Assembly (NCBI RefSeq): GCF_000384335.2
Contig: NZ_KQ031382.1
Span: 62,001 to 126,000 of the forward strand
DNA length: 64,000 nt
Origin: Hyphomicrobium sp. 99
Lineage (GTDB): Bacteria > Pseudomonadota > Alphaproteobacteria > Rhizobiales > Hyphomicrobiaceae
Reading direction: 5' to 3'
The translations under genes and the position numbers were made by a program. Shown here one piece after another: positions 1 to 64,000 of this stretch. Below the pieces are notes generated by a model, which did no database searches, had not been told where the DNA came from, and saw only the letters and a program-made list of their open reading frames with translations. Numbering within the stretch: the stretch's first letter is position 1; every line of letters starts with the position of its first letter.

Positions 1-582
1 GTGCGGATGAACGGCGCACCGTTGCGCCATGTGCATCCCCGCGTTGCTATCGCATTTCAGAATCCAGGCCTCCTTCCGTGGCTTTCGCTTGAACGCAACG
101 TCGCGTTCGGTCTCGACTTCAAGAGACAACCGAAACTCAACGCACTTGAACGTAGAGCGCGGGTAGATCGCGCCATCGCGGAAGTCGGGCTTGCACGCGC
201 GAGACGCCTCCATCCCGCGGCTCTTTCAGGAGGCATGGCGCAACGCACTTCGCTCGCCCGCTGCCTCGCACGCCAACCGGAAGTTCTGCTGCTCGATGAG
301 CCGTTTGGCGCGCTCGACGAGATCACGCGCGCCGACATGCAGCAGCTCCTCCTGAAGCTCGTCGACACCTTCGGAACGGCGGTCGTGCTCATAACGCACG
401 ACATAGACGAAGCCTTGCTTGTATCCGACCGCATCATCCTCCTTGGAGGATCGCCCGCTCGCGAGACGGGCCAGTGGCAGATCGATGTACCGCATCCGCG
501 CGCCGACAGGCTGACGGAACTCGGTCAGATCCGCATCGAAATCGTGAAGGCACTGCGGCTGGCGACAGTCCGAAGTCATTGA
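1..582 (+). CDS. ABC transporter ATP-binding protein, sulfonate/taurine/nitrate type (5' end cut off)
   Basis: This is the C-terminal 193 residues of an ABC ATPase that energises uptake at the cytoplasmic face of the inner membrane. The Walker A loop lies outside the window. Visible are the Q-loop (FQNPGLLPWLS), the ABC signature LSGGMAQRTSLARCL, Walker B LLLDEPFGALDE and the H-loop ITHDIDEAL. The FQ-x-LLPW and THDIDEAL forms are typical of the SsuB/TauB/NrtD group. It is followed after 23 bp by a binding protein and then a permease, so the three form one importer. The substrate cannot be read from the sequence; a sulfonate, taurine or similar anion is the family expectation. Confidence 0.93.
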   Translation: MRMNGAPLRHVHPRVAIAFQNPGLLPWLSLERNVAFGLDFKRQPKLNALERRARVDRAIAEVGLARARRLHPAALSGGMAQRTSLARCLARQPEVLLLDEPFGALDEITRADMQQLLLKLVDTFGTAVVLITHDIDEALLVSDRIILLGGSPARETGQWQIDVPHPRADRLTELGQIRIEIVKALRLATVRSH

Positions 583-605
583 ACGTTAGCTTGGGGAGAA
601 GATCC

Positions 606-1790
606 ATGAACGAGGACTATTTCTCACGTCGCGACATACTAAGACTTTCTGCATTGCTGACCGCAGCCGGTGCGCTGCCGTTTCTCGATGCCTTCAACGG
701 GCGCGCGCTGGCGGCCGATGAACCTTTGAAGATCGGCTATCTCCCGATCACGGATGCGACCCCCTTGCTCGTCGCACATGCTAATGGCCTCTTCGAAGCC
801 GAAGGCATCAACGCCGAAAAGCCGGTGCTGTTCAGGAGCTGGGCACAGCTCGCTGAGGCTTTCATCGCGGGCCAAGTCAACACCGTGCACGTGCTGTCGC
901 CGATTGCGGTCTGGGCGCGTTACAGCAGCAAGGTGCCAGCCAAAATCGTTGCCTGGAACCACACGGGGGGTTCAGCGCTGACTGTCGGCAAAGACATCCA
1001 ATCCGTGAAGGATTTGGGTGGGAAGACGGTAGCCATTCCGTTCTGGTATTCGATCCACAACGTCGTCTTGCAGGAACTTCTGCGGGCAAACGGATTGACC
1101 CCCGTTACGAAGAAGGCGGCCCTCGCACCGAATGAGGTCGGACTCGTCATCCTGGCGCCGTCCGACATGGTGCCGGCGCTCGCGGCGAAGCAGATTGCCG
1201 GCTACACCGTTGCAGAACCCTTCAACGCCGCCGGCGAAGCTCTTGGCGTCGGCAAAGTCCTGCGCTTCACCAGTGACGTCTGGAAAGATCATGCCTGCTG
1301 CGTCGTGCTTCTGCACGAGCGCAATCTGAAGGAACGTCCCGAGTGGTCGCAGAAGGTCGTAAACGCCATCGTCAAGGCGCAGATCTGGACACGCGCCAAT
1401 AGGTTGGAGACCGCAAAACTTCTATCGAAGGACGGCGCGAACAAATACACGCCCCACGCGGTTCCAGTATTGGAAAAAGTTCTGGCCCCGACTCAAGCCG
1501 ACATTACTGGCTATCTCGCATCAGGTGCGATCGTCCACAAGGACTGGACCGATCAGCGGATCGATTTTCAGCCCTATCCCTATCCGAGCTACACGGAAGA
1601 ACTCATCCGCTTCCTCAAGAAGACGCAGATCGAGGGCGACAGGAGCTTCCTGGACAACCTCGATCCGGCCTTCGCCGCAAAGGATCTTGTCGACGACAGC
1701 TTCGTGAAGACCGCGATCAACGCAAACGGTGGCCTCGCGGCCTTCGGCTTGCCAGACGGTTTCGAACGTAAGGAAGTGATCGTCACTTGA
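606..1790 (+). CDS. ABC transporter substrate-binding protein, SsuA/NMT1-like, Tat-exported
   Basis: A 394-residue periplasmic binding protein delivering substrate to the adjoining permease. The start is the ATG behind a GGGGAG ribosome site; a longer in-frame extension would run into the ATPase gene. The N-terminus has a twin-arginine signal (SRRDILRLS, residues 7-15), a hydrophobic stretch and a likely cut after ALA, so export is probably by Tat in folded form. The body has the NMT1/SsuA pattern (KIGYLPITDATPLLVAHANG near the start, VAEPFNAAGEALG in the middle). The family binds sulfonates, nitrate, taurine or thiamine precursors; which one applies here is unknown. It overlaps the permease start by 4 bp, indicating translational coupling. 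Confidence 0.9.
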   Translation: MNEDYFSRRDILRLSALLTAAGALPFLDAFNGRALAADEPLKIGYLPITDATPLLVAHANGLFEAEGINAEKPVLFRSWAQLAEAFIAGQVNTVHVLSPIAVWARYSSKVPAKIVAWNHTGGSALTVGKDIQSVKDLGGKTVAIPFWYSIHNVVLQELLRANGLTPVTKKAALAPNEVGLVILAPSDMVPALAAKQIAGYTVAEPFNAAGEALGVGKVLRFTSDVWKDHACCVVLLHERNLKERPEWSQKVVNAIVKAQIWTRANRLETAKLLSKDGANKYTPHAVPVLEKVLAPTQADITGYLASGAIVHKDWTDQRIDFQPYPYPSYTEELIRFLKKTQIEGDRSFLDNLDPAFAAKDLVDDSFVKTAINANGGLAAFGLPDGFERKEVIVT

Positions 1791-2614
1791 GCGACGCGGT
1801 TAGCAAACTTACCTTGTCCCACACCGATCCCTCTCGCGAAGGCGTAAAGCCTTCGCGCAGCAATCTTGTAAAGGCGAGACCGTTCCTCGGTGTGATTGGT
1901 CTCGCGATCCTCATCGGAGCCTGGTGGGCCTCGATCCACTTTCTGGCCGAGCCTGACGGGCTTGCCGAGCGTTTCTCTCCCTCGGCTACTTTTGCCAGCC
2001 TCGTTGCTCTGCTTACGAATTCCGATCTCCTCATTCACATCGAAGTCAGTCTCAAACGCATCTCTGTCGGATTGGGCCTGGCGCTCCTGATCGGCGTTCC
2101 CGTGGGTCTCATCGTCGGAATAAGCCGGACAGCGGAATCCGCCACTTCGATCTCCTTCCAGTTCCTGCGAATGATTTCACCGCTGTCGTGGATGCCTATC
2201 GCCGTCATGGCGCTCGGAGTCGGCGATTACCCAATCTATTTCCTTCTAACGTTCGCGGCAGTATGGCCCATACTGCTGAACACGTCGGCTGGCGTGCGCA
2301 GCCTCGATCCGGCGTGGCTCCAGCTTTCCAAGAGTCTTGCTGCCACTCCAACGGAGACCTTGCTTCACGTCATTCTTCCGGGTGTCCTCGGTCATGTCTT
2401 GACCGGAATTCGCCTCGCGATCGGCATCCTATGGATCGTGCTCGTACCCTGTGAAATGCTCGGCGTCTCCGCCGGTCTCGGCTACTTCATTCTCGATACT
2501 CGCGACCGCCTCGCCTATTCAGAGCTGACGGCCGTCGTCCTAGTCATCGGCTTTCTGGGCTTCCTACTGGATTGGGCAGCCCGCTCGCTGCACCGGGTCT
2601 GGTCGCCCGGATGA
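1787..2614 (+). CDS. ABC transporter permease, SsuC/TauC-like
   Basis: A 275-residue inner-membrane permease (BPD_transp_1 fold) with about six hydrophobic segments. The EAA-type coupling region is recognisable around LAATPTETLLHVILPGVLGHVLTGIRLAIG, where the family shows A-x(3)-G-A-x(6)-LP-x(2)-P-x-I-x-x-G. Translation probably starts at the TTG overlapping the stop codon of the binding-protein gene (TTGA), a normal arrangement for coupled ABC genes. It completes the importer begun by the two genes before it. The N-terminal 30 residues are polar and could be an artefact of a start placed too early. Confidence 0.9.
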   Translation: MSDAVSKLTLSHTDPSREGVKPSRSNLVKARPFLGVIGLAILIGAWWASIHFLAEPDGLAERFSPSATFASLVALLTNSDLLIHIEVSLKRISVGLGLALLIGVPVGLIVGISRTAESATSISFQFLRMISPLSWMPIAVMALGVGDYPIYFLLTFAAVWPILLNTSAGVRSLDPAWLQLSKSLAATPTETLLHVILPGVLGHVLTGIRLAIGILWIVLVPCEMLGVSAGLGYFILDTRDRLAYSELTAVVLVIGFLGFLLDWAARSLHRVWSPG

Positions 2615-3039
2615 ACAGCGGATCGCGCGCGTGGCGTCGATCAGCACCAGCCAGCCCCCGCGCGAGGGGAGCTTCGTACAATTCTCCACTCATCCCTCGC
2701 CTTCCCTTCCAGATGGATCTCCATGACGATCAGTCGTTATCGTCTAGGAAACGTTCGTCTTGCCAGTCTCGTCCGACTTCCAAAAGGTGTGCGTCATTTG
2801 CAGAGGTCCGACTTCTGGAAAAGCCGGAAGTAATATTGCCCAGAGATTAAGCGCAATTTTTCATCATATGGCGCACCCAGACATTGCAATTTGCGCTGGA
2901 GCGCACCGAGCGATTCCATCTAGAGCGCTTCTTCACTCAGCCTTTCGTATGATACTTCGAGCCAAACGTACGATACCTGCCCCAAGGGTCATTTCTTAAG
3001 TCACCTTGGGTTCGTTCGTTTTCACTCTGGAGGAATTCT
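2615..3039. other. Intergenic region with the promoter side of the hydrolase gene
   Basis: About 425 bp without a convincing gene. It contains two near copies of a TCCGACTTC-type 9-mer (about 2769 and 2808) and ends in AT-rich DNA with an AGGAGG-like site (CTGGAGGAATTC) just before the ATG at 3040. No terminator with a clear stem was seen after the permease. Confidence 0.4.
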
Positions 3040-3896
3040 ATGAGCACTGTCACGACAAAAGACGGCGTCGAAATTTACTACAAGGATTGGGGTCCCAAGG
3101 ATGCTCAGCCAATCATGTTCCATCATGGCTGGCCGCTATCGAGTGACGATTGGGACGCTCAATTGCTGTTCTTCGTTGCAAACGGCTTTCGTGTTGTTGC
3201 TCACGACCGTCGCGGCCATGGCCGCTCGAGCCAGGTCAGCGACGGCCATGACATGGATCATTATGCGGCAGACGCATCCGCCGTTGCCGAACATCTCGAT
3301 CTGCGCAACGCCGTTCACATCGGTCATTCGACCGGCGGCGGCGAAGTTGCTCGCTATGTCGCCCGCTACGGACAGCCTCAGGGGCGCGTAGCCAAAGCCG
3401 TCCTCGTTAGCGCCGTTCCGCCGTTGATGGTAAAGACGCCTGCGAATCCTGGCGGCACGCCGATCGAAGTGTTCGACGGCTTCCGCCAAGCGCTCGCTGC
3501 CAATCGTGCGCAATTTTTCCTCGACGTTGCTTCGGGCCCCTTCTACGGCTTCAACCGTCCAGGCGCGAAGGTCTCGCAAGGCGTGATCGAAAATTGGTGG
3601 CGCCAAGGCATGATTGGTGGCGCCAAGGCATGATCGGAGGCGCCAAAGCGCACTATGAGGGCATCAAGGCCTTCTCAGAGACTGACCAGACGGAAGACCT
3701 CAAGTCGATCGACGTTCCGACGCTCGTCATGCACGGTGACGATGACCAGATCGTTCCGATTGACGATTCTTCGCTGCTTTCGGTGAAGCTATTGAAGAAC
3801 GGCACGCTGAAGGTCTATCCGGGCTTCTCGCATGGCATGCTCACGGTCAATGCGGACGTGATCAATCAGGATCTGCTGGCCTTCGTGAAGGGCTAA
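3040..3896 (+). pseudogene. Non-haem chloroperoxidase-type alpha/beta hydrolase, frameshifted by a 20-bp tandem duplication
   Basis: An alpha/beta hydrolase of the chloroperoxidase/esterase family (cofactor-free haloperoxidase or perhydrolase activity in relatives). The first frame encodes residues 1-197 and stops at 3631-3633; the rest continues in another frame to 3896. Removing one copy of the duplicated 20 bp at 3593-3632 gives an uninterrupted 278-residue protein, the normal family length. All catalytic elements are then present: oxyanion region HHGWPLS, nucleophile Ser97 in GHSTGG, acid in HGDDDQIVP and histidine in FSHGM. A strong CTGGAGGA ribosome site precedes the ATG. As written the gene cannot make the whole enzyme; either it is a fresh mutation or a sequencing/assembly artefact. 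Confidence 0.85.
3593..3632 (+). repeat. 20-bp perfect tandem duplication causing the frameshift
   Basis: The unit ATTGGTGGCGCCAAGGCATG occurs twice without a gap (3593-3612 and 3613-3632), and a third partial, diverged copy follows (ATCGGAGGCGCCAAAGC). The extra 20 bp shift the frame; deleting either copy restores it. The unit contains the self-complementary core TGGCGCCA, which may promote slippage. Confidence 0.95.
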
Positions 3897-3915
3897 ACGA
3901 TCGGCGGCTGACTTT

Positions 3916-3947
3916 AGGAGGGCGGCTCGTCTGCCCTCCTCGTTTTC
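3916..3947 (+). terminator. Rho-independent terminator after the hydrolase gene
   Basis: An 8-bp perfect stem AGGAGGGC / GCCCTCCT (3916-3923 with 3933-3940) with a 9-nt loop, followed by CGTTTTC. It sits 20 bp past the hydrolase stop codon. Confidence 0.8.
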
Positions 3948-4986
3948 AATCACCCTCGTAGCTCGCACCACGGCGCATGTTCGCGCCCCTGTCTATCAGA
4001 CCCGCCGCTTAAAATTTGACCATTCGTTCTTCAGCCATGCTGTGCCCTTGGGGACGATGCTGCTGAATGCTGCAAATTTGCCCCTGAGTACACATCAGCC
4101 TGACACCATATTCACGCGCCGGGAAGCCGTATGGCCGCCGAGCAGAGGACCAAATTTCCGACCCTAAAGTTTCGGAGTTTCCCGCACACCGACGGGATCG
4201 CGACGGACTGTTCACCGATGGAGAACGCTCGGCCATTTCTTATCGAGCGTGCCCCCGTCTCGCCGAGAGCTTTATTACCGGCGCATTATTTGGGGTCGGC
4301 GACACGCTTGCACGAGCCTGCCTCAGCAATTGCTGCCGCAGCCGGAATTCTGCTGGTGCTGCTGGCACTGTCGGTCGAGTAGACGCAATCTTGGATGACT
4401 CGGAAATTCCACGGATCTGAGATGGGCCTTCTTGCCTTGAGCGACTCCCCCTTCGTTCATGCGGAGACCGATGAGTCGGAAAATGCGAAGCGAGCTTTTA
4501 TCGTCGAGAGCAGATTTCACGTGTGCTTTTTGTGGCGGCGCCGCCACAACATTCTACTCAAATGCGCAACAGCATTCTCAGTGCACGGCAGACACCAACA
4601 ACGCGTTGCGACCGAAAGCGATTTGCAATGCATGAAATCGAAACAAGATTTCCAACATAAGGATCGGCGGCGACGTTAAGCCAGAAAAACGCCGGCTTCG
4701 ACATTCCGCTTTGATTGCTTCCGCAATATGGAAACCGCAGAAACCGCTGTCACGCCGTTATTCCACTTTTGGTTCTATAGAAAGAACCAGCGCATTCCTA
4801 TGTGTTGGAATTAATCTCATTTCATATCCGATTTTGCCTCAGCTTTATTCACCCTCCATCGGGCCTACCCGGCGGTGATCGGCACTCAGGGGGAGGTGCC
4901 GCTCTAGCCGGCTGATCTCACCTCGCAACCGGGAGGTGGACGTCATGCGGCTCCGAGTAATCAGTTTTTACCTTGGAGGTATTGGA
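3948..4986. other. Long non-coding stretch upstream of the porin
   Basis: About 1 kb between the terminator and the porin start. Short open frames exist on both strands (for example 4009-4236 minus, 4131-4382 plus, 4395-4679 plus), but none has a ribosome site, a recognisable domain or a normal composition. The last 250 bp are AT-rich in part and probably hold the porin promoter and a long leader; the leader includes GGGAGGTG-containing segments near 4890 and 4930 facing a CTCACCTCG segment that could pair with them. Confidence 0.4.
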
Positions 4987-6360
4987 ATGTTCGGGGGGAC
5001 TTACAAACGAGCGGGCTTCGCAGCCGGCGTCGCTGCGGCGGGATTGGCGCTTGCAGGCACCGCGCCTGCGTCAGCTGCAGATCTTGGGGGCAATTGCTGC
5101 GCTGACCTCGAAGAACGCGTCGCTGAACTCGAGGCGACGACGGCCCGTAAGGGTAACCGCAAAGTGTCGCTCACGGTCTCGGGCTTCGTCAACGAAGCCC
5201 TCCTCGGCTGGGACGATGGACGCGAGCGCAACGCTTATGTCGTGACCAACGAAACGGCGCAGGATCGCGTACGCTTCCTCGGCCAGGCCGAAATTACAAA
5301 AGGCTGGACCGCAGGCTACCTGCTTGAACTCGGTCTGCGCGGTGCTCGCGAAGACCGCGTAAATCAAAATGGCCCAGGCAGCGATAATGGCGTCAGCGTT
5401 CGCCACAGCGCCTGGTACCTCGCCGGTAAAGAGTACGGCAAGGTTTGGGTTGGCCAAACGTCGGACGCGGCCGACGGCATCACCGAGATCAACCTCGCCA
5501 ACACCAACCACTTCGCCTACTCGAACAGCTGGGGCAACACCTTCGGCGATGGTGGTTCCGGCTTCTTCGTTCGGCAAAAGAACGGAACGTTGAGCAGCGT
5601 GAAATACGGCCAGTTCGTTGCACCAGGTGCCCAGCAGGCGAACCCGGGTGAAGGCCACCGCTTCAACGTCGTCAAGTATGAATCGCCAACGATCGCCGGC
5701 TTCACCGCATCAGCCTCATGGGGCGAAGACGATATCTGGAACGTTGCCTTGCGATATGCAGGCGAGTATTCCGGCTTCAAGCTGGCCGGCGGCGTTGCAT
5801 ACACGCAGTCCAACGACGTCACGACCCCCGATCATGTCTCAGGGGTTCAGCGTGGCGTCGGAGACACGAGCGAGATCGGCCTTAGCGGATCGATTCTGCA
5901 TGTTGAAACCGGCCTTTACGCATCCGGTGCATATGGCAGGCTTCATGACGCAGGCCTCGATAACCTCTATGGCCGCGACGTCGACGAAGAAACCAACTTC
6001 TGGACCCTCCAGGCTGGTATCGAACGCAAGTTCCTTCCGATCGGCAAGACGACGATCTTCGGTGAGTACTACCAGCTTGATCGTGGCGCCGGTTTTACGA
6101 CGAGTTCCTCGACTAGCGTAAGCTCGAGACTCAACGTCTCCTCATTGTTCACTTCAGGAACGTGGTATGCCGACAACTCACAGATCCGCGGTTGGAGCAT
6201 CGGCCTGAACCAAAACCTGAGCGAAGTGGTCGACCTCTACATCGATTACAAACACGTTCAGCTCGACGTCACTGGTGTCAACGCGACCGGAACGGCAACG
6301 GCCAAAGCGAACCTCGACGACATTCAGTTCATCACGGCTGGTGCACAGATCAAGTTTTGA
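4987..6360 (+). CDS. Outer-membrane porin (alphaproteobacterial porin family)
   Basis: A 457-residue outer-membrane porin for passive diffusion of small solutes. The chosen ATG has TTGGAGG 7 nt upstream; an earlier in-frame start would add 17 residues without a better site. A signal peptide (to about residue 31, cut after PASA) is followed by a short coiled coil (DLEERVAELEATT), the usual periplasmic or trimer-stabilising segment of this family, and then beta-strands ending in a terminal aromatic (AGAQIKF), the outer-membrane assembly signal. It is monocistronic, with a strong terminator behind it. Confidence 0.92.
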   Translation: MFGGTYKRAGFAAGVAAAGLALAGTAPASAADLGGNCCADLEERVAELEATTARKGNRKVSLTVSGFVNEALLGWDDGRERNAYVVTNETAQDRVRFLGQAEITKGWTAGYLLELGLRGAREDRVNQNGPGSDNGVSVRHSAWYLAGKEYGKVWVGQTSDAADGITEINLANTNHFAYSNSWGNTFGDGGSGFFVRQKNGTLSSVKYGQFVAPGAQQANPGEGHRFNVVKYESPTIAGFTASASWGEDDIWNVALRYAGEYSGFKLAGGVAYTQSNDVTTPDHVSGVQRGVGDTSEIGLSGSILHVETGLYASGAYGRLHDAGLDNLYGRDVDEETNFWTLQAGIERKFLPIGKTTIFGEYYQLDRGAGFTTSSSTSVSSRLNVSSLFTSGTWYADNSQIRGWSIGLNQNLSEVVDLYIDYKHVQLDVTGVNATGTATAKANLDDIQFITAGAQIKF

Positions 6361-6417
6361 TCGCAAGAGGAATGGCCTCTTCACCCCGTCTAGGCCATTC
6401 GCTTGATGTGATCTAAC

Positions 6418-6460
6418 GAGAGGGCCGCGTCTTCGACAGACGCGGCCCTCTCACTTTCTC
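6418..6460 (+). terminator. Rho-independent terminator of the porin gene
   Basis: A 14-bp perfect stem (6418-6431 with 6439-6452; arm GAGAGGGCCGCGTC) with a 7-nt loop, followed by ACTTTCTC. On the minus strand it lies just past the end of the small secreted-protein gene, so it may serve both. Confidence 0.85.
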
Positions 6461-6481
6461 AAAATATGCGCGGGCGCAAGT

Positions 6482-6769
6482 TCAGCTGCCGTTTTCGCGC
6501 ATCGTATCCCAGAAATCGACGGTCGCCTCGCGGAGCGTGCCCTTGCAATCGCGACCGCAATCGATCGCGGTGCCGTGATGAAGAACGAGCTTCTTGCCCT
6601 CGCGCCCTGATCTCAGGCCAGCCGTGTAACAGCCATTTCCATATCGGCTGCACGCCGTCACTGATCCGTCGGGGCTATATGCATGAGCCCTTTGCCCGGC
6701 CGCGGCTGGGAGAGCACCGAGCGCCAAGAGCGCAAATGACACCGTGAAAGGGAGAAAATTCCGCTTCAT
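6482..6769 (-). CDS. Small secreted protein of unknown function (four cysteines)
   Basis: A 95-residue protein with a clear signal peptide (MKRNFLPFTVSFALLALGALPAAAG, cut near residue 25) and about 70 mature residues holding four Cys, enough for two disulfides (ACSRYGNGCYTAGL and DCGRDCKG). A strong AAGGAGGCGAC site precedes the ATG. No family was recognised. It is divergent from the CysB-like regulator and convergent with the porin. Confidence 0.75.
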   Translation of the reverse strand: MKRNFLPFTVSFALLALGALPAAAGQRAHAYSPDGSVTACSRYGNGCYTAGLRSGREGKKLVLHHGTAIDCGRDCKGTLREATVDFWDTMRENGS

Positions 6770-7103
6770 TAGTCGCCTCCTTCGTTATCACTTTTTCTGC
6801 AAAGCTTATTACAAAGTAGGCACTAAGCAAATTCCAACAAGTGCAAAACTTCGGGAATACCCAAATCCAACATAGTGGTTGGAAATCTGATTTATCGTCT
6901 CATCAGATCGAGGCGCAACGCGAGCTTGTTTACACCTGATATTGCTTCGAAATTCCCCGAGCGAATATCAAAAGAAGAAGAAGTTCATTGGTTTAGACGG
7001 CAAAGATCATAACTTGTGACATGGGACCAATACCGAGATTGCAGACCATTCGTGATCGCCAGGGGTGGTGGCTGAGTGTGGCGGACGAAAAGCGCGAGGG
7101 GCG
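6770..7103. other. Divergent intergenic region, AT-rich
   Basis: About 330 bp between the small secreted-protein gene and the CysB-like regulator, noticeably richer in A+T than its flanks and so the probable site of both promoters. No gene, hairpin or convincing operator was identified by eye. Confidence 0.4.
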
Positions 7104-8108
7104 ATGAACTTCCAACAGTTGCGAATTCTCCGAGAAACAATTCGGTACAAGTTCAATATAACGGACGTGGCGAATGCTATATTCGCCTCGCAGTCGGGCG
7201 TCAGCAAGCAGATCAGGGAGCTTGAGGAAGAGCTCGGATCTCCTCTCTTCGTCCGTCGCGGCAAGCGCCTTCTCGGCCTGACTGATCTCGGCGCCAACGT
7301 CGCCCGAATAGCGGAGCGCGTTCTCTTCGAAGCAGACAACATCAAGCAGGCCGCCGCGCAGTTTGCGATACAGGATCAAGGCGTTCTGCAGGTTGCGACG
7401 ACGCATACGCAAGCACGCTACGCACTTCCCGACATCGTCGTGAAATTCAAGCAGAGCTTTCCCGGGGTTCGGCTCGACTTACGTCAGGCAAATCCGAAGG
7501 ACATCGCCTCGCTCGTCCTCGCTGGCGACGCCGATATCGGAATAGCAACCGACGTTTTTGGTGACATCGACGAGATCCTCACATTTCCATTCTATGCGTG
7601 GAGTCACATCGTCGTAGCACCGGTCGGACACCCCTTGGTGGGCCGCAAAGCCGTTACTCTCAATGAACTTGCCCAGTATCCGATCATCACCTACGAAACC
7701 GGAATCACAGGGCGCCCGCGCATCGACGAAGCCTTCGAAAACGCCAACGTCATACCGCAAATTACGATGACCGCTCTCGATGCCGACGTCATCAAGGCAT
7801 ATGTCGCCTCTGGATTGGGCATCGGGTTTATCGCGCCCATGGCCTACGATGCCGCGCGCGATGCAGGACTACGCGTAATCGAATGCGCCGAGCCAATCGC
7901 GCCCAGCACGACAAGCCTCGCCATCCGCCGTGGACGCCTGCAGAGAGGTTATGTCTACCGGTTCATCGAGCTCTGCGCTCCGCATCTCACCGAAAACGAT
8001 ATTCGCGACGCCGAGTTGCTGACCGGCGACGAGCACCTGAAGCGCGGGCGTCCGTTCACACATACCGACCTGATTTACTGGAATCGTGATCAGGCCCTCA
8101 CGGCCTGA
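7104..8108 (+). CDS. LysR-family transcriptional regulator, CysB/Cbl-like
   Basis: A 334-residue LysR regulator of the CysB subgroup, which senses sulfur status through O-acetylserine, sulfate or APS. The start ATG (MNFQQLRILRETI) lies behind GAGGGGC; the frame extends upstream but only the MNFQQL start matches the family N-terminus. The helix-turn-helix (DVANAIFASQSGVSKQIRELEEELG) is at about residues 18-43. CysB hallmarks are the N-terminal MNFQQLRI and the effector-domain segments THTQARYALP and ITYETGITGR. It converges on the ABC/flavoprotein operon ending at 8166, so it is the obvious candidate regulator of that operon. Confidence 0.92.
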   Translation: MNFQQLRILRETIRYKFNITDVANAIFASQSGVSKQIRELEEELGSPLFVRRGKRLLGLTDLGANVARIAERVLFEADNIKQAAAQFAIQDQGVLQVATTHTQARYALPDIVVKFKQSFPGVRLDLRQANPKDIASLVLAGDADIGIATDVFGDIDEILTFPFYAWSHIVVAPVGHPLVGRKAVTLNELAQYPIITYETGITGRPRIDEAFENANVIPQITMTALDADVIKAYVASGLGIGFIAPMAYDAARDAGLRVIECAEPIAPSTTSLAIRRGRLQRGYVYRFIELCAPHLTENDIRDAELLTGDEHLKRGRPFTHTDLIYWNRDQALTA

Positions 8109-8165
8109 TGCGTTCCGCGAAAAACACTTGAGGGTTCCCAAGCAGACAGACCGGCGCCGGCTCTA

Positions 8166-9119
8166 TCAATCGAGCCGGCTGAGCGCCCAACGCACGTTCT
8201 TTCGAACGTCGGCATCGATGTCGTCAGCAGCCTTTTCGAGATAAGGGCGGGCTTCGCTGGCTCTCAATTCTCCGAGTGCTGCGGCGGCTTCCTTGCGCAT
8301 GTTAGGCTGGGGATGCGTGAGACTCTTGGCGATGGCGAGTGCGCCAGATCGAACCTTCAGCGCCGCCAAACTTCGAATGGCTTTGAGCCTGACTTGCCAG
8401 AACTCATCTTCGAGACTCGCAACAAGCGCGTCTTTGGCAGACGCACCACCGGGACTTCGGCCAAGCGCCTCCGCGGCTATCTCTCGGACCGACCATTCAG
8501 CGTCGCCAAGAGCGCGTGCAATCACGTCCGAGGACGACGGCGCCTGAGAGAACGCGAGGGCATTGATCGCCGCTCTTCGAACCGTCGCGTTGACATCGCC
8601 CGCAGCCGAGCGAAGCGCAGGAACGGATTCCTCCAGCTTCAAAAATCCGATCACACCCACGGCTTGTATGCGAACCGATGCATCGGGATATTGCAGGGCC
8701 TCCAGCGCAGGCTTCAATGCCTCCGGGCGCCTCAACTCCTTGAGCGCGCGCAACGCCGCTTCTTTGACGAAGGCCGACGCATGGTCGACGAAGGGCAGGA
8801 TGACATCCGCGCTGCCCGGATCTTTGAGTTCCGCCAAACTTTCGGCAGCGGCTTGCGCAACGGCTGGCTCGGAGTCCGTCAACGCCTTGGTGAGAGCGTT
8901 CGCTGCCTCAACACCGTCGAATGATCCGAGTGCCGACGCCACCTGCTGGCGGATACCGGAATCAGGATCATTCAGTGCCGAGGAAAGCAAGTGGACAGCA
9001 TCCGGCAATCCAGAATCAGCGAGCGCCAAAACTGCGACGCGACGTTCTCCCGCGTCGGTGGAACGCAGCGCCTCAGCAAGTTCATCCAGATCAGCGGTGT
9101 CTTCGAAAATGCCTGCCAT
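8166..9119 (-). CDS. HEAT-repeat protein
   Basis: A 317-residue protein made almost wholly of HEAT/PBS-lyase-like repeats of about 31 residues (for example DPDSGIRQQVASALGSF, DSEPAVAQAAAESLAEL, DAEWSVREIAAEALG, DEFWQVRLKAIRSLAAL), about nine units. Such solenoids act as docking or assembly proteins. It has no signal peptide and no enzymatic motif. It is the last gene of the operon from 14373 downward, 22 bp after the ferredoxin gene, so it is probably an assembly or scaffold partner of the flavoprotein/ferredoxin pair; that role is inferred from position. Confidence 0.85.
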   Translation of the reverse strand: MAGIFEDTADLDELAEALRSTDAGERRVAVLALADSGLPDAVHLLSSALNDPDSGIRQQVASALGSFDGVEAANALTKALTDSEPAVAQAAAESLAELKDPGSADVILPFVDHASAFVKEAALRALKELRRPEALKPALEALQYPDASVRIQAVGVIGFLKLEESVPALRSAAGDVNATVRRAAINALAFSQAPSSSDVIARALGDAEWSVREIAAEALGRSPGGASAKDALVASLEDEFWQVRLKAIRSLAALKVRSGALAIAKSLTHPQPNMRKEAAAALGELRASEARPYLEKAADDIDADVRKNVRWALSRLD

Positions 9120-9141
9120 CGCTTGCCGCGCACGCTCCCGA

Positions 9142-9375
9142 TTATTTGAGAAGAAAAGGAATGTTCACTGTCAGCGCCGCCGTCGGGCAGTCGCACTGAC
9201 ATGGCAGGCAGTACCAGCATTCGTCGTAAGCCATGTATGCTTTATTCGTCATCTCGCTGATCCGCAGCACGTCAAGCGGACAGACGTCGACGCAAACAGT
9301 GCACCCCTTGTCTGCAATACACTTCTCGTTATCGACGACGACTGGAACGCTCGTCGGCGTATTTGCCAGCGGCAT
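9142..9375 (-). CDS. Two-[4Fe-4S] ferredoxin, AprB-like
   Basis: A 77-residue iron-sulfur protein. The ATG with AAGGGAG upstream gives the protein beginning MPLANTPT; a longer frame would overlap the flavoprotein gene. Two cluster motifs are visible: C-x5-C-x2-C-x3-CP (CIADKGCTVCVDVCP) and C-x2-C-x2-C-x3-CP (CWYCLPCQCDCP). The spacing resembles the beta subunit of adenylylsulfate reductase, though this protein lacks the C-terminal tail of true AprB. It should pass electrons to or from the flavoprotein encoded 31 bp upstream in the same operon. Confidence 0.88.
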   Translation of the reverse strand: MPLANTPTSVPVVVDNEKCIADKGCTVCVDVCPLDVLRISEMTNKAYMAYDECWYCLPCQCDCPTAALTVNIPFLLK

Positions 9376-9406
9376 GATGAACTCCCTTGAAACTCCGATA
9401 AAGCGG

Positions 9407-11149
9407 CTAGGCCCGCGCTTCGATGCGCTGGCGGTAATAGATGTCCTTTTCGTCGTCTTCGATCGGAACGACGTAGGGATCAACGGCTCGCTTCTCACAC
9501 GTCATCTGGCCATCGACCTTGCCGAGAAGCGTATGACAGAACCAATTCTCGTCGTCGCGCGCGGGATGATCGGTCCGCAAATGGTAGAGCCCCCAACGGC
9601 TCTCGGTCCTAAACAGCGAAGAACAAGCAGCCATATCGGCGCAATCCAGGATCGATGACGCTTCGAGCGCGCGCAGAAGTTCATGCGCATTTCGCGCGAT
9701 CATCCCGGTCTCCAAATCTTCGCGAACCTCCGCGAAGCGCGATTGTGCCAACCGGTATTTCTGCGGCACCTTCGGAGGCTGCAGATAATCGTTCACGAAA
9801 CGGCGTGTCTTGTATTCGATTTGGTTCGGCGGAATGCCATCCTCCCGCCGCGTCGGCGCCAACACGCGCTCCCTCTCGCGCGCCACATCCGCCGGATCGT
9901 AGGCGGCAAAGTCGATCTCTTTGGCGTAGTCGCTCGCGTGCTCGCCTGCAATTGATCCGTTGGTGAATGCGCCCAGCATGTAGCTATGCGGAACGCTCGC
10001 CATATCGCCGGCGGCGTAAAGGCCCGGAACCGTCGTTCTTGCGAATTCATCAACGAAAACGCCCGACGCGCTATGCCCCGAACAGAATCCGATTTCGGAA
10101 ACGTGCATCTCGATCTTACCCTGGCGATAATCGGTTCCACGATTGGCGTGAAACTGACCGCGTGAGGGCCGCTCGACCTTGTGCAGAATGGACTCGATTT
10201 CGGAGATCGTATTCTCATGCAAATGATTGAGCTTGAGGAAGACCGGCCCCTTCCCCGACTGGAGCTCATTGTAGAACTCCAGCATCATCTGCCCTGACCA
10301 GTAATCGCATTCGATGAAACGGGCGTCCTCGTTGTTGACGGTGTACGCCCCGAACGGTCCGGCGACATAGGCGCAAGCCGGTCCATTGTAATCCTTGATC
10401 AGCGGATTGATCTGGAAGCACTCGAGGTTCGCGAGTTTTGCACCCGCGTGATAGGCCATCGCATATCCATCACCGGAATTGGCCGCGTTCTCGTAGGTGC
10501 CGAAGAGGTAACCCGACGCAGGAAGCCCGAGGCGGCCGGCAGCCCCCATGCAGAGAATGACGGCCTTCGCCTTGATGACGAGGAACTCAGCCGTGCGCGT
10601 GTTGACGGCGATTGCGCCCGCCACCCGTCCATCTTTGCCCTGAAGAAGCCTCGTCGCAATGTAGCGGTTTGAGATGAGAAGCTGCACGCGGCGCAGCTGC
10701 CGGTAGAGCGCCTTCTTCACCGTATCGCCATTCGGCATCGGAAGCACGTAGGTGCCGAGATGATGCACCTTCTTGACGTCGAAATCGCCGTTCTCGTTCT
10801 TCTGAAAACGAATGCCGAATTTATCGAGCTCTTGGATGATGGAGTAGCATTGCTCGGCGTACTTCAGGACGGCCTTCTGGTTGACGATGCCGTCGTTCGC
10901 AATCGTGATTTCTCTCGTATATTGCTCTGGCGTCGCGTGACCCGGGATGACGGCGTTGTTCAACCCGTCCATGCCCATGCTGATGGCACCGGAACGCTTG
11001 ACGTTCGCCTTCTCGAGCAAAATTACCTTGGCATTCGGGTTCCTCATCTTGGCCTTCAGCGCCGCCATGGGCCCAGCTGTGCCGCCACCGATCACAAGGA
11101 CGTCGCACTCAACCTCCGTGAGGCCATCGACGATCTTGTCCAAACTCAT
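9407..11149 (-). CDS. FAD-dependent fumarate reductase/AprA-like flavoprotein
   Basis: A 580-residue flavoprotein of the succinate dehydrogenase/fumarate reductase/adenylylsulfate reductase alpha superfamily. The FAD dinucleotide motif is VLVIGGGTAGPMAALKA (about residues 17-33); the second FAD-binding element is VPGLYAAGDMASVPHSYMLGAFTNG. It has no signal peptide and no membrane segment. With the adjacent two-cluster ferredoxin it forms an AprAB-like pair rather than a membrane Sdh/Frd complex. Its placement between a sulfonate-type ABC importer and the ferredoxin and HEAT genes suggests a redox step on an imported sulfur compound. Whether it acts on APS, sulfite or an organosulfur compound cannot be read from sequence. 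Confidence 0.85.
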   Translation of the reverse strand: MSLDKIVDGLTEVECDVLVIGGGTAGPMAALKAKMRNPNAKVILLEKANVKRSGAISMGMDGLNNAVIPGHATPEQYTREITIANDGIVNQKAVLKYAEQCYSIIQELDKFGIRFQKNENGDFDVKKVHHLGTYVLPMPNGDTVKKALYRQLRRVQLLISNRYIATRLLQGKDGRVAGAIAVNTRTAEFLVIKAKAVILCMGAAGRLGLPASGYLFGTYENAANSGDGYAMAYHAGAKLANLECFQINPLIKDYNGPACAYVAGPFGAYTVNNEDARFIECDYWSGQMMLEFYNELQSGKGPVFLKLNHLHENTISEIESILHKVERPSRGQFHANRGTDYRQGKIEMHVSEIGFCSGHSASGVFVDEFARTTVPGLYAAGDMASVPHSYMLGAFTNGSIAGEHASDYAKEIDFAAYDPADVARERERVLAPTRREDGIPPNQIEYKTRRFVNDYLQPPKVPQKYRLAQSRFAEVREDLETGMIARNAHELLRALEASSILDCADMAACSSLFRTESRWGLYHLRTDHPARDDENWFCHTLLGKVDGQMTCEKRAVDPYVVPIEDDEKDIYYRQRIEARA

Positions 11150-11297
11150 GAAATCCCCGCCGCTGATAAACCTCCGCCGCGATCGTCGTCCGACGCGCTG
11201 CTGAAGTATGCAGAATTGATTTTGAAACTTCTAAACGTCGCTTTGCGCGATGCCTTACCAAAAAAAACTGCGGTCGATATGCGATTACTTCATAAGG

Positions 11298-12155
11298 TCA
11301 CGCGAGCTTGGTGCCCGCGCCTGCAGCTATTCCGAGTGGACTGAGTCGTTGCAGCGGATTGCTGTCCAGAGTAGAGCGCAAGAGGCCAAGGCAGTGCGCC
11401 TTGAGCTTCCCGAATTCCGGCGACGCCATGATCTCCGTCGGGCGAGGGCGCTCAAACGGGACTTTGATCACTTCGAGAATCCGGCCGGGACGCGGGCTCA
11501 TGACGATAATCCGGTCGGCGAGAAACAATGCTTCGTCGATATCGTGCGTCACAAAAACGATGGTTGTCGGGACGTGTCGCCAAATCGCGAGCAACAGCTC
11601 TTGCATCATCAATCGCGTCAACGCGTCGAGCGCGCCAAACGGCTCGTCCATAAGTAGAAGACGGGGCCGGTTCACGAGCACGCGCGCAATTTCGACGCGC
11701 TGCTGCATACCGCCTGAAAGCTGCTTCGGATATCGATCGGCGAAGTCGCCCAGGCCCACGAGTTCGAGCATCTCGGTTGCCAGCCGCCTGCGCTCCGCCT
11801 TGCCGAAGCCCCGCATCTTCGGCCCGAACGCAACGTTATCGCGCGCCGATTTCCACGGAAAGAGAGTGTGATGTTGGAAAACGATACCGCGGTCGGGATG
11901 CGGTCCGCCGACACGCTCGGAGTCAACCTGTAGATTGCCCTTCGCGATTTCGATGTGCCCGGCGAGCGCGCCGAGGAGAGTAGACTTCCCGCAGCCCGAA
12001 GGTCCGAGGATGCACACGAACTCACCCGGCTCGATGGCGAAGCTGACGTCCTGCACGGCCTCGAACGCATCCGCTCCCCGCCCAAGTGTGATTGATACAT
12101 GCTCGACATCGATGCGGCCGCCTTTGAACCGCACGTCGAGTTCACGACGGCTCAT
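11298..12155 (-). CDS. ABC transporter ATP-binding protein, SsuB/TauB-like
   Basis: A 285-residue ABC ATPase with all motifs: Walker A GPSGCGKSTLL, Q-loop FQHHTLFPWKS, signature LSGGMQQRVEIARVL, Walker B LLLMDEPFGALD, H-loop VTHDIDEAL. The start is the ATG (MSRRELDVRF) that overlaps the permease stop (ATGA), so the two are translationally coupled. The ALFPWKS / THDIDEAL forms place it in the taurine/sulfonate/nitrate group. About 150 bp separate it from the flavoprotein gene; no terminator was seen there. Confidence 0.93.
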   Translation of the reverse strand: MSRRELDVRFKGGRIDVEHVSITLGRGADAFEAVQDVSFAIEPGEFVCILGPSGCGKSTLLGALAGHIEIAKGNLQVDSERVGGPHPDRGIVFQHHTLFPWKSARDNVAFGPKMRGFGKAERRRLATEMLELVGLGDFADRYPKQLSGGMQQRVEIARVLVNRPRLLLMDEPFGALDALTRLMMQELLLAIWRHVPTTIVFVTHDIDEALFLADRIIVMSPRPGRILEVIKVPFERPRPTEIMASPEFGKLKAHCLGLLRSTLDSNPLQRLSPLGIAAGAGTKLA

Positions 12156-12949
12156 CGGCGCAATTCCTCCGGCGTATGCCACGGCGTCAACGCCGCTCCA
12201 ATTCTCCGCAGGAGATAGCTGCTTCCCATTCCGAGAACCCCGATCAGCACCATGCCGACAACGATGTCGGCGTAGTTCTGCAGCGTGTAGGATTCCCATG
12301 TGAAATAGCCGATGCCGAATTGCCCGGAAATCATCTCGGCCGTGATGAGGCAAAACCAGGATGTACCCATGCCGACAGCAAGACCCGTGACGATGCTGGG
12401 CGCCGCGCCGGGCAAAATCACTTCCCGCAAGATTGCATTTCGCGTTCCGCCAAGGCTGCGCGCAGAAGCAACAAGACGCGGGTCGACATTTTCAACGCCG
12501 TGCACCGTGTTGAGCAGTATCGGAAACACCGCGCCTAGGAACGTAATGTAGATCATCGAAAGCTCGGACGAGGGAAACATCAGCACGGCCAGTGGAATCC
12601 AGGCAACCGCCGGTATCGGCCGCAGCAATTCGAGAGGCGGCGATAGGAGATCCGACGCCCGCCGCGATCGCCCGATGGCGAGACCGATTCCGATGCCGAT
12701 CACGGCGGCAATCGCGTAACCGGAGAACACGCGCATCAGACTGGTCGTCACGTGAGCGAAGACCTTTGGCGATCTCGCGAATTCTATGGCGGCAGCAAAG
12801 ACGTCGGTAGGCGGCGGGACATTGGCAAAAGTGATGATCCCGAGATTGATGTGAAAGACGGAAGCCGCCTGCCACGCAACGAGGCAGACGGCGACCGATA
12901 TTGCTCTAACAATCCAACGACCGTAGGTCGCTTCGGATGACTGGGCCAA
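12152..12949 (-). CDS. ABC transporter permease, SsuC/TauC-like
   Basis: A 265-residue inner-membrane permease with about six membrane segments. The coupling loop region reads SARSLGGTRNAILREVILPGAAPSIVTGLAVGMGTSW, matching the family EAA pattern. It lies 11 bp after the binding-protein gene and overlaps the ATPase gene by 4 bp. It forms the channel of the second sulfonate-type importer in this window; the first is at 1-2614. Confidence 0.92.
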   Translation of the reverse strand: MAQSSEATYGRWIVRAISVAVCLVAWQAASVFHINLGIITFANVPPPTDVFAAAIEFARSPKVFAHVTTSLMRVFSGYAIAAVIGIGIGLAIGRSRRASDLLSPPLELLRPIPAVAWIPLAVLMFPSSELSMIYITFLGAVFPILLNTVHGVENVDPRLVASARSLGGTRNAILREVILPGAAPSIVTGLAVGMGTSWFCLITAEMISGQFGIGYFTWESYTLQNYADIVVGMVLIGVLGMGSSYLLRRIGAALTPWHTPEELRR

Positions 12950-12960
12950 AATGATCGGCC

Positions 12961-14373
12961 TCAGTTGCTCGCGAGAACAGCGGCGCGCACGCCATTGAAG
13001 TCGAGCACTTTGCCGCCATTACTCTTGGCCCACGCCTCGGCATTTTCCTTGAGCAGGAAGGCAGAGACATCGCCATTATCGCCGCGCACAAACCACGACT
13101 TGGCGCCCAGCAGCTTGATGCCGCTCTCCCGGTCCTGTGCGTAGAAAACGCGGATCGCCTTGCCCTCGCCTTCGAACGCCTTGAGGGCCTTGAACGCGTT
13201 ATTCGCTGTCGCATAGTGATGGACGAGCGGCTCGCCCTTTACCCAGATCTGCGCAACACGCTTCGGATCATTGATCTCTTCGCCGGTCAGCGCGTCCTTG
13301 GCCTTCAGCGGCGACTGATCATAATTCTTGAGTTGGGCATCATAATCGAGGCCTGCCTGCTTGAACGCTTCTCTGATATACCGATCCGAGATGAACGTGT
13401 TGAGGTCGAGACCCTGGTCGGTCTTCTTCAGAAGCTTCAGCGTATCGAGCGCCGTCGCGACGTCCTGACGGAACTCGGGCTTCCAGGTCTGGTCGCGCGT
13501 CTGCAATCCGAGCGGACCGTGGAACAGATAATCCACCTCGGCTTCAACGCCGGTCACCTTGGCAATCAACTCGCTATATTTCTCAGGCTCTGCGGCAACC
13601 AGGCGATCTGCTTCGATCGCTGCGCGGAGATATGCTACGACAATTTCCGGATATTTCTCAGCGTAAGCTGCGTCGACAAGCGCTCCGTGGAACGTCGGAC
13701 CCGCCGCCTGCGATCCGTCAAGGATTTTGCGGGCGAAGCCGCGCCACGGAAAGAGTTCGGCGTACGGCACGAAATCGGCATGAGCATCGATCTTGTTAGC
13801 CTGCAATGCAGGTCCAGCCACTTCGGGAGCCTGGGTGATGATGGTGACATCCTTTTCCGAATCCCAGCCTTGCGCCTTTACAGCCCGAAGCAGGAGCGCG
13901 TGGGCGGTCGAAGCGAAGGGAACTGAGATTGTCTTACCCTTCAACTCTGAAAAAGACTGGATGGGAGAATCGGTCGGAACGACGACGCCGTTGCCGCTAC
14001 CCTTCACACTGCCCTGAAGCACGGTGATGAAAATGCTTTTGCGGCCGGCTTTTTCATGAGCAACGCCGTTCAGCACGCCAGGAAATTCCGCCATGATGCC
14101 GAAATCCAGCTTGCCCGCGATCTGCTCATTGGTGATCGGCGCGCCGCTCGTGAAATTTTTCCACTGGATGTCGTAGGTCACGTCTTTGTACTTGCCGTCA
14201 TGCGGCAGGTATTTCTCGAGTAGCTTTTCTTCGCGGATGATCAGGCCGCCCGTGGCGGTATTGATCGTGGCGTCCTGCGTACCGAGAGCGACACGGATCG
14301 TCTCGGCCTGAGCGGCCGAGGTGACGAAACCTGCCGTCATCATCAAGGTTGCGAGAAGCGAATGCAAACGCAT
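12961..14373 (-). CDS. ABC transporter substrate-binding protein, sulfonate/taurine type
   Basis: A 470-residue periplasmic binding protein, longer than the usual 320-350. The start is the ATG giving MRLHSLLATLMMTAGFVTSAAQA, a standard Sec signal peptide cut before ETIRVALG; a longer frame upstream lacks a signal. The N-terminal two thirds follow the SsuA/NMT1 pattern (DFGIMAEFPGVLNG, KGKTISVPFASTAHALLLRA). The extra C-terminal 120 residues (VWVKGEPLVHHYATANNAFKAL onward) are a small alpha/beta tail of unclear role. It is the first gene of the operon running down to 8166, so the promoter lies in 14374-14590. Confidence 0.88.
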   Translation of the reverse strand: MRLHSLLATLMMTAGFVTSAAQAETIRVALGTQDATINTATGGLIIREEKLLEKYLPHDGKYKDVTYDIQWKNFTSGAPITNEQIAGKLDFGIMAEFPGVLNGVAHEKAGRKSIFITVLQGSVKGSGNGVVVPTDSPIQSFSELKGKTISVPFASTAHALLLRAVKAQGWDSEKDVTIITQAPEVAGPALQANKIDAHADFVPYAELFPWRGFARKILDGSQAAGPTFHGALVDAAYAEKYPEIVVAYLRAAIEADRLVAAEPEKYSELIAKVTGVEAEVDYLFHGPLGLQTRDQTWKPEFRQDVATALDTLKLLKKTDQGLDLNTFISDRYIREAFKQAGLDYDAQLKNYDQSPLKAKDALTGEEINDPKRVAQIWVKGEPLVHHYATANNAFKALKAFEGEGKAIRVFYAQDRESGIKLLGAKSWFVRGDNGDVSAFLLKENAEAWAKSNGGKVLDFNGVRAAVLASN

Positions 14374-14590
14374 GGTAGTCCCCCAATTCAAAAACCCGTC
14401 ACGATCGCCCGTCGATGTATCGTCGGCGCTGTGCGAATTAGAAGGAACCTTGCAGGGGAAGCATATGACCAGTAAAGCGCTGATCGAAGCGTCAGTTAGA
14501 CGGATTTCTGCTAAGAAATCCCAGCTTTTTATTGAGCGCATAACGCTGCTAGAGCAGCGCCCCTTCTCCTCCGTTGTTGCGGAGGCCTCA

Positions 14591-14944
14591 TCAACATCGT
14601 AGGCGCAAATCTCGGCGGGAGTTGCCGTCGCCAATATTTATCGGCAGCTCGCAGCTGCTAAAAAAATTCGCTGAGAAACGCAGCCGCTTCGCACGCGCGG
14701 TCACTCTGATGGCAAGACTGACGAGCGGTGTTTGCCGAGCCAAGCCGGGCTTCTTCGCGAGCGCTTCGGCGGAAACGACGACGCCGCGCGCGATCAGGCC
14801 TTGCCCGCCCTCGTTCTCGCTTGCGAACACGAAAGCCGTGTCGCCTTCCGCGATCTGCTTGCCGCCATACATCATCTTTTGCGCGGCGAACACGAAAGTC
14901 TTCGCGCTTGCATCAGAAATCTCAGCTTTGATCGCGAACGCCAT
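14591..14944 (-). pseudogene. Conserved hypothetical protein, probably damaged at the C-terminal end
   Basis: A 117-residue reading frame. The first 85 residues (MAFAIKAEISDASAKTFVF to RVTARAKR) look like a well-formed small beta-rich protein; the remaining 30 residues are out of character (SCELPINIGDGNSRRDLRLRC). In a different frame the DNA at 14658-14684 encodes AAFLSEFF followed by a stop, which looks like a natural C-terminus. The simplest reading is an internal deletion plus frameshift. I recall longer relatives of about 130-150 residues in Rhizobiales, but could not check. Function unknown. A 10-bp direct repeat (CATGCTGCTT twice) lies at the start codon. Confidence 0.5.
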
Positions 14945-14975
14945 GCTGCTTCATGCTGCTTGTTGCGCTACCGCT

Positions 14976-17507
14976 TCAAACCGCGACTTGCTGCCCTGCG
15001 CTTTCCTGAAGGTCCAATAGAGAAGAAATTTCGATCGCCGGGCGAGGCTTGCTAAATAGATACCCTTGTACCTCCGTGCAACCTTCATGACGAAGCTGCG
15101 CAAGTTCCGCTTCCGTTTCGACGCCCTCGGCCGTCGTTGCCATGCCAAGGGCACTGCCGATGTTAGCAACAGCGCGCACGATGGCAATCGAATCCGGATT
15201 GGCGGAGAGGTCCTGTATGAACGACCGGTCGATCTTGATCTTGTCGAACGGGAATTTGCGCAAGTAACCGAGGCTTGAATAACCCGTGCCGAAGTCGTCC
15301 ATCGAAATACGGACGCCGAGCGCACGCAGATCATTCAGCATCGCGATCGTCGCATCGGTATCGTGCAACATGACTGTTTCGGTGATTTCGAGCTCGAGCC
15401 GCTCGCCCGGCAACCCGGACTTACCCAATGCGCCGATAACCTGAAGCACAAGTCCGCTATTCTTGAACTGCAGCGGCGAGAGATTGACCGCCACCTTGAT
15501 ATGCGTCGGCCATGTCATCGCGTCGGTGCATGCACGGTTCAAGACCCAGTTGCCGATCGCTCCGATAAGGCCGATTTCTTCAGCGAGCGGAATGAAGTCG
15601 ACGGGCGATACCATTCCGCGCCTCGGATGTTTCCAGCGGATGAGGGCTTCGCAGCCGCAGATCTCATTGGTCTCGAGGCGGATCAGAGGTTGATAGTAAA
15701 GTTCGAGCTCGTCATTTTCGATTGCCGCGCGGAGATCCAACTCTAGCGCGCGCCGCTCCTGCATTTTCGCATCCATGCCCGGCTCGAAGAAATGATAGGA
15801 TCCGCGGCCGGCCTCCTTGGCCTTATACATGGCCATGTCGGCGTTTTTGATCAGCTGATCAGCAGTATTGCCGTCTCCCGGAGCCATCGCGATGCCGATG
15901 CTCACGCCGATGGCGACCTGGTGACCTTGAACCTCGAATGGCGCGCTCAACGCCGCGATGATGCGCTCGGCCAACATCGTGGCGCCAAGAGGCTGCTCAG
16001 AGTCGGCCTGGACGATTGCGAATTCGTCGCCGCCGAGTCGCGCCACGAGATCCTGCTTCCTCACACATCCGCGCAACCTGCCAGAAACCGCTTGCAGTAA
16101 GGCGTCGCCGACGGGGTGGCCGAGCGTATCGTTGACAGTTTTGAAGTGATCGAGATCGAGGCAGAGGATTGAAACGATCCTGCCGTGCCGAGTTCCCTTG
16201 AGTGCCGCTTCCATCACCTCGCGGAAGCGCAATCTGTTGGGGAGATCCGTCAGAGCATCATGATGGGCCATGTGGGCGATCTTGGCGTCGATCTCCCGCC
16301 GCTCCGTGATGTCCTCGTGGATCGCAACGGATCCGCCATCGAGCATCGGTTGATGCGAAATGGCGATGTACTGGCCGCCTGTCAGCTCATCGACAGTGTA
16401 GATAGGCTTTCGCTCGCGTACCGACGCGATCCGGTTCTCTATGGAGTAGCTTTCGGCCTGCGGAAAGCGCCCGTTAGCGCGGCGAGCCTGCAAGATCGTA
16501 CGAAGCGACGTGCCAGGAACGGTATGCTCGGGTTTCAATTCGTAGAGTTCGGCATAACGGCGGTTGCAGATAATCAGATTTTGATCCGCGTCGAACATGC
16601 ACAGCCCTTGCGGCAGGTTGTTGATCGCGGCATCGACGCGCGCGTATTGAACGGCCAGGGTTTCCTGCGCTGCCGCGAGCTTGGCGATCATCGATTGAAA
16701 GGCGCGCGCAAGCGTACCGATCTCATCGACCCGGAAGAGCGTTCGGTCTCCCTGTGGGAAAGACAGCGCACCGCCCTCGCGAATGCGCAACGCATTGGCG
16801 CTGAGCTGCCGCAAGGGACGGGCCACGGAATAGTGAGCAAACGTGAGCGCCAGCATGACGATCAGCAACGTGCCGGCCGCCAGCGCCGCGATGATGATAC
16901 CCAGCTCCGCGGCTTGCTCATTCTGCGCTTCCGCAAGCGTATCTCGGGATTCTCCGCCGAGAATGTTCGTCAGCCGGTTCATCTGCGAAAGCGTGTCGTC
17001 GAGCGCGGCTTCGAAGCGGAGATTGAGAAGTCCATCCAACAAACGCTGTTTGTCGCCTGAGAGGATCGCATCACGGATCTGATTGGCTGTCGCTTCTACC
17101 TGCCGGAGCTTTTCGCGAATGACATCGCTATCGTGAGTGCGAGCCGGGAAGTAGCCGGAGACGGCGTGTAGCCACTGACGCACCGCGGCGATCTGATTGG
17201 CAGTCTCACCAATGGCTGCGCGTGCGGCCTCGGGTTCGGAAGCGGACATGCCTTTGTACGTCGCAAGACCGACATTGTTCAAAGCGGCCTTGGCTTCAGC
17301 CAGTGCGAGGCGAGCAGGCGCCACGCGCTCAACCATCGTCCGATTGACGTGATCGAGATTTTGCGCTCCTTGCAGAACGTACCAGTTGGCGAGCGCAGAC
17401 AGCGCTCCCAGAGTGACGATGAGCACCGCCGCTTTCGCTGCAATGCCGATAGGAAGTGTGGTGCTCAATTTCATGGGACAAATGTACCGGTGGGTTCCCA
17501 TCGGCAA
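14976..17507 (-). CDS. Membrane GGDEF-EAL protein with HAMP and PAS domains
   Basis: An 843-residue cyclic-di-GMP enzyme. Order: membrane helix at about 20-45, periplasmic helical sensor (about 46-205), second helix (about 205-228), HAMP, PAS_7-type PAS domain (INNLPQGLCMFDADQNLIICN), GGDEF and EAL. The diguanylate cyclase motif is intact (RLGGDEFAI), and so are the phosphodiesterase elements CEALIRW, NLSPLQF, EITETVM, DDFGTGYSSL and EGVET. Both activities could therefore exist; which dominates cannot be told. The start is uncertain: either the ATG at 17507 or one 11 codons later (MKLSTTLP); neither has a good ribosome site. It ends 31 bp from the damaged hypothetical gene. Confidence 0.93.
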   Translation of the reverse strand: MPMGTHRYICPMKLSTTLPIGIAAKAAVLIVTLGALSALANWYVLQGAQNLDHVNRTMVERVAPARLALAEAKAALNNVGLATYKGMSASEPEAARAAIGETANQIAAVRQWLHAVSGYFPARTHDSDVIREKLRQVEATANQIRDAILSGDKQRLLDGLLNLRFEAALDDTLSQMNRLTNILGGESRDTLAEAQNEQAAELGIIIAALAAGTLLIVMLALTFAHYSVARPLRQLSANALRIREGGALSFPQGDRTLFRVDEIGTLARAFQSMIAKLAAAQETLAVQYARVDAAINNLPQGLCMFDADQNLIICNRRYAELYELKPEHTVPGTSLRTILQARRANGRFPQAESYSIENRIASVRERKPIYTVDELTGGQYIAISHQPMLDGGSVAIHEDITERREIDAKIAHMAHHDALTDLPNRLRFREVMEAALKGTRHGRIVSILCLDLDHFKTVNDTLGHPVGDALLQAVSGRLRGCVRKQDLVARLGGDEFAIVQADSEQPLGATMLAERIIAALSAPFEVQGHQVAIGVSIGIAMAPGDGNTADQLIKNADMAMYKAKEAGRGSYHFFEPGMDAKMQERRALELDLRAAIENDELELYYQPLIRLETNEICGCEALIRWKHPRRGMVSPVDFIPLAEEIGLIGAIGNWVLNRACTDAMTWPTHIKVAVNLSPLQFKNSGLVLQVIGALGKSGLPGERLELEITETVMLHDTDATIAMLNDLRALGVRISMDDFGTGYSSLGYLRKFPFDKIKIDRSFIQDLSANPDSIAIVRAVANIGSALGMATTAEGVETEAELAQLRHEGCTEVQGYLFSKPRPAIEISSLLDLQESAGQQVAV

Positions 17508-17712
17508 ATATTCGAAAAGAGTTTTTGATTTACTAACGCATTGAAAAAACGAACTAATTTCGCTGCGTCATGACGGTTTTATGACAGGCTACGGCGCCCT
17601 AGTGATGAGATTTGATGCGAGAAATGAACATAAGGCGCGTGCCGGCCCCAAGCAAAGCGACGCGCGCCTCTTGCTAAAGCTCAGCGCTCCCGCTGCGGCG
17701 CAAGACGCAAAT

Positions 17713-18099
17713 CTATCGCGGCGTCATGTGGAAGGCGATGACGAGCAAGCTCGTCAGGATCGAAGAAAACAGTCCGGCGAATGCGCCAATCCAGAATGGC
17801 AATAATTCGTGCAGAAGCGAAGCGACGACAAAGCCAGCCAGGCTCCCTGCAAACGATGCGATCACAGCAAAGAATAAAACCGATATCGGCAATGCCTCTT
17901 CAAACTCTCCGATACCAATGCCCGCCTCAACGAGCGTATTGCGCGCCACCGCTCCCGCCACCGTGCCAGTCAGTCCCGACAGCACCGCGAGAAGAGCATT
18001 GGGATCCATCGCGTTGCCGAAGATCATTCCCGCCAGGGCTCCGACGATCGTGCCCACAATGAGGACCACCAGCAAGCTCACCGTCGTTATCCCAGCCAC
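17713..18099 (-). CDS. Four-helix inner-membrane protein of unknown function
   Basis: A 128-residue, strongly hydrophobic protein with about four membrane segments and glycine-rich packing motifs (IVGTIVGALAGMIFG, LSGLTGTVAGAV, FAGSLAGFVVASLL). It has no recognised domain. The flanking genes do not suggest an operon partner. Composition and codon use look native. Confidence 0.7.
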   Translation of the reverse strand: MAGITTVSLLVVLIVGTIVGALAGMIFGNAMDPNALLAVLSGLTGTVAGAVARNTLVEAGIGIGEFEEALPISVLFFAVIASFAGSLAGFVVASLLHELLPFWIGAFAGLFSSILTSLLVIAFHMTPR

Positions 18100-18251
18100 G
18101 TTCGAACCCTTCGGCGATGTGTTTCACGTGTCCTCGAAACGTAGCATCGAGAAGCGAAGCGCACGCGGCGATCACGCGGGAGGCGTCAAACGAGCCAAAC
18201 AAACTGTAAAGACCCATCGGCAAATTTGAGCGGACTGAGAACAGCTCGCGG

Positions 18252-19007
18252 CTACGTCTCGGTCCTCCTCAGGGTACGAGACTCTTTAGTGCCAATCACC
18301 GCGATGCGCTGAGTCCCATCTAACCGCTTCCGGACGGAGTTGACCCAATTCATAAGTGTAGCCGCCCAGAAATTACGAAGTCCGACTTCCCTCATCGTCC
18401 AAATTTGTCCAGCAAGCATTTTGAGATTTGACGGCTCCCATCTGGGCCTAGGGCCCCCACGCCTAATCGTCGAAACGAGTGCCAGATTCTGTACTGCTAT
18501 CGACGGAAACACCCCATAAATCTTCAAATTTTGCAGCCAGGAAAATCTATTATCGAGATCGTTTGGCCTTACGCGCGCCATCGGCGCGAGCCATTTTCTT
18601 GCCCCTCTATTGGACAGAGCGTAGGCCGCGGCATTGGCCGGTGGCCAAGTGAATCGAACCAGAGAATGTCCTGGAGCGATCTCTCCGATCCGAATGACCG
18701 ACTTTTTTCCTTCGGAACATAAATATAGATAGTCCCAGTCATCCGGGACTGCAGCAACCGCACGCAACGCAATGCTAATGAAGTCTGGCTTGAGCTGCGC
18801 GTCGTCTTCGAGAACGATCGCGAAGGGCAGCCCTCGAGACACAACCATCTGCGCGGCCACGAGATGGCTCGCATAGCAACCGATCACGCCCGGACGCATT
18901 TCGCATTCCGCAGAGAATTCACTCCTGAGCCACTCGGGTACATCGCGGCCGTCAACGGCGGGAATTCGCTCGAATGCAAATCCGAGGTCCGCAGCCTGTT
19001 GCGTCAT
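18252..19007 (-). CDS. Glycosyltransferase family 25-like protein, shortened N-terminus
   Basis: A 251-residue protein of the LPS beta-1,4-galactosyltransferase family (GT25): AFERIPAVDGRDVP near the start, GVIGCYASHLVAAQMVV, then the VLEDDA motif (metal/nucleotide binding) and the acceptor-side region PPANAAAYALSNRGARKWL. Normal members begin about 20 residues earlier with a strand such as VINLDRSPER. Here the in-frame codons upstream (RFAI before the first Met) reach a stop after 12 codons with no start, so this strand is lost or degraded. The gene may be inactive. It would act on lipopolysaccharide or another surface glycan; it stands alone. Confidence 0.75.
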   Translation of the reverse strand: MTQQAADLGFAFERIPAVDGRDVPEWLRSEFSAECEMRPGVIGCYASHLVAAQMVVSRGLPFAIVLEDDAQLKPDFISIALRAVAAVPDDWDYLYLCSEGKKSVIRIGEIAPGHSLVRFTWPPANAAAYALSNRGARKWLAPMARVRPNDLDNRFSWLQNLKIYGVFPSIAVQNLALVSTIRRGGPRPRWEPSNLKMLAGQIWTMREVGLRNFWAATLMNWVNSVRKRLDGTQRIAVIGTKESRTLRRTET

Positions 19008-19070
19008 GATTGCAAACCGCCAGTACGTCCACTTTACGAAAAATTAAAGCTGGAGAGCGTGGCAAGTCGC

Positions 19071-19111
19071 TAAAAATAACGGGGCCCGACTTGGGGGGAA
19101 AGCCGGGCCCC
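19071..19111 (-). terminator. Hairpin terminator readable on the minus strand
   Basis: An 8-bp stem (GGGGCCCG at 19081-19088 with CGGGCCCC at 19104-19111) is followed on the minus strand by GTTATTTTTA. On the plus strand no T-run follows. There is no minus-strand gene to its right until the receiver gene at 22531, so it either ends an unannotated short transcript or is a fragment. Confidence 0.55.
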
Positions 19112-19442
19112 TGCTATCGAAAGCGGCGCTTTGGGTGGGGTGAGGGACGGCGCTCGCTAACGACAAAGCGGATCCGCCTAACGTGAGAGACCAATGCCGA
19201 TAGGGTCATGGATCCGCTTGGCAAATTAATGTTTGCGCCGATTGAATCATAGGCACCACTCAGCCCGGCGGTCTAAGGTCAATGACCATTCGCTAGGCCG
19301 GATGGCCTATTGCAGAACCACAACGGTTTGTCCGCAAGGGCCGCGTGGTTGCGCCCCTCGAGGGCGTCGGAAATCCTGCTTGAAATTCGACTAAATTAGG
19401 TTCGAGGCTAACTTGGCCTAGCGGAAGAAAAATAGAGATCCG
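19112..19442. other. Intergenic region before the hybrid kinase, with GGCCTA elements
   Basis: About 330 bp with no open frame. It holds a facing pair CTAGGCC (19293-19299) and GGCCTA (19304-19309), and a further GGCCTAG at 19415-19421 just before the kinase gene. The same hexamer recurs at 23021-23060 before other regulator genes. Two GGATCCGC words (about 19170 and 19210) are further short repeats. A small RNA ending in the 19081-19111 hairpin is possible. Confidence 0.4.
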
Positions 19443-21806
19443 ATGCGCCGCGTTTCGTTGAAAGTTTTGATTGCAGCAGCGATCTCCGTCGTCTCGCTCC
19501 TGCTCACCATTGCCGTGTCCTATGTGATTGGACGCGATGCCGTGAGCAGACTTGAGCAGGAGATCGGACAGTCGCTCGCGCTGCTCGCCGAAGAAATGCA
19601 GGATAAGCTTGACCGCGCAATGTTCGAGCGAATTCAGTCGCTCGACAACATGGCCGCCATCGGCAAGATTTTACAGAAGACCGACACGCCCGAGGCATTG
19701 CGCGCCTCTCTCGAAAGATTTCAAAGTGCGTATTCGGATTATTCCTGGATCGGATTTGCCGATCTCAACGGTAACATCCTCAGCGCCACCCACGGCGAAT
19801 ACGAAGGACGCAACGTCAGCGATCAGCATTGGTTCAAGATGGGTCTGCAGGAACCCTACGTGGGCGACGTTAAGCTCCCGTCTGGGTCCGTTCCTTCGCG
19901 TCCTCCGCGAGCCGGACACGAGACGTCCGATTTCATCGATCTCGCCGTTCCGATCTCCGACGCGGAGTCGAACTTCGGTGTCCTTGGAGCAACCTTGAGC
20001 GCGGATTGGGCCGAAGAAGTGCGAGACACGCTTCTCGGCAGCATGAAAGCCGCAATACCCGCAGACGTCATCGTCCTCAACGAAGCGCGGCAGGTGCTCT
20101 TTGGTCCGGATAACATAACCGGAAAAACATTGGATCTTCCGAGTATACGGGCAGCGCGCCCGGGCAATGCGAGCTTTGCAGTAGAACGGTGGCCAGACCA
20201 CACATCTTACGTAACGGGTTACTCAAAGAGCGACGGCTATCGATCCTATCCCGGCTTGCGCTGGATTGTTTTGGTCCGCGAGGATCAGAGGCTTGCGTTT
20301 GCACCCGTGCGAAGTCTGCAGACGAATATCTTGATCTGTGGTGGCATCGTCGCCGCCCTTGCGGCGCTCTTGGCTTGGATACTCGCAGGTAAGCTCTCTC
20401 GGCCACTCCTTCAGCTTGCCGATACGGCCGAGGGTCTGCGACGTGGCCAAAAGCTCGAATTTCCGCAGGTAGGCGGATACGAGGAGGCACGCATTCTGTC
20501 CAAATCTCTGCGCTCGCTCGTCAAGGAACTCGACGCACAAAGAACGTCACTAGCAGCCGCAAACCAATCGCTCGAAAGTCAGGTACGCGAACGAACGCAA
20601 CGTCTCGCCGAGCAAAATATCGGTCTTGAGCGCGCGAAGGCCGATGCCGAGCTGGCGACCGAAGCCAAGTCTCGTTTTCTTGCTGCTGCTAGCCATGACC
20701 TGCGGCAGCCATTGCACGCTTTGACCCTATTTGCACGCGCGCTTGCACGCCGCGTCAGCGGCAACGAAGCGACGACGCTCGTCGCACAGATGGAAGAAGG
20801 CCTGCGCGGTCTGAAGGGCATGTTCGACGCGCTTCTCAACGTCTCGCGTCTCGATGCCAAGCTGATCGAGCCATCAAGGACATCCACTTCTGTCGCCGAA
20901 ATCATCGAGCGGATTTCCGTCGGCTCGAAGATCGAGGCCGAGCAAAACGGATTGAAGTTTCTAAGCCGCTCGCCCGATTGGATCATCGAGACGGATGCTG
21001 CACTGCTCGAAACAATAATCCGAAATCTTGTTTCGAATGCCTTGAAATTTACAAAATACGGCGGCGTCATCCTCGCGGCTCGTGAACGCGGCGGGCAGCA
21101 CGTGATCGATGTGTTCGACACCGGCCCAGGACTTCCCGACGAACACCGTGAAAGAATTTTCGAAGAATTCTCCCGCGCCGATCAACGCGCCTATGGCATC
21201 AATGATGGTCTCGGGCTCGGCCTTTCAATAGCGCGCCGCTATGCCGAACTCCTCAATATGAAAATCCTGGTTGCTTCACGCGCCGGACGCGGCTCCCGCT
21301 TCACAATCCTGCTGCCGCAAAGCGTTATGATCGACTCCGCACGCCGTCCCGCACCGGCGTCCAAGCCCGAAAGCCATATTTACGGCAAGAAAATACTCGT
21401 CCTCGATGATGATCCTCTCATCGTCGCCGCGCTGATGCGCGATCTCGAAGATCGGGGCAATCTTGCCTTTGGTTTCCAGTCGGTTGCCGGAGCCGAGGCG
21501 GCACTCGAAAAAGGTCTGACGATAGATGCTGCGGTCCTTGATTTCGATCTCAGAGGGACTGAGTCGGGCCTTGAATTCGTCAAACGCATGACAGCTAGGC
21601 TGAACACGGATATCCCGACCGTTATTCTTTCGGGCGGCACCGATTCTGCTACGCTAGCAATTCTGGCGAAGTCAGGGAGGCCGTGGTTGACGAAGCCGGC
21701 CGATCCCGAGCTTATCGCCGCGACGCTCAGTGCGCTTCTCAACGCACGCAAAGCTTCGCTAAAGAGCTCAACCGTTGAGTACGGAGCAAACGCAAGTGCC
21801 AGCTAA
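19443..21806 (+). CDS. Hybrid sensor histidine kinase with periplasmic Cache-like domain and C-terminal receiver
   Basis: A 787-residue inner-membrane hybrid kinase. Helix 1 is at about 6-29, a Cache-like sensor at about 40-285 (YSWIGFADLNGNILSATHGEYEGRNVSD is typical), helix 2 at 295-316, then HAMP, a coiled coil (365-415), HisKA with phospho-acceptor His418 in ASHDLRQPLHAL, an ATPase domain (N-box IIRNLVSNALKF, G-boxes DTGPGLP and GLGLGLSIA), and a receiver from about 650 with acceptor Asp700 and Lys751. The SHDLRQPLHAL type is common in orphan-regulator networks of the NahK/ExaD kind. The LuxR-type regulator downstream is the natural partner. The ligand is unknown. Confidence 0.93.
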   Translation: MRRVSLKVLIAAAISVVSLLLTIAVSYVIGRDAVSRLEQEIGQSLALLAEEMQDKLDRAMFERIQSLDNMAAIGKILQKTDTPEALRASLERFQSAYSDYSWIGFADLNGNILSATHGEYEGRNVSDQHWFKMGLQEPYVGDVKLPSGSVPSRPPRAGHETSDFIDLAVPISDAESNFGVLGATLSADWAEEVRDTLLGSMKAAIPADVIVLNEARQVLFGPDNITGKTLDLPSIRAARPGNASFAVERWPDHTSYVTGYSKSDGYRSYPGLRWIVLVREDQRLAFAPVRSLQTNILICGGIVAALAALLAWILAGKLSRPLLQLADTAEGLRRGQKLEFPQVGGYEEARILSKSLRSLVKELDAQRTSLAAANQSLESQVRERTQRLAEQNIGLERAKADAELATEAKSRFLAAASHDLRQPLHALTLFARALARRVSGNEATTLVAQMEEGLRGLKGMFDALLNVSRLDAKLIEPSRTSTSVAEIIERISVGSKIEAEQNGLKFLSRSPDWIIETDAALLETIIRNLVSNALKFTKYGGVILAARERGGQHVIDVFDTGPGLPDEHRERIFEEFSRADQRAYGINDGLGLGLSIARRYAELLNMKILVASRAGRGSRFTILLPQSVMIDSARRPAPASKPESHIYGKKILVLDDDPLIVAALMRDLEDRGNLAFGFQSVAGAEAALEKGLTIDAAVLDFDLRGTESGLEFVKRMTARLNTDIPTVILSGGTDSATLAILAKSGRPWLTKPADPELIAATLSALLNARKASLKSSTVEYGANASAS

Positions 21807-21834
21807 TTTAGAAAAGACCAATTTAGAGAAAACG

Positions 21835-22503
21835 ATGCCTGTTCCTCAACGTGACTCGGTCCTGGTAGCTGATGACCACGGACTTTACCGGTCGGGCTTC
21901 GGTTTTCTTCTCCGCGACCGAATGGGATTTCGATCGGTAATCGAAGCATCGTCGTTCGATTCGGCCCTTGATCGTCTGGCCGAAACGCCAAACGTCGAGC
22001 TCGCTCTTTTCGATCTTGCGATGCCGGGCATATCGGGTCCCGAGGGCCTGCGAGTGGTCAAGGAAACCTATCCATCCATTCGCGTCGCGATCGTTTCGGG
22101 CTCGGAAGAGCGCAACGACGTCGTCAAGGCCGTTGCGATGGGACTTAACGGTTACGTGCCGAAGTCGCTCCCGGACGACGAGATCGTCGGCGCCCTGAAG
22201 GATATTTTGGATGGTCGCGTTTTCGTGCCGCGGTTCATGACATCAGGAAACGCCGCATCGCCAACTGCGCGAACAGCCACCTTGGAACCACCTGCTGCAA
22301 AAGGGGACCCCGGCGGTGGAGCCACCAACAAAGCCATTTCACCGCGTCAACGCGATGTCCTGGACTGTGTCCGCCGGGGCCTTTCGAACAAAGAGATTGC
22401 GCGAGAACTGGATATCGCCGAAGGCACGGTGAAAATCCATCTTGCGGCTCTCTTTTCACATTTCGGCGCTCGCAACCGCACCGAACTTGCTACGCGGAGC
22501 TAA
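21835..22503 (+). CDS. NarL/LuxR-type response regulator
   Basis: A response regulator with receiver (VLVADDHGLYRSG; acceptor Asp in LFDLAMPGISG; Lys in YVPKSLPDDE) and a LuxR-type DNA-binding domain (ISPRQRDVLDCVRRGLSNKEIARELDIAEGTVKIHLAALF). It should bind DNA when phosphorylated by the kinase just upstream. The ATG (MPVPQRDSV) 28 bp after the kinase stop is preferred. A TTG at 21775 would add 20 residues made by a 15-bp tandem repeat (NLEKT twice) and overlap the kinase by 32 bp, which I consider less likely. Confidence 0.9.
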   Translation: MPVPQRDSVLVADDHGLYRSGFGFLLRDRMGFRSVIEASSFDSALDRLAETPNVELALFDLAMPGISGPEGLRVVKETYPSIRVAIVSGSEERNDVVKAVAMGLNGYVPKSLPDDEIVGALKDILDGRVFVPRFMTSGNAASPTARTATLEPPAAKGDPGGGATNKAISPRQRDVLDCVRRGLSNKEIARELDIAEGTVKIHLAALFSHFGARNRTELATRS

Positions 22504-22530
22504 GCTCCCAACGCGACGTATCGAACCGCC

Positions 22531-22962
22531 TTACGGCAAAGCGGGCCCGAGATTGTGAACAAGCCATCGATGCAGAATGTCCGGATCAAACGGCTTGCCG
22601 ACAACTGGGAACGGCGAAGAACCCCACGCCAGGTCTGCATGGCCCGTGGTAATAATCGTCGGAACCGCATGACCGATCGATGCAGCGAGGGCCAGAGCAT
22701 CACGGATGCCGCGCATTTCGCCGTTGATTTCGATGTCCGTGATAATTGCAGAAACGTTATTCAGTCGATTGCCGAGCGCCTGAACAGCTTCGCGGCATGA
22801 CCGGCCCGTGATGCAGGAGTATCCCCAGTCGTCAATCAGCATCGTCAACGCCATGGACGAACGATAATCGTCCTCGATGACGACGATCAACGGACGCGAA
22901 CGAAGCGTCGCCGACGCCAGCGGGGCGAGACCTGTTGCCGTCGCTGGGGAAGTGCTAGACAT
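22531..22962 (-). CDS. Single-domain response regulator (receiver only)
   Basis: A 143-residue stand-alone receiver: acidic pocket VVIEDD, phospho-acceptor in IITDIEINGEMRG, switch residues IITTGHAD, Lys in VVGKPFD. It has no output domain. It converges on the LuxR-type regulator (27 bp gap), so the three genes form a compact signalling group. It may be a phosphate sink or connector for the hybrid kinase, or signal by protein contact; that is an inference. The conserved acceptor and Lys suggest it is active. Confidence 0.9.
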   Translation of the reverse strand: MSSTSPATATGLAPLASATLRSRPLIVVIEDDYRSSMALTMLIDDWGYSCITGRSCREAVQALGNRLNNVSAIITDIEINGEMRGIRDALALAASIGHAVPTIITTGHADLAWGSSPFPVVGKPFDPDILHRWLVHNLGPALP

Positions 22963-23020
22963 CAGGGGGCCTCCGGTTTTACCGAACTTGCAGTGTAATC
23001 AGAGGCGTTTTTCGCGTTCG

Positions 23021-23060
23021 GGCCTAGTCAGCGGGAGGCTCTAGGCTTGTCGGTCTAGGC
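23021..23060. promoter_or_regulatory. Cluster of GGCCTAG/CTAGGC elements between divergent genes
   Basis: GGCCTAG at 23021-23027, CTAGGC at 23041-23046 and CTAGGC at 23055-23060 lie within 40 bp upstream of the receiver gene. The spacings of 14 and 20 bp are not exact helical repeats. The same word occurs at 19293-19309 and 19415-19421 before the hybrid kinase, suggesting common control of the signalling group, perhaps by its own LuxR-type regulator. Confidence 0.4.
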
Positions 23061-23200
23061 GACCGAGACCGTAAATCCGGCTGCTTTTAATGCCAAGTTC
23101 AGTAAGAACGTTTGTACCTTCCCGACTAAGCCCCATGATTTCGGACCCGGCCGGCGGTCAGCCAACTTTTCCGCATCAATTCCAGGACATTTAACCCCGC

Positions 23201-23917
23201 ATGACCGATGCAGTCACGACCGCACAAAAACGCGCCAATTGGTATAATCCCAAGTCAATCGGCCGCTCGCTGGTCCTGCGGCCGCGCGTCTTGCTAGCCG
23301 CAGCAGTCGCCGCGCTCACGCTGTCCCTTTTACCCTCTTCCCTGCATGCGTCGGTTCGCGAGGCGATCGCCTGGTGCCTGAGCGGCGTCGCATACCTGGC
23401 GATGACTTTCAGAGTGATGAGCCAATGTCATTCCGACAGAATCCGCACGCGAGCCGCCCGCCAGGACGATAGTGGCATCGTTATTTTGGTGCTCGTGCTT
23501 CTCGCAATTTTTTCAAGCTTCGCGGCGATCTTCGGCTTGCTTTCCGCGGCCAAGGGAGCAACGAACGAGGAGAAGATTTTCTTCGTTGGCCTTGCGGCCG
23601 CAACGATCGTCATCTCGTGGCTCGTCACGCAGGTGACGTTTACGCTCCATTATGCGCACGAATACTACGCCCCTCGGCAGTTCTCCCAGCAGAGCAAAAA
23701 AATCGTCTATCCCCTGGCCTTCCCCAATGATCCGTCACCGGATTATTGGGATTTCTTCTATTTCGCGACGTCGTTTGGAGCGGGCTCCCAGACGTCCGAC
23801 GTCTCGATTAACAGCAAGGAGATCCGGCGTTTGGCCATTCTCCACGCCATCGTGGCTTTCTTCTTCAACACGATGGTTCTCGCGCTTACGATAAACCTTG
23901 CGGCCAGCCTGGCCTGA
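23201..23917 (+). CDS. DUF1345-type inner-membrane protein
   Basis: A 238-residue membrane protein with five or six hydrophobic segments. The segments AIAWCLSGVAYLAMTFRVM, VTFTLHYAHEYY and PDYWDFFYFATSFGAGSQTSDVSI match the DUF1345 family as I know it. Function is unknown in the family. The N-terminal 30 residues are cytosolic and basic. Divergent from the receiver gene and convergent with the KAS III gene. Confidence 0.8.
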   Translation: MTDAVTTAQKRANWYNPKSIGRSLVLRPRVLLAAAVAALTLSLLPSSLHASVREAIAWCLSGVAYLAMTFRVMSQCHSDRIRTRAARQDDSGIVILVLVLLAIFSSFAAIFGLLSAAKGATNEEKIFFVGLAAATIVISWLVTQVTFTLHYAHEYYAPRQFSQQSKKIVYPLAFPNDPSPDYWDFFYFATSFGAGSQTSDVSINSKEIRRLAILHAIVAFFFNTMVLALTINLAASLA

Positions 23918-23947
23918 GCGGAGCCCGCAATCGCCGAGATCTCGCGC

Positions 23948-25075
23948 CTAGCGCTTCTCGACGAACACCGTTCCCGCCGAATACCCGGCGCCGAACGAGC
24001 AAATGAGCCCGGTGTCGCCGCGCGCGAGATCGGCGCTCGCCGTGTGAAAGGCGATGATTGAGCCCGCCGAACTGGTATTGGCAAATGTATCGAGAATGAT
24101 GACGTTCTCTTCCCGCGCAGGCTCGCGCTCGAGAACCTTTCGCCCGATCATCTCGTTCATGTTGATGTTCGCCTGATGCAGCCACATGCGCTTGAGCGCC
24201 CTATGATCGACCCCGATGTCGCGTGCATGCTCGATAATCATTTCGATGACCATTGGCACGACCTCGCGATAGACCTTGCGGCCTTCCTGCACGAAAAGCT
24301 TGTCAGGCGCACCGATGCCTTCCGGAGCACATCGATTTAGAAATCCGAAATTGTTCCGGATGTTGTTCGAAAACTGCGTCTTGAGACGCGTGCCGAGAAT
24401 GTTCCATCCCCCGGCCGCCAGATCGGCATCGGTCAGAATGATGGCGGTCGCGACATCACCGAAAATGAAGTGGCTGTCGCGATCCCTGAAATTGAGATGA
24501 CCCGAGCAGATTTCGGGATTGACCACGAGAACCGCCTTCACCGACCCGCCGGAAATGAAGTCGCTCGCGGTCTTGATGCCGAACGTCGCCGACGAGCAGG
24601 CGACATTCATGTCAAAAGCGAAGCCCGCGATCCCAAGGGCGTTCTGAACCTCGATCGCCATCGCCGGATAGGGACGTTGCATATTCGACGCCGCACAAAT
24701 GACCGCGCCAATGTCGCGAATATCGCCACCCCAGTTCTCCAGTGCGTCACGCGCTGCATGAACGGCGAGCTCGGCCAAAACCGAAATTTCCTCGTTCGAG
24801 CGCTCAGGAATGACAGGACGCATCACCGCGGGATCGAGAATGCCGTCCTTGTCGACGACGTGCCGGGACCGAATACCCGATGCTTTCTCGATGAACTCCG
24901 ACGACGATGGCAGCAGCGGCGCGACCTTCCCCGCCGCGATCGCGGCGGCGTTAACCGAGTTGAACTCGCGAACGTACGTATTGAAGGCCGAAACAAGTTC
25001 GTCGTTCGATATGCTGTTTGGCGGGACGTAAATCCCGGTTGCGGCGATGACGGGTTGATGCACGAGCGTTCCCAA
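23948..25075 (-). CDS. 3-oxoacyl-ACP synthase III (FabH-like) family protein
   Basis: A 375-residue KAS III-fold enzyme condensing an acyl-CoA or acyl-ACP with malonyl-ACP. Catalytic triad: Cys160 (NVACSSATFG), His300 (WLHQANINM), Asn333 (DTFANTSSAG). It is about 50 residues longer than housekeeping FabH and has an insertion near residues 36-60, so it is probably a specialised synthase. The first codon may be TTG at 25075 or GTG at 25063; the GTG has a GGGA 8 nt upstream. It diverges from the alpha/beta hydrolase at 25410 and lies near an SDR, suggesting a lipid or polyketide-type modification path. Confidence 0.88.
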   Translation of the reverse strand: MGTLVHQPVIAATGIYVPPNSISNDELVSAFNTYVREFNSVNAAAIAAGKVAPLLPSSSEFIEKASGIRSRHVVDKDGILDPAVMRPVIPERSNEEISVLAELAVHAARDALENWGGDIRDIGAVICAASNMQRPYPAMAIEVQNALGIAGFAFDMNVACSSATFGIKTASDFISGGSVKAVLVVNPEICSGHLNFRDRDSHFIFGDVATAIILTDADLAAGGWNILGTRLKTQFSNNIRNNFGFLNRCAPEGIGAPDKLFVQEGRKVYREVVPMVIEMIIEHARDIGVDHRALKRMWLHQANINMNEMIGRKVLEREPAREENVIILDTFANTSSAGSIIAFHTASADLARGDTGLICSFGAGYSAGTVFVEKR

Positions 25076-25409
25076 ATTCGTTTCGGCCCTGCTGTCCAGA
25101 GCCCATTTTTCTCAGATCGTCCTTAGCACGCGACCGCTTCCGCCGGCATTCGTGATGAGAGCCGTGCAACCGAAGAGCGATCGTTAACGAAGCGGCGAGC
25201 GACACGCGCCGACCTCCGCTTTCGCTCCCCTCTGCCATCAGATCGGACGTTTGTCGATGCCGACAGAGATTTCGCATCGCGACCGTGTTCCCGTTGGAAC
25301 TCATCGCGCAGTGTTTCTCTGTGCAAGCCGCCGCCCTGTCGCCCGCGGAACAGCCCTCTGCCCACGCTCACCCTAAAGCTTCGTCTCGAAGACCAAGGGA
25401 GACGACGCC
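25076..25409. other. Divergent promoter region between the KAS III and hydrolase genes
   Basis: About 330 bp with no convincing gene on either strand. It contains the ribosome site AAGGGAG for the hydrolase. No obvious hairpin or operator was found; frames on the minus strand here (for example 25123-25371) lack ribosome sites and sensible composition. Confidence 0.35.
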
Positions 25410-26279
25410 ATGTCCGCAGAGATCACTCAGTTGAACAAGGAAACGACGTATCGCATCGCCGGCGGTAAGGTCGGCGTGTTGTTGATCCATGGTCTTTGCG
25501 GCACACCAGCCGAAATGCGCTTCGTCGCGATGGGTCTCGCACGGGCAGGCTACACGGTGCATTGCCCGACGCTCGCCGGACACGGCGCCACGCGCCGGGA
25601 CATCATCAACACGACTTGGCAGGATTGGTACCTGAGCGCCGAAACGGCACTAGATGAAATTCGCAAAGACTGCGATACGGTCATCGTCGGCGGCCTTTGC
25701 CTCGGCAGCATCATCGGCCTCCATCTCGCAGCCAACAATCGCGACAAGGTTCAAGGTCTCGCGCTTTTTTCACCGGCGCTGTGGATCAACGGCTGGGCGA
25801 TGCCCTGGTACACCAAACTTTTTTCGCTCGTCCGCGTGCGCTGGATGGCGAACTTGCTGCAGTTTCCCGATGCGGCATCGCTCGGTATCAAATGCCCGCG
25901 CGTGCGCGAGTTCGTACGCGCTGCTCTTGCAGCGTCCGACGGCTCCGGCCTCGGCACTGCAGGAACCCCTGGTGCTATGCTGCTGGAACATCACCGCATC
26001 GTATCGGCCGCAAAGAAGATCCTCGGCAAAATCGATCAACCGGTTCTCATCGTCCACTCCCGAGAGGACGACTACGCAAACCTGAACAATGCCGCCTACG
26101 TGCAAGCTAACCTCGGAGCGCCGGCCGATCTCGTGGTGCTGGAAGATAGCTATCACATGGTTACGCTCGATAAGGAGCGTCACGTAGTTGTCGAAAAAAC
26201 CCGCTCGTTCGTGGAGCGTATTGCAGCGAGCGTCAGTGCGACGGTCGCGGGTGATGCCGAGGCCATGGAGGCCGCCTGA
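25410..26279 (+). CDS. Alpha/beta hydrolase with a cysteine in the nucleophile position
   Basis: A 289-residue alpha/beta-hydrolase most like the Est30/monoacylglycerol-lipase group (VLLIHGLCGTPAEMR oxyanion loop; VHCPTLAGHGA). The nucleophile elbow reads GGLCLGS (residues 94-100), so Cys97 replaces the usual Ser of G-x-S-x-G. The rest of the triad is present: Asp220 or Asp221 in HSREDDYANL and His249 in DSYHMVTLD. A Cys nucleophile occurs in dienelactone hydrolases and in PHA synthases, where it carries the acyl chain; an acyl-transfer role is therefore possible. Strong AAGGGAG ribosome site. The C-terminal 25 residues are an Ala-rich tail. Confidence 0.85.
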   Translation: MSAEITQLNKETTYRIAGGKVGVLLIHGLCGTPAEMRFVAMGLARAGYTVHCPTLAGHGATRRDIINTTWQDWYLSAETALDEIRKDCDTVIVGGLCLGSIIGLHLAANNRDKVQGLALFSPALWINGWAMPWYTKLFSLVRVRWMANLLQFPDAASLGIKCPRVREFVRAALAASDGSGLGTAGTPGAMLLEHHRIVSAAKKILGKIDQPVLIVHSREDDYANLNNAAYVQANLGAPADLVVLEDSYHMVTLDKERHVVVEKTRSFVERIAASVSATVAGDAEAMEAA

Positions 26280-26528
26280 TCGGAAGACATCTGACGATAG
26301 CAAAATGCGCTTTTCACGCCGCGCCGTCGTCACGTCGAATGCAGCGCGGCCACGCACCGGCCCATCGAGCTCGAAGGAGCCCGTTTAACCCGCTAAGCGC
26401 AGCCGCGTCGGGAACTCCAGATACGCGAAACCTCATTCCAGAGCCCATAGAGATTTAGCGCGAAATTGGTTGCCATAATACAAACATCCAAAAATATCGC
26501 GACGTGCGCATCCGAAATTAATGTCGGC

Positions 26529-27413
26529 TTAATTTTCTGGCCGCCGCAAAAGCCAATAAACAAGGGGCACCGTCAGGGTGTGCGGCAAAATCCTGAGCGC
26601 GAGATAGAAAAAGATGTTGGAAATCCCCGGCACGATAACACGATTGCCGAACATGAAGCCGCGAAAAGCACTGCGCGCGACACGATCGGCCGTCATTGAC
26701 GGCAATACCCAGCGGTACAGCGACCGCCCGGCGCCCATGTCTTCGTGAAAAGCCGTATCGACGGGCCCCGGCAGAAGGACAGAGATTCTGACGCCCTGGC
26801 CGGAATACTCGCTCGCGACAGCTTCCGTCAGCGAGGCAACGTAAGCCTTGCTCGCGTAATAAGCGGCCTGGTTCGGTCCCGGCACATCAGCCCCAAGCGA
26901 CGCGATGTTCAGCACACCTCCGCGTTGACGCGCCAGCATATCCGGGAGGACCGCGTGCATCAAACGCGTCACAGTCTCGACATTTATACCGATCAACCGC
27001 GAAAGATCCGCCCGCGAATGACTGAGGAATGATCCGGCCAATCCTGTTCCCGCATTACTGACGAGTACATCGAGATAGAGCCCGGCCTCGACGAGCCGCG
27101 CGTTGATCACTTCGAGTGCGTCGGGCAGGCTGACGTCGCACACAATCGCCGTGACGGTTGTGCCCTTCGATAACGTAAGGCCCCGCACGGCGGCGTCGAG
27201 CTTTGCCGCGTCACGTCCGACGATAACCGTATTGTGTCCGGCTTCGAGAAAGCGGCGAGCGAGAGCCAACCCAATGCCACTCGCCCCGCCGGTGATGAGG
27301 ACGGCCGGCTTCAAATGCGCAACCGCTTGGCGGGCTGCCCGGACGTCTTGGGGATCGGCGGGTGACCACCACGGCCAAAATAACGAACGCCATGACGCCG
27401 TGCTTTTCTGCAT
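26529..27413 (-). CDS. Short-chain dehydrogenase/reductase with hydrophobic C-terminus
   Basis: A 294-residue SDR. NAD(P)-binding motif TGGASGIG (residues 41-48), NAG at 120-122, catalytic Ser172, Tyr185 and Lys189 (YYASK). The C-terminal 50 residues (IVPGISNIFFYLALRILPHTLTVPLVYWLLRR) are hydrophobic and basic, as in SDRs that act on lipids at the membrane. It converges with the Cys-type hydrolase; 250 bp separate them, with no gene in between. Together with the KAS III gene this suggests formation and reduction of a beta-keto lipid; the substrate is not known. Confidence 0.88.
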   Translation of the reverse strand: MQKSTASWRSLFWPWWSPADPQDVRAARQAVAHLKPAVLITGGASGIGLALARRFLEAGHNTVIVGRDAAKLDAAVRGLTLSKGTTVTAIVCDVSLPDALEVINARLVEAGLYLDVLVSNAGTGLAGSFLSHSRADLSRLIGINVETVTRLMHAVLPDMLARQRGGVLNIASLGADVPGPNQAAYYASKAYVASLTEAVASEYSGQGVRISVLLPGPVDTAFHEDMGAGRSLYRWVLPSMTADRVARSAFRGFMFGNRVIVPGISNIFFYLALRILPHTLTVPLVYWLLRRPEN

Positions 27414-27705
27414 GTTTTAAGTGAGACCCGTAACACTTTCCAAGATTGCAGCCGACCGTAGGGAAAGCAACCCCGGCTCGCAAGGAAGTTAACCACGAAA
27501 CCCATGGGGCTGATCCCCTCCGCTTTTATAAATCGGACACAAAAAACAATTCACCAATTGCGGCGGCCGACCGCGAATGCGCCCCACACAAACCAAATTT
27601 TTCCCCTCTCTAACCTAAACCTTTATAAGCGCCCTGGGGACGAACGCGATCAGGCGCGGCGATAGGGGAATTCGAGCAACAATTTGTTGATCGTCGAAAT
27701 AGCGG

Positions 27706-30006
27706 GTGGGAAACGTGACATCGTTTTTTTCGGAATCTTGGGCGAAAGCGCTTCGTCGTAAGCCGGTGCTGCACGCCGTTGCCGCTTTCGGCACAACTCT
27801 GGCGGCGGCCGGCATCTTCCCATCATCGATCGGGCACGCGACCGAAAAAGCGGAAGCGGCGCAGCGGCCACCCCTCGTGATGCAGGTCTTTGTCACCACA
27901 AGAAACGACGACTGCTATGACAACGGGCAATTGAAAGCTATCAAGCGCCTCACAACGCTCGCCCAGCACCGCATCAATCGCGAGGGCGGAATAGCCGGCC
28001 GCAAGATTGTCGTGAACATCCTCGACGATCAGCGTTCTCAAGAGAACACGACGGCAAACTTGGCGACTGCGATTGCCGATCCGCTGACGATTGCAATGAT
28101 CGGCCTGTCGAACGCGACGCGCGCCAAAGCGGCCTTCGATGCGAACGGCAAAGATCTTAAAGCGAGTGGCATCCCATTCGTGTCGGACATCTCCGTGACC
28201 GACATCATAAGAGACTATCCGAACGTCTTCACGACACGCGCCGCCGAGGACGAGGAGCGCATGCCGGTTATTGCCGAATTCGTGAAGGAGTCGCATTTCG
28301 AGCGGCCCGCATTCATCGGCATTCAATCCCTGTTGGCGAGCACCAATCTCGGCGATAGCCTGAACAAGTATCTCGGCGGCCTTGCCGCCGACCAGCGTTT
28401 GAAACTCGTGGCGGACAAACTCGATCCCGGCGAAGTTGCCGCCGCGGTCGCCGATCTCAAATCCAAGAACGTCGGAATCGTTTTCTTGAGCGTCGGCGGC
28501 GACCGCATGAAAGACGTCGTGAAGCAGTTTCAGGACGCAGGCTTCACGCCACCGCTGTTCGTGACGGGCCGCATCGAGACACTGGCGGGTCAGGGCGCAG
28601 ACGCCTACCCGAACGATGTCTATCAGCTTGCCTGGGACGGACTGCCGGACGTCTATAGCGAGAGACTGCGCGAGCTGATTTGGAGCACGGCGTCTCCTGC
28701 CCAATGGATCTTCGAGGGCAAGAAGAATGCTGGAGCTCCGGGCTGGAAGGACGGAACCTGCAAACCGCGAGATGAGGATATCCCACTCAACGCTCTCGAT
28801 AATGACAACATGCGCGCCCTTTCCGTGGGCTCACAATACGCCGATATCGTCGGCCTGATCGCGGAGGCGGCACGCTCGGCGGAGGCCACCGCCGAAATAC
28901 CCGACCTCCGCAAGCTGATCGTCCAGCAGCTGCAGACCGCTTATGCGTCCGGGCGCGGAATATTCAAGGGACGGTTCGACAATTGGTCGTTCCAGCCTGC
29001 ATCTCGCGCCGCAGCCCGAACGCCGCTGATCCTCATGCTGCCGCACGGGCGAGGTCAAACACAGCTCGCTCCGTTGCAATTCCTGCATTTGCGCAATCAA
29101 AGTCTTCAGCGGATCGATACGCTTTATGCCGACATCGACCTCATTCACGCGGAGCGTATCGACGATACCGACAAGACGTTCTTCGCCGACTTTTATCTTT
29201 CGATGAACGATCGCGGCGGCGCATCAATCGAGCAGATCGAATTCGCGAACGCCTACCTCGAGCCGGGCTCGAACGATCGCCAGATAACCGTGCGCGCCCT
29301 GCACGACGGCAGTCAAAGTGCTGCCTACCCCGATCACATGAAGATCTATCAGGTGACGGGCAAGTTCGTGTATTCGCCGGATCTGAGAAACTATCCTTTC
29401 GATACGCAGCGTTTCGCGATCGATCTCAGGCCGAAGAACGGCGGCAACCCGTTTATCGTGCAACCGCCGCCGCAAAAAGTACGGGATCACGTAGTGACGG
29501 TCGATGGCTGGGACCCGAAGGACCAATATGTCGGATACGATCAGGACTTCGTGCGCACGGTCGACGCGCAAACACTCGAGCCAAGCGTGTTCCCCTTTTA
29601 TAAGGCGAGCTTCGTGTGGCTGATGAAACGCGAAACAACGGATTACTTTCTCAGAGTCGTCGTGCCGTTGGGCTTCATCCTGATCATCGCGTATTTGTCG
29701 ATTTTCATCTCGACGCATCACTTCGAGGCGATCGTGACGATACAGGTAACGGCGTTGCTCTCGGCAGTCGCGTTGTATCTCGCTCTACCGAAGCTCGACG
29801 CAAATACCGAAACGCTCTCGGACCAGATGTTCCTGTTCACATACCTGATGTTGAGCGTGATCATCGCCATTACGATCGCGCGCGAGAACAAACGGATCGA
29901 GCCGATCCGATGGTTGAGAAAAAGTCTCGTCTTCCTTCACATCATCGCGGTTCCAGCAGCGGTCGGGGCGATGGCCTACTACGTCTACCTTGCGAGCACC
30001 GCGTAA
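27706..30006 (+). CDS. Pentameric ligand-gated ion channel fused to a periplasmic-binding-protein domain
   Basis: A 766-residue inner-membrane protein. A signal-type segment (about 20-45) is followed by a type I periplasmic-binding domain of the Leu/Ile/Val receptor kind (about 58-430: INREGGIAGRKIVVNILDDQ, KASGIPFVSDISVTD). Then comes a beta-sandwich of the pLGIC ligand-binding fold (about 470-645) with the Pro-loop YPFDTQ (563-568), and four helices: M1 648-669 with Pro654, M2 673-694, M3 706-725, M4 739-763. M2 aligns without gaps to GLIC: Glu674 at -2', then T2', T6', L9', A13', L16'. A Glu at -2' predicts a cation-selective pore. The start codon is GTG (27706 or 27715). It stands alone, convergent with a LysR gene. 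Confidence 0.9.
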   Translation: MGNVTSFFSESWAKALRRKPVLHAVAAFGTTLAAAGIFPSSIGHATEKAEAAQRPPLVMQVFVTTRNDDCYDNGQLKAIKRLTTLAQHRINREGGIAGRKIVVNILDDQRSQENTTANLATAIADPLTIAMIGLSNATRAKAAFDANGKDLKASGIPFVSDISVTDIIRDYPNVFTTRAAEDEERMPVIAEFVKESHFERPAFIGIQSLLASTNLGDSLNKYLGGLAADQRLKLVADKLDPGEVAAAVADLKSKNVGIVFLSVGGDRMKDVVKQFQDAGFTPPLFVTGRIETLAGQGADAYPNDVYQLAWDGLPDVYSERLRELIWSTASPAQWIFEGKKNAGAPGWKDGTCKPRDEDIPLNALDNDNMRALSVGSQYADIVGLIAEAARSAEATAEIPDLRKLIVQQLQTAYASGRGIFKGRFDNWSFQPASRAAARTPLILMLPHGRGQTQLAPLQFLHLRNQSLQRIDTLYADIDLIHAERIDDTDKTFFADFYLSMNDRGGASIEQIEFANAYLEPGSNDRQITVRALHDGSQSAAYPDHMKIYQVTGKFVYSPDLRNYPFDTQRFAIDLRPKNGGNPFIVQPPPQKVRDHVVTVDGWDPKDQYVGYDQDFVRTVDAQTLEPSVFPFYKASFVWLMKRETTDYFLRVVVPLGFILIIAYLSIFISTHHFEAIVTIQVTALLSAVALYLALPKLDANTETLSDQMFLFTYLMLSVIIAITIARENKRIEPIRWLRKSLVFLHIIAVPAAVGAMAYYVYLASTA

Positions 30007-30025
30007 CATCGCGGTCGCGTATCGC

Positions 30026-30955
30026 TCAGGAAAATATGCTTTCCGGCCGAACCTTTTTTAAGACTTCAGTGAAGGCTGCCACCGCCGGATTGCGAGACTG
30101 CGCCGCCCCCTCGCGCCCGCTGAATACAGCGGCTAACTCCCACTTAATGGCGGGCTTTCTGAGCGTCGTTATTCCGATCCTCGGCACAGTGGAACTCGCA
30201 GCCCGCGCTGTGACGAACGTGCCTGGTACGAGAGCAATTCCGAAACCACGCGCGACGAGATCGAGAAGGACCTGCACGTCGCCGACTTCCAGCGCCGTCT
30301 TGCGCGAAACGTTGATCGACGCGAACGCCCGATCGACGATACGCCGTGTTCCCTGATCGAGCTGAAAATCGACGAAAGTCTCGCCGGCGAGACTGTGAAG
30401 GGAAACGCATTGACGTTCGGCGAGCGGATGATCCAGGGGATGGGCCACGATCAGACGGTCGGATGCAATCGGCATCGAGACGATCTCGCGGTTCTTTTCA
30501 TAAAGGGGAAGGAAAGCCAGATCGATGCTGCCGTCCTTCACCTTGCCCATCAGGTTCGCCGCTGTGCTGTGGCAAAGACGAATTTCGACGTCGGGGTGCA
30601 GCGCGTGGAATTCCCCGAGCAACAGCGGAAGGTCGAAAAAGGCATTGAGACTGGCACACGTCCCGAGGCTCAACGTTCCCCGCTCCAGACCATTGATCGC
30701 CGCGACCGCGCGCCGCGCGTCGTGGACACCCGCGATGATCTGAAGCGCTCTCTCGTAGAGAACGCGTCCTGCGATGGTCAGCTCGACCCGGCGCGTCGTC
30801 CGCACGAAAAGAGCAGCGCCCATTTCCTGCTCTAAAGCCCGAATAGAGGCTGAAAGCCCGGATTGAACAATATTCATTCTCCGGGCGGCCCGGGTGAAAT
30901 GCTGCTCTTCCGCCGCAGCAACGAAATGTTCGAGTTGCTTGAGGTCCATGCCCAC
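30026..30955 (-). CDS. LysR-family transcriptional regulator
   Basis: A 309-residue LysR regulator: winged helix-turn-helix at residues 1-62 (QHFTRAARRMNIVQSGLSASIRALEQEMGAALF) and a type 2 periplasmic-binding-like effector domain to the end. The usual start is MDLKQLEHF, two codons after the first ATG. It is divergent from the RND efflux operon at 31222 with 266 bp between, the classic layout for a LysR controlling its neighbour, so it probably regulates that pump. It converges with the ion-channel gene with only 19 bp between stops. Confidence 0.9.
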   Translation of the reverse strand: MGMDLKQLEHFVAAAEEQHFTRAARRMNIVQSGLSASIRALEQEMGAALFVRTTRRVELTIAGRVLYERALQIIAGVHDARRAVAAINGLERGTLSLGTCASLNAFFDLPLLLGEFHALHPDVEIRLCHSTAANLMGKVKDGSIDLAFLPLYEKNREIVSMPIASDRLIVAHPLDHPLAERQCVSLHSLAGETFVDFQLDQGTRRIVDRAFASINVSRKTALEVGDVQVLLDLVARGFGIALVPGTFVTARAASSTVPRIGITTLRKPAIKWELAAVFSGREGAAQSRNPAVAAFTEVLKKVRPESIFS

Positions 30956-31221
30956 CCGGCGATTAATCTATATAATCGAACAATAGCATCCTAACATACT
31001 ATTGGACAGATGAGCCGTGGACCCCCATTTGTGGCAATCGGGGCCATTCGTCGAGTCTCTTGGGCTGACGTGATGAATTGGCGACAGGTTTTAAGACCGT
31101 GCGCTTTCGTCACCCATCGAAGACGCGTTTCGACAGACGGAACCCAAAACTTCGTCAGTTTCAGGCTGGGGACGATAGCTGGTTCCAAATTTCTAGCCGG
31201 CGATGTGGAGATCTCTGAAGC

Positions 31222-34200
31222 ATGGCTGCATTGGTGCGAATAGCGCTGCGGTCGCCGTACACGTTTGTCGTGTTGGCGTTGCTCATCCTGCTCACCGGCG
31301 GCTTGGCGGCTTTGCGCACGCCAATCGATATCTTCCCCGATATTCGTATCCCTGTCATCGCCACCGTTTGGCAATATACAGGCCTTCCCCCCGATGAGAT
31401 GGCCGGCCGGATAACTACGCCGTTCGAGCGCGTCCTGACGACGACCGTCAACGACATCGAGCATATCGAGGCGAATTCGTATAACGGCATCGGCGTCGTC
31501 AAGATCTTCTTCCAGCCGGGCGCCGATATCCGCACTGCCAACGCGCAGGTGACGGCGGTATCGCAGACGCTGCTGAAGCAGCTGCCGCCCGGTTCGACGC
31601 CGCCGCTCATCCTCAACTACAGCGCCTCGACCGTGCCGATCGTGCAGCTGGCACTCGGCGGCGATGGTCTGACCGAACAGAACCTATCCGACCTCGCCAT
31701 GAACATGATCCGGACGCGGCTCGTGACCGTGCCGGGGGCAGCCGTGCCCTACCCGTTCGGCGGCAAGACGCGGCAGATCCAGATCGATCTCGACGATACG
31801 GCCCTCCATGCAAAGGGCCTCTCTGCTCAAGACGTCTCGAACGCCTTCGCCGCGCAGAACCTGATCAATCCGGTCGGCACCCAAAAAATCGGCGGCACCG
31901 AATATACGATGCAGCTGAACAATGCGCCGTCCGACATCAACGCCTTGGGCGACTTGCCGATCAAAGCGGTCAACGGCGCGATGGTCTATATCCGCGACGT
32001 CGCCCACGTCCGCGACGGAAATCCTCCGCAACAGAACATCGTGCACGTCAACGGCAACCGCTCGGTGCTGCTGTCGGTCCTGAAAAACGGCGCGGTTTCC
32101 ACACTCGCCATCATCCAAGGCATCAAGGACAAACTGCAGGAAATCAAACCCGGTCTGCCCGACGCGTTGACGATCTCGCTGCTCGGCGATCAGTCCGTCT
32201 TCGTCCGCGCCGCGGTTGAAAACGTCATCCACGAAGGCGTTCTCGCCGCCGCTTTGACGAGCGTGATGATCCTTCTTTTCTTGGGCAGCGTCCGTTCGAC
32301 GATCATCATCGCGACCTCGATTCCGCTGGCCGTATTGGCCTCAGTGGCTATGCTTTCGGCGCTCGGAGAAACCCTGAACGTCATGACGCTCGGCGGCTTG
32401 GCGCTCGCCGTCGGCATTCTCGTCGACGAAGCAACGGTGACGATCGAAAACATCAACTACCATCTGGAACAGGGCAAGGACGTCGAGACCGCCATTCTCG
32501 ACGGCGCCGATCAGATCGCGACACCCGCGTTCGTGTCGATGCTTTGCATATGTATCGTCTTCGTCCCGATGTTCTTCCTCGAAGGCGTCGCGCGGTTTCT
32601 GTTCGTTCCGATGGCCGAAGCCGTCGTATTTGCCATGGTTGCATCCTTCATCCTGTCGCGCACGCTCGTGCCGACCATGGCCAAGTATCTGTTGAAGCCA
32701 CACGATCACGACGCGGCGACAAGGCCGACGCGCAATCCGTTCGCTCTGTTTCAGCGCGGCTTCGAGCATCGCTTCGAGAGAATGCGCATCGCCTATCATG
32801 ACCTGCTCGAAAGCGCGCTGGCACATCGAACGATCGTCCTGATATTCGCGTTCGGATTTATCGCAGCATCGTTCTTGTTGACGCCCTACCTCGGCCGCAA
32901 CTTCTTCCCTGCCGTCGATTCCGGCCAAATCCTGATGCATGTCCGGCTTGACGTCGGCACGCGCGTCGAGGAAAGCGCCCGGAAATTCGCGCAAATTCAA
33001 GATGCCATTCGCGAAGTCATAGCGCCGGAAGATCTGGCCGCCATGGTCGACAACATCGGCATGCCCGTCAGCGGCATCAACACGTCTTATAATAACACCG
33101 GCATGATCGGCCCGCAGGATGGCGATATCCAGGTGGCGCTGAACCACGGGCATCGCCCGACGCCCGAATATGTCAAAGAACTCCGCGACGAACTCCCGAA
33201 GCGCTTCCCCGGAGCCACCTTCTCGTTTCTGCCTGCCGATATCGTCAGTCAGATTTTGAATTTCGGCGCGCCGACGCCCATCGATCTCCAGATCAGAGGA
33301 CCGAAGCTCGGCCCGAACTTCGACTATGCCGAAAAGATTTTACGGCAGATAAAGCTGATCCCGGGCGTAGCCGACGCGCGCATCCAGCAATCGCGAGAAA
33401 ACCCGGGCTTCAAGGTGAACGTAGACCGCTCGCGCGCACAATACGTCGGCGTGACCGAGAAGGACGTCACCGCAAGCTTGAGCACGAGCCTCGCCGGAAC
33501 AAGTCAGGTGAACCCCACTTACTGGCTCAACAAGAGCAACGGCGTCACCTATCCGATCGTGATCCAGACACCGCAGTACAAGATCGACTCGCTGAGGTCT
33601 CTGGAGAACATGCCGATCACCGCCGACGGCGCGCCGGCGCCTCAAATTCTCGGGGCAGTCGCAAGTGTCGAACGCACGACGAGTAACGCCGTCGTCTCGC
33701 AATACGACATCCAGTCCATGGTTCAGATCCTGACCACGACCGAAGGGCGTGACCTCGGCGCCGTCGCCGCCGACATCCAGAAAATCGTCGATGAAACCAA
33801 AGCGGATCTTCCCAAGGGCGCAACCGCCGTTCTCCTCGGGCAGGTACGGACAATGAACGGCGCCTATGCCGGAATGTTGTTCGGTCTCCTCGGCGCCATC
33901 GTGCTTATATACCTGCTGATTGTCGTGAACTTCCAATCCTGGGGCGATCCGCTCGTGATCATCATGGCGCTTCCGGCAGCTTTGGTCGGCATTGTCTGGA
34001 TGCTATTCGTCACGGGCACGACACTGTCGGTACCCGCCTTGACCGGGGCAATCATGTGCATGGGCGTCGCAACCGCAAACGCCGTTCTGGTCGTCAGTTT
34101 CGCTCGCGAGCGCCTTGCTGAGCACGGCGATCCGATCCAAGCCGCGCTCGAGTCCGGCTACGTGCGTATCCGTCCCGTTCTGATGACGGCGCTCGCCATG

Positions 34201-34410
34201 GTGATCGGCATGGCGCCGATGGCATTGGGTCTCGGTGAAGGCGGCGAACAGAACGCCCCGCTTGGTCGCGCAGTCATTGGCGGACTTCTGTTCGCGACAG
34301 TAGCCACATTGTTCATTGTGCCAATCATTTTCAGTCTGATGCACCGGCGGAAGTCTGCCAGCTCATCGTCGCCGCAAGGTGCAGTCCCAGGAGAATTCCA
34401 TGCTGCCTGA
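31222..34410 (+). CDS. RND efflux transporter, inner-membrane pump
   Basis: A 1062-residue RND pump of the hydrophobe/amphiphile efflux type, driven by protons. It has the expected 12-helix pattern with two large periplasmic loops; N-terminal PIDIFPDIRIPVIAT and the helix-4 motif GILVDEATVTIENI are diagnostic. The proton-relay pair is Asp-Glu (LVDE) where AcrB has Asp407-Asp408; the first Asp is kept. It is followed at once by its adaptor (11-bp overlap), but no outer-membrane channel gene is nearby. The substrate is unknown; in many systems of this layout drugs or solvents are exported. Confidence 0.93.
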   Translation: MAALVRIALRSPYTFVVLALLILLTGGLAALRTPIDIFPDIRIPVIATVWQYTGLPPDEMAGRITTPFERVLTTTVNDIEHIEANSYNGIGVVKIFFQPGADIRTANAQVTAVSQTLLKQLPPGSTPPLILNYSASTVPIVQLALGGDGLTEQNLSDLAMNMIRTRLVTVPGAAVPYPFGGKTRQIQIDLDDTALHAKGLSAQDVSNAFAAQNLINPVGTQKIGGTEYTMQLNNAPSDINALGDLPIKAVNGAMVYIRDVAHVRDGNPPQQNIVHVNGNRSVLLSVLKNGAVSTLAIIQGIKDKLQEIKPGLPDALTISLLGDQSVFVRAAVENVIHEGVLAAALTSVMILLFLGSVRSTIIIATSIPLAVLASVAMLSALGETLNVMTLGGLALAVGILVDEATVTIENINYHLEQGKDVETAILDGADQIATPAFVSMLCICIVFVPMFFLEGVARFLFVPMAEAVVFAMVASFILSRTLVPTMAKYLLKPHDHDAATRPTRNPFALFQRGFEHRFERMRIAYHDLLESALAHRTIVLIFAFGFIAASFLLTPYLGRNFFPAVDSGQILMHVRLDVGTRVEESARKFAQIQDAIREVIAPEDLAAMVDNIGMPVSGINTSYNNTGMIGPQDGDIQVALNHGHRPTPEYVKELRDELPKRFPGATFSFLPADIVSQILNFGAPTPIDLQIRGPKLGPNFDYAEKILRQIKLIPGVADARIQQSRENPGFKVNVDRSRAQYVGVTEKDVTASLSTSLAGTSQVNPTYWLNKSNGVTYPIVIQTPQYKIDSLRSLENMPITADGAPAPQILGAVASVERTTSNAVVSQYDIQSMVQILTTTEGRDLGAVAADIQKIVDETKADLPKGATAVLLGQVRTMNGAYAGMLFGLLGAIVLIYLLIVVNFQSWGDPLVIIMALPAALVGIVWMLFVTGTTLSVPALTGAIMCMGVATANAVLVVSFARERLAEHGDPIQAALESGYVRIRPVLMTALAMVIGMAPMALGLGEGGEQNAPLGRAVIGGLLFATVATLFIVPIIFSLMHRRKSASSSSPQGAVPGEFHAA

Positions 34411-35614
34411 AAAGACCGCCGACAAGCCCCGGCGATCACGCTGGAAGACCCCGATCGTGGCCATCCTGTTTATCGGCGGCGCCGCTTTTCTTGCCTTCAC
34501 CGGCATTACGAGCCGCGAGCAGAGCGTCGCGCAATTGAAGAACAAATCTGCCGTCCGCGCCGTCCCGACGGTCGCCGCCTCAGTGCCCGCCATTCAGCCG
34601 AGCATCGGCTTGCTCGACCTGCCGGGCCGCTTGGACGCCTACTATCAGGCGGCGCTTTTCGCGCGCGTGAGCGGCTACGTGGCGAGCCGCAACGCCGACA
34701 TCGGCACGCACGTAAAAACGGGAGACGTTCTCGCGACGATCGATGCGCCCGATCTTGACCAGCAGCTGTCTCAGGCAGAGTCCGATCTGAATAACGCCAA
34801 GGCCAACGCCGCCCTGGCCGCCATCACAAATCAACGCTTCCAGGCGCTTTTGCCGAACAGCTACGTCACCCATCAGCAGGCCGACGAAAAGCAATCCGAC
34901 CTCGAGTCGAAGAACGCGATGGTGAAGTCCGCGCAAGCCAACGTCGATCGGCTTAAGGCGCTCACCGCTTACAAGAGCATCGTCGCGCCATTCGACGGCA
35001 TCGTGACCGTGCGCAACACCGACGTCGGGAACTTGATCAATACCGGCAGCTCGACCGGGTCGGAGATGTTTGTCGTCGCCGATGTCCATAAGCTTCGGCT
35101 CTACGTCAACGTCCCCCAGGCCTATGTCCCGATGATCCCGAACGGCACGGTCGGCGTGCTGACCGTCCCCGAGCGGCCCGGTAAAAAGTACGATGCCAAG
35201 GTTGAAGCCTCCTCTGGCGCGGTCGATGTCGCTTCCGGCACGACGCGCATGCAGCTCGTCGTCGATAATGCCGCCGGTGAACTCATGCCCGGCGCCTATG
35301 CCAGCGTTCATTTAACGGTCGGCAACAAGCACGACGTTTTGGTCATCCCGGCGAGCGCCGTCCTGTTCGATAAGGCAGGCTTACGCGTCGCGACCGTCGG
35401 CCCCGACGATAAGGTGCTCCTCAAGCAGATCACGATTGGCCGCGACATGGGCGCGACGATCGAGGTCGCCTCGGGCCTCTCTCCGGAAGACCGGGTGATC
35501 GAAAGCGCTCCCGACGGCATCGTCGATGGCGACCGCGTCAACGTCAAGGAACGGCCGAGTTCCTCGACGGCACCTTCGTCGTCAAATGGACCCACTCCGC
35601 CGAACAAAGGCTGA
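34400..35614 (+). CDS. RND efflux periplasmic adaptor (HlyD/AcrA-like)
   Basis: A 404-residue membrane-fusion protein. The ATG at 34400 has an AGGAG site and overlaps the pump gene by 11 bp; a longer frame has no site. A single N-terminal membrane anchor (TPIVAILFIGGAAFLAFTG) is followed by a biotinyl-lipoyl half-motif (GYVASRNADIGTHVKTGDVLATID), a coiled-coil hairpin (about 120-190), the second lipoyl half (SIVAPFDGIVTVRNTDVGNLI) and beta-barrel domains. The tail is Pro/Ser-rich. The gene lies downstream of the pump, opposite to the usual adaptor-first order. It should link the pump to an outer-membrane channel encoded elsewhere. Confidence 0.93.
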   Translation: MLPEKTADKPRRSRWKTPIVAILFIGGAAFLAFTGITSREQSVAQLKNKSAVRAVPTVAASVPAIQPSIGLLDLPGRLDAYYQAALFARVSGYVASRNADIGTHVKTGDVLATIDAPDLDQQLSQAESDLNNAKANAALAAITNQRFQALLPNSYVTHQQADEKQSDLESKNAMVKSAQANVDRLKALTAYKSIVAPFDGIVTVRNTDVGNLINTGSSTGSEMFVVADVHKLRLYVNVPQAYVPMIPNGTVGVLTVPERPGKKYDAKVEASSGAVDVASGTTRMQLVVDNAAGELMPGAYASVHLTVGNKHDVLVIPASAVLFDKAGLRVATVGPDDKVLLKQITIGRDMGATIEVASGLSPEDRVIESAPDGIVDGDRVNVKERPSSSTAPSSSNGPTPPNKG

Positions 35615-35711
35615 CGCTGACTGATGCTTAAGAGCGCATGCCGATAGCGGGGAACACGGAAGTTGCGCCATGCGTTTCCCGCACATGGATCAACGGAAGG
35701 ATCATGTCCCA

Positions 35712-36035
35712 ATGAGGGTGAGAATTCTTGCCGGCGCCGCGCTGGCGGCTGCAATCCTTGTGAATTCACCTCTATTCGCCGAGCAATCGGTGAACGACAT
35801 TCCGGCAAACGCTCCGGGCGGCGGAAAAAGCATCGAACCGGGCAAGGTTGGCCCAGGCAGCGAAAAGAATTCGCAGATTTCCCCAACGTCGCCGGCCGTT
35901 CCCGTCGAAAAGCAACCGCCGCCGGAGATCAGCCTGCCAGCCGATTCAAGCGCGGGAAGCAGTTCCGGAGAACAGGGCAACGGCCCCGAAGGCACGGCCC
36001 CGCCGCATGATCCTTCATCGCCTGGATTGCAATGA
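35712..36035 (+). CDS. Small secreted Pro/Gly/Ser-rich protein
   Basis: A 107-residue protein with a signal peptide (MRVRILAGAALAAAILVNSPLFA) and a low-complexity mature part rich in Pro, Gly and Ser. It contains PGSEKNSQISPTSP, which resembles PGSENQKTRMLPTSP in the protein at 40272, so the two look like distant paralogues. The mature chain should be unstructured. Function unknown. Confidence 0.65.
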   Translation: MRVRILAGAALAAAILVNSPLFAEQSVNDIPANAPGGGKSIEPGKVGPGSEKNSQISPTSPAVPVEKQPPPEISLPADSSAGSSSGEQGNGPEGTAPPHDPSSPGLQ

Positions 36036-36183
36036 GGGGGCCCGCAGCAACCCCTCGCGATTTAATCAAATGAAGACCGTTGTTATGCGGCGGAATTTGC
36101 CAATTTCAGCGGTCTTCGTTGCATGCATGCCGAATACCGGCGACTGACTCAGGGATCAGACGAGCTAGGCGAGAGACCAGCGC

Positions 36184-36456
36184 ATGTTGAAAGTTTTGGG
36201 CGTAGCAAGTTTTGTATTGGGCTTCGCAACCCTCGTACCGTCAGCGGATGCACACTGGCGTCACCACAATAACTGCTGTTTCAAGCTCGGCTACCACAGA
36301 TACGGACCGCCATACGGCCCGCGCTTCGGCTTCTACACCTACGCCGGTGACCCATTCGCTCGCGACGACTATTACGATGGCCGTCGCTGCTACTACCTGC
36401 ACCACCGAGATTTCTGCCGCGGACCTAAGCCGCTCGAATGGCTTCGCTTCCGCTAA
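36184..36456 (+). CDS. Small secreted Tyr/His/Arg-rich protein
   Basis: A 90-residue protein with a signal peptide (MLKVLGVASFVLGFATLVPSADA) and a mature part very rich in Tyr, His, Arg and Gly (GYHRYGPPYGPRFGFYTY) with four Cys. It has no known domain. A weak ribosome site (AGAGACC) precedes the ATG. Its composition resembles the protein encoded convergently at 36515-36862; metal or heme contact is conceivable from the His/Cys content but is speculation. Confidence 0.6.
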   Translation: MLKVLGVASFVLGFATLVPSADAHWRHHNNCCFKLGYHRYGPPYGPRFGFYTYAGDPFARDDYYDGRRCYYLHHRDFCRGPKPLEWLRFR

Positions 36457-36481
36457 GCCCCGTTACCCCCAGAAAAGCGAA

Positions 36482-36507
36482 CCGGCGCCGCGATGTGCGG
36501 GCGCCGG
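36482..36507. terminator. GC-rich hairpin between convergent genes
   Basis: An 8-bp stem (CCGGCGCC at 36482-36489, GGCGCCGG at 36500-36507) between two convergent small genes. It is not followed by a T-run on either strand, so it is at best a weak bidirectional terminator. Confidence 0.35.
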
Positions 36508-36514
36508 CGCGAGA

Positions 36515-36862
36515 TCACCAGGCCGGTACGCAAACCCGGCGCGGCCGGAAATCAAAGCCGTTGTCAAAATAGCAGTAGCTCGCCGGCACCGCGCGAACCC
36601 GAACAGGAACCGGTACGGCAACCGGGACCGCAACTGGAACCGGTACGGCGTAGACCGGATAGCGCGGCGGCGCGTAATAGCTGCCCGCTGGGTAAAAGCC
36701 ATAAGCTGGATAGAAGCCCCATCCCAGGCGACGGCAATCGCGGCTCGGCGCGTTGTAGCCGTAGGGATCGAATACACACCGCCGATGGTGCGCTTCAGCC
36801 GAAGTTGCAACAGCACAACTCAAAGCTGCCGCAAGAACGGCCGCACACTTCTTATAGAACAT
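36515..36862 (-). CDS. Small secreted protein with a Pro-Val repeat
   Basis: A 115-residue protein with a signal peptide (MFYKKCAAVLAAALSCAVATSAEA), an aromatic/Gly-rich centre (GWGFYPAYGFYPAGSYYAPP) and a PV/AV repeat (VPVPVAVPVAVPVPV) at about residues 74-88, then a Cys-containing end. The DNA under the repeat is itself an imperfect tandem of GGTACCGGTT-like words. No family was recognised. Probably a surface or periplasmic protein. Confidence 0.6.
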   Translation of the reverse strand: MFYKKCAAVLAAALSCAVATSAEAHHRRCVFDPYGYNAPSRDCRRLGWGFYPAYGFYPAGSYYAPPRYPVYAVPVPVAVPVAVPVPVRVRAVPASYCYFDNGFDFRPRRVCVPAW

Positions 36863-36995
36863 GGAAGTCTCCCAGATGCACTCACGACCTGCACATTGGG
36901 AAGGAAGTTAGAACAAGCCGTTATTCACCGGCGGCCCGAGCGAAACTACGGTGAATAAACTCTTGCGTTTACTGGGCCGGACCTCAACAGCCCGG

Positions 36996-37499
36996 TCATT
37001 GATCGGGCGTCAGCCCTATCTGAGTCGCGAGAGCCTGGATGTCGTGAAGCGATCTCTGGTCAGCCTCAATGAGCTTCGGGAGCCGCTTCGTCATCTTGTC
37101 TTTCAAGTCGGCTGGGCAACCCGCAGGCAACTTCGCTAACGATTGGCCGACCTCTTCCTCGGCTTTTTTCTCGATCGCCGAGCGATCGATCTTCGTGTCG
37201 ACGCACTCGTAGAGATTAGCGACGTAAGGGGTCGTCGCCTTGTAAAACCGCTCGAGCTTATCCGCTTCGGCGTTGAAACCGCAGCGACGCGCCAGCTGGA
37301 TCTGCTCGAACTGGTCGGCGACTTGCGACCGCATGACGAGCGAAGTGCAAGCAAAGCCGGTCGCAATGCCGACCTGTTGCCTGCAGATTCCGAGCCGCAT
37401 GTCGGCCTTCTGGATTTCATTGAGCGTGCAAGCGAGGGCGCCACTGCAAAACGCTGGAAAAAGGCCGAACGCAAGAACGGCGGTCACTTTCAAAGTCAT
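36996..37499 (-). CDS. Secreted alpha-helical protein of unknown function
   Basis: A 167-residue protein: signal peptide (to about residue 23, cut near ALA), then a helical mature part with five Cys (ACTLNE, GICRQQ, FACTSL, RRCGF, YECVD, AGCPAD regions). Sequence and length suggest a folded periplasmic protein with disulfides. No family was recognised. Its promoter would lie in 37500-37871. Confidence 0.65.
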   Translation of the reverse strand: MTLKVTAVLAFGLFPAFCSGALACTLNEIQKADMRLGICRQQVGIATGFACTSLVMRSQVADQFEQIQLARRCGFNAEADKLERFYKATTPYVANLYECVDTKIDRSAIEKKAEEEVGQSLAKLPAGCPADLKDKMTKRLPKLIEADQRSLHDIQALATQIGLTPDQ

Positions 37500-37871
37500 G
37501 GGCTATCGCTCCCCCGAAGCAAAGACACGTGGCTGCTGCCGCGGCAGCAAACCGTAACAGACAGAATGTGGCGTGCGGAGTGCACCGAACTCCGATGTGA
37601 CTTTATGCGCGTTCCCATGGCGCGCCCCCCATCCGGCGACCGGTTTCATACGCTTTTGGTTAGAAGTGTTACGGCCCGGTCACGTTTTGTCTCCTCGCCA
37701 AATGGTAGCCTCAATCCGAGTGTGTCGTGGACGCCGACGCGAGGAAACTGCGCGCAAACCCATATTAAAAACGCCGACAGGCGATAAAGATTTCTCGCGT
37801 TTTCACACTGCAGGAACTTGCGCGCAAATCGGGAGCAGCGCCTAGGGCTTTTCTAACGGGGAGAAGCCAAC
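37500..37871. other. Divergent intergenic region
   Basis: About 370 bp between a leftward secreted-protein gene and a rightward 61-residue protein gene. It contains no gene I can support. The segment GAAACTGCGCGCAAACC (about 37745) is echoed by GGAACTTGCGCGCAAATC (about 37812), a near-direct repeat 67 bp apart that could be an operator pair. Confidence 0.35.
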
Positions 37872-38057
37872 ATGCAGAAATTCAAAGTCATCGTCTGGTG
37901 TGAAAACTGCCGGAACGACGCCGAAGGATGCTTCGGCGGCGGGTCCGAAACGATAGGTAGCGCGTTCGAGAGTTGGGACGACGCCCAAAGGGCGGCCGCT
38001 GAATACTGCGGGAACATGCCCTACAATTATCGTGTCGAGGAAGACGACGAGTACTAG
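37872..38057 (+). CDS. Small cytosolic protein with CxxC motif
   Basis: A 61-residue protein with a good ribosome site (GGGGAGAAG). It starts MQKFKVIVWCENCRNDAEGC, so a CxxC and a third Cys lie close to the N-terminus, and it ends in an acidic run (VEEDDEY). It has no signal peptide. Function unknown; a small metal-binding or regulatory protein is possible. Likely transcribed alone to the terminator at 38221. Confidence 0.6.
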   Translation: MQKFKVIVWCENCRNDAEGCFGGGSETIGSAFESWDDAQRAAAEYCGNMPYNYRVEEDDEY

Positions 38058-38220
38058 CCCGCGCGGAGAACGCGCCTCGGCTCAAGCTAGACGCCCTGAT
38101 CGATGGTCCGCTTCGGTGGCTCGACCATGCGATCTAGCGCACGTCCGATCGAAATCAACTCAAAAGCTCCGAGCCCCTGAGCGGACTCCGCGAGAGCCCA
38201 GATCCTGCGCAAAAGACAAA

Positions 38221-38253
38221 AGGCGGACATCCGAAGATGTCCGCCTCTTTTTT
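38221..38253 (+). terminator. Strong terminator (works in both directions)
   Basis: A 10-bp perfect stem AGGCGGACAT / ATGTCCGCCT (38221-38230 with 38237-38246), a 6-nt loop and CTTTTTT on the plus strand; on the minus strand TTTGTCTTTTG follows. It ends the 61-residue gene transcript, leaving a 160-nt 3' tail. The rest of 38058-38471 (about 410 bp) holds no gene I can support. Confidence 0.85.
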
Positions 38254-38471
38254 GGTACGCAAAACAATGTGGAGACAATGGTTTGAAAACCTTGACAAAT
38301 CGTGACCGACACCCGGACCCTGCTTCGAGGAAAATCTGTTAAGAAAGCGTGCGTTCCTTGTGGGAGAATCCCAAAGAGTACAGCGCCGGGAATCCGATTC
38401 TGATTCCGTCGCATTGGGTGGGCATGATTCGGATCGCTGGTTGATCCGGGTCATCGCGGTAAGGGAATTCA

Positions 38472-38717
38472 ATGCGCATGTACGGCTACACATCGGAAGA
38501 ACTTCAGTCGTTCTATGGTGTTCTCGATCGCTTGGTGACTGAAGTTGCCGATCGTGAATTGCAGATCACAGTCTACGATATGATCCACCGGCTGTTCGAA
38601 GCCGCAGATAAGGGCATTCGGGAGCCCGAACGTCTACGCCAAGCCGTGCTCAGAGGTTGGGTTGCGCCCGAGGCGCTCATGGAAAGCGTTGAACTGCACC
38701 ACTGGCGCGCCGCTTGA
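38472..38717 (+). CDS. Small helical protein of unknown function
   Basis: An 81-residue protein, all helical by composition (SEELQSFYGVLDRLVTEVADRELQITVYDMIHRLFEAADKG). GGGAATTC lies upstream as a moderate ribosome site. No signal peptide and no known domain. Regular codon use suggests a real gene, probably native to this group. Confidence 0.6.
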   Translation: MRMYGYTSEELQSFYGVLDRLVTEVADRELQITVYDMIHRLFEAADKGIREPERLRQAVLRGWVAPEALMESVELHHWRAA

Positions 38718-38839
38718 GGAACGGTTTGAACCCTGCGGGTCCCCAACAATCGAATTCTCGAATATTTCTGCGCGGCGGATAAGCGAATTCGCTTGCCCCC
38801 TTGCAAGGAAATGCGAGCAACTGATCGCAGTTTCGAGGT

Positions 38840-39112
38840 TCAATAGTCGTTTACGTCCTCGCGGGCAATTTTCACATCGCCTTTCGATCGAAAAGTTAAA
38901 CGCAGCCCGATAAAGGCCGCCATCGCGACCAATGCAAAAATTAGAACATCTCGTTCTAGGTAGAAATTCTGAGATAGAAATTCCACCAGCGCGACGCTGA
39001 ACAAGCCAATCGCGAGACTCAAGCAAATAAACACACCGGTTATCATCTCCAGCGCCAAGATCACGACGCCCAAGATGAGAGCCACCTCGTAAGGCTGGAG
39101 ATTCATCGTCAT
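38840..39112 (-). CDS. NfeD-like/hypothetical membrane partner of the SPFH protein
   Basis: A 90-residue protein with a short N-terminal cap, two membrane helices (VALILGVVILALEMITGVFICLSLAIGLFSVALVEFL as a hairpin) and a third segment (DVLIFALVAMAAFIGLRLTF). It lacks the OB-fold of full NfeD but has its membrane part. It overlaps the SPFH gene by 4 bp (ATGA), the standard coupling for SPFH/NfeD pairs. It probably helps assemble the SPFH complex in the inner membrane. Confidence 0.78.
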   Translation of the reverse strand: MTMNLQPYEVALILGVVILALEMITGVFICLSLAIGLFSVALVEFLSQNFYLERDVLIFALVAMAAFIGLRLTFRSKGDVKIAREDVNDY

Positions 39113-39975
39113 TTGGAAACCAATCTGCTTGCGACAGACGATACCGACGACAGTGTCTCGAGTAAGTCTGACGGCAGCAGGATAATCTTCGCAGCAGGTT
39201 GCGACCCTAAAGTTTTTACAGCCTCTGCTTGGATTTTCTTGATATCGAAGTTTATCGCCGCTTCCCCGCCATTGTTAATTGCTTCTGCGATGGTCTTAAC
39301 CGAATAGGCCTGAGCCTCTGCAAGAACGCGTTGGGCTTGCGCCTGTTGTTGCGCCGTGTAGAGCTCCGCATCAGCAGCGAGATTGGCGGCTTGCTTCTTG
39401 CCCTCTGCTTCGCGAACGAGAGCGCGACGCGTGCGTTCGGAATTCAATTGCAGCTGCATTGCCGCTCTTGTTTCGGCATCGACTTCGACGTCTAAGATTT
39501 CGACCCTCGTGAGAACGATGCCCCATTCCTCAGTAACGTGCTGTATCTCAGCCTCGATCGTGTCTGAAAGAACACGACGGTTCGACTGAACATCGTCGAG
39601 GTCTGAATTACCAATCGTGCTTCGAACAATGCCAGTGATGATGGTTTCGATTGCCTGGTCAATATTTTTGATTCGGTACCAAGCCCTAGAGGCATCCGTC
39701 ACGCGATAGAGAATCGCGAGTTTGACTTCGATTTGAACGTTATCTTTCGTGATGCTCGGTACCGACTTCACCGGCAACTGACGTTCGAGAATATTTTCCT
39801 TGTGCGCGATGCGATCGAAAAAGGGCGTGACGATGTGAACGCCGGCACCCAAGGTTCGGCTATACCGTCCCATGCGTTCGACAAGCCAATTTTCCGTTTG
39901 GGGAACGATCTTCAAACTAAGAAAAATGACAAAAAGGCAAATAGCGAGAATCGCAAGAACGACAGTAGTCATCAC
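39109..39975 (-). CDS. SPFH/band-7 domain membrane protein (stomatin-like)
   Basis: A 288-residue SPFH protein: N-terminal membrane anchor (VVLAILAICLFVIFLSLKIVPQ), then the band-7 domain (VERMGRYSRTLGAGVHIVTPFFDRIAHKENILERQ, about 30-200), then an Ala/Glu-rich coiled coil (REAEGKKQAANLAADAELYTAQQQAQAQRVLAEAQA). This is the QmcA/stomatin kind, forming large ring complexes in membrane microdomains that gate proteases or organise lipids. Paired with the small NfeD-like gene behind it. The start is the first or second of two tandem ATGs. Confidence 0.92.
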   Translation of the reverse strand: MMTTVVLAILAICLFVIFLSLKIVPQTENWLVERMGRYSRTLGAGVHIVTPFFDRIAHKENILERQLPVKSVPSITKDNVQIEVKLAILYRVTDASRAWYRIKNIDQAIETIITGIVRSTIGNSDLDDVQSNRRVLSDTIEAEIQHVTEEWGIVLTRVEILDVEVDAETRAAMQLQLNSERTRRALVREAEGKKQAANLAADAELYTAQQQAQAQRVLAEAQAYSVKTIAEAINNGGEAAINFDIKKIQAEAVKTLGSQPAAKIILLPSDLLETLSSVSSVASRLVSK

Positions 39976-40271
39976 TTCCCCCAGCCGAAACAGTCACACG
40001 ATTTAATCTGAATATGTTCAGCGTGACAATATAGGGGACGCCAGGCGCGAAGCGGCTAAACTTGGAGAATGGAACCGTTCGACGCCGGGGGTAAGAGTTG
40101 ACGGTATCAGAGCGAGATCAAATCCAGATTGGGAATTGGTGCGGCCAGCGCGACTGAGCTTCACTGCCGGAACGATGGCACTCTAGCTCACTAGCCAGGG
40201 AGTGGCTCACACGGAACAGCGAAAAGCTTGAACAGGTTTCCTTCGTGAACCGGTCTCAAAGGAGATTGAAC

Positions 40272-40553
40272 ATGAAGAAACTAATCTTGGTAACAGTGCT
40301 CGGCTCTCTCTTGACCGCGACGGCCGCATCAGCACAGGCGCCCGGTACAGGACGAGTGACACCCGAATATCCAAAAGCAAGATCGCCGGCCCCCGGTGTC
40401 ACTCCTGGCGCTGTCGTTCCCGGCAGCGAGAACCAAAAGACCCGCATGCTGCCCACCTCACCAACCGGTCGTATGAAATCGCAAACACCTGGCGACCATC
40501 CAGCGTCAGGAAACAGTACTGGCGAGACAGGCACATCCAGACCGAATAACTGA
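40272..40553 (+). CDS. Small secreted Pro/Gly/Thr-rich protein
   Basis: A 93-residue protein beginning MKKLILVTVLGSLLTATAASAQA (signal peptide), behind AAAGGAG. The mature part is low-complexity (PGTGRVTPEYPKARSPAPGV, PGSENQKTRMLPTSPTG) and resembles the protein at 35712 in its PGSE-x-K and PTSP words. Function unknown. A frame opening 9 codons earlier (MNRSQRRLN) lacks the signal start and is less likely. Confidence 0.62.
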   Translation: MKKLILVTVLGSLLTATAASAQAPGTGRVTPEYPKARSPAPGVTPGAVVPGSENQKTRMLPTSPTGRMKSQTPGDHPASGNSTGETGTSRPNN

Positions 40554-40695
40554 GACACACCTCGAGGCCCATCGGAGGACTAGAGGCCTGACTGTGTGAA
40601 AGCGGCCTTCAGGTAGACCAAGGCATCTCGCGAAACTGCAAGCGTGAGGGATGTTTCAGCCATCTGACGGCCGCTTGGGTGCAGCGTGATGAGTT

Positions 40696-40950
40696 TCAGA
40701 GGCCCATCGCATGGTGGGCTTCTTCCATGTGCTTGACGCATCCATCCATGTCCTTGGCCTTCATCGCAGCCTTTGACATGGCGAGATAAGTTTTGGCTTC
40801 TTTTTTCTTCGCAGCGTCAGTCATCTTGTCGATCTGGAGCTTCATCTGCTGCATGTGCGCGTTGGTGCACCACTCCTTCGCTTTGTCCTGCGCGGATGCC
40901 GGGAGACAAGCGATCGCGATCACAAAAGCCGCTACAGTCACTCTGAACAT
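40696..40950 (-). CDS. Small secreted helical protein
   Basis: An 84-residue protein with a signal peptide (MFRVTVAAFVIAIACLPASAQ) and a mature helical part with two Cys (KEWCTNAHMQQMK and MDGCVKHMEEAHH), probably a disulfide-linked helical hairpin. Met, His and Lys are abundant; metal binding is conceivable but unproved. Ribosome site AGAAGGATAAA. No family was recognised. Confidence 0.65.
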   Translation of the reverse strand: MFRVTVAAFVIAIACLPASAQDKAKEWCTNAHMQQMKLQIDKMTDAAKKKEAKTYLAMSKAAMKAKDMDGCVKHMEEAHHAMGL

Positions 40951-41161
40951 GGATTTTATCCTTCTGTTCGGGATCTCCTCAAAACATCGCGACCATCTTG
41001 TGAGTTGCAGGCGCTTGCGAAGTTAATGCAGCGTGGAGCCGTGCCGGTTAGCGCTCGATAGAAAGTCCGGAACTTAATTCCCCAATCCGATTAGCAAAAT
41101 GCGCAGCAATGCCACCTCGCAGAAGCGGCACAAACATTTGATTTTATTGGATTTAATGAGG

Positions 41162-41214
41162 TGGTGCCGCTTGCGTGACTCGAACACGCGACCCCGTCAT
41201 TACGAATGACGTGC
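41162..41214 (-). repeat. Displaced tRNA-Thr 3' fragment (outer att site)
   Basis: 53 bp identical to positions 49820-49872. It carries the anticodon stem-loop, variable loop, T arm, acceptor 3' strand and CCA of tRNA-Thr(CGT) on the minus strand, but then diverges (GAACCC) where the D arm should begin. It is not a functional tRNA. The 232 bp between it and the integrase resemble 49642-49819 near the right border. Confidence 0.92.
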
Positions 41215-41509
41215 GAACCCACTTTTCACGTTTCTCATACACCGATCAATTTCGAATAAACACCACAGATTACGGGCAAAATCGCACCATTTCCTTGAGC
41301 GTTTCGGGTGGTATCAAATCGCAAATCGTGGTATTAAGGTGGTAGCAAAAGCTGCCGCCGTTTTGGTGTCCATCGCGCTCGCGTATCGGCGCTAAGCAAC
41401 TGATTTATCTCGACAAATCGCTCGTCGTGGCACTAGCCGGGATTCTGTGCAGACTCGAAATGCGTGGCAAGCAATTGAACTAGAACAACAATTTAACGAA
41501 TTGACCCCC

Positions 41510-42802
41510 ATGGCGAAGCTCACAAGACAGGCCATTGAGAAGGCCTACCGAAGCAGAGTTGTTGCTACCCTTTGGGATGCGGATTTGAGGGGTTTTGCTT
41601 TTCGAATTTCGCCCAAGGGCAAGGCGTCTTGGCTGGTCAAGCGTCGTCTCGGAGAGGGAGGTCGCAACGCCAAGCAGATACTTTTCGTCTTCGGGGAATA
41701 CCCGGTGATGGATCTAGATGCTGCACGAACAGAAGCCCTCAAGCTCATCGCATCAATTGCTGAAGGGGTGAACCCGCAGAACGACAAGCGGAGACTCAAG
41801 AACAAACAGCACGAGGCTTACGCCAACGGCAAACTGCGAGACGTGTTTCAGCTATGGTTTGAGAAGCACGCCAAGCCAGACACCAATCCACCCAAAGGCG
41901 CATACTGGTACGAGGTGCGCCGACGCTTCAATGTCGAGGTGATCCCAAAGCTTGGTAGCGAAACGCTTGTTGGGGACATCACGCGCAAAGACATCACCGC
42001 GCTAATCGACAACAAGGAACGCATCACAAAGTCAGGCGCTAGGCAGGTCTTCAATGCCATGCGTCCTTTCTTCAAGTGGTGTTTGTCTCGAGACATCATC
42101 CCGATTGACCCTATGGACAGCCTCACTCCGCCTGAACGCTATCAGGACCGGGACCGGGTGCTAACCGACAAGGAAATCGTTTTAGTTTGGTCTGCTGCCT
42201 CGGACTTGCCTTATCCGTGGGGGCCATATTTCAAGTTGCTACTGCTGACGCTTCAGCGTCGAGACGAAGTTGCTCAGCTTCCGTGGTCCGAACTTGATCT
42301 GGCTCGCAAGCATGAGTGGATTATTCCGGGATCACGAACAAAGAATGGGCGCGAACACCTCGTTCATCTGTCTGGTTGGGCAGTCAATCTATTCCATTCA
42401 ATGGCCGACAAAGCTGGCACCACGTATTGCTTCACGACAAAGAAAGTTGGCGACCGAGAATTTCCGATATCAGGCTTCTCGAAAGCCAAGGCAGCTATCG
42501 ATGCGAAAATCAAGAAGCTCAACGGCGGCAATCCTATACCGCCGTGGCGGGTGCACGATCTGCGTAGGACAGGAGCAACCGGCTTAGCAGGTCTCGGCAT
42601 TGCTCCACACATAACAGAGCGTATTCTCAATCACATCTCTGGTCCAGCGGTTGGCGGACTCACCGGAATTTACCAGAGGTTTGAGTTCGTGGACGAAAGA
42701 CGCGAAGCACTCAGGCGTTGGGCCAACCATATCAACGATTTGCTTCTCGAAGATATGCGAAGAGAACGGGAGGCGAATAACGTCGTGATTTTGCGAGCGT
42801 AG
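41510..42802 (+). CDS. Tyrosine-type integrase of the P4/DUF4102 family
   Basis: A 430-residue site-specific recombinase that inserts and excises the island. The N-terminal DUF4102 arm-binding domain (MAKLTRQAIEKAYRSR, LVKRRLGEGGRNAKQILFVFGEYP) is followed by a core-binding domain and the catalytic domain: Arg in LLTLQRRDEVAQLPW, HDLRRTGATGLAGLG, His in ILNHISG and Tyr in GIYQRFEF. The ATG at 41510 fits the family N-terminus; a GTG at 41447 would add 21 residues, and neither has a clear ribosome site. It lies 295 bp from the displaced att copy. Confidence 0.92.
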   Translation: MAKLTRQAIEKAYRSRVVATLWDADLRGFAFRISPKGKASWLVKRRLGEGGRNAKQILFVFGEYPVMDLDAARTEALKLIASIAEGVNPQNDKRRLKNKQHEAYANGKLRDVFQLWFEKHAKPDTNPPKGAYWYEVRRRFNVEVIPKLGSETLVGDITRKDITALIDNKERITKSGARQVFNAMRPFFKWCLSRDIIPIDPMDSLTPPERYQDRDRVLTDKEIVLVWSAASDLPYPWGPYFKLLLLTLQRRDEVAQLPWSELDLARKHEWIIPGSRTKNGREHLVHLSGWAVNLFHSMADKAGTTYCFTTKKVGDREFPISGFSKAKAAIDAKIKKLNGGNPIPPWRVHDLRRTGATGLAGLGIAPHITERILNHISGPAVGGLTGIYQRFEFVDERREALRRWANHINDLLLEDMRREREANNVVILRA

Positions 42803-42807
42803 CAACA

Positions 42808-43215
42808 TTAGCTCATGAGAGACTTTAGCGTTTGTGGCGCGACGAGTAGCAGCCAAAGAAAGACGAGAATTGCTTCAATTAAAACGAGCATTATGTAGGT
42901 GGAGATGACACTAGTTTTTTCTCGTCCAAAACCTCGATGATGAGGATACTTGTTGAAAAATTCCTCGTCAGACATCTTTTGCTCCGCAAGCAAGTTACGC
43001 CCAAAGCGGTAAGCAAATATTGGTCCGCCAAAGACAACCGCGAGTTTTCCAAGGCCTTTCACGATGTCCCCGAGCATTGAATCGAATTCGGCGCGACAAT
43101 CCTCCATCCCGCAATAGCGATCATCAAGGTCTTCCGTATATCGTTGTGCGCTGGACTCGCTTGGTGCCAAGGAGAAAACGCACAAAACACTTAGGAGCAG
43201 AATGAGTGTGCGCAT
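42808..43215 (-). CDS. Small membrane protein of unknown function
   Basis: A 135-residue protein: signal-type N-terminus (MRTLILLLSVLCVFSLAPSESSA), a mature part with two Cys (YCGMEDCRAEF), a weak hydrophobic stretch (LAVVFGGPIFAYRFG) and a clear C-terminal membrane helix (TYIMLVLIEAILVFLWLLLVA). It is convergent with the integrase (5-bp gap). No known family. Whether it belongs to the polymerase gene that diverges from it is unknown. Confidence 0.6.
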   Translation of the reverse strand: MRTLILLLSVLCVFSLAPSESSAQRYTEDLDDRYCGMEDCRAEFDSMLGDIVKGLGKLAVVFGGPIFAYRFGRNLLAEQKMSDEEFFNKYPHHRGFGREKTSVISTYIMLVLIEAILVFLWLLLVAPQTLKSLMS

Positions 43216-43458
43216 TGCTGTACCTCGCCAATTGGCCGAGGCGAAGTCTTGCGCGCCACGTGAGAAGTGAGTAGCGGTCTTTTCTGATGATCCCCGTTCA
43301 CATGAAAGATGAAACGCAATCGGACGCTAAATTGAGGTGGTGTCTGCGGTATTCCCTGGAAAATACCAAATGGCCTCTAGATGACTCAAAATTGACCCGT
43401 GGCGCCCGTCTTTATGGACGGTATCTACCCCCCGAAGAAATGGGAAAACGGGCTGTAC

Positions 43459-43494
43459 GACTCATTTTGAGTCAGCAAACGCTATTGCTAGGAT
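43459..43494 (+). promoter_or_regulatory. Predicted promoter with an overlapping palindromic operator
   Basis: TTGAGT (43467-43472) and TAGGAT (43489-43494) with a 16-bp spacer form a plausible sigma-70-type promoter 34 bp before the polymerase-like gene. The perfect 15-bp palindrome GACTCATTTTGAGTC (43459-43473) covers the -35 box, a good place for a repressor. A related half (GACTCAAAATTGA) lies at 43383-43395. Confidence 0.5.
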
Positions 43495-43527
43495 GAGGGC
43501 AAGAAAAGACAGCCTTTCGGGGGGATT

Positions 43528-45072
43528 ATGGCTCGAGCCGCTCTGAGTTCTGACGATCCGAGATTTTCGGTTGGCTTGCGCCTCGACTTGGGCCTGAGCA
43601 CAGAGTTCGCTTCCGTCGTCCAAGGAATCGTTGCGGGCATTCATGAAACGTCATCCTTGCGAAACCGACGTGACGCCCTAGCCGCAACTACGTTGGCCAC
43701 CGACATTGTCCTCGCCAATCTCCTCCGAGCCTTTCAAAGAAATAAGACACTTTATGTAGCTCTTTCGTTGAGTAGCAACTCGTACCCGAGAGGGCCGGGC
43801 AACCCTGCATCTGTCGGGTCCAGAGGTATCAGGCGCGTTGTCGAGTATCTCGCCAGTTCTCGACCTGCCTTGATACGGCTTCGACCGGGTGGCCAGTTTC
43901 GTGGCTCCGGTGGCGGCGTAATTGCTCGTCATTTTACGAGGATCCGAGCGACGGATCAGCTGATTGCCAAGTTCAATGGCGTCCTGACAGCGAGAGCTTC
44001 TGAGGGTGCACCTCGTGTTGAGGTTCACGGTCAGTCGGCGGCAAACTCGCGTTCATTCACGACCAAAGAACTTCCAATAATTCGATTGAAGTCAACTGAT
44101 GGGAAGTTGATCAGTTTCTCCGATCGAGATGAAACGAAGCAGATGCACGCCCGGCTAAAAAAATACAATGAGTTCGTCAGTCTGCAGTGGATCGATCTAC
44201 TGCTGCCAGACGAAGAATTTAAAACGGTCGTAGAGGGGCGCGTAGAAGAGGAACGCGAACTTACCGAAAAGACGGATCCTATTGTCGATCTACTCTTTCA
44301 ACGTAAACTCTACAGAGTGTTCAACAACGGTCGTTTTGACCACGGTGGAAGGTTCTATGGAGGTTGGTGGCAGCATATTCCCTCCAAGTATCGCAAGTTT
44401 ATAACGATCAATTGGACTCCCATTATCGAACTAGATTTTTCGAACATGCAAATAGCGATGCTGTACGCGATGGAAGGTCATGCCCTCGAAGGAGATGCGT
44501 ACGCGCTAGACGGGGTCAGCGCAGAATATCGCAAGTTGATAAAGCGGACGCTGCTTGCCTTGATCAATGCTGAGGGACGGATCAAAGCGCCAGCCAGCAG
44601 AGAGCGGCCGCCGGGATGGACTTGGGCAGATCTCAAAGATGCGATCAAAGAAAAACACAGTAGGATCGCGAGTCACTTCGGATCAGGAATTGGTCGTCGA
44701 CTCCAGCGCGTAGACTCAGACATCGCCGAGGATGTGATGATGTCGTTTATGGCTCGTGACGTCCTCGTGCTTCCTGTTCACGATAGTTTTCTCACGTTTC
44801 CGGGGCAGCGCGATGACTTAAAGACGGCGATGCAAACCGCTTATGTAGCTCGAATGGGTCAGAACATCGGAATAGACGCTGACCCCAGTTTCTTTGAAAC
44901 CGAGCTGTCCCCGGATGCCATTGAGCTCGATAATGAGGGGGTAAGGCCGCTCTCGGATGCAATCGATGGATATGAAAGCTCATCGGACTACGTAGCTTAC
45001 CGTAAAAGGAGGGCGGACTTTCTTGTCGGAAAGAGCGATGCCTGGAAGTTTCGATTCTACACTGGCGGCTGA
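43528..45072 (+). CDS. Stand-alone polymerase-fold protein (family-A DNA polymerase / T7-RNAP-like palm)
   Basis: A 514-residue protein with no recognised exonuclease or helicase part. The C-terminal half shows the right-hand polymerase motifs in order: a basic GRFYGGWWQHIP (274-285) before the palm; motif A IIELDFSNMQIAML with Asp303; a fingers-type motif B R-x3-K-R at 335-340 (RKLIKRTLLALIN), like T7 RNA polymerase R-x3-K-R; and motif C LPVHDSFLTFP with His418-Asp419, like HDSF in T7 RNAP and HDE in PolA. The N-terminal 220 residues are unassigned, with a Gly-rich patch (LRPGGQFRGSGGG). A GGGGGGAT ribosome site precedes the ATG. Possibly a primer, tailing or RNA-synthesising enzyme of the island, or a replication protein. 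Confidence 0.75.
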   Translation: MARAALSSDDPRFSVGLRLDLGLSTEFASVVQGIVAGIHETSSLRNRRDALAATTLATDIVLANLLRAFQRNKTLYVALSLSSNSYPRGPGNPASVGSRGIRRVVEYLASSRPALIRLRPGGQFRGSGGGVIARHFTRIRATDQLIAKFNGVLTARASEGAPRVEVHGQSAANSRSFTTKELPIIRLKSTDGKLISFSDRDETKQMHARLKKYNEFVSLQWIDLLLPDEEFKTVVEGRVEEERELTEKTDPIVDLLFQRKLYRVFNNGRFDHGGRFYGGWWQHIPSKYRKFITINWTPIIELDFSNMQIAMLYAMEGHALEGDAYALDGVSAEYRKLIKRTLLALINAEGRIKAPASRERPPGWTWADLKDAIKEKHSRIASHFGSGIGRRLQRVDSDIAEDVMMSFMARDVLVLPVHDSFLTFPGQRDDLKTAMQTAYVARMGQNIGIDADPSFFETELSPDAIELDNEGVRPLSDAIDGYESSSDYVAYRKRRADFLVGKSDAWKFRFYTGG

Positions 45073-45419
45073 AGTGTCATTAGTTATACGATCGGATTCC
45101 AATCAGGAAAAAAATGGGTGCTTCTGATATCGGTCATCAGCAGCAATGGCGCTTCACCAGGTACTCATTTGTAGGTCAAAGGAGGTCAGGCAAATAATGC
45201 ATTACGAGCAGATGATGAGCTGTCAAATTGGTTCAATCATAACCAATTGATCTATATTGTCTTTTTTATTGTTTAAGATCCAACAGCCGAGTACCGGCTT
45301 CTTTGAAGTGAGTTCTTCTTCATCGCATAACCACCATCGATCGTCTTTGCTTCTAGCGATACGCTTCAACTATCAATTGATGGGACGACTAACCCAATAC
45401 CTTCTAATGATAATACCCC
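45073..45419. other. AT-rich gap between convergent island genes
   Basis: About 350 bp, strongly AT-rich, with no gene. A perfect 8-bp inverted repeat AATTGGTT / AACCAATT (45226-45233 with 45241-45248, 7-nt loop) may be a weak terminator for the polymerase-like gene or a protein site; only a scattered T-rich tract follows it. Confidence 0.45.
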
Positions 45420-46385
45420 TCATACTGGAACCAGACCGGGCTTCAGACCGAGCTGCTCGCGGAACTCTTCCGGAATTTCCGACCAGTGCTCAATTATTAA
45501 ATCAACGAGCTGGCGACCATTGATCAGACCAATTCGAGGGAAGTTAGGGTCCAGCGCGATTTGGTGAGCAGATGCCTGATAGTCCGCTGTAGTGATGAAT
45601 GCGCCTTGCCCATCGCGAGGTATGGATTGCCTTAGTTGCTTGACGACTGAGGCCTCAATCTTTCTTCCTAATTTATAGCGTTTCGCTTGCACGAATATCC
45701 TAACCTTTGCAAGACCCGAGACATTCAGCTCGCCCCTGGCGTCGACGCCTCCGTCTCCCACTTTTCCGGTTACTTCAGATCCTTCAAACCCTAGTGCCGC
45801 TAGAAGATGTCCCGTGAGGATTTCAAACTCTTTATCGTCGAGCTCAAGAATTTGGTTTAAGACGGTGCCATAAGGATCGTACGGCGAAGATTCCGAATTT
45901 GTGACCAGGCTCCCTTTTCCGATCGCAGCGACAAATTCGTCGTGCTGAGCAACCCGAAAGACAGTAAGAGACGAAGCCAAAGTTCGCTGAAGGGGGACTG
46001 AAAGCGTCGCGCGCGGCAAGGGCTTTTCCGTCCACCGCACTCGCAACCGATGAGGGAAAGGGCAATTTGGATCGCCAGCCTGGAAATAATACGCATTCGG
46101 ATCGACCTGGGCCCAAAAAAGATTGTTAGAATCGGATCCCGGCGTAACGACAAAGTCGTCAGCGCGAATCTCAAATCGGAACCGAGCGATCTGTCCTACC
46201 TGCTGTCCCACAACTAAGTTGCTGTCGTTTGGATAGGCCGCTCGATAAAGGAGCAAAAGCTGTTCGCGGACCGTCACTCGCGACAAATCCTCTAGCTGAT
46301 CCCACCCGATTGCAACGTAGCCACCTTGAATGAAGGCTTTGGTGTACATTCCAGATTCAGCGCGAACGCACCACACTTTGTTCAT
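45420..46385 (-). CDS. Mrr-like restriction endonuclease
   Basis: A 321-residue putative type IV restriction enzyme. The catalytic half (about 180-321) has the Mrr/PD-(D/E)xK pattern: E-F-E-I-L-T-G-H-L-L-A-A-L-G-F helix, Asp215 in DGGVDARGEL and QAK (233-235) in FVQAKRYK, followed by a QLRQSIPRDGQGAFITTADY element. The N-terminal half (VWCVRAESGMYTKAFIQGGYVAIGW) looks like the DNA-reader domain found with such nucleases. It should cut incoming, probably modified, DNA. It reads away from the HNH gene as the second of two leftward nucleases (105-bp gap). Confidence 0.85.
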   Translation of the reverse strand: MNKVWCVRAESGMYTKAFIQGGYVAIGWDQLEDLSRVTVREQLLLLYRAAYPNDSNLVVGQQVGQIARFRFEIRADDFVVTPGSDSNNLFWAQVDPNAYYFQAGDPNCPFPHRLRVRWTEKPLPRATLSVPLQRTLASSLTVFRVAQHDEFVAAIGKGSLVTNSESSPYDPYGTVLNQILELDDKEFEILTGHLLAALGFEGSEVTGKVGDGGVDARGELNVSGLAKVRIFVQAKRYKLGRKIEASVVKQLRQSIPRDGQGAFITTADYQASAHQIALDPNFPRIGLINGRQLVDLIIEHWSEIPEEFREQLGLKPGLVPV

Positions 46386-46489
46386 TTCAAATGCCCCAGT
46401 ACGATAAATTCATCTGAAAACTCCTATTGAAGTCGTCCCCGGTAAACTCGGGAATAGTGCGTTACGCAGCGCACTCACCGTTAAATCAA

Positions 46490-47428
46490 TTAGCGATCGA
46501 GGAGAAGCTTGAGTCCCGCAAGATTTGATGGATCATCTAGTCTATGGATCATCCGATGGCAGTTCGCGCAAAGCACCGCAAAATCCGTAGAAATGTTGTA
46601 AGCTACGGTTTCGCCTTCACTCAGTGTCGCTAGGGGTCGAAGATGGTGTGCTTCTATGAAACCTTCTCCGATTGCCCCGTACATGATTTTGAAATCGAAA
46701 CGACATGCTTGACAGATTGTACCGTGAAATTGCTTCACCTCAGCACCAACCCTTGGATTGCGTTCAATCCTCAGGTGCATCTGGTAACGTCGAATTTCTA
46801 GTAGCTCGGTTTGCTTCTCACTTTCTTTCGGTGATCCTAACGGATCTAACTCTGGCGCCAAACCTCCCCGAAAAGTGAGGGCTAAGTAAGTTCTGGTTAT
46901 TCGATGCAAATCGGCGACGAGTTCGCTTTCTTTCGGAAGGTCGTCTATTGGATAAGTGCGACCAAACACATGTCCTGCTTCATACGCACGAGGCAATGAC
47001 AGTTTAGACCCCAATTCAATGACCTTCTGATCAAAGAGCTCAACGTGATCGGCGATTCGAGCGCGCATCAAGTCTGCTCTAGTCCGCAATACGCTTAACC
47101 CATTGCTCCCATATTCTTGAAGTACAGCTGTAGCCCCCTGATTGAGCGACAGAACAAGTTCTCCCCGGTCGGGGGCAAAAAGATAGACGACATAGTAGCC
47201 GGTCGTCGCACCCTCGGTAACGATGGGATCGAACACTCCTACCCAGGGAATAGCGGCCCAATTGCCTGCTCCGGCACTTGCCTTTATGGAAAGAAAAAAA
47301 TCGCCCAATGAAAATTGGACGGAGTTTCTAAGTTCAGATCGAATGTATTTAGCTATCGGATGATCGGTGAACTTTTCCTCTCGGGCACGAATGAGACTTG
47401 TTCCGACCTTCAATAATTCTTCCCGCAT
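46490..47428 (-). CDS. McrB-N-type plus HNH endonuclease (putative type IV restriction)
   Basis: A 312-residue protein. The N-terminal domain (about 15-190) has the MrcB_N/DUF3578 pattern: WAAIPWVGVFDPIVTEGATTGYYVVYLFAPD, the modified-cytosine reader of McrB-like enzymes. The C-terminal HNH nuclease (about 235-300) has Cys239 and Cys242 (CQACRF), His261-His262 (IEAHHLRPL), Cys287/Cys290 (LCANCHRMIHR). The combination resembles ScoMcrA-type enzymes that cut methylated or phosphorothioated DNA. A defence role is very likely; base specificity is unknown. Confidence 0.87.
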   Translation of the reverse strand: MREELLKVGTSLIRAREEKFTDHPIAKYIRSELRNSVQFSLGDFFLSIKASAGAGNWAAIPWVGVFDPIVTEGATTGYYVVYLFAPDRGELVLSLNQGATAVLQEYGSNGLSVLRTRADLMRARIADHVELFDQKVIELGSKLSLPRAYEAGHVFGRTYPIDDLPKESELVADLHRITRTYLALTFRGGLAPELDPLGSPKESEKQTELLEIRRYQMHLRIERNPRVGAEVKQFHGTICQACRFDFKIMYGAIGEGFIEAHHLRPLATLSEGETVAYNISTDFAVLCANCHRMIHRLDDPSNLAGLKLLLDR

Positions 47429-47725
47429 GAGGGCTCCCTCGATCGTCGCGATCGCAGAATTTCTGCTAGCAAGATTCGCGAGGAAATTCCTGATGCCTTA
47501 GAGTACTCTTTCCTCCTGTAGAGGCCAGGACATCCTTCTTAGCTGACGCTCGCTCAACAGCGTGCTTCGCCGAAGAAGAACACGTGCTGAAGTTTCTCGC
47601 CCAGTTTGAAGGCGAGCTTATCGACCCGGATGAAGGGCCAAGGTGGCCTGGAAAGGTTCGTCGAAAATAGTTAGTGTTGGTCGCTTGATAAACTATCCAC
47701 GTCATGGCTAGCCGTAAGCCATCAC
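47429..47725. other. Gap in the island, with a possible coding remnant on the plus strand
   Basis: About 300 bp. On the plus strand an open frame without a start, ending at 47670, reads EEHVLKFLAQFEGELIDPDE and then GPRWPGKVRRK; its sensible composition suggests the tail of a lost gene. It is too short to name. No promoter or terminator was identified. Confidence 0.25.
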
Positions 47726-48319
47726 TCAGACCGAATCATCCTGAATGCGATCGCTCAGAAAATATATGCCGTAAAGCGAGACTATGAAGATGTTGGCGAG
47801 CAGCCAGAAAAAACAATACCTTCCTACGATCCATAAAAGTTTATAGCCGCAGGCATTACATTTCTCGTCACAAGCGGAGACGAAGAATTCGCAAAACGGC
47901 AAAGCAAATACTATCAAGAGCGCTATTGCAGATAGATATGCAAATAGATAGCAGACGAATTGCCTTCGGCTCACCATTTTAGGAACTAACCTACCGGCGT
48001 CGTTTGACCATCTCGACAGCTGTGCGGGTTCGCCTCGCAACGGTTGGTCTAGGAACTTACGTTCCATCGAGGCGACCGCCGCGAGAGCCGCAATAAAGAA
48101 AGCAGCGAGTAGCTCAAAAAACTTTGAAAACCTTTCGGCGAACTGCGTCGTCCCAAAAAAATCGGGATTGCCCAAGAGAAACCAGTGAATGAAAAATAGA
48201 ATAGTGCCGAGGATGGTCGGAGCGACAATGTCGATGAATCTTTTGGATCTTAGCCAGCCGCTGCCTACCTCGACGAAAAGATAGTTGAACGGGCTTAGCA
48301 ACTGTCTCAAGAACCACAT
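47726..48319 (-). CDS. Four-helix membrane protein, partner of the 48322-49359 gene
   Basis: A 197-residue protein with four membrane helices: IVAPTILGTILFFIHWFLLG, FFELLAAFFIAALAAVASM, FVCYLFAYLSAIALLIVFALPFCEFFV, and LLWIVGRYCFFWLLANIFIVSLYGIYFL. The ATG (MWFLRQLLSPF) begins 2 bp after the upstream stop, with GGAAG inside the upstream gene, so translation is coupled. Cytosolic loops hold a basic/aromatic patch (MERKFLDQPLRGEPAQLSRW). Such small helical membrane proteins act as effectors in several two-gene defence systems. No family was recognised; the role is inferred. Confidence 0.7.
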   Translation of the reverse strand: MWFLRQLLSPFNYLFVEVGSGWLRSKRFIDIVAPTILGTILFFIHWFLLGNPDFFGTTQFAERFSKFFELLAAFFIAALAAVASMERKFLDQPLRGEPAQLSRWSNDAGRLVPKMVSRRQFVCYLFAYLSAIALLIVFALPFCEFFVSACDEKCNACGYKLLWIVGRYCFFWLLANIFIVSLYGIYFLSDRIQDDSV

Positions 48320-48321
48320 AT

Positions 48322-49359
48322 TTACGACTTCCAATTTTCGTCGTTCGCATGCACTTCTTGCATCTTCTTTATCACTTCCGGATTGCACTCACTTTCGCAT
48401 TGCTCCAAAGGCTTTTCAAAGCCTTTGATTATTGCAGTGCGTGCGTAGAGCGTGCTGGCAGCCTCAAGTTTGTCCAGTGCGAAAGTTGGACTCGCACTAC
48501 CTTTCCCTCCGTTTAAACCCTCAATATGAAACTGGACTTCATCGTATTTTTCTTCCCGTGCGAAGCCTGGAAGCCAATCATGAATCCACTTCAGGATCCT
48601 CTTCGGATCGCGTTCGTAATCGATCGATAGCGCGAGATCGCGTTTGACTTTCTTCACTCTCACATAATCATCTGGCCCGGCGAATTCGTTGTTGCGAGCA
48701 ATCAGTGTTATGCTTGTCACGCGGCCATCGTGAATGTCTTTTTCTAAACTCTGCCCGGGATGATGCGCGAATTCGATACTTTCGTGAAACTTGACCCGAC
48801 CAGGTTTTCCCAGGTTACGCTCGAATACTTTGCCGGCTCGCCTTGCCTCGCTACGCAACAGCGAATTCAGGAAGCGGGTGACGAGCGTTCTTGAAACGTT
48901 GGCGACTTTTTCAATCGTGACTCTGTGGCCACCTGATTTATCGGGCTCATGAGAAAATATTACGTGGCAGGAGTGTCCCGGCGCCTCATCCTTTCGAGGC
49001 TTGGCAATTCGTACCGCGCGTTCTTTTGAATGGACGAACGCCGGGCTTGAAATGCTTGTGTCGCCGCGCGTTATGAGCAAGATGGTCTGGTTATTTTCGC
49101 TGTCCTCTCGAAAGTCAGAAATATAAACAACGTCGCCGAGATCGTGATTTGTTATGCTTGCGGCGTCCGGTGTTAGTCCAACGGTGTCGTCGACTACGCC
49201 ATCGCTGTCATTGAGGGCTGCGAATGCACGATCCGTCAGGTAAAGCCCCTTCAATATGTTCATCGTTTCAATAAAGGAAGTCTTCGGCGCATCTTCGGGG
49301 CGCATCAAAATCCTTGCACTGATAAGATAAACCGCACGTTCAAATTTCAGCGATGCCAT
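48322..49359 (-). CDS. Unrecognised cytosolic protein, first gene of an island pair
   Basis: A 345-residue soluble protein with no family I recognise. The ATG (MASLKFERAVYLISARIL) has GAAGGTG upstream; an ATG 7 codons earlier has none. The first 180 residues look beta-rich (DVVYISDFREDSENNQTILLITRGD, HVIFSHEPDKSGGHRVTIEKV); the rest is mixed alpha/beta with a basic region (NSLLRSEARRAGKVFERNLGKPGRVKF, about 161-187) that could bind nucleic acid. No catalytic signature was seen. Translationally linked to the four-helix membrane protein behind it, so the pair probably acts together. Confidence 0.65.
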   Translation of the reverse strand: MASLKFERAVYLISARILMRPEDAPKTSFIETMNILKGLYLTDRAFAALNDSDGVVDDTVGLTPDAASITNHDLGDVVYISDFREDSENNQTILLITRGDTSISSPAFVHSKERAVRIAKPRKDEAPGHSCHVIFSHEPDKSGGHRVTIEKVANVSRTLVTRFLNSLLRSEARRAGKVFERNLGKPGRVKFHESIEFAHHPGQSLEKDIHDGRVTSITLIARNNEFAGPDDYVRVKKVKRDLALSIDYERDPKRILKWIHDWLPGFAREEKYDEVQFHIEGLNGGKGSASPTFALDKLEAASTLYARTAIIKGFEKPLEQCESECNPEVIKKMQEVHANDENWKS

Positions 49360-49819
49360 TATTGCACCTTCGATTCGCATTTAATGCTTCAGCCTCGCTA
49401 TCTTTTTGAGCACAAGCAATAGCGATGTTTTTTCCGTCCACTCCGATCGCTAACTTCCGAATTTCTGTCAGCGAGATTCGAGGTGCAATTCCTGAGGCCC
49501 TTGAGGCCCCGTCCCCCCTTCGTATGGGGTCCGACCTTTCAGCTACTCAGGATGTCCAGGGCTACGTTCTCAACAGGCGCACGCCTCAGGCTTATCGATC
49601 ACCGGCTTTGTCGATTTATGCCGCTTTAGCTCAGCCGGTAGCGTGAGCGAGCGCAGCGAGCGAATGCGTAGTGAAGGAGCGCAGCGACTGAACGTCGAGC
49701 ACGCGACCATTCGGATAGCGGGGAAGATCGCACCGGCGGAATTGTGGTATCAGGGTGGGATTAAATCGGTGTCCGTGGGATTCTTTTAGAGATACGGCGG
49801 AGCTAACCGATTGATTTAA
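49360..49819. other. Right end of the island: degraded copy of the integrase leader
   Basis: No gene. 49642-49819 resembles 41215-41446 between the left att and the integrase: shared in the same order are ATCGCACC, GTGGTAT-A-GGTGG, GGTGTCC, a GTATCGGCG / GATACGGCG block and a GATTTA end. This suggests the remains of a second element of the same kind whose integrase was lost. GAGCGCAGCGA occurs twice (near 49650 and 49678). Confidence 0.5.
49600..49641 (+). repeat. Inverted copy of the tRNA-Thr 5' half and its upstream flank
   Basis: 49600-49641 is the reverse complement of 49874-49914 except for one extra T. It contains about 19 bp of tRNA upstream sequence (CACCGGCTTTGTCGAT) and the tRNA 5' part (GCCGCTTTAGCTCAGCCGG) to the D loop, then diverges. 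With the displaced 3' half at 41162-41214 it makes up nearly all of a second tRNA-Thr copy, split and in opposite orientations. Confidence 0.9.
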
Positions 49820-49895
49820 TGGTGCCGCTTGCGTGACTCGAACACGCGACCCCGTCATTACGAATGACGTGCTCTACCGGCTGAGCTAAAGCGGC
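49820..49895 (-). tRNA. tRNA-Thr (anticodon CGT)
   Basis: A full 76-nt cloverleaf on the minus strand: acceptor GCCGCTT / AAGCGGC, D arm with AGCTCAGCCGGTAGAGC, anticodon arm CGTCA-TTCGTAA-TGACG giving CGT, T arm GCGTG-TTCGAGT-CACGC, and an encoded CCA. It reads ACG codons. It is the integration site of the island to its left, which leaves it intact because the att repeat rebuilds the 3' part. Confidence 0.97.
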
Positions 49896-50488
49896 ATAAT
49901 CGACAAAGCCGGTGACTGCTTGCCGATGACCGTGCGCGAAAATGCTTTCAGGCACACTCAAAGCACCGATTGCCCCCTGATCCTGGTTCGTGTGTCCAGC
50001 CGGGGCCGGGCAAACCTTGGAAGGCGCATCGCGCTTCGAGTTCGAGCGTCCTAGCGCACCCATCCCGACATCGCAAGATGCAAACGGTAGCGCCGGGCTC
50101 GATGGGGCATCAACGCGCTAATCTCCTGTTCTGAAAGCCTGATGTTGCGCTGTCAGAGGCAAAAACGCCGCACGGGCAACCGCCCGATGATTTGGGTCAT
50201 GTCCGTCGTTGGTGCCTCGGCGCGAGGCCTCACCTCGAACCGGACGACGACGGATGCGTGCGGGCCTCCACCAAATCCGCCGCCGACGCCATCCACAAAG
50301 TGCTCGACGCGATTGTTGCTTTTTGCGCGCGCCTCTTCCTCTCACGTCCGCATTTTCAAATGCTTCTCCCGTTGCAGATTCAACGATGCACAGAAATGTC
50401 GCGAGTGATTCGCGGTTTAAGTTGTATGCGGAGCAATCGCGAGGCACCCCTAGGGCCAAGTACATATTGGCGTGAGGGATGTCTCGTC
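49896..50488. other. Non-coding stretch before the outer-membrane protein gene
   Basis: About 590 bp. Open frames on both strands (for example 50118-50465 minus and an upstream extension of the beta-barrel gene from 50192) have Arg/Ser-rich shadow composition and no ribosome sites. The stretch probably holds the promoters of the tRNA (near 49900) and of the beta-barrel gene. Confidence 0.4.
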
Positions 50489-51223
50489 ATGGTGAAAGTC
50501 TTTGGTATTGCAGCAGTTGCAGTGATTTTTAGCGCCGGAACGGCAGTTGCTGACCCCGGCGAATTCAACGGGTTCTACGTCGGCGGTATCGCAAGCGCAG
50601 TATTTGACAGTCCGAGCGCCACGCTCTTTGATGACCAGGTCGGCGGAGATCCTCCGCTTCATTCCGGCACCCGAGACCGCCCGACGTACGGTGTGAAGGG
50701 TGGCTACAATTTCCAGATCGACAGATACGTCCTAGGCGTCGAAGGCGACTGGTCGTGGGGCGTTGGAAAAACAGAAACCGCCATTCCCGATGACGGTGGC
50801 CCGGGCATCGACAGTGCCAGTGCGAGGCTCGAGAGCATCGGCTCCGTTCGCGGACGCCTCGGGTACGCATTCTTCGACAACGCGATGGTCTTCGGCACCG
50901 CCGGCATTGGCTGGGGCAACGCCGAATATACATTCAGGGACGCCGACGAAATCTCAGGAAGGGCGAGGTTCCACTCCGACGATATGGGAGCGGTCTACGG
51001 CGGCGGCTTCGAACTGCTCTTCGCTTACAACCTCGTCTTGACCGCCGAATATCTGCACTACGACTTCAGCAAGGACACTTTCATCGCCGATGCGCCCGCG
51101 TTGAATGGCGGATCGGACATCGCAACGAGGCTCGGCCCGATCGACACGCTTCGTGTGTCGCTCAGCTACAAGTTTGGTGGCGGCGAGAGCTATTACCAGG
51201 AGGAACCGCTCCCACTGAAATAG
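50489..51223 (+). CDS. Outer-membrane beta-barrel protein, Opa/Omp25-like
   Basis: A 244-residue protein: signal peptide (MVKVFGIAAVAVIFSAGTAVA) and an eight-strand type barrel with characteristic motifs (EFNGFYVGGIASAVFD, YGVKGGYNFQIDRYVLGVEGDWSW, VRGRLGYAFFDNAMVFGTAGIGWGNAEY, VYGGGFELLFAYNLVLTAEYLHYDF). Relatives are the Omp25/31 group of Rhizobiales. The chosen ATG has GAGGG upstream; the signal peptide marks it as the true start. It differs from the usual C-terminal aromatic by ending in a short tail (YYQEEPLPLK). It converges with hemY. Confidence 0.85.
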   Translation: MVKVFGIAAVAVIFSAGTAVADPGEFNGFYVGGIASAVFDSPSATLFDDQVGGDPPLHSGTRDRPTYGVKGGYNFQIDRYVLGVEGDWSWGVGKTETAIPDDGGPGIDSASARLESIGSVRGRLGYAFFDNAMVFGTAGIGWGNAEYTFRDADEISGRARFHSDDMGAVYGGGFELLFAYNLVLTAEYLHYDFSKDTFIADAPALNGGSDIATRLGPIDTLRVSLSYKFGGGESYYQEEPLPLK

Positions 51224-51243
51224 CATCATCCCAGCGATGGACC

Positions 51244-52932
51244 TTAATTGACCGTCCGAAAATTCCGCCGCGCTACGGGCTGTTCCAGCTCTGGCTCGGC
51301 GGGATCAGTCCCGGGATCGTCTGGCGCCCGAGGCGTAGCGAAAAACGTCGTATCAGGCTTCGCAACGGGCGACCGATCCGGCGACGGCCTCTTGATAACG
51401 GTAGCCGCATCGTCCGCCACAGGCAGAGGCCCCGCCGCGCCGTTGAAAGCTCCGTTGGGCTTCGCTGTTACGGTGACAGGTTCGGCCTCCACGACGTCGC
51501 TGTCAGACTGGGCGAGCTTGCTTTCAATATCGTCCGGACTGTTGACCTTTCCCAGCTCGGAGGGGCCGTCGTCGACCCTCCCTGCAACCGGCGCAATCGC
51601 GATCAGCTCGTTGATCTTGCTTGCGAGAATTTCGCTGCCCTTGCCGTCCGTCGTTTCAACGGGCACACGCCATTGGAAGGCATCGAGACGGCCATCGACC
51701 GGCGATGTCGGCTCCCAATGATCGGAAATGACGCCGTCGGCCATCCAGGCCGGATCGCGCGCCGCATGCATCGCCCGCGCCAGCCATTCGCGCACGCGAC
51801 CCTTCTCGCCGTTTTCACCTGCCTCGATGCGCGCCATCAACATGGCGACGCGCTGTGTCAGGCGATCTGCCAGCAGCGGTTCGAGTGCGCGCCGCGCCTC
51901 GTCATACATCCGCGCTTCAGTAGCCGTCGTAGCAACCGCGATGGGACTTTCGATCGAATGCGGATTGAGCGCCGCAAGCTGCCGCACGCGGTCGAGCCTG
52001 TCGCGCGTGCTGTCGCCGATACGTGCATGGGCGTAGGTCGACGCGAGATCGGGATGCGGAGATTTCGTCCACGTCTTCTGAAGAACCTTCGCGGCCTTGG
52101 CTGTGTTGCCGCGCGACGCAAGAATGCGTCCTGCGACCACGGCCGCCGGCACGAGATCCGGCGCAAGCGCGTGCGCTTCGAGCGCCCATGCGAGCGCCTT
52201 GTCCGGAGCATCATCCTCGATCTCGACTGCCTTCGCCGTTAGCAGAACGGCGCGCTTGCGATCGAACGCCGCCTTCGCGATGTGGCCGCTCTTCTTGGCG
52301 TGATCGAGTGTCGCGAGCGCACCCGGCCAATCCTTTTGCTTGCACTGCTGCTCGAAGAGCGCGGTCGACGACCATCCGAGCTTTGGATTGGCTTTGAGCG
52401 CGCGCGCTGCGAATTGCCGGGCTGCTTCGCCCGCACCCTCACGCTGTGCTTCGAGGAAAAGACCGCGAAGCCCGAGTTGCTCAGTTTCCGGCGAAGCGAG
52501 CATAGCTTCATAAATGCGGCGCGCCGCCGCCCGATCACCCGCAAGCTCAGCCGACTGCGCCCGCAACAGATGCGTCAACGGCTCGTGCGGGAGTGTCTTT
52601 CTCGCCTGAAGGGCGAAACGTGAAGCAAGTGCGCTGTCGCCCGCGCCGATCGCGATCAAGCCACCAGAGAGGGCGTCGAGCCCTTTCTTCTGCCGCTGCC
52701 GCAACAAACGATGGCCGAGAGCAGCCGGACTGTTCCACAGCGCCCTGAAGACCGACCACAGGAACACCAGCGTCGCCACGGCAGCCGCCAGAATGACGAC
52801 CGCGCGAAAGACCGACGTCTCGATATCATACCCCTGCCAGGCGATCTGCAGCGTGCCGGGCTTGTCCGCGAGCCAGGCGAGGCCGGAGGCGATGAGGGCG
52901 ATCGTAAGCAGATAGACGACGAGGCGCACCAT
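51244..52932 (-). CDS. hemY: Heme biosynthesis protein HemY (HemY_N family)
   Basis: A 562-residue inner-membrane protein with two N-terminal helices (VVYLLTIALIASGLAWLAD and VVILAAAVATLVFLWSVFRAL) and a periplasmic or cytosolic TPR-type helical part (LLRAQSAELAGDRAAARRIYEAML and similar). This is the proteobacterial HemY of the hem cluster, not the protoporphyrinogen oxidase of the same name; its biochemical role is not settled. The C-terminal 130 residues are Pro/Ser/Asp-rich and likely flexible. It ends the hemC-hemD-mitofilin-hemY run, 20 bp after the preceding gene. Confidence 0.9.
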   Translation of the reverse strand: MVRLVVYLLTIALIASGLAWLADKPGTLQIAWQGYDIETSVFRAVVILAAAVATLVFLWSVFRALWNSPAALGHRLLRQRQKKGLDALSGGLIAIGAGDSALASRFALQARKTLPHEPLTHLLRAQSAELAGDRAAARRIYEAMLASPETEQLGLRGLFLEAQREGAGEAARQFAARALKANPKLGWSSTALFEQQCKQKDWPGALATLDHAKKSGHIAKAAFDRKRAVLLTAKAVEIEDDAPDKALAWALEAHALAPDLVPAAVVAGRILASRGNTAKAAKVLQKTWTKSPHPDLASTYAHARIGDSTRDRLDRVRQLAALNPHSIESPIAVATTATEARMYDEARRALEPLLADRLTQRVAMLMARIEAGENGEKGRVREWLARAMHAARDPAWMADGVISDHWEPTSPVDGRLDAFQWRVPVETTDGKGSEILASKINELIAIAPVAGRVDDGPSELGKVNSPDDIESKLAQSDSDVVEAEPVTVTAKPNGAFNGAAGPLPVADDAATVIKRPSPDRSPVAKPDTTFFATPRAPDDPGTDPAEPELEQPVARRNFRTVN

Positions 52933-52952
52933 GACGCAAACCCTTTGAATGA

Positions 52953-54668
52953 TTAAGGCGACGGCTTCGCCGTCTGCTGAGAGCCGGTCGCAATCGATGA
53001 TTTGAGTTGGGATTCGAGACCGGCCAGCGCAGTATCGACACTGACCCGCGCCGCGACTTTATCGAGAAATGGCCGCGCCGCTTCCTGCGCCTTTGGCGAA
53101 AGCTCCTTTGCGGCCTCCAGAACATCGGGCAAACGCCCGTCGTTCAACGCGACCTGCATGCGCCCGACGATAGCCTCGGTGCTCTTGTCGTCTGCCTTCA
53201 AATCTACACGGCGGACGCGAACAACCGATTTTGCGCCGGCCCAGAGCCGATCGACGACGGTCGCATTCTCGGGCTCCGCGTCAGCATCGATAGCGTTGTC
53301 GGCGGCAGTTCTGAAATCTTTGTTGAGTTCTGCGAGCGAGGGAACTCCGGTATCTTTCAATCTATCGAGAGCCGAGAGATCGACAGCATTGCCCGCGACT
53401 TTCTTCACATCAGCAAGCTGACTCGAGAAGTTCTGCCCGCTATCGAGCGCACGCCGCAAATTCTGCAGTTCGAGTGCGAGCACGACGCGTTCGGCACTCT
53501 GCTTCCGCTCCGCATCTCCCTGGACGACACCCTGAACACTCTTTTCAAGAGCAGCCGTTCGGTCTGACAAAGGCTGAACCGCGGCCGCAATATCCGCCGG
53601 TTTGGCAGCAGCAGTTCTCAGGCCCTCGAAGGCGGTCTTGAGGCTCTGCGTCTCATCCTGAGCGACCTTCAGATCCGCCGCGACATGATCAGTCGCAGTT
53701 TTCACCGCCCCGATTTCCGTCTCGATGCGAACGTTGTCCGTCTTGAGCCCCGCGACGTCCTTGTCGATGCGTTGCGTCCCAGCGCGCGCCGCTTCGCTCG
53801 CTTCCGTCGCCGCCTGCACGCGACCCTCGACGTCCTTGGCGACGCTGACGCGCAAAGCGGTGAGTTGCGTCGAAAGGCTGGTTTCAAGATCGGAGATTTT
53901 GCCGGTCAACGCCGCGAGTTGCTCGATGCGATTGGCATTGGGATCATTGACGCCCGCGTCGGCAAGCGCCTTGAGCTTATCTTCGACTTTGGCGATCCGC
54001 TCGATGAGCTGCGTCGATCCAGCGTCCGAGGCCGCCGACGCGAGCGCCGCCTTCGTTTCCGCAACGAGGCGACTCTGGCTTTCCGTGATCGCGGGAATTT
54101 TCTTCGTCGTCGACTCGAGATCGGAGAGGCGGAATTCGATGTTGCTCAAGTCCGGCTGAGGCACGGGAGTGCTCTGCTTCTTCTCGACGTCGGCCAAGCG
54201 CTGCGAGAAAGCCGCAACCTCATCTTCCGAACGTATGATCCCGAGCTGCGGAAGCGCCCATTGATAGGCGAACAGCGCAAGAGCGCCACCGACGATGCCC
54301 GCCGCGAGATGACTGAAGAAACCGCCTCTCTTTCGGACGACGATATCATCATCGTCATCATCGTCGGGCGCGCTGCTAGCACCCGACGTGGAAGCAGAGG
54401 CGGCAGCCGACGATGCCGATGACGACTTCGCGTTATCGTTTTTCAGAAATCTCGGCGTCGAAGTGTCGGCCTTCGCTTGGGCGTCAGCAGGCTTCTCCGC
54501 ATAGGATCGCGCCGCTGCGGGAAGAGGCACGTCGGCGCCGGGGGCCTTTGCACCCGCCTTCGATGAGTCACTTTTCGCCGTGGTTTCAACCTCGGTCGCC
54601 TTGAGGTCGAGCGTCGCGTACGGCCGTTTACCGGCGTTTGATCCTGCACTCGATTTGTCGTCTGCCAT
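52953..54668 (-). CDS. Mitofilin/Mic60-like inner-membrane coiled-coil protein
   Basis: A 571-residue protein. The start is the ATG (MADDKSSAGS) with GGAGG upstream; an earlier frame begins 21 codons before without a site. Order: disordered N-terminus with a run of eight Asp (about 104-111), one membrane helix (FFSHLAAGIVGGALALFAYQW, about 115-138), a long coiled coil (about 140-440), and a C-terminal mitofilin-like helical end (ELNKDFRTAADNAIDADAEP, VVRVRRVDLKADDKSTEAIV, ALNDGRLPDVLEAAKELSPKAQEAARPFLDKV). This COG4223-type gene between hemD and hemY is the alphaproteobacterial Mic60, which shapes membrane invaginations in relatives. Confidence 0.85.
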   Translation of the reverse strand: MADDKSSAGSNAGKRPYATLDLKATEVETTAKSDSSKAGAKAPGADVPLPAAARSYAEKPADAQAKADTSTPRFLKNDNAKSSSASSAAASASTSGASSAPDDDDDDDIVVRKRGGFFSHLAAGIVGGALALFAYQWALPQLGIIRSEDEVAAFSQRLADVEKKQSTPVPQPDLSNIEFRLSDLESTTKKIPAITESQSRLVAETKAALASAASDAGSTQLIERIAKVEDKLKALADAGVNDPNANRIEQLAALTGKISDLETSLSTQLTALRVSVAKDVEGRVQAATEASEAARAGTQRIDKDVAGLKTDNVRIETEIGAVKTATDHVAADLKVAQDETQSLKTAFEGLRTAAAKPADIAAAVQPLSDRTAALEKSVQGVVQGDAERKQSAERVVLALELQNLRRALDSGQNFSSQLADVKKVAGNAVDLSALDRLKDTGVPSLAELNKDFRTAADNAIDADAEPENATVVDRLWAGAKSVVRVRRVDLKADDKSTEAIVGRMQVALNDGRLPDVLEAAKELSPKAQEAARPFLDKVAARVSVDTALAGLESQLKSSIATGSQQTAKPSP

Positions 54669-54799
54669 CGAAGCTTTAGCCTCCACACGGAACTCGCGTA
54701 TGCCACCTGATCCCGGCCAATAGCCGGGCATTCAGCCAAAATTTTTATCTGTTGAGAGAGCTCTGAAGCCGGGCATCTAACCGGCCGATACGCGCCTTA

Positions 54800-55525
54800 T
54801 TACTCCGCTTTCGAATTTGCCGCGAGACGTTTTACAAGAGCAATCATTTCTTCAAGATTAGGATATGAAGCCACTAGAACGTTACAGGCTTTTTCCGGTT
54901 GCCCCAAGGCCTCAGCCACCCGCTCGGAAAGACAGAGATGGGTTACGCCGGAAAGTTGTACCGGCGGCGATAGATTGGCGACGAGGCGTGCCCAGGTCTG
55001 AGCCGTGCGCGGCGACATCAGCGTGACGGCGTCGATATTGCCGTTTTGAAGCGCTTTGATGACCGCCGGATTTAAATGTTCAGCGGCGACAGACCGGTAG
55101 GCATTCGCTGCCCTGACGTGGATGCCCGCTTCCGCCAGCGCCCCTTCGATATCGAAGGCAACGACGTCGCCTCGAAGATAAACCGGACGTGCGCCGAGTT
55201 CCGCCCGCCGCGAAGCGAGAATGGGCACGAGCTCCGACCCCGTTCCCGGACCTTCGATGACTTTCGTGAAACCTATTTCCCGGGCCGCCGCAGCCGTTCC
55301 GGGCCCGACAACGAAAAGCGGCAGATCGGTTGCGGACTTCAGGGCCTCCGACAACGCGTTGCGGCTTGTCGCGATCAGCGCGGTCGCACCACGAAGAATG
55401 TCCTCTGGAATAGCCTCCGGCACGATCTCGATCAGCGGCGCGAGCGTTACACGCCAGCCCAGCGCTTCAATGCGCGACTTGAGCGGCTCGGCATCGCCAG
55501 CTGGCCGCGTGACGACGACATGCAT
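54800..55525 (-). CDS. hemD: Uroporphyrinogen-III synthase
   Basis: A 241-residue enzyme that cyclises hydroxymethylbilane to uroporphyrinogen III in the tetrapyrrole path. The sequence has the HemD two-domain pattern (VVTRPAGDAEPLKSRIEALG at the start; FVVGPGTAAAAREIGF; VDAVTLMSPRTAQTWARL; CLSERVAEAL). Its ATG shares a base with the hemC stop (TGATG), so it is translated right after hemC. Confidence 0.92.
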   Translation of the reverse strand: MHVVVTRPAGDAEPLKSRIEALGWRVTLAPLIEIVPEAIPEDILRGATALIATSRNALSEALKSATDLPLFVVGPGTAAAAREIGFTKVIEGPGTGSELVPILASRRAELGARPVYLRGDVVAFDIEGALAEAGIHVRAANAYRSVAAEHLNPAVIKALQNGNIDAVTLMSPRTAQTWARLVANLSPPVQLSGVTHLCLSERVAEALGQPEKACNVLVASYPNLEEMIALVKRLAANSKAE

Positions 55526-56490
55526 CAGGCGTTCGTTCGAACAAGAATGGCAGGATCAGCCTCTGTAAGAATTTCATCCGCTGCGGCAAGGCCGAGATCG
55601 AAGGCATCCTCCGGCGAGCCGCTTCGCGTAACGTCGTAACTTCTGCTGCCGTCCACCGACAGAATTTGCCCGCGAAAGACCAGCTCGCCAGCGTTGATCA
55701 CGGCGTGCCCGGCGATGGGTGTGCGGCACGAGCCCTCCATGCGGGCAAGGAACGTACGCTCGGCGGTAGCCGCGACAGCCGTTTCCGGGTCGTTCAACGG
55801 CGCGATCAGCCCCGCCGTCGCCTCATCCCCGTCGCGAATTTCGAGCGCGATCACACCCTGCGCCACCGCGGGCAGCATGTGCTCGATTGAAACCGGCGCC
55901 GTAATGCGATCCTGCATCCCGAGCCGCTTCAAACCCGCAACAGCGAGAAATGTCGCCTCGGCGACGCCTTCCTCGAGCTTGCGAAGCCGCGTCTGCACGT
56001 TGCCGCGAAATTCGACGACCCGAAGATCCGGCCGGGCATTCAGGACTTGCGCCTTCCGTCGCAGCGATGACGTGCCGACAACCGCATTCAACGGCAGCGA
56101 ATTGAAATCCGCGTGCCGCAACGAAATGAAGGCATCGCGCGGGTCTTCGCGCGGCAGCACGGCGCCGACGACGAGCCCGTCGGGAAGAACCGTCTGCATG
56201 TCCTTCATCGAATGGACGCCGACATCGACCTCATTCGACAGCAGGGCATCTTCGATTTCTTTGGTAAAAAGCCCTTTGCCGCCAACATCGGCCAGCGGCC
56301 GATCGAGCACACGATCCCCCGTCGTCTTGATGACGTTGATGGTAATGGCGCTCTCCGGCAGTCCATGCGCGGCCATCAGGCGCGCCCTCACTTCGTGCGC
56401 CTGGGCAAGCGCCAAAGGCGAACCACGAGTTCCGATACGAATGCGCGTCGCTTGCAAAAAGGTCTCTCCGGATGCTAGGCGGGCGCTCAT
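55525..56490 (-). CDS. hemC: Hydroxymethylbilane synthase (porphobilinogen deaminase)
   Basis: A 321-residue cytosolic enzyme that polymerises porphobilinogen to hydroxymethylbilane. Diagnostic are RIGTRGSPLALAQAHEVRARL, DVGVHSMKDMQTVLPDGL, the Arg-rich substrate site GTSSLRRKAQVLNARPDL and the dipyrromethane-cofactor Cys in ARMEGSCRTPIAGHA. Divergent from tsaD with about 95 bp between. hemC beside tsaD-gpsA is a conserved order in many Alphaproteobacteria. Confidence 0.96.
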   Translation of the reverse strand: MSARLASGETFLQATRIRIGTRGSPLALAQAHEVRARLMAAHGLPESAITINVIKTTGDRVLDRPLADVGGKGLFTKEIEDALLSNEVDVGVHSMKDMQTVLPDGLVVGAVLPREDPRDAFISLRHADFNSLPLNAVVGTSSLRRKAQVLNARPDLRVVEFRGNVQTRLRKLEEGVAEATFLAVAGLKRLGMQDRITAPVSIEHMLPAVAQGVIALEIRDGDEATAGLIAPLNDPETAVAATAERTFLARMEGSCRTPIAGHAVINAGELVFRGQILSVDGSRSYDVTRSGSPEDAFDLGLAAADEILTEADPAILVRTNA

Positions 56491-56584
56491 GTCCGTGTTT
56501 CCGGTAGGAGTGCCGTTATTCGGGCGATACTAATGCTCCAAAGGCGCGCGAATTCCAACCTCGCGCCGGCAAGTTCCTGAACAT

Positions 56585-57688
56585 ATGGCTGAGCTTACCG
56601 ATTTTGCGCCCGCTCCCGTGCTCGTTCTGGGCATAGAGACGAGCTGCGACGAAACTGCCGCCGCCGTCGTGGCACGCGACGCCGCGGGCACCGGGCGCAT
56701 CTTATCTAATGTGGTGCTTTCCCAATTCGAAAGTCACGCCCTCTATGGCGGTGTCGTCCCGGAAATCGCTGCCCGCGCCCACACCGAATGCCTCGACATT
56801 CTCATTCGGAAGGCTCTGGAAGAAGCAGGCGTTGCCTTAAGTGACCTCTCGGCCGTCGCGGCGTCGACCGGACCGGGCCTCATTGGCGGCCTGATCGTGG
56901 GCGCGACCAGCGGCAAGGCCCTGGCGCTCGCGACCGGCATTCCCTTCCTCGCCATCAACCATCTCGAAGCCCACGCCCTGACTGCCGGCCTGACCGAAGG
57001 CATGCGCCCTCCCTACCTCATGCTTCTGGTATCGGGCGGACATACCCAGTTGCTCTGGGTCGAAGGCGTCGGCCGTTACCGCCGGCTCGCGACGACGATC
57101 GACGATGCGATCGGCGAAGCCTTCGACAAAACGGCAAAGTTGCTGGGGCTGCCCATGCCCGGTGGCCCAGCGGTCGAACGCGCCGCCCTGCAAGGCAATC
57201 CGCGCCGGTTCAACCTGCCCCGGCCGATGATGGGACGCGAAGACCCCCATTTTTCGTTTGCTGGCCTGAAGACGGCGGTGCGCCACGCCGCCGCAAAGAT
57301 CTCACCGCTTTCGGAGCAGGATATCGCCGACCTTTGCGCGTCGTTTCAGGCGGCCGTTTGTGACAGCGTCGCCGACCGGGTGCGATTGGCGATCCGCAGC
57401 ATCCTTCCACTGTTGCCCGACGACGCACCCCGAAACTTCGTCGCCGCAGGCGGCGTCGCCGCCAATAAAGCCTTGCGAACGACGCTCGTCGGAATAGCAG
57501 CGGAGTTCGGCTTCGCTTTCCGTGCGCCACCGCTCGAACTCTGCACCGACAACGGCGCCATGATAGCCTGGGCTGGAGCAGAACGTTTGGCAGCAAGCCT
57601 CGTCGATGGCCTCGACGCACCCGTAAAACCGCGCTGGCCGCTTGATCCCGACGCGGCGAAGGCAGCTGGCGCGGGCGTCAAAGCCTAA
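56585..57688 (+). CDS. tsaD: tRNA N6-adenosine threonylcarbamoyltransferase TsaD
   Basis: A 367-residue enzyme that, with TsaB and TsaE, installs the t6A37 modification in ANN-reading tRNAs. It shows [16 protein letters not shown] at the N-terminus, the metal-binding HLEAH ([11 protein letters not shown]), [25 protein letters not shown] and the C-terminal [12 protein letters not shown]. Full family length. It heads a rightward tsaD-gpsA pair with 57 bp between. Confidence 0.97.
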
Positions 57689-57745
57689 GAGCAGCGCCAG
57701 TCAAAATGCCGTGCTAAACTAAAAAAATTGGATCCGGGGGCACGT

Positions 57746-58741
57746 GTGCAAATCAAGTCGGTGAGCATTGTGGGCGGCGGCGCGTGGGGCACGGCGCTCG
57801 CGCAGACGTTGGCGCATAGCCAGATGAAGGTCACGCTGTGGGCGCGCGAGACCGAGGTCGTCGAGGACATCAACGTGCGGCACGTAAACCGGACGTTCCT
57901 CCCCGGCGTCAGCCTCAATCCCGAGATCCGCGCCACACCCGACCTTCTCGCCGCGGCAGCTTCGGACGCCATCCTGGCCGTCGTCCCCGCACAGCATTTG
58001 CGCAGCGTCATCGGCAAGCTCGGAAAGCAACTGGCCCAAAACACGCCCGTCATCATCTGCGCGAAGGGCATCGAGGAAGCGTCGGGCCGCTTCATGGGCG
58101 ATGTCCTGGAAGAAACGGCACCCCAAGTGCTGCGCGCAGTTCTCTCGGGGCCGAGTTTCGCAGCCGATGTCGCGCGCGGGCTGCCCTCGGCACTGACACT
58201 CGCCTGTCGCAACGAAACCGTCGGCCGCGCGCTGACCGCCGCACTCTCCTCTCGCCAGATGCGTCTCTATTGGTCGAACGATGTGCTCGGCGCGGAACTC
58301 GGGGGCGCCGTGAAGAATGTGCTCGCCATCGCAGCCGGCATCGTCGAAGGCCGCGGCCTCGGAGCGAGCGCCCATGCCGCAATCGTCACCCGCGGATTTG
58401 CCGAACTTCGCCGCTTCGGCGAGGCAATGGGCGCACGGCCCGAAACCCTGCTCGGCCTCTCCGGCCTCGGGGATCTCATCCTGACGTGCGGAAGCGCCCA
58501 GTCGCGCAACATGTCGCTCGGACGTGCCCTCGGAGAAGGCCGGAGCCTCAGCGAGTTCCTAGGTGCGCGCGTGACTGTTGCCGAAGGCGTTTATACCTGC
58601 GCCGCACTCGTTCGCCTCGCGCGCGAGAAAGGCGTCGAAATGCCGATCGCCGAAGCCGTGCATGGGATCATCCAAGGCCGGCTTCAAGTCGATGAAGCGA
58701 TTACAGCGCTGATGCAACGGCCGCTGAAGGCCGAAGACTAA
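57746..58741 (+). CDS. gpsA: Glycerol-3-phosphate dehydrogenase [NAD(P)+]
   Basis: A 331-residue enzyme that makes sn-glycerol-3-phosphate from DHAP for phospholipids. It shows the dinucleotide motif VSIVGGGAWGTALAQTLA, VPAQHLRSV, the SGPSFAADVARGLPSALTLA stretch with K in GAVKNVLAIAAGIVEG, and LSGLGDLILTC. The likely start is the GTG at 57746 with GGGGG upstream; a TTG 6 codons earlier is possible. The next 320 bp (58742-59061) hold only the terminator at 58959. Confidence 0.96.
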   Translation: MQIKSVSIVGGGAWGTALAQTLAHSQMKVTLWARETEVVEDINVRHVNRTFLPGVSLNPEIRATPDLLAAAASDAILAVVPAQHLRSVIGKLGKQLAQNTPVIICAKGIEEASGRFMGDVLEETAPQVLRAVLSGPSFAADVARGLPSALTLACRNETVGRALTAALSSRQMRLYWSNDVLGAELGGAVKNVLAIAAGIVEGRGLGASAHAAIVTRGFAELRRFGEAMGARPETLLGLSGLGDLILTCGSAQSRNMSLGRALGEGRSLSEFLGARVTVAEGVYTCAALVRLAREKGVEMPIAEAVHGIIQGRLQVDEAITALMQRPLKAED

Positions 58742-58958
58742 GCGCCTCGCAACGGCATCTTTAGCTGCGACCATTCAGCCTGAATGTCGGCGATAACCCA
58801 GCATCTGTCGATGAATCGGGCGCGAGCAATTCACTTTTTCCGATTTCGAGCGACGGCGAGCTTAACGCCTTTACCGAATATCAAGGCCTTGCTGAGATAA
58901 CGGAGAAACAGGTCGCGGCCTCAAGGTTCGTTGACCACCAAAGTTTCGTGTCGCGTCT

Positions 58959-58997
58959 AAAACCCCATGCTTTTGCGAGCATGGGGTTTTTGTTTTT
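58959..58997 (+). terminator. Rho-independent terminator after gpsA
   Basis: A 13-bp perfect stem (58959-58971 with 58978-58990; arm AAAACCCCATGCT), a 6-nt loop, then TGTTTTTG. It is 220 bp past gpsA. No gene was seen in the interval, so the transcript may carry a long 3' tail. Confidence 0.88.
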
Positions 58998-59061
58998 GTT
59001 GGCGCTGCTTGAGCAACCTGGTGTTTCGCGCTAGCACGAGCCTCTTACATAAAGGCTGAGC

Positions 59062-59502
59062 ATGACCGCCTTCTGGCTCCTGAAATCCGAACCCGACGTC
59101 TTCTCCTGGAACGATCTCGTTTCCCGCGGCAAAAAGGGCGAAGCGTGGGACGGCGTCCGTAACTATCAGGCTCGCAACAACATGCGGGCGATGAAAGTCG
59201 GCGACCTCGGATTTTTCTATCACTCGAACGAAGGCAAAGAGATCGTCGGAATTCTCCGCATCATTGCGCTTGCTCATCCCGAGGCGAAAGACGAGACCGG
59301 CAAGTGGGAATGCGTCGACGTCGCAGCGGTCACACCCGTCCCGAAGCCCGTTGGCCTCGACGCCGTTAAGGCCAACCCCAAGCTTTCAAACATGGTACTC
59401 GCCAACAATTCACGTCTATCGGTCCAGCCCGTGTCCGCCGACGAATGGAAGGAAATCTGCAAAATGGGCGGTGTCGATCTGAAGACGCTCAAGGATCAAT
59501 GA
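59062..59502 (+). CDS. EVE-domain protein (thymocyte nuclear protein 1-like)
   Basis: A 146-residue PUA-like EVE protein: WLLKSEPDVFSWNDLVSRGKKGEAWDGVRNYQARNNMRAMKVGDLGFFYHSNEGKEIVGI is the canonical EVE opening. The fold reads modified bases in DNA or RNA; many family members stand outside restriction systems as housekeeping proteins. Here it overlaps a protein-methyltransferase gene by 4 bp, a native context and not a defence one. The ligand is unknown. Confidence 0.93.
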   Translation: MTAFWLLKSEPDVFSWNDLVSRGKKGEAWDGVRNYQARNNMRAMKVGDLGFFYHSNEGKEIVGILRIIALAHPEAKDETGKWECVDVAAVTPVPKPVGLDAVKANPKLSNMVLANNSRLSVQPVSADEWKEICKMGGVDLKTLKDQ

Positions 59503-60167
59503 TCACCCGGCTCGATCCCGCTGATCCTCAAAGCGCAAAACGGTTCATACTCGAAAACACGAAGCCCATCGTCCCGCCCCTGGTCCCCGAAATCACGTTG
59601 CGCCTCGCAGAAGAGTCGCTGCCGATTTGGCAAAAGACCGAGGACGAGCTTGGTGAGCTGAACGTGCCGCCGCCCTATTGGGCTTTTGCCTGGGCCGGAG
59701 GGCAGGCCGTCAGCCGCTACCTGCTCGATCATTCCGAGATTTGTCGCGGCCGGGCCGTTCTGGATATCGGTGCGGGCTCTGGAATTTCCGCCATTGCAGC
59801 CGCCATGTCAGGCGCCACATCCGTCCTCGCCGCAGATATCGACGGATTGGCGATCGCGGCCTCCGCCATTAACGCCGAGGCGAACGGGGTCGCCATCGAA
59901 ACGACCGATGCCGATCTCCTGGGCGGCGAGCCCCCGCCCGAAAGCGTCATTATAGTGGGCGACCTCTTTTACGAGCGCCAGCTCGCAACCCGCGTCATTG
60001 AGTACATAGACCGGGCGAAGGAACGCGGATGCCTAATTTACATCGGTGATCCGCGCCGAAGCTATTTTCCCGAAAACCGATTTACACCGCTAGCAGAATA
60101 TCAGGTGCCGGTAACGCGCGAACTCGAGGATTACGACATCAAGCGGACGACCGTCTGGGGTGCATAG
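59499..60167 (+). CDS. Class I SAM-dependent methyltransferase, ETF-beta lysine methyltransferase-like
   Basis: A 222-residue methyltransferase starting at the ATG overlapping the EVE-gene stop (ATGA). The SAM motif I is VLDIGAGSGISAIAAAMSGA, motif II ADIDGLAIAASAINAEANGV, and the post-motif element VIIVGDLFYERQL. The aromatic substrate region PPPYWAFAWAGGQAVSRYLL is typical of the METTL20/ETFBKMT group, whose alphaproteobacterial members methylate electron-transfer flavoprotein beta. It could act on a related lysine; I am fairly sure of the group, less of the substrate. Confidence 0.85.
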   Translation: MITRLDPADPQSAKRFILENTKPIVPPLVPEITLRLAEESLPIWQKTEDELGELNVPPPYWAFAWAGGQAVSRYLLDHSEICRGRAVLDIGAGSGISAIAAAMSGATSVLAADIDGLAIAASAINAEANGVAIETTDADLLGGEPPPESVIIVGDLFYERQLATRVIEYIDRAKERGCLIYIGDPRRSYFPENRFTPLAEYQVPVTRELEDYDIKRTTVWGA

Positions 60168-60317
60168 CGGAACTTGCGGCAGTGCGATATTGAACCACAA
60201 ACTTTTTGGGCGGGACGACAATAGGTCAACCATCGATCATGTTGTGAACCGGCGCTCGCCACAGCATAATAGGGAAAATGGCCGCGTCTCAGACGGCCAA
60301 TCGGAGGAGCGCTTCTA

Positions 60318-62264
60318 ATGTCGGACAAAGTCTACGCCGTGCCCCCCCAGTGGGCGGAGCGGGCTTATATTAACGCAGATTCCTATAGCACGATGTATGA
60401 TCGGTCCGTAGCCGACCCTGAGGGATTCTGGTCGGACGCCGGCAAACGCATCGATTGGATCAAGCCCTATACGCGGGCGAAGAATACGAGCTTTGCGCCC
60501 GGCAACGTCGACATCCGATGGTACGAAGACGGTACGCTTAACGTATCGGCCAACTGCATCGACCGCCATTTGGAAAAGCGCGGCGACAAAGTTGCGATCA
60601 TCTGGGAAGGCGACAATCCGAACGAGAGCGAACAAATCACGTATCGCCAGCTCCACGACCGCGTGCAGCGTTTCGCCAACGTGCTGAAGAAGCACGGCGT
60701 CCAAAAGGGCGACCGCGTCACGATCTATCTGCCGATGATTCCCGAAGCAGCCTACGCCATGCTCGCCTGCACGCGGATCGGCGCCATTCATTCGATCGTC
60801 TTCGGCGGGTTTTCACCTGACAGCCTTCAAAACCGCATCGAAGACGCGAACTCGAAGCTCATCATCACAGCCGATGAAGCTCTTCGCGCCGGTAAAACAG
60901 TTCCCTTGAAGAAGAACGCCGATGCGGCGCTCGCGAAATGCAGCGGCGACGAAAAGATGCTCGTCGTCCGCCGTACGGGCAATCCCGTTCCGTGGACAGA
61001 GGGCCGCGATTTCTGGCTGCATGAAGAGCTTGCGACCGTCCCCGCGGAATGCAAGCCGGTGGAAGTGCGTGCCGAAGACCCGCTGTTCATTCTCTACACG
61101 TCGGGTTCGACAGGAAAGCCGAAGGGCGTCGTGCATACGACGGGCGGATATCTCGTCTATGCCTCGATGACTCACCAATACGTTTTCGACTATCAGGAAG
61201 ACGATATCTATTGGTGCACCGCGGACGTCGGCTGGGTAACCGGGCACAGCTACATCGTCTATGGGCCGCTTGCGAACGGCGCGACGACGCTGATGTTCGA
61301 AGGCGTGCCGACTTATCCAAATGCATCGCGGTTCTGGAACGTCGTCGACAAGTGGAAAGTCACGATTTTCTACACGGCGCCGACAGCAATTCGCTCGTTG
61401 ATGGGTGCAGGCGACGCGCTCGTCAAATCGACGGACAGGTCCTCCTTGCGCCTTCTGGGTTCAGTGGGCGAACCGATCAATCCCGAAGCCTGGGAGTGGT
61501 ATTATCACGTCGTCGGCGACAGCAGATGCCCGATCGTCGACACGTGGTGGCAAACCGAAACCGGCGGCATACTCATCACGCCGCTTCCCGGCGCCACGGA
61601 TTTGAAACCCGGCTCCGCAACGAAGCCCTTCTTCGGCATTCGTCCCGCCCTCGTTGACGAAAAGGGTCATTTCCTCGGCGGCGAGGCGCAAGGCAATCTC
61701 GTTCTGCTCGACAGCTGGCCAGGTCAATCGCGCACGATCTACGGCGATCATGACCGCTTCGTGCAAACGTACTTCTCCGCCTATCCGGGAATGTACTTCA
61801 CTGGCGACGGCTGCCGCCGCGACAATGACGGTTATTACTGGATCACCGGACGCGTGGACGACGTCATCAACGTCTCCGGCCACCGCATGGGCACGGCCGA
61901 AGTCGAAAGCGCGCTCGTCTCCCATCCGAAGGTCGCAGAAGCCGCCGTCGTCGGCTACCCGCACGACCTCAAGGGCCAGGGCATCTATTGCTACGTGACG
62001 CTCAACATGGGCGAAGATGGTGATGACGCCCTGAGACGAGATCTCGTTGCCCATGTCCGCAGGGAAATCGGTCCGATTGCCTCGCCTGATCTCATCCAGT
62101 TTTCACCGGGTCTGCCGAAGACGCGGTCAGGCAAGATCATGCGCCGCATCTTGAGAAAGATTGCGGAGGATGATTTCGGCAGCTTGGGAGATACCTCTAC
62201 GCTGGCCGATCCGGCCGTCGTCGACGATCTGATCTCCAATCGCCAAAACCGGCGCGTCATCTAG
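60318..62264 (+). CDS. acs: Acetyl-CoA synthetase (AMP-forming)
   Basis: A 648-residue acetate-activating enzyme. It has the AMP-binding P-loop [17 protein letters not shown], the WWQTETGG substrate motif, the [41 protein letters not shown] hinge and the acetylation-site lysine in [18 protein letters not shown] strong CGGAGGAG ribosome site precedes the ATG. It makes acetyl-CoA from acetate for carbon assimilation. Its own transcription unit, ending at the hairpin at 62281. Confidence 0.97.
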
Positions 62265-62280
62265 CGCCAACGTCACCGGC

Positions 62281-62311
62281 GGCGGCATCAAAAATCAGAT
62301 GTGATGCCGCC
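62281..62311 (+). terminator. Hairpin between acs and the DUF1674 gene
   Basis: A 10-bp perfect stem GGCGGCATCA / TGATGCCGCC (62281-62290 with 62302-62311) with an 11-nt loop, just past acs. Only CTTCTCC follows, so it is moderate. It overlaps the last codons and stop of the convergent DUF1674 gene. Confidence 0.5.
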
Positions 62312-62533
62312 CTTCTCCCAGTCGCCAAAACGCGTGGGCTCAGGACCTTCTCTGCCGCCCAGCTCACGCGGCGCCTTGGGTTCGGCAGCGATTTTCTGAC
62401 GCCGCTCTTCCGCCTCTGCGAGCGCACGGCGAGCTTCGGGCGTCAGCACGCGCGGAGTGGTCGAATGCGATTGAGCTTCGGCTGACCCTTTATCGCCAGA
62501 CCCGTCGTCGCCTGTCCGATCTTCGGCTGTCAT
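62288..62533 (-). CDS. DUF1674 / succinate dehydrogenase assembly factor 4-like protein
   Basis: An 81-residue small protein. The C-terminal motif PRELGGREGPEPTRFGDWEKGGITSDF is the DUF1674/SdhAF4 signature; in mitochondria SdhAF4 protects or assists the flavinated SdhA subunit during complex II assembly. The preceding 40 residues are charged and helical (ARRALAEAEERRQKIAAEP). The likely start is the ATG of MTAEDRTG; the open frame runs 39 codons further up without support. Convergent with acs. Confidence 0.85.
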   Translation of the reverse strand: MTAEDRTGDDGSGDKGSAEAQSHSTTPRVLTPEARRALAEAEERRQKIAAEPKAPRELGGREGPEPTRFGDWEKGGITSDF

Positions 62534-62669
62534 GTCGAGAAAACGTCCTTTTGGATCGGTTTCGCTGCCTTTTTCGGCGCTCGCCTTTATGGAATTCTTC
62601 AGACACCATATATACGCGACTGTAAGGTTGTAGACTAGCTTCAGGACCACGTGTCGCGAGTATGCTCAA

Positions 62670-63632
62670 ATGCCTATGAACTATGCCAGAACCGCGCTGC
62701 TGCTGGCAGCAATGACGGCGATTTTCGTCGCGCTCGGCGCAGCCATCGGCGGCCATGCCGGCCTCGTCATCGCGTTCTTTTTCGCGCTCGTAATGAACGC
62801 GTTTAGCCTATGGAAATCGGATTCCATCGTCCTGCGCATGTTCAACGCCCAGGAAGTCAGCGAAGCGACGGCTCCGGAGTTCTATCGCATCGTGCGCGAT
62901 TTGGCGCGCAACGCCGATCTTCCGATGCCGCGCGTCTACATCATGAACAATCCGCAGCCCAACGCCTTCGCGACAGGTCGCAGCCCGTCGCACGCGGCCG
63001 TCTGCGCTTCGACTGGCCTTCTTGAAACGCTTGACCGCAACGAACTCGCGGGCGTGATTGCGCACGAACTCGCGCACGTCAAAAATCGCGATACGTTGAC
63101 GATGACCGTCGCCGCGACGATCGGCGGCGCGGTTTCCATGGTCGCGCAATACATGCAGTTCGGCATGTTGTTCGGCGGCGGCCGCGATAACGATCGTAGC
63201 GGGCTTGGCACGATCGGTACGCTCGCCGCCATCATCCTCGCGCCGATGGCTGCAGGCCTCGTGCAGATGGCGATCAGCCGTTCCCGCGAATATCAAGCCG
63301 ATCGTCTCGGCGCGATGATCTGCGGTAAGCCGCTTTGGCTCGCCTCCGCACTCCGAAAAATCGATGGCGCGGCGCGCCGGATTCCTAACGAGCAAGCAGA
63401 AGCGATCCCGGCAGCAGCGCATATGTTCATCATCAATCCGCTGAACGGCCACGGCGTCGACAATCTCTTCTCAACACACCCGAATGTCGAAAATCGTATC
63501 GCCGCGCTCGAAGCGCTATCGCGCGAGATGGGCGGCGCCTCCGGCATAGAGACCGGCAGTCGCACCAGCAGTTCCGGCGAAGTCTGGATCGGCGGACAGA
63601 ACTACACGAAACCGCCGAACCCTTGGGGCTGA
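62670..63632 (+). CDS. htpX: Protease HtpX (M48 family zinc metalloprotease)
   Basis: A 320-residue inner-membrane protease that degrades damaged membrane proteins. Helices at about 8-45; then [31 protein letters not shown], the zinc site HELAH ([15 protein letters not shown]), two further helices, and the third ligand Glu in [11 protein letters not shown]. The C-terminal end is short and Ser/Gly-rich. The start may be the first or the second ATG (MPMN). It is followed with a 1-bp gap by the rsmB-like gene. Confidence 0.95.
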
Positions 63633-63633
63633 T

Positions 63634-64000
63634 GTGCCAAACAATATAAAACGAAACGGTCCGCGCTCCGCACCAGCTGGAGCGCGCCTCAAACGCGATC
63701 ATAAACCGAAGGCCGCAGTCGCTAAACCTGCATCACCCGCGGGCGACGGACTGAAGACGCGCGACGTCGCGGTCTCGGCGCTCTTCTCCGTGTTGATCGA
63801 ACATCGTCCGTTCGACGACGTGTTCGCGACCGTTTCCGCGGGACGCGATCTAGCGCCCCGCGACCGCGCCTTTGCCCGTCTCATCGCCACGACGGCTCTC
63901 CGCAATCGCGGCGCCCTGCAGGCAGTCCTCAGCACCTACATCGCCAAGCCGCTCCCCGAACACATCGGCCGTTTGGACGAAATCCTTCTCGCGGCCGCGG
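63634..64000 (+). CDS. rsmB: 16S rRNA m5C967 methyltransferase RsmB-like, N-terminal part (3' end cut off)
   Basis: The first 122 codons of a gene that continues past the window. It starts at GTG (MPNNIKRNGPRS) one base after the htpX stop. A basic leader of about 40 residues is followed by the NusB-type RNA-binding domain of RsmB/Sun (TRDVAVSALFSVLIEHRPFDDVFATV, LAPRDRAFARLIATTALRNRGALQAVL). The methyltransferase domain is not visible. A stand-alone nusB gene would be shorter at the start and is less likely beside htpX; this htpX-rsmB order is common in Rhizobiales. Confidence 0.8.
   Translation, partial: MPNNIKRNGPRSAPAGARLKRDHKPKAAVAKPASPAGDGLKTRDVAVSALFSVLIEHRPFDDVFATVSAGRDLAPRDRAFARLIATTALRNRGALQAVLSTYIAKPLPEHIGRLDEILLAAA

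Follow-up and report, generated by a model that had tools for sequence, protein, structure and literature searches.

The window analysed here is a stretch of 64,000 nucleotides from Hyphomicrobium sp. 99 (contig NZ_KQ031382.1, positions 62,001 to 126,000). A preliminary description had placed at 27706-30006 of this window a gene for a single 766-residue protein in which a periplasmic-binding-protein (PBP) domain is joined to a pentameric ligand-gated ion channel (pLGIC). This open reading frame (ORF) is indeed present on the forward strand, with 766 amino acids from GTG 27706. We prefer the start at GTG 27715, which yields 763 amino acids, follows a better ribosome-binding-like stretch (gggtggga) and is also the start of the database protein P0001. 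Residue numbers below refer to the 763-residue protein; those of the preliminary description are higher by three. The features of the gene are:

27715..30006, + strand: PBP-pLGIC fusion gene, 763 aa (766 aa from the alternative GTG 27706)
27715..27849, + strand: signal peptide region, residues 1-45 (RRK, then a hydrophobic stretch, by eye)
27868..29034, + strand: type I PBP domain, residues 52-440
27913..27915, + strand: Cys67, invariant in 80 of 80 relatives
28705..29019, + strand: well-conserved C-terminal stretch of the PBP domain, residues 331-435 (W331..GW..C349..GRG..WSF..R431)
28759..28761, + strand: Cys349, invariant in 80 of 80 relatives
29074..29631, + strand: pLGIC extracellular beta-sandwich, residues 454-639 (profile and model; also the sandwich profile A7 of the MscS fusions described below)
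29392..29409, + strand: Pro-loop YPFDTQ, residues 560-565
29635..29706, + strand: transmembrane (TM) helix M1, residues 641-664 (predicted model)
29713..29784, + strand: TM helix M2, the pore helix, residues 667-690 (predicted model, GLIC alignment)
29725..29727, + strand: Glu671 at -2' (E in 77, D in 3 of 80 relatives), predicted to form a ring selecting cations
29812..29886, + strand: TM helix M3, residues 700-724 (predicted model)
29908..30000, + strand: TM helix M4, residues 732-762 (predicted model)

The upstream neighbours of the channel gene include an SDR. Downstream, positions 30026-35614 hold a LysR regulator (minus strand, by Pfam) that is convergent with the channel gene, followed by an RND pump and adaptor pair (plus strand, by eye). 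Homologues of the neighbouring alpha/beta hydrolase, SDR, LysR regulator and RND pair were found in only 8-11 of 50 loci, mostly the closest ones, and none of these neighbours points to a pathway or an operon partner. The window also contains an integrated island (41162-49872; GC about 0.49-0.53) with a perfect 53-bp direct repeat at 41162-41214 and 49820-49872. The second copy is the end of a tRNA-Thr(CGT) gene (49820-49895, minus strand), and the other copy adjoins an integrase-like ORF (41447-42802, plus strand, by eye). The island encodes restriction ORFs of the Mrr and MrcB/HNH types (45420-46385 and 46490-47428, minus strand) and a 514-residue ORF (43528-45072, plus strand) with polymerase-like motifs by eye and no Pfam match at E<=1e-3.

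The type I PBP domain, previously placed at about residues 58-430, was recovered as a Peripla_BP_6 match (E 4e-14, residues 86-301 in the 766-residue numbering, 53.4 bits against a cut-off of 31.7) and as a fold match to PBPs over residues 52-452. According to the predicted model and a structure search, this N-terminal domain is an alpha/beta PBP. The signal peptide region in front of it shows low pLDDT and the lowest pairwise mean identity among all parts (0.14). Of the two Pfam assignments foreseen for the protein, Peripla_BP_6 was thus obtained, but Neur_chan_LBD and Neur_chan_memb gave no match in the window protein at E<=1, and a match to the NCBIfam model LIC (E 0.03) was below the cut-off. 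This miss appears to be a limit of the curated models, since the similarity to pLGICs is significant by other means. A single-sequence phmmer search retrieved ELIC-type chains at E 4.7e-7 and GLIC from 1.4e-4, and at E<0.01 a profile of the window family (A3) found matches in 281 different PDB sequences. The latter matches span the sandwich and the helices, with best E-values of 3.1e-21 for ELIC chains and 1.9e-17 for GLIC, so that the similarity to pLGICs claimed for the C-terminal part was detected. The single-chain model agrees with the profile matches in showing a beta-sandwich followed by four TM helices, as is typical of pLGICs. The Pro-loop lies where it had been reported (563-568 in the earlier numbering). 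P, D and Q of this loop are present in 62 of 62 ORFs (loci L001-L062, some being the same gene from two sources), and the available portion of Jaiteh 2016 (PMC4795631) calls the Pro-loop proline, here P561, absolutely conserved. VIA and Foldseek searches with the whole model gave PBP-type entries among the matches listed; because the PBP domain fills such lists, the test of the channel fold relied on a sequence profile rather than on structure search. By its sequence, the C-terminal half is a pLGIC.

M2 reads HFEAIVTIQVTALLSAVALYLALPK. Its alignment with the GLIC pore, reported earlier as gap-free, is so from -2' to about 17'; beyond this point four residues are missing at the outer end, and the loop after M2 is longer than in GLIC. 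The model ends M2 at 17', so that the predicted helix falls short of that of GLIC by roughly a turn. The glutamate reported at -2' is Glu671, and this position is acidic in all 80 family members (counts of 80 refer to alignment A2 minus the five distant rows L065-L069). T2' is kept in 77 of these, and T6', L9' and A13' in all 80. Glu occupies -2' in GLIC as well (GLIC numbering). An acidic residue at -2' makes a cation pore by the usual rules, and by these rules the window protein is predicted to have one. A receptor that conducts weakly or not at all, and that signals by contact or serves solute delivery, could account for the shorter predicted M2. It would also agree with the open-licence papers listed, among which no functional study of a PBP-pLGIC and no current was found, although such absence is not proof. 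However, the pore-lining residues E-2', T2', T6', L9' and A13' are almost invariant, M1-M3 shows the highest conservation of the stretches compared (pairwise identity 0.75) and Pfam detects no cytoplasmic output domain. We therefore regard this reading as quite improbable.

In sister clades of PBP-pLGICs (the L119 and L107 groups), Pro and Arg occur near -2' to 0' and Glu is absent. Pro and Arg at these positions resemble anion channels, and the M2 segments of these groups suggest that anion-type pores exist within one PBP-pLGIC fusion family.

The fusion is not a new architecture, because it has been known since 2004. As far as the consulted text of Tasneem et al. 2004 (PMC549065) goes, PBP-I-pLGIC (ART-LGIC) fusions were described in Magnetospirillum magnetotacticum and Bradyrhizobium japonicum and a role as chemotactic receptors was proposed for them, which agrees with the remark in the preliminary description that such fusions had been noted before. 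By that description, these alphaproteobacterial proteins likewise comprise an N-terminal PBP-I domain, a sandwich and four helices, and in the window protein, too, Pfam, profile and model place a PBP-I domain directly N-terminal to the sandwich and four TM helices. A 2022 review (PMC9221113) notes a resemblance to PBPs for many of the N-terminal domains found in prokaryotic pLGICs. The likeness to the Tasneem fusions is one of architecture; the window gene is a member of a divergent lineage that occurs in almost every sampled genome of its genus and, judged from its sequence, represents a divergent clade of a known fusion.

Indeed, 21 of 22 genomes of the genus matched (19 with full-length genes, one split and one fragment), the single miss being a 71% complete genome, and 26 of 41 genomes of relatives matched overall. 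Among 8000 protein candidates scored, 374 were homologues at E<=1e-3. Two M2 peptide patterns applied to named genome contigs led to 57 loci, comprising 5 distant unfused channels and 52 close relatives whose titles read Hyphomicrobium, Filomicrobium, Rhodomicrobium, Devosia-labelled MAGs, or only Rhizobiales or Proteobacteria. The copy of H. facile is L015. A single-sequence search of 385 genomes of the class gave 2 matches only and profile A3 was used instead, which matched 52 of 397 genomes in a scan of the order and 44 of 398 in a scan of the phylum, MscS-type sandwiches included. The viral contigs searched contained no relative.

Of the three domains, the PBP has the lowest pairwise identity (0.50), followed by the sandwich (0.63) and the TM part (0.66); within the latter, M4 alone (0.42) falls below the PBP. 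In seven species pairs, dN/dS ranged over 0.10-0.19 (PBP), 0.04-0.09 (sandwich) and 0.05-0.12 (TM part), with one saturated value (the L016 sandwich) set aside and several dS values above 1. All three domains thus bear the sequence signature of purifying selection. Together, the homologue count and the low dN/dS show that the ORF did not arise by chance. A mis-joined or frame-shifted gene pair, or a pseudogene, might have been suspected from database names, as the copies, where named, are called ABC-transporter substrate-binding, extracellular ligand-binding receptor, periplasmic binding or hypothetical proteins, and never channels among the 120 matches listed. This idea has effectively been refuted, however, by the single open frame in 19 genomes of the genus plus many other loci and by dN/dS values well below 1.

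Peripla_BP_6 was detected in 21 of 31 diverse channel ORFs scanned. Of the 10 without it, six were checked individually (L110, L111, L112, L114, L142 and L073); for L143, L071, L072 and L074 its lack follows from count and length. Three other genomes of the genus carry unfused pLGICs (L072:3774-4907:+, L073:4337-5566:- and L074:4236-5375:+; ORFs of 378-410 aa) that belong to a channel clade distant from that of the fusions. L110, L111, L112, L114 and L142 are pLGIC-like ORFs with N-terminal extensions of about 200-340 residues that match no Pfam family, and other sensor domains may therefore be fused to pLGICs in these proteins.

A channel tree of 55 rows contains a branch with all 34 PBP-labelled rows on the same side; its support of 94/96 (96% of 200 bootstraps) is just under the tool's own mark. 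This split fits one PBP-pLGIC fusion event. A single event is argued against by the long branch of the window PBP in the PBP tree (see below) and by the weakness of a 62-row tree that includes the long rows L071 and L110, where the split has a support of 57/83 and the unfused L071 falls in the PBP half. The 55-row tree lacks these two long branches and five rows removed by thinning (L042, L104, L121, L123 and L139). Its PBP labels for L122, L125, L126, L135, L136 and L138 rest on count, length or place, and L095 is cut by its contig. ORF length is the basis of its unfused labels for L065-L069, L097-L099, L102, the second L140 ORF, L141, L144 and L145. A naive labelling of the 62-row tree as 'fused versus short' was rejected; it needed 6 changes because other N-terminal extensions are not PBPs.

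The ligand contacts of LIVBP, which we take to be Ser79, Thr102, Tyr202 and Glu226, have at least in part been lost. In the profile alignment to 2liv, Thr102 corresponds to V161 (Val in 51 and Ile in 22 of 80) and Tyr202 to G261 (Gly in 77 of 80); Ser79, placed via the 4n0q alignment and by eye, corresponds to A134 (Ser in 59 of 80). Glu226 lies past the end of the alignment, and within residues 284-288 of the window protein, Arg286 is kept in 68 and an acidic residue 288 in 67 of 80. Hence, at least two contacts of LIV-type amino-acid binding are lost. Polar residues are kept at S157 (72), S160 (72), R175 (73), E181 (72) and R182 (73 of 80), and these side chains would face the ligand cleft. 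As amino-acid contacts have changed while cleft-side polar residues are kept, the PBP appears to have retained ligand binding with a specificity for something other than amino acids. Many of its best-kept residues fall in the stretch 331-435 adjoining the sandwich, which makes this stretch a candidate coupling element, and Cys67 and Cys349 may form a disulfide.

Since some specificity residues have changed, ligand binding could also have been lost. The PBP would then be a scaffold for assembly or an anchor, and channel opening would be triggered at the sandwich, whether by a ligand, by protons or by divalents, in the manner of ELIC, GLIC or DeCLIC. The N-terminal domain of AMPA receptors is largely such an assembly scaffold or anchor. 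This possibility gains from the Val/Ile and Gly at the Thr102 and Tyr202 equivalents, from the concentration of well-kept residues next to the sandwich and from the PBP being the least conserved of the three domains. It is less easily reconciled with the purifying selection on the PBP (dN/dS 0.10-0.19), the polar residues kept near the expected cleft in 72-73 of 80 relatives, and the fact that PBP and sandwich also stay together in the MscS fusions described next. Altogether, we consider a PBP that no longer binds a ligand unlikely.

The phylum scan returned ORFs of about 1000 amino acids that matched only the first part of the sandwich. When nine ORFs were scanned with Pfam, all five sandwich-matching ones combined Peripla_BP_6 with MS_channel_2nd (MscS), and so did 4 of six further ORFs (L198-L201). 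The former five are:

L176:1505-4684, + strand: PBP-sandwich-MscS ORF
L177:919-4035, + strand: PBP-sandwich-MscS ORF
L178:1799-4870, - strand: PBP-sandwich-MscS ORF
L179:532-4035, + strand: PBP-sandwich-MscS ORF
L181:1874-4726, - strand: PBP-sandwich-MscS ORF

L179 and L201 have an additional C-terminal cNMP-binding domain. The same genomes encode other odd PBP pairings, namely TPR with a PBP/LppC-like domain and DctP with a PBP in one protein (L165:502-2676:+, L183:855-3026:+). Alignment A5 holds 12 full-length MscS fusions, of which five are Pfam-scanned and the remaining seven are placed by their alignment over the MscS part. In the protein database, 169 relatives of the MscS fusions were found at E<=1e-3 among 7995 candidates scored, and both Pfam domains were present in 120 of 120 among the matches listed (proteins P0138-P0257). 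Most of these listed proteins are without a name; where given, names are mechanosensitive channel, potassium efflux system, and ABC-transporter or branched-chain amino-acid binding protein, and a few JGI entries bear a double name covering both parts. Named sources among the matches listed are Magnetococcales, Azospirillum, other Rhodospirillales and gammaproteobacteria. No description of a PBP-sandwich-MscS fusion was found among the open-licence papers listed, which is not proof of absence. On sequence grounds, what is new here is that the pair of PBP and sandwich is shared with MscS channels of other Pseudomonadota.

The relationship of the two sandwiches is supported by a profile-profile comparison, in which the middle stretch of the MscS fusions scored 98.3 (E 7.5e-12) against the pLGIC sandwich. 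The reversed control scored 18.0, the best of 20 column shuffles reached E 0.18, and the PBP and MscS parts alone scored 18.6 and 24.7, respectively. The pLGIC sandwich model matched 101 of the 120 listed MscS fusions (i-E<=1e-3 for the set of 120) and 0 reversed sequences. Conversely, profile A7, built from MscS-type sandwiches only, had a single hit in the 4.1 Mb genome of the window, at 29077-29376 within the fusion gene (E 3.9e-4); of 384 other genomes, 7 had matches. Because profile A7 finds no PDB chain at E<=1, the pLGIC origin of the MscS-type sandwich rests on the profile-profile comparison, the trees and the reciprocal matches.

In the PBP tree, the PBPs of 9 MscS and 9 pLGIC fusions fall into a single clade (99/97) that excludes 16 stand-alone PBPs, the latter chosen from the loci found rather than comprising all matches. 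The pLGIC PBPs of L107 and L109 group with an MscS-fused one (97/97), and a clade of pLGIC PBPs without the MscS ones was rejected (p 0.011); MscS-fused PBPs as one clade were not (p 0.135). The window clade sits on a long branch outside the clade joining the other fused PBPs, and one clade of all was not rejected (p 0.417). In the sandwich tree, the 9 MscS rows form one clade (99/95) with L107 and L109 nearest (92/80). This tree is less decisive than the PBP tree, since a PBP-pLGIC clade without MscS was not rejected (p 0.156).

The Pro-loop differs between the two pores. All 99 pLGIC ORFs examined (62, 16 and 21, with duplicates counted) have its Pro and Asp. Among the 120 listed MscS fusions, Asp is replaced by Gly in 68 of 71 aligned, so that PFD has become PYG in most, and Pro is kept in 55 of 75 aligned. 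The change points to the Pro-loop being an adaptor to the pLGIC pore; the retained prolines count against this reading. The predicted model of an MscS fusion is poor (pLDDT 64.4), with a strand order resembling that of the window protein, and Foldseek returned Leu-binding proteins and E. coli MscS among the matches listed for it. As the same pair of domains occurs on MscS pores with an altered pLGIC coupling loop, PBP and sandwich would constitute a self-contained sensor. We consider it likely that they form one portable solute-sensing cassette gating two unrelated pores, pLGIC and MscS.

Several known systems share parts of this design. GLIC and ELIC have sandwich, Pro-loop and helices in common with the window protein, but lack a PBP domain. 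DeCLIC, in 2022 the sole family member with a solved domain of this kind as far as the available text of PMC9897478 states, is also a prokaryotic pLGIC with extra N-terminal domains, but according to the same text these are two beta-rich lobes, whereas that of the window protein is an alpha/beta PBP; PMC12664993 is a later DeCLIC paper. The PBP-sandwich-MscS proteins match the window protein in both sensor domains and in their order, and differ in their MscS pore, their altered Pro-loop and, in L179 and L201, the cNMP-binding domain. Ionotropic glutamate receptors (GluK2, AMPA) are tetramers that contain a PBP-II domain as their second PBP and whose unrelated pore is like that of an inverted K channel. 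No Pfam match to PBP-II or a K-channel-like domain was found in the window protein, and the pore of these receptors is unrelated to its C-terminal half, which is a pLGIC. Their domain order is given in the consulted part of PMC549065.

Domain order, pLGIC identity, PBP fold and the acidic -2' residue are supported by sequence and model. On this basis, we think it fairly likely that the window protein is the subunit of a homopentameric pLGIC cation channel gated by its PBP, and the preliminary description was thus right in its observation and partly supported in its interpretation. The pentamer would sit in the inner membrane, its periplasmic beta-sandwich topped by five PBP domains. The two PBP lobes would be closed by a small solute, which is probably no alpha-amino acid, and the movement would pass via residues 331-435 into the first sandwich strand. 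The Pro-loop would then push the M2-M3 loop, the pore would open and cations would enter, so that solute concentration would be read out as ion flux. The low conservation of the PBP and its changed specificity residues count against such gating by a PBP ligand.

If PBP-gated, the window protein would be a natural design that parallels the glutamate receptors, with a periplasmic binding protein as the potential driver of a Cys-loop-type channel, and environmental bacteria supply many homologues for structural work. If PBP and sandwich indeed form a cassette, the extracellular domain of nerve receptors would not be bound to its own pore, and the pairing with MscS would allow the sensing parts of the sandwich to be separated from those that open the pore. 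Bacteria would then own ligand-gated MscS channels with an extracellular domain of the neurotransmitter-receptor type, and some channels annotated as mechanosensitive would be chemosensory.
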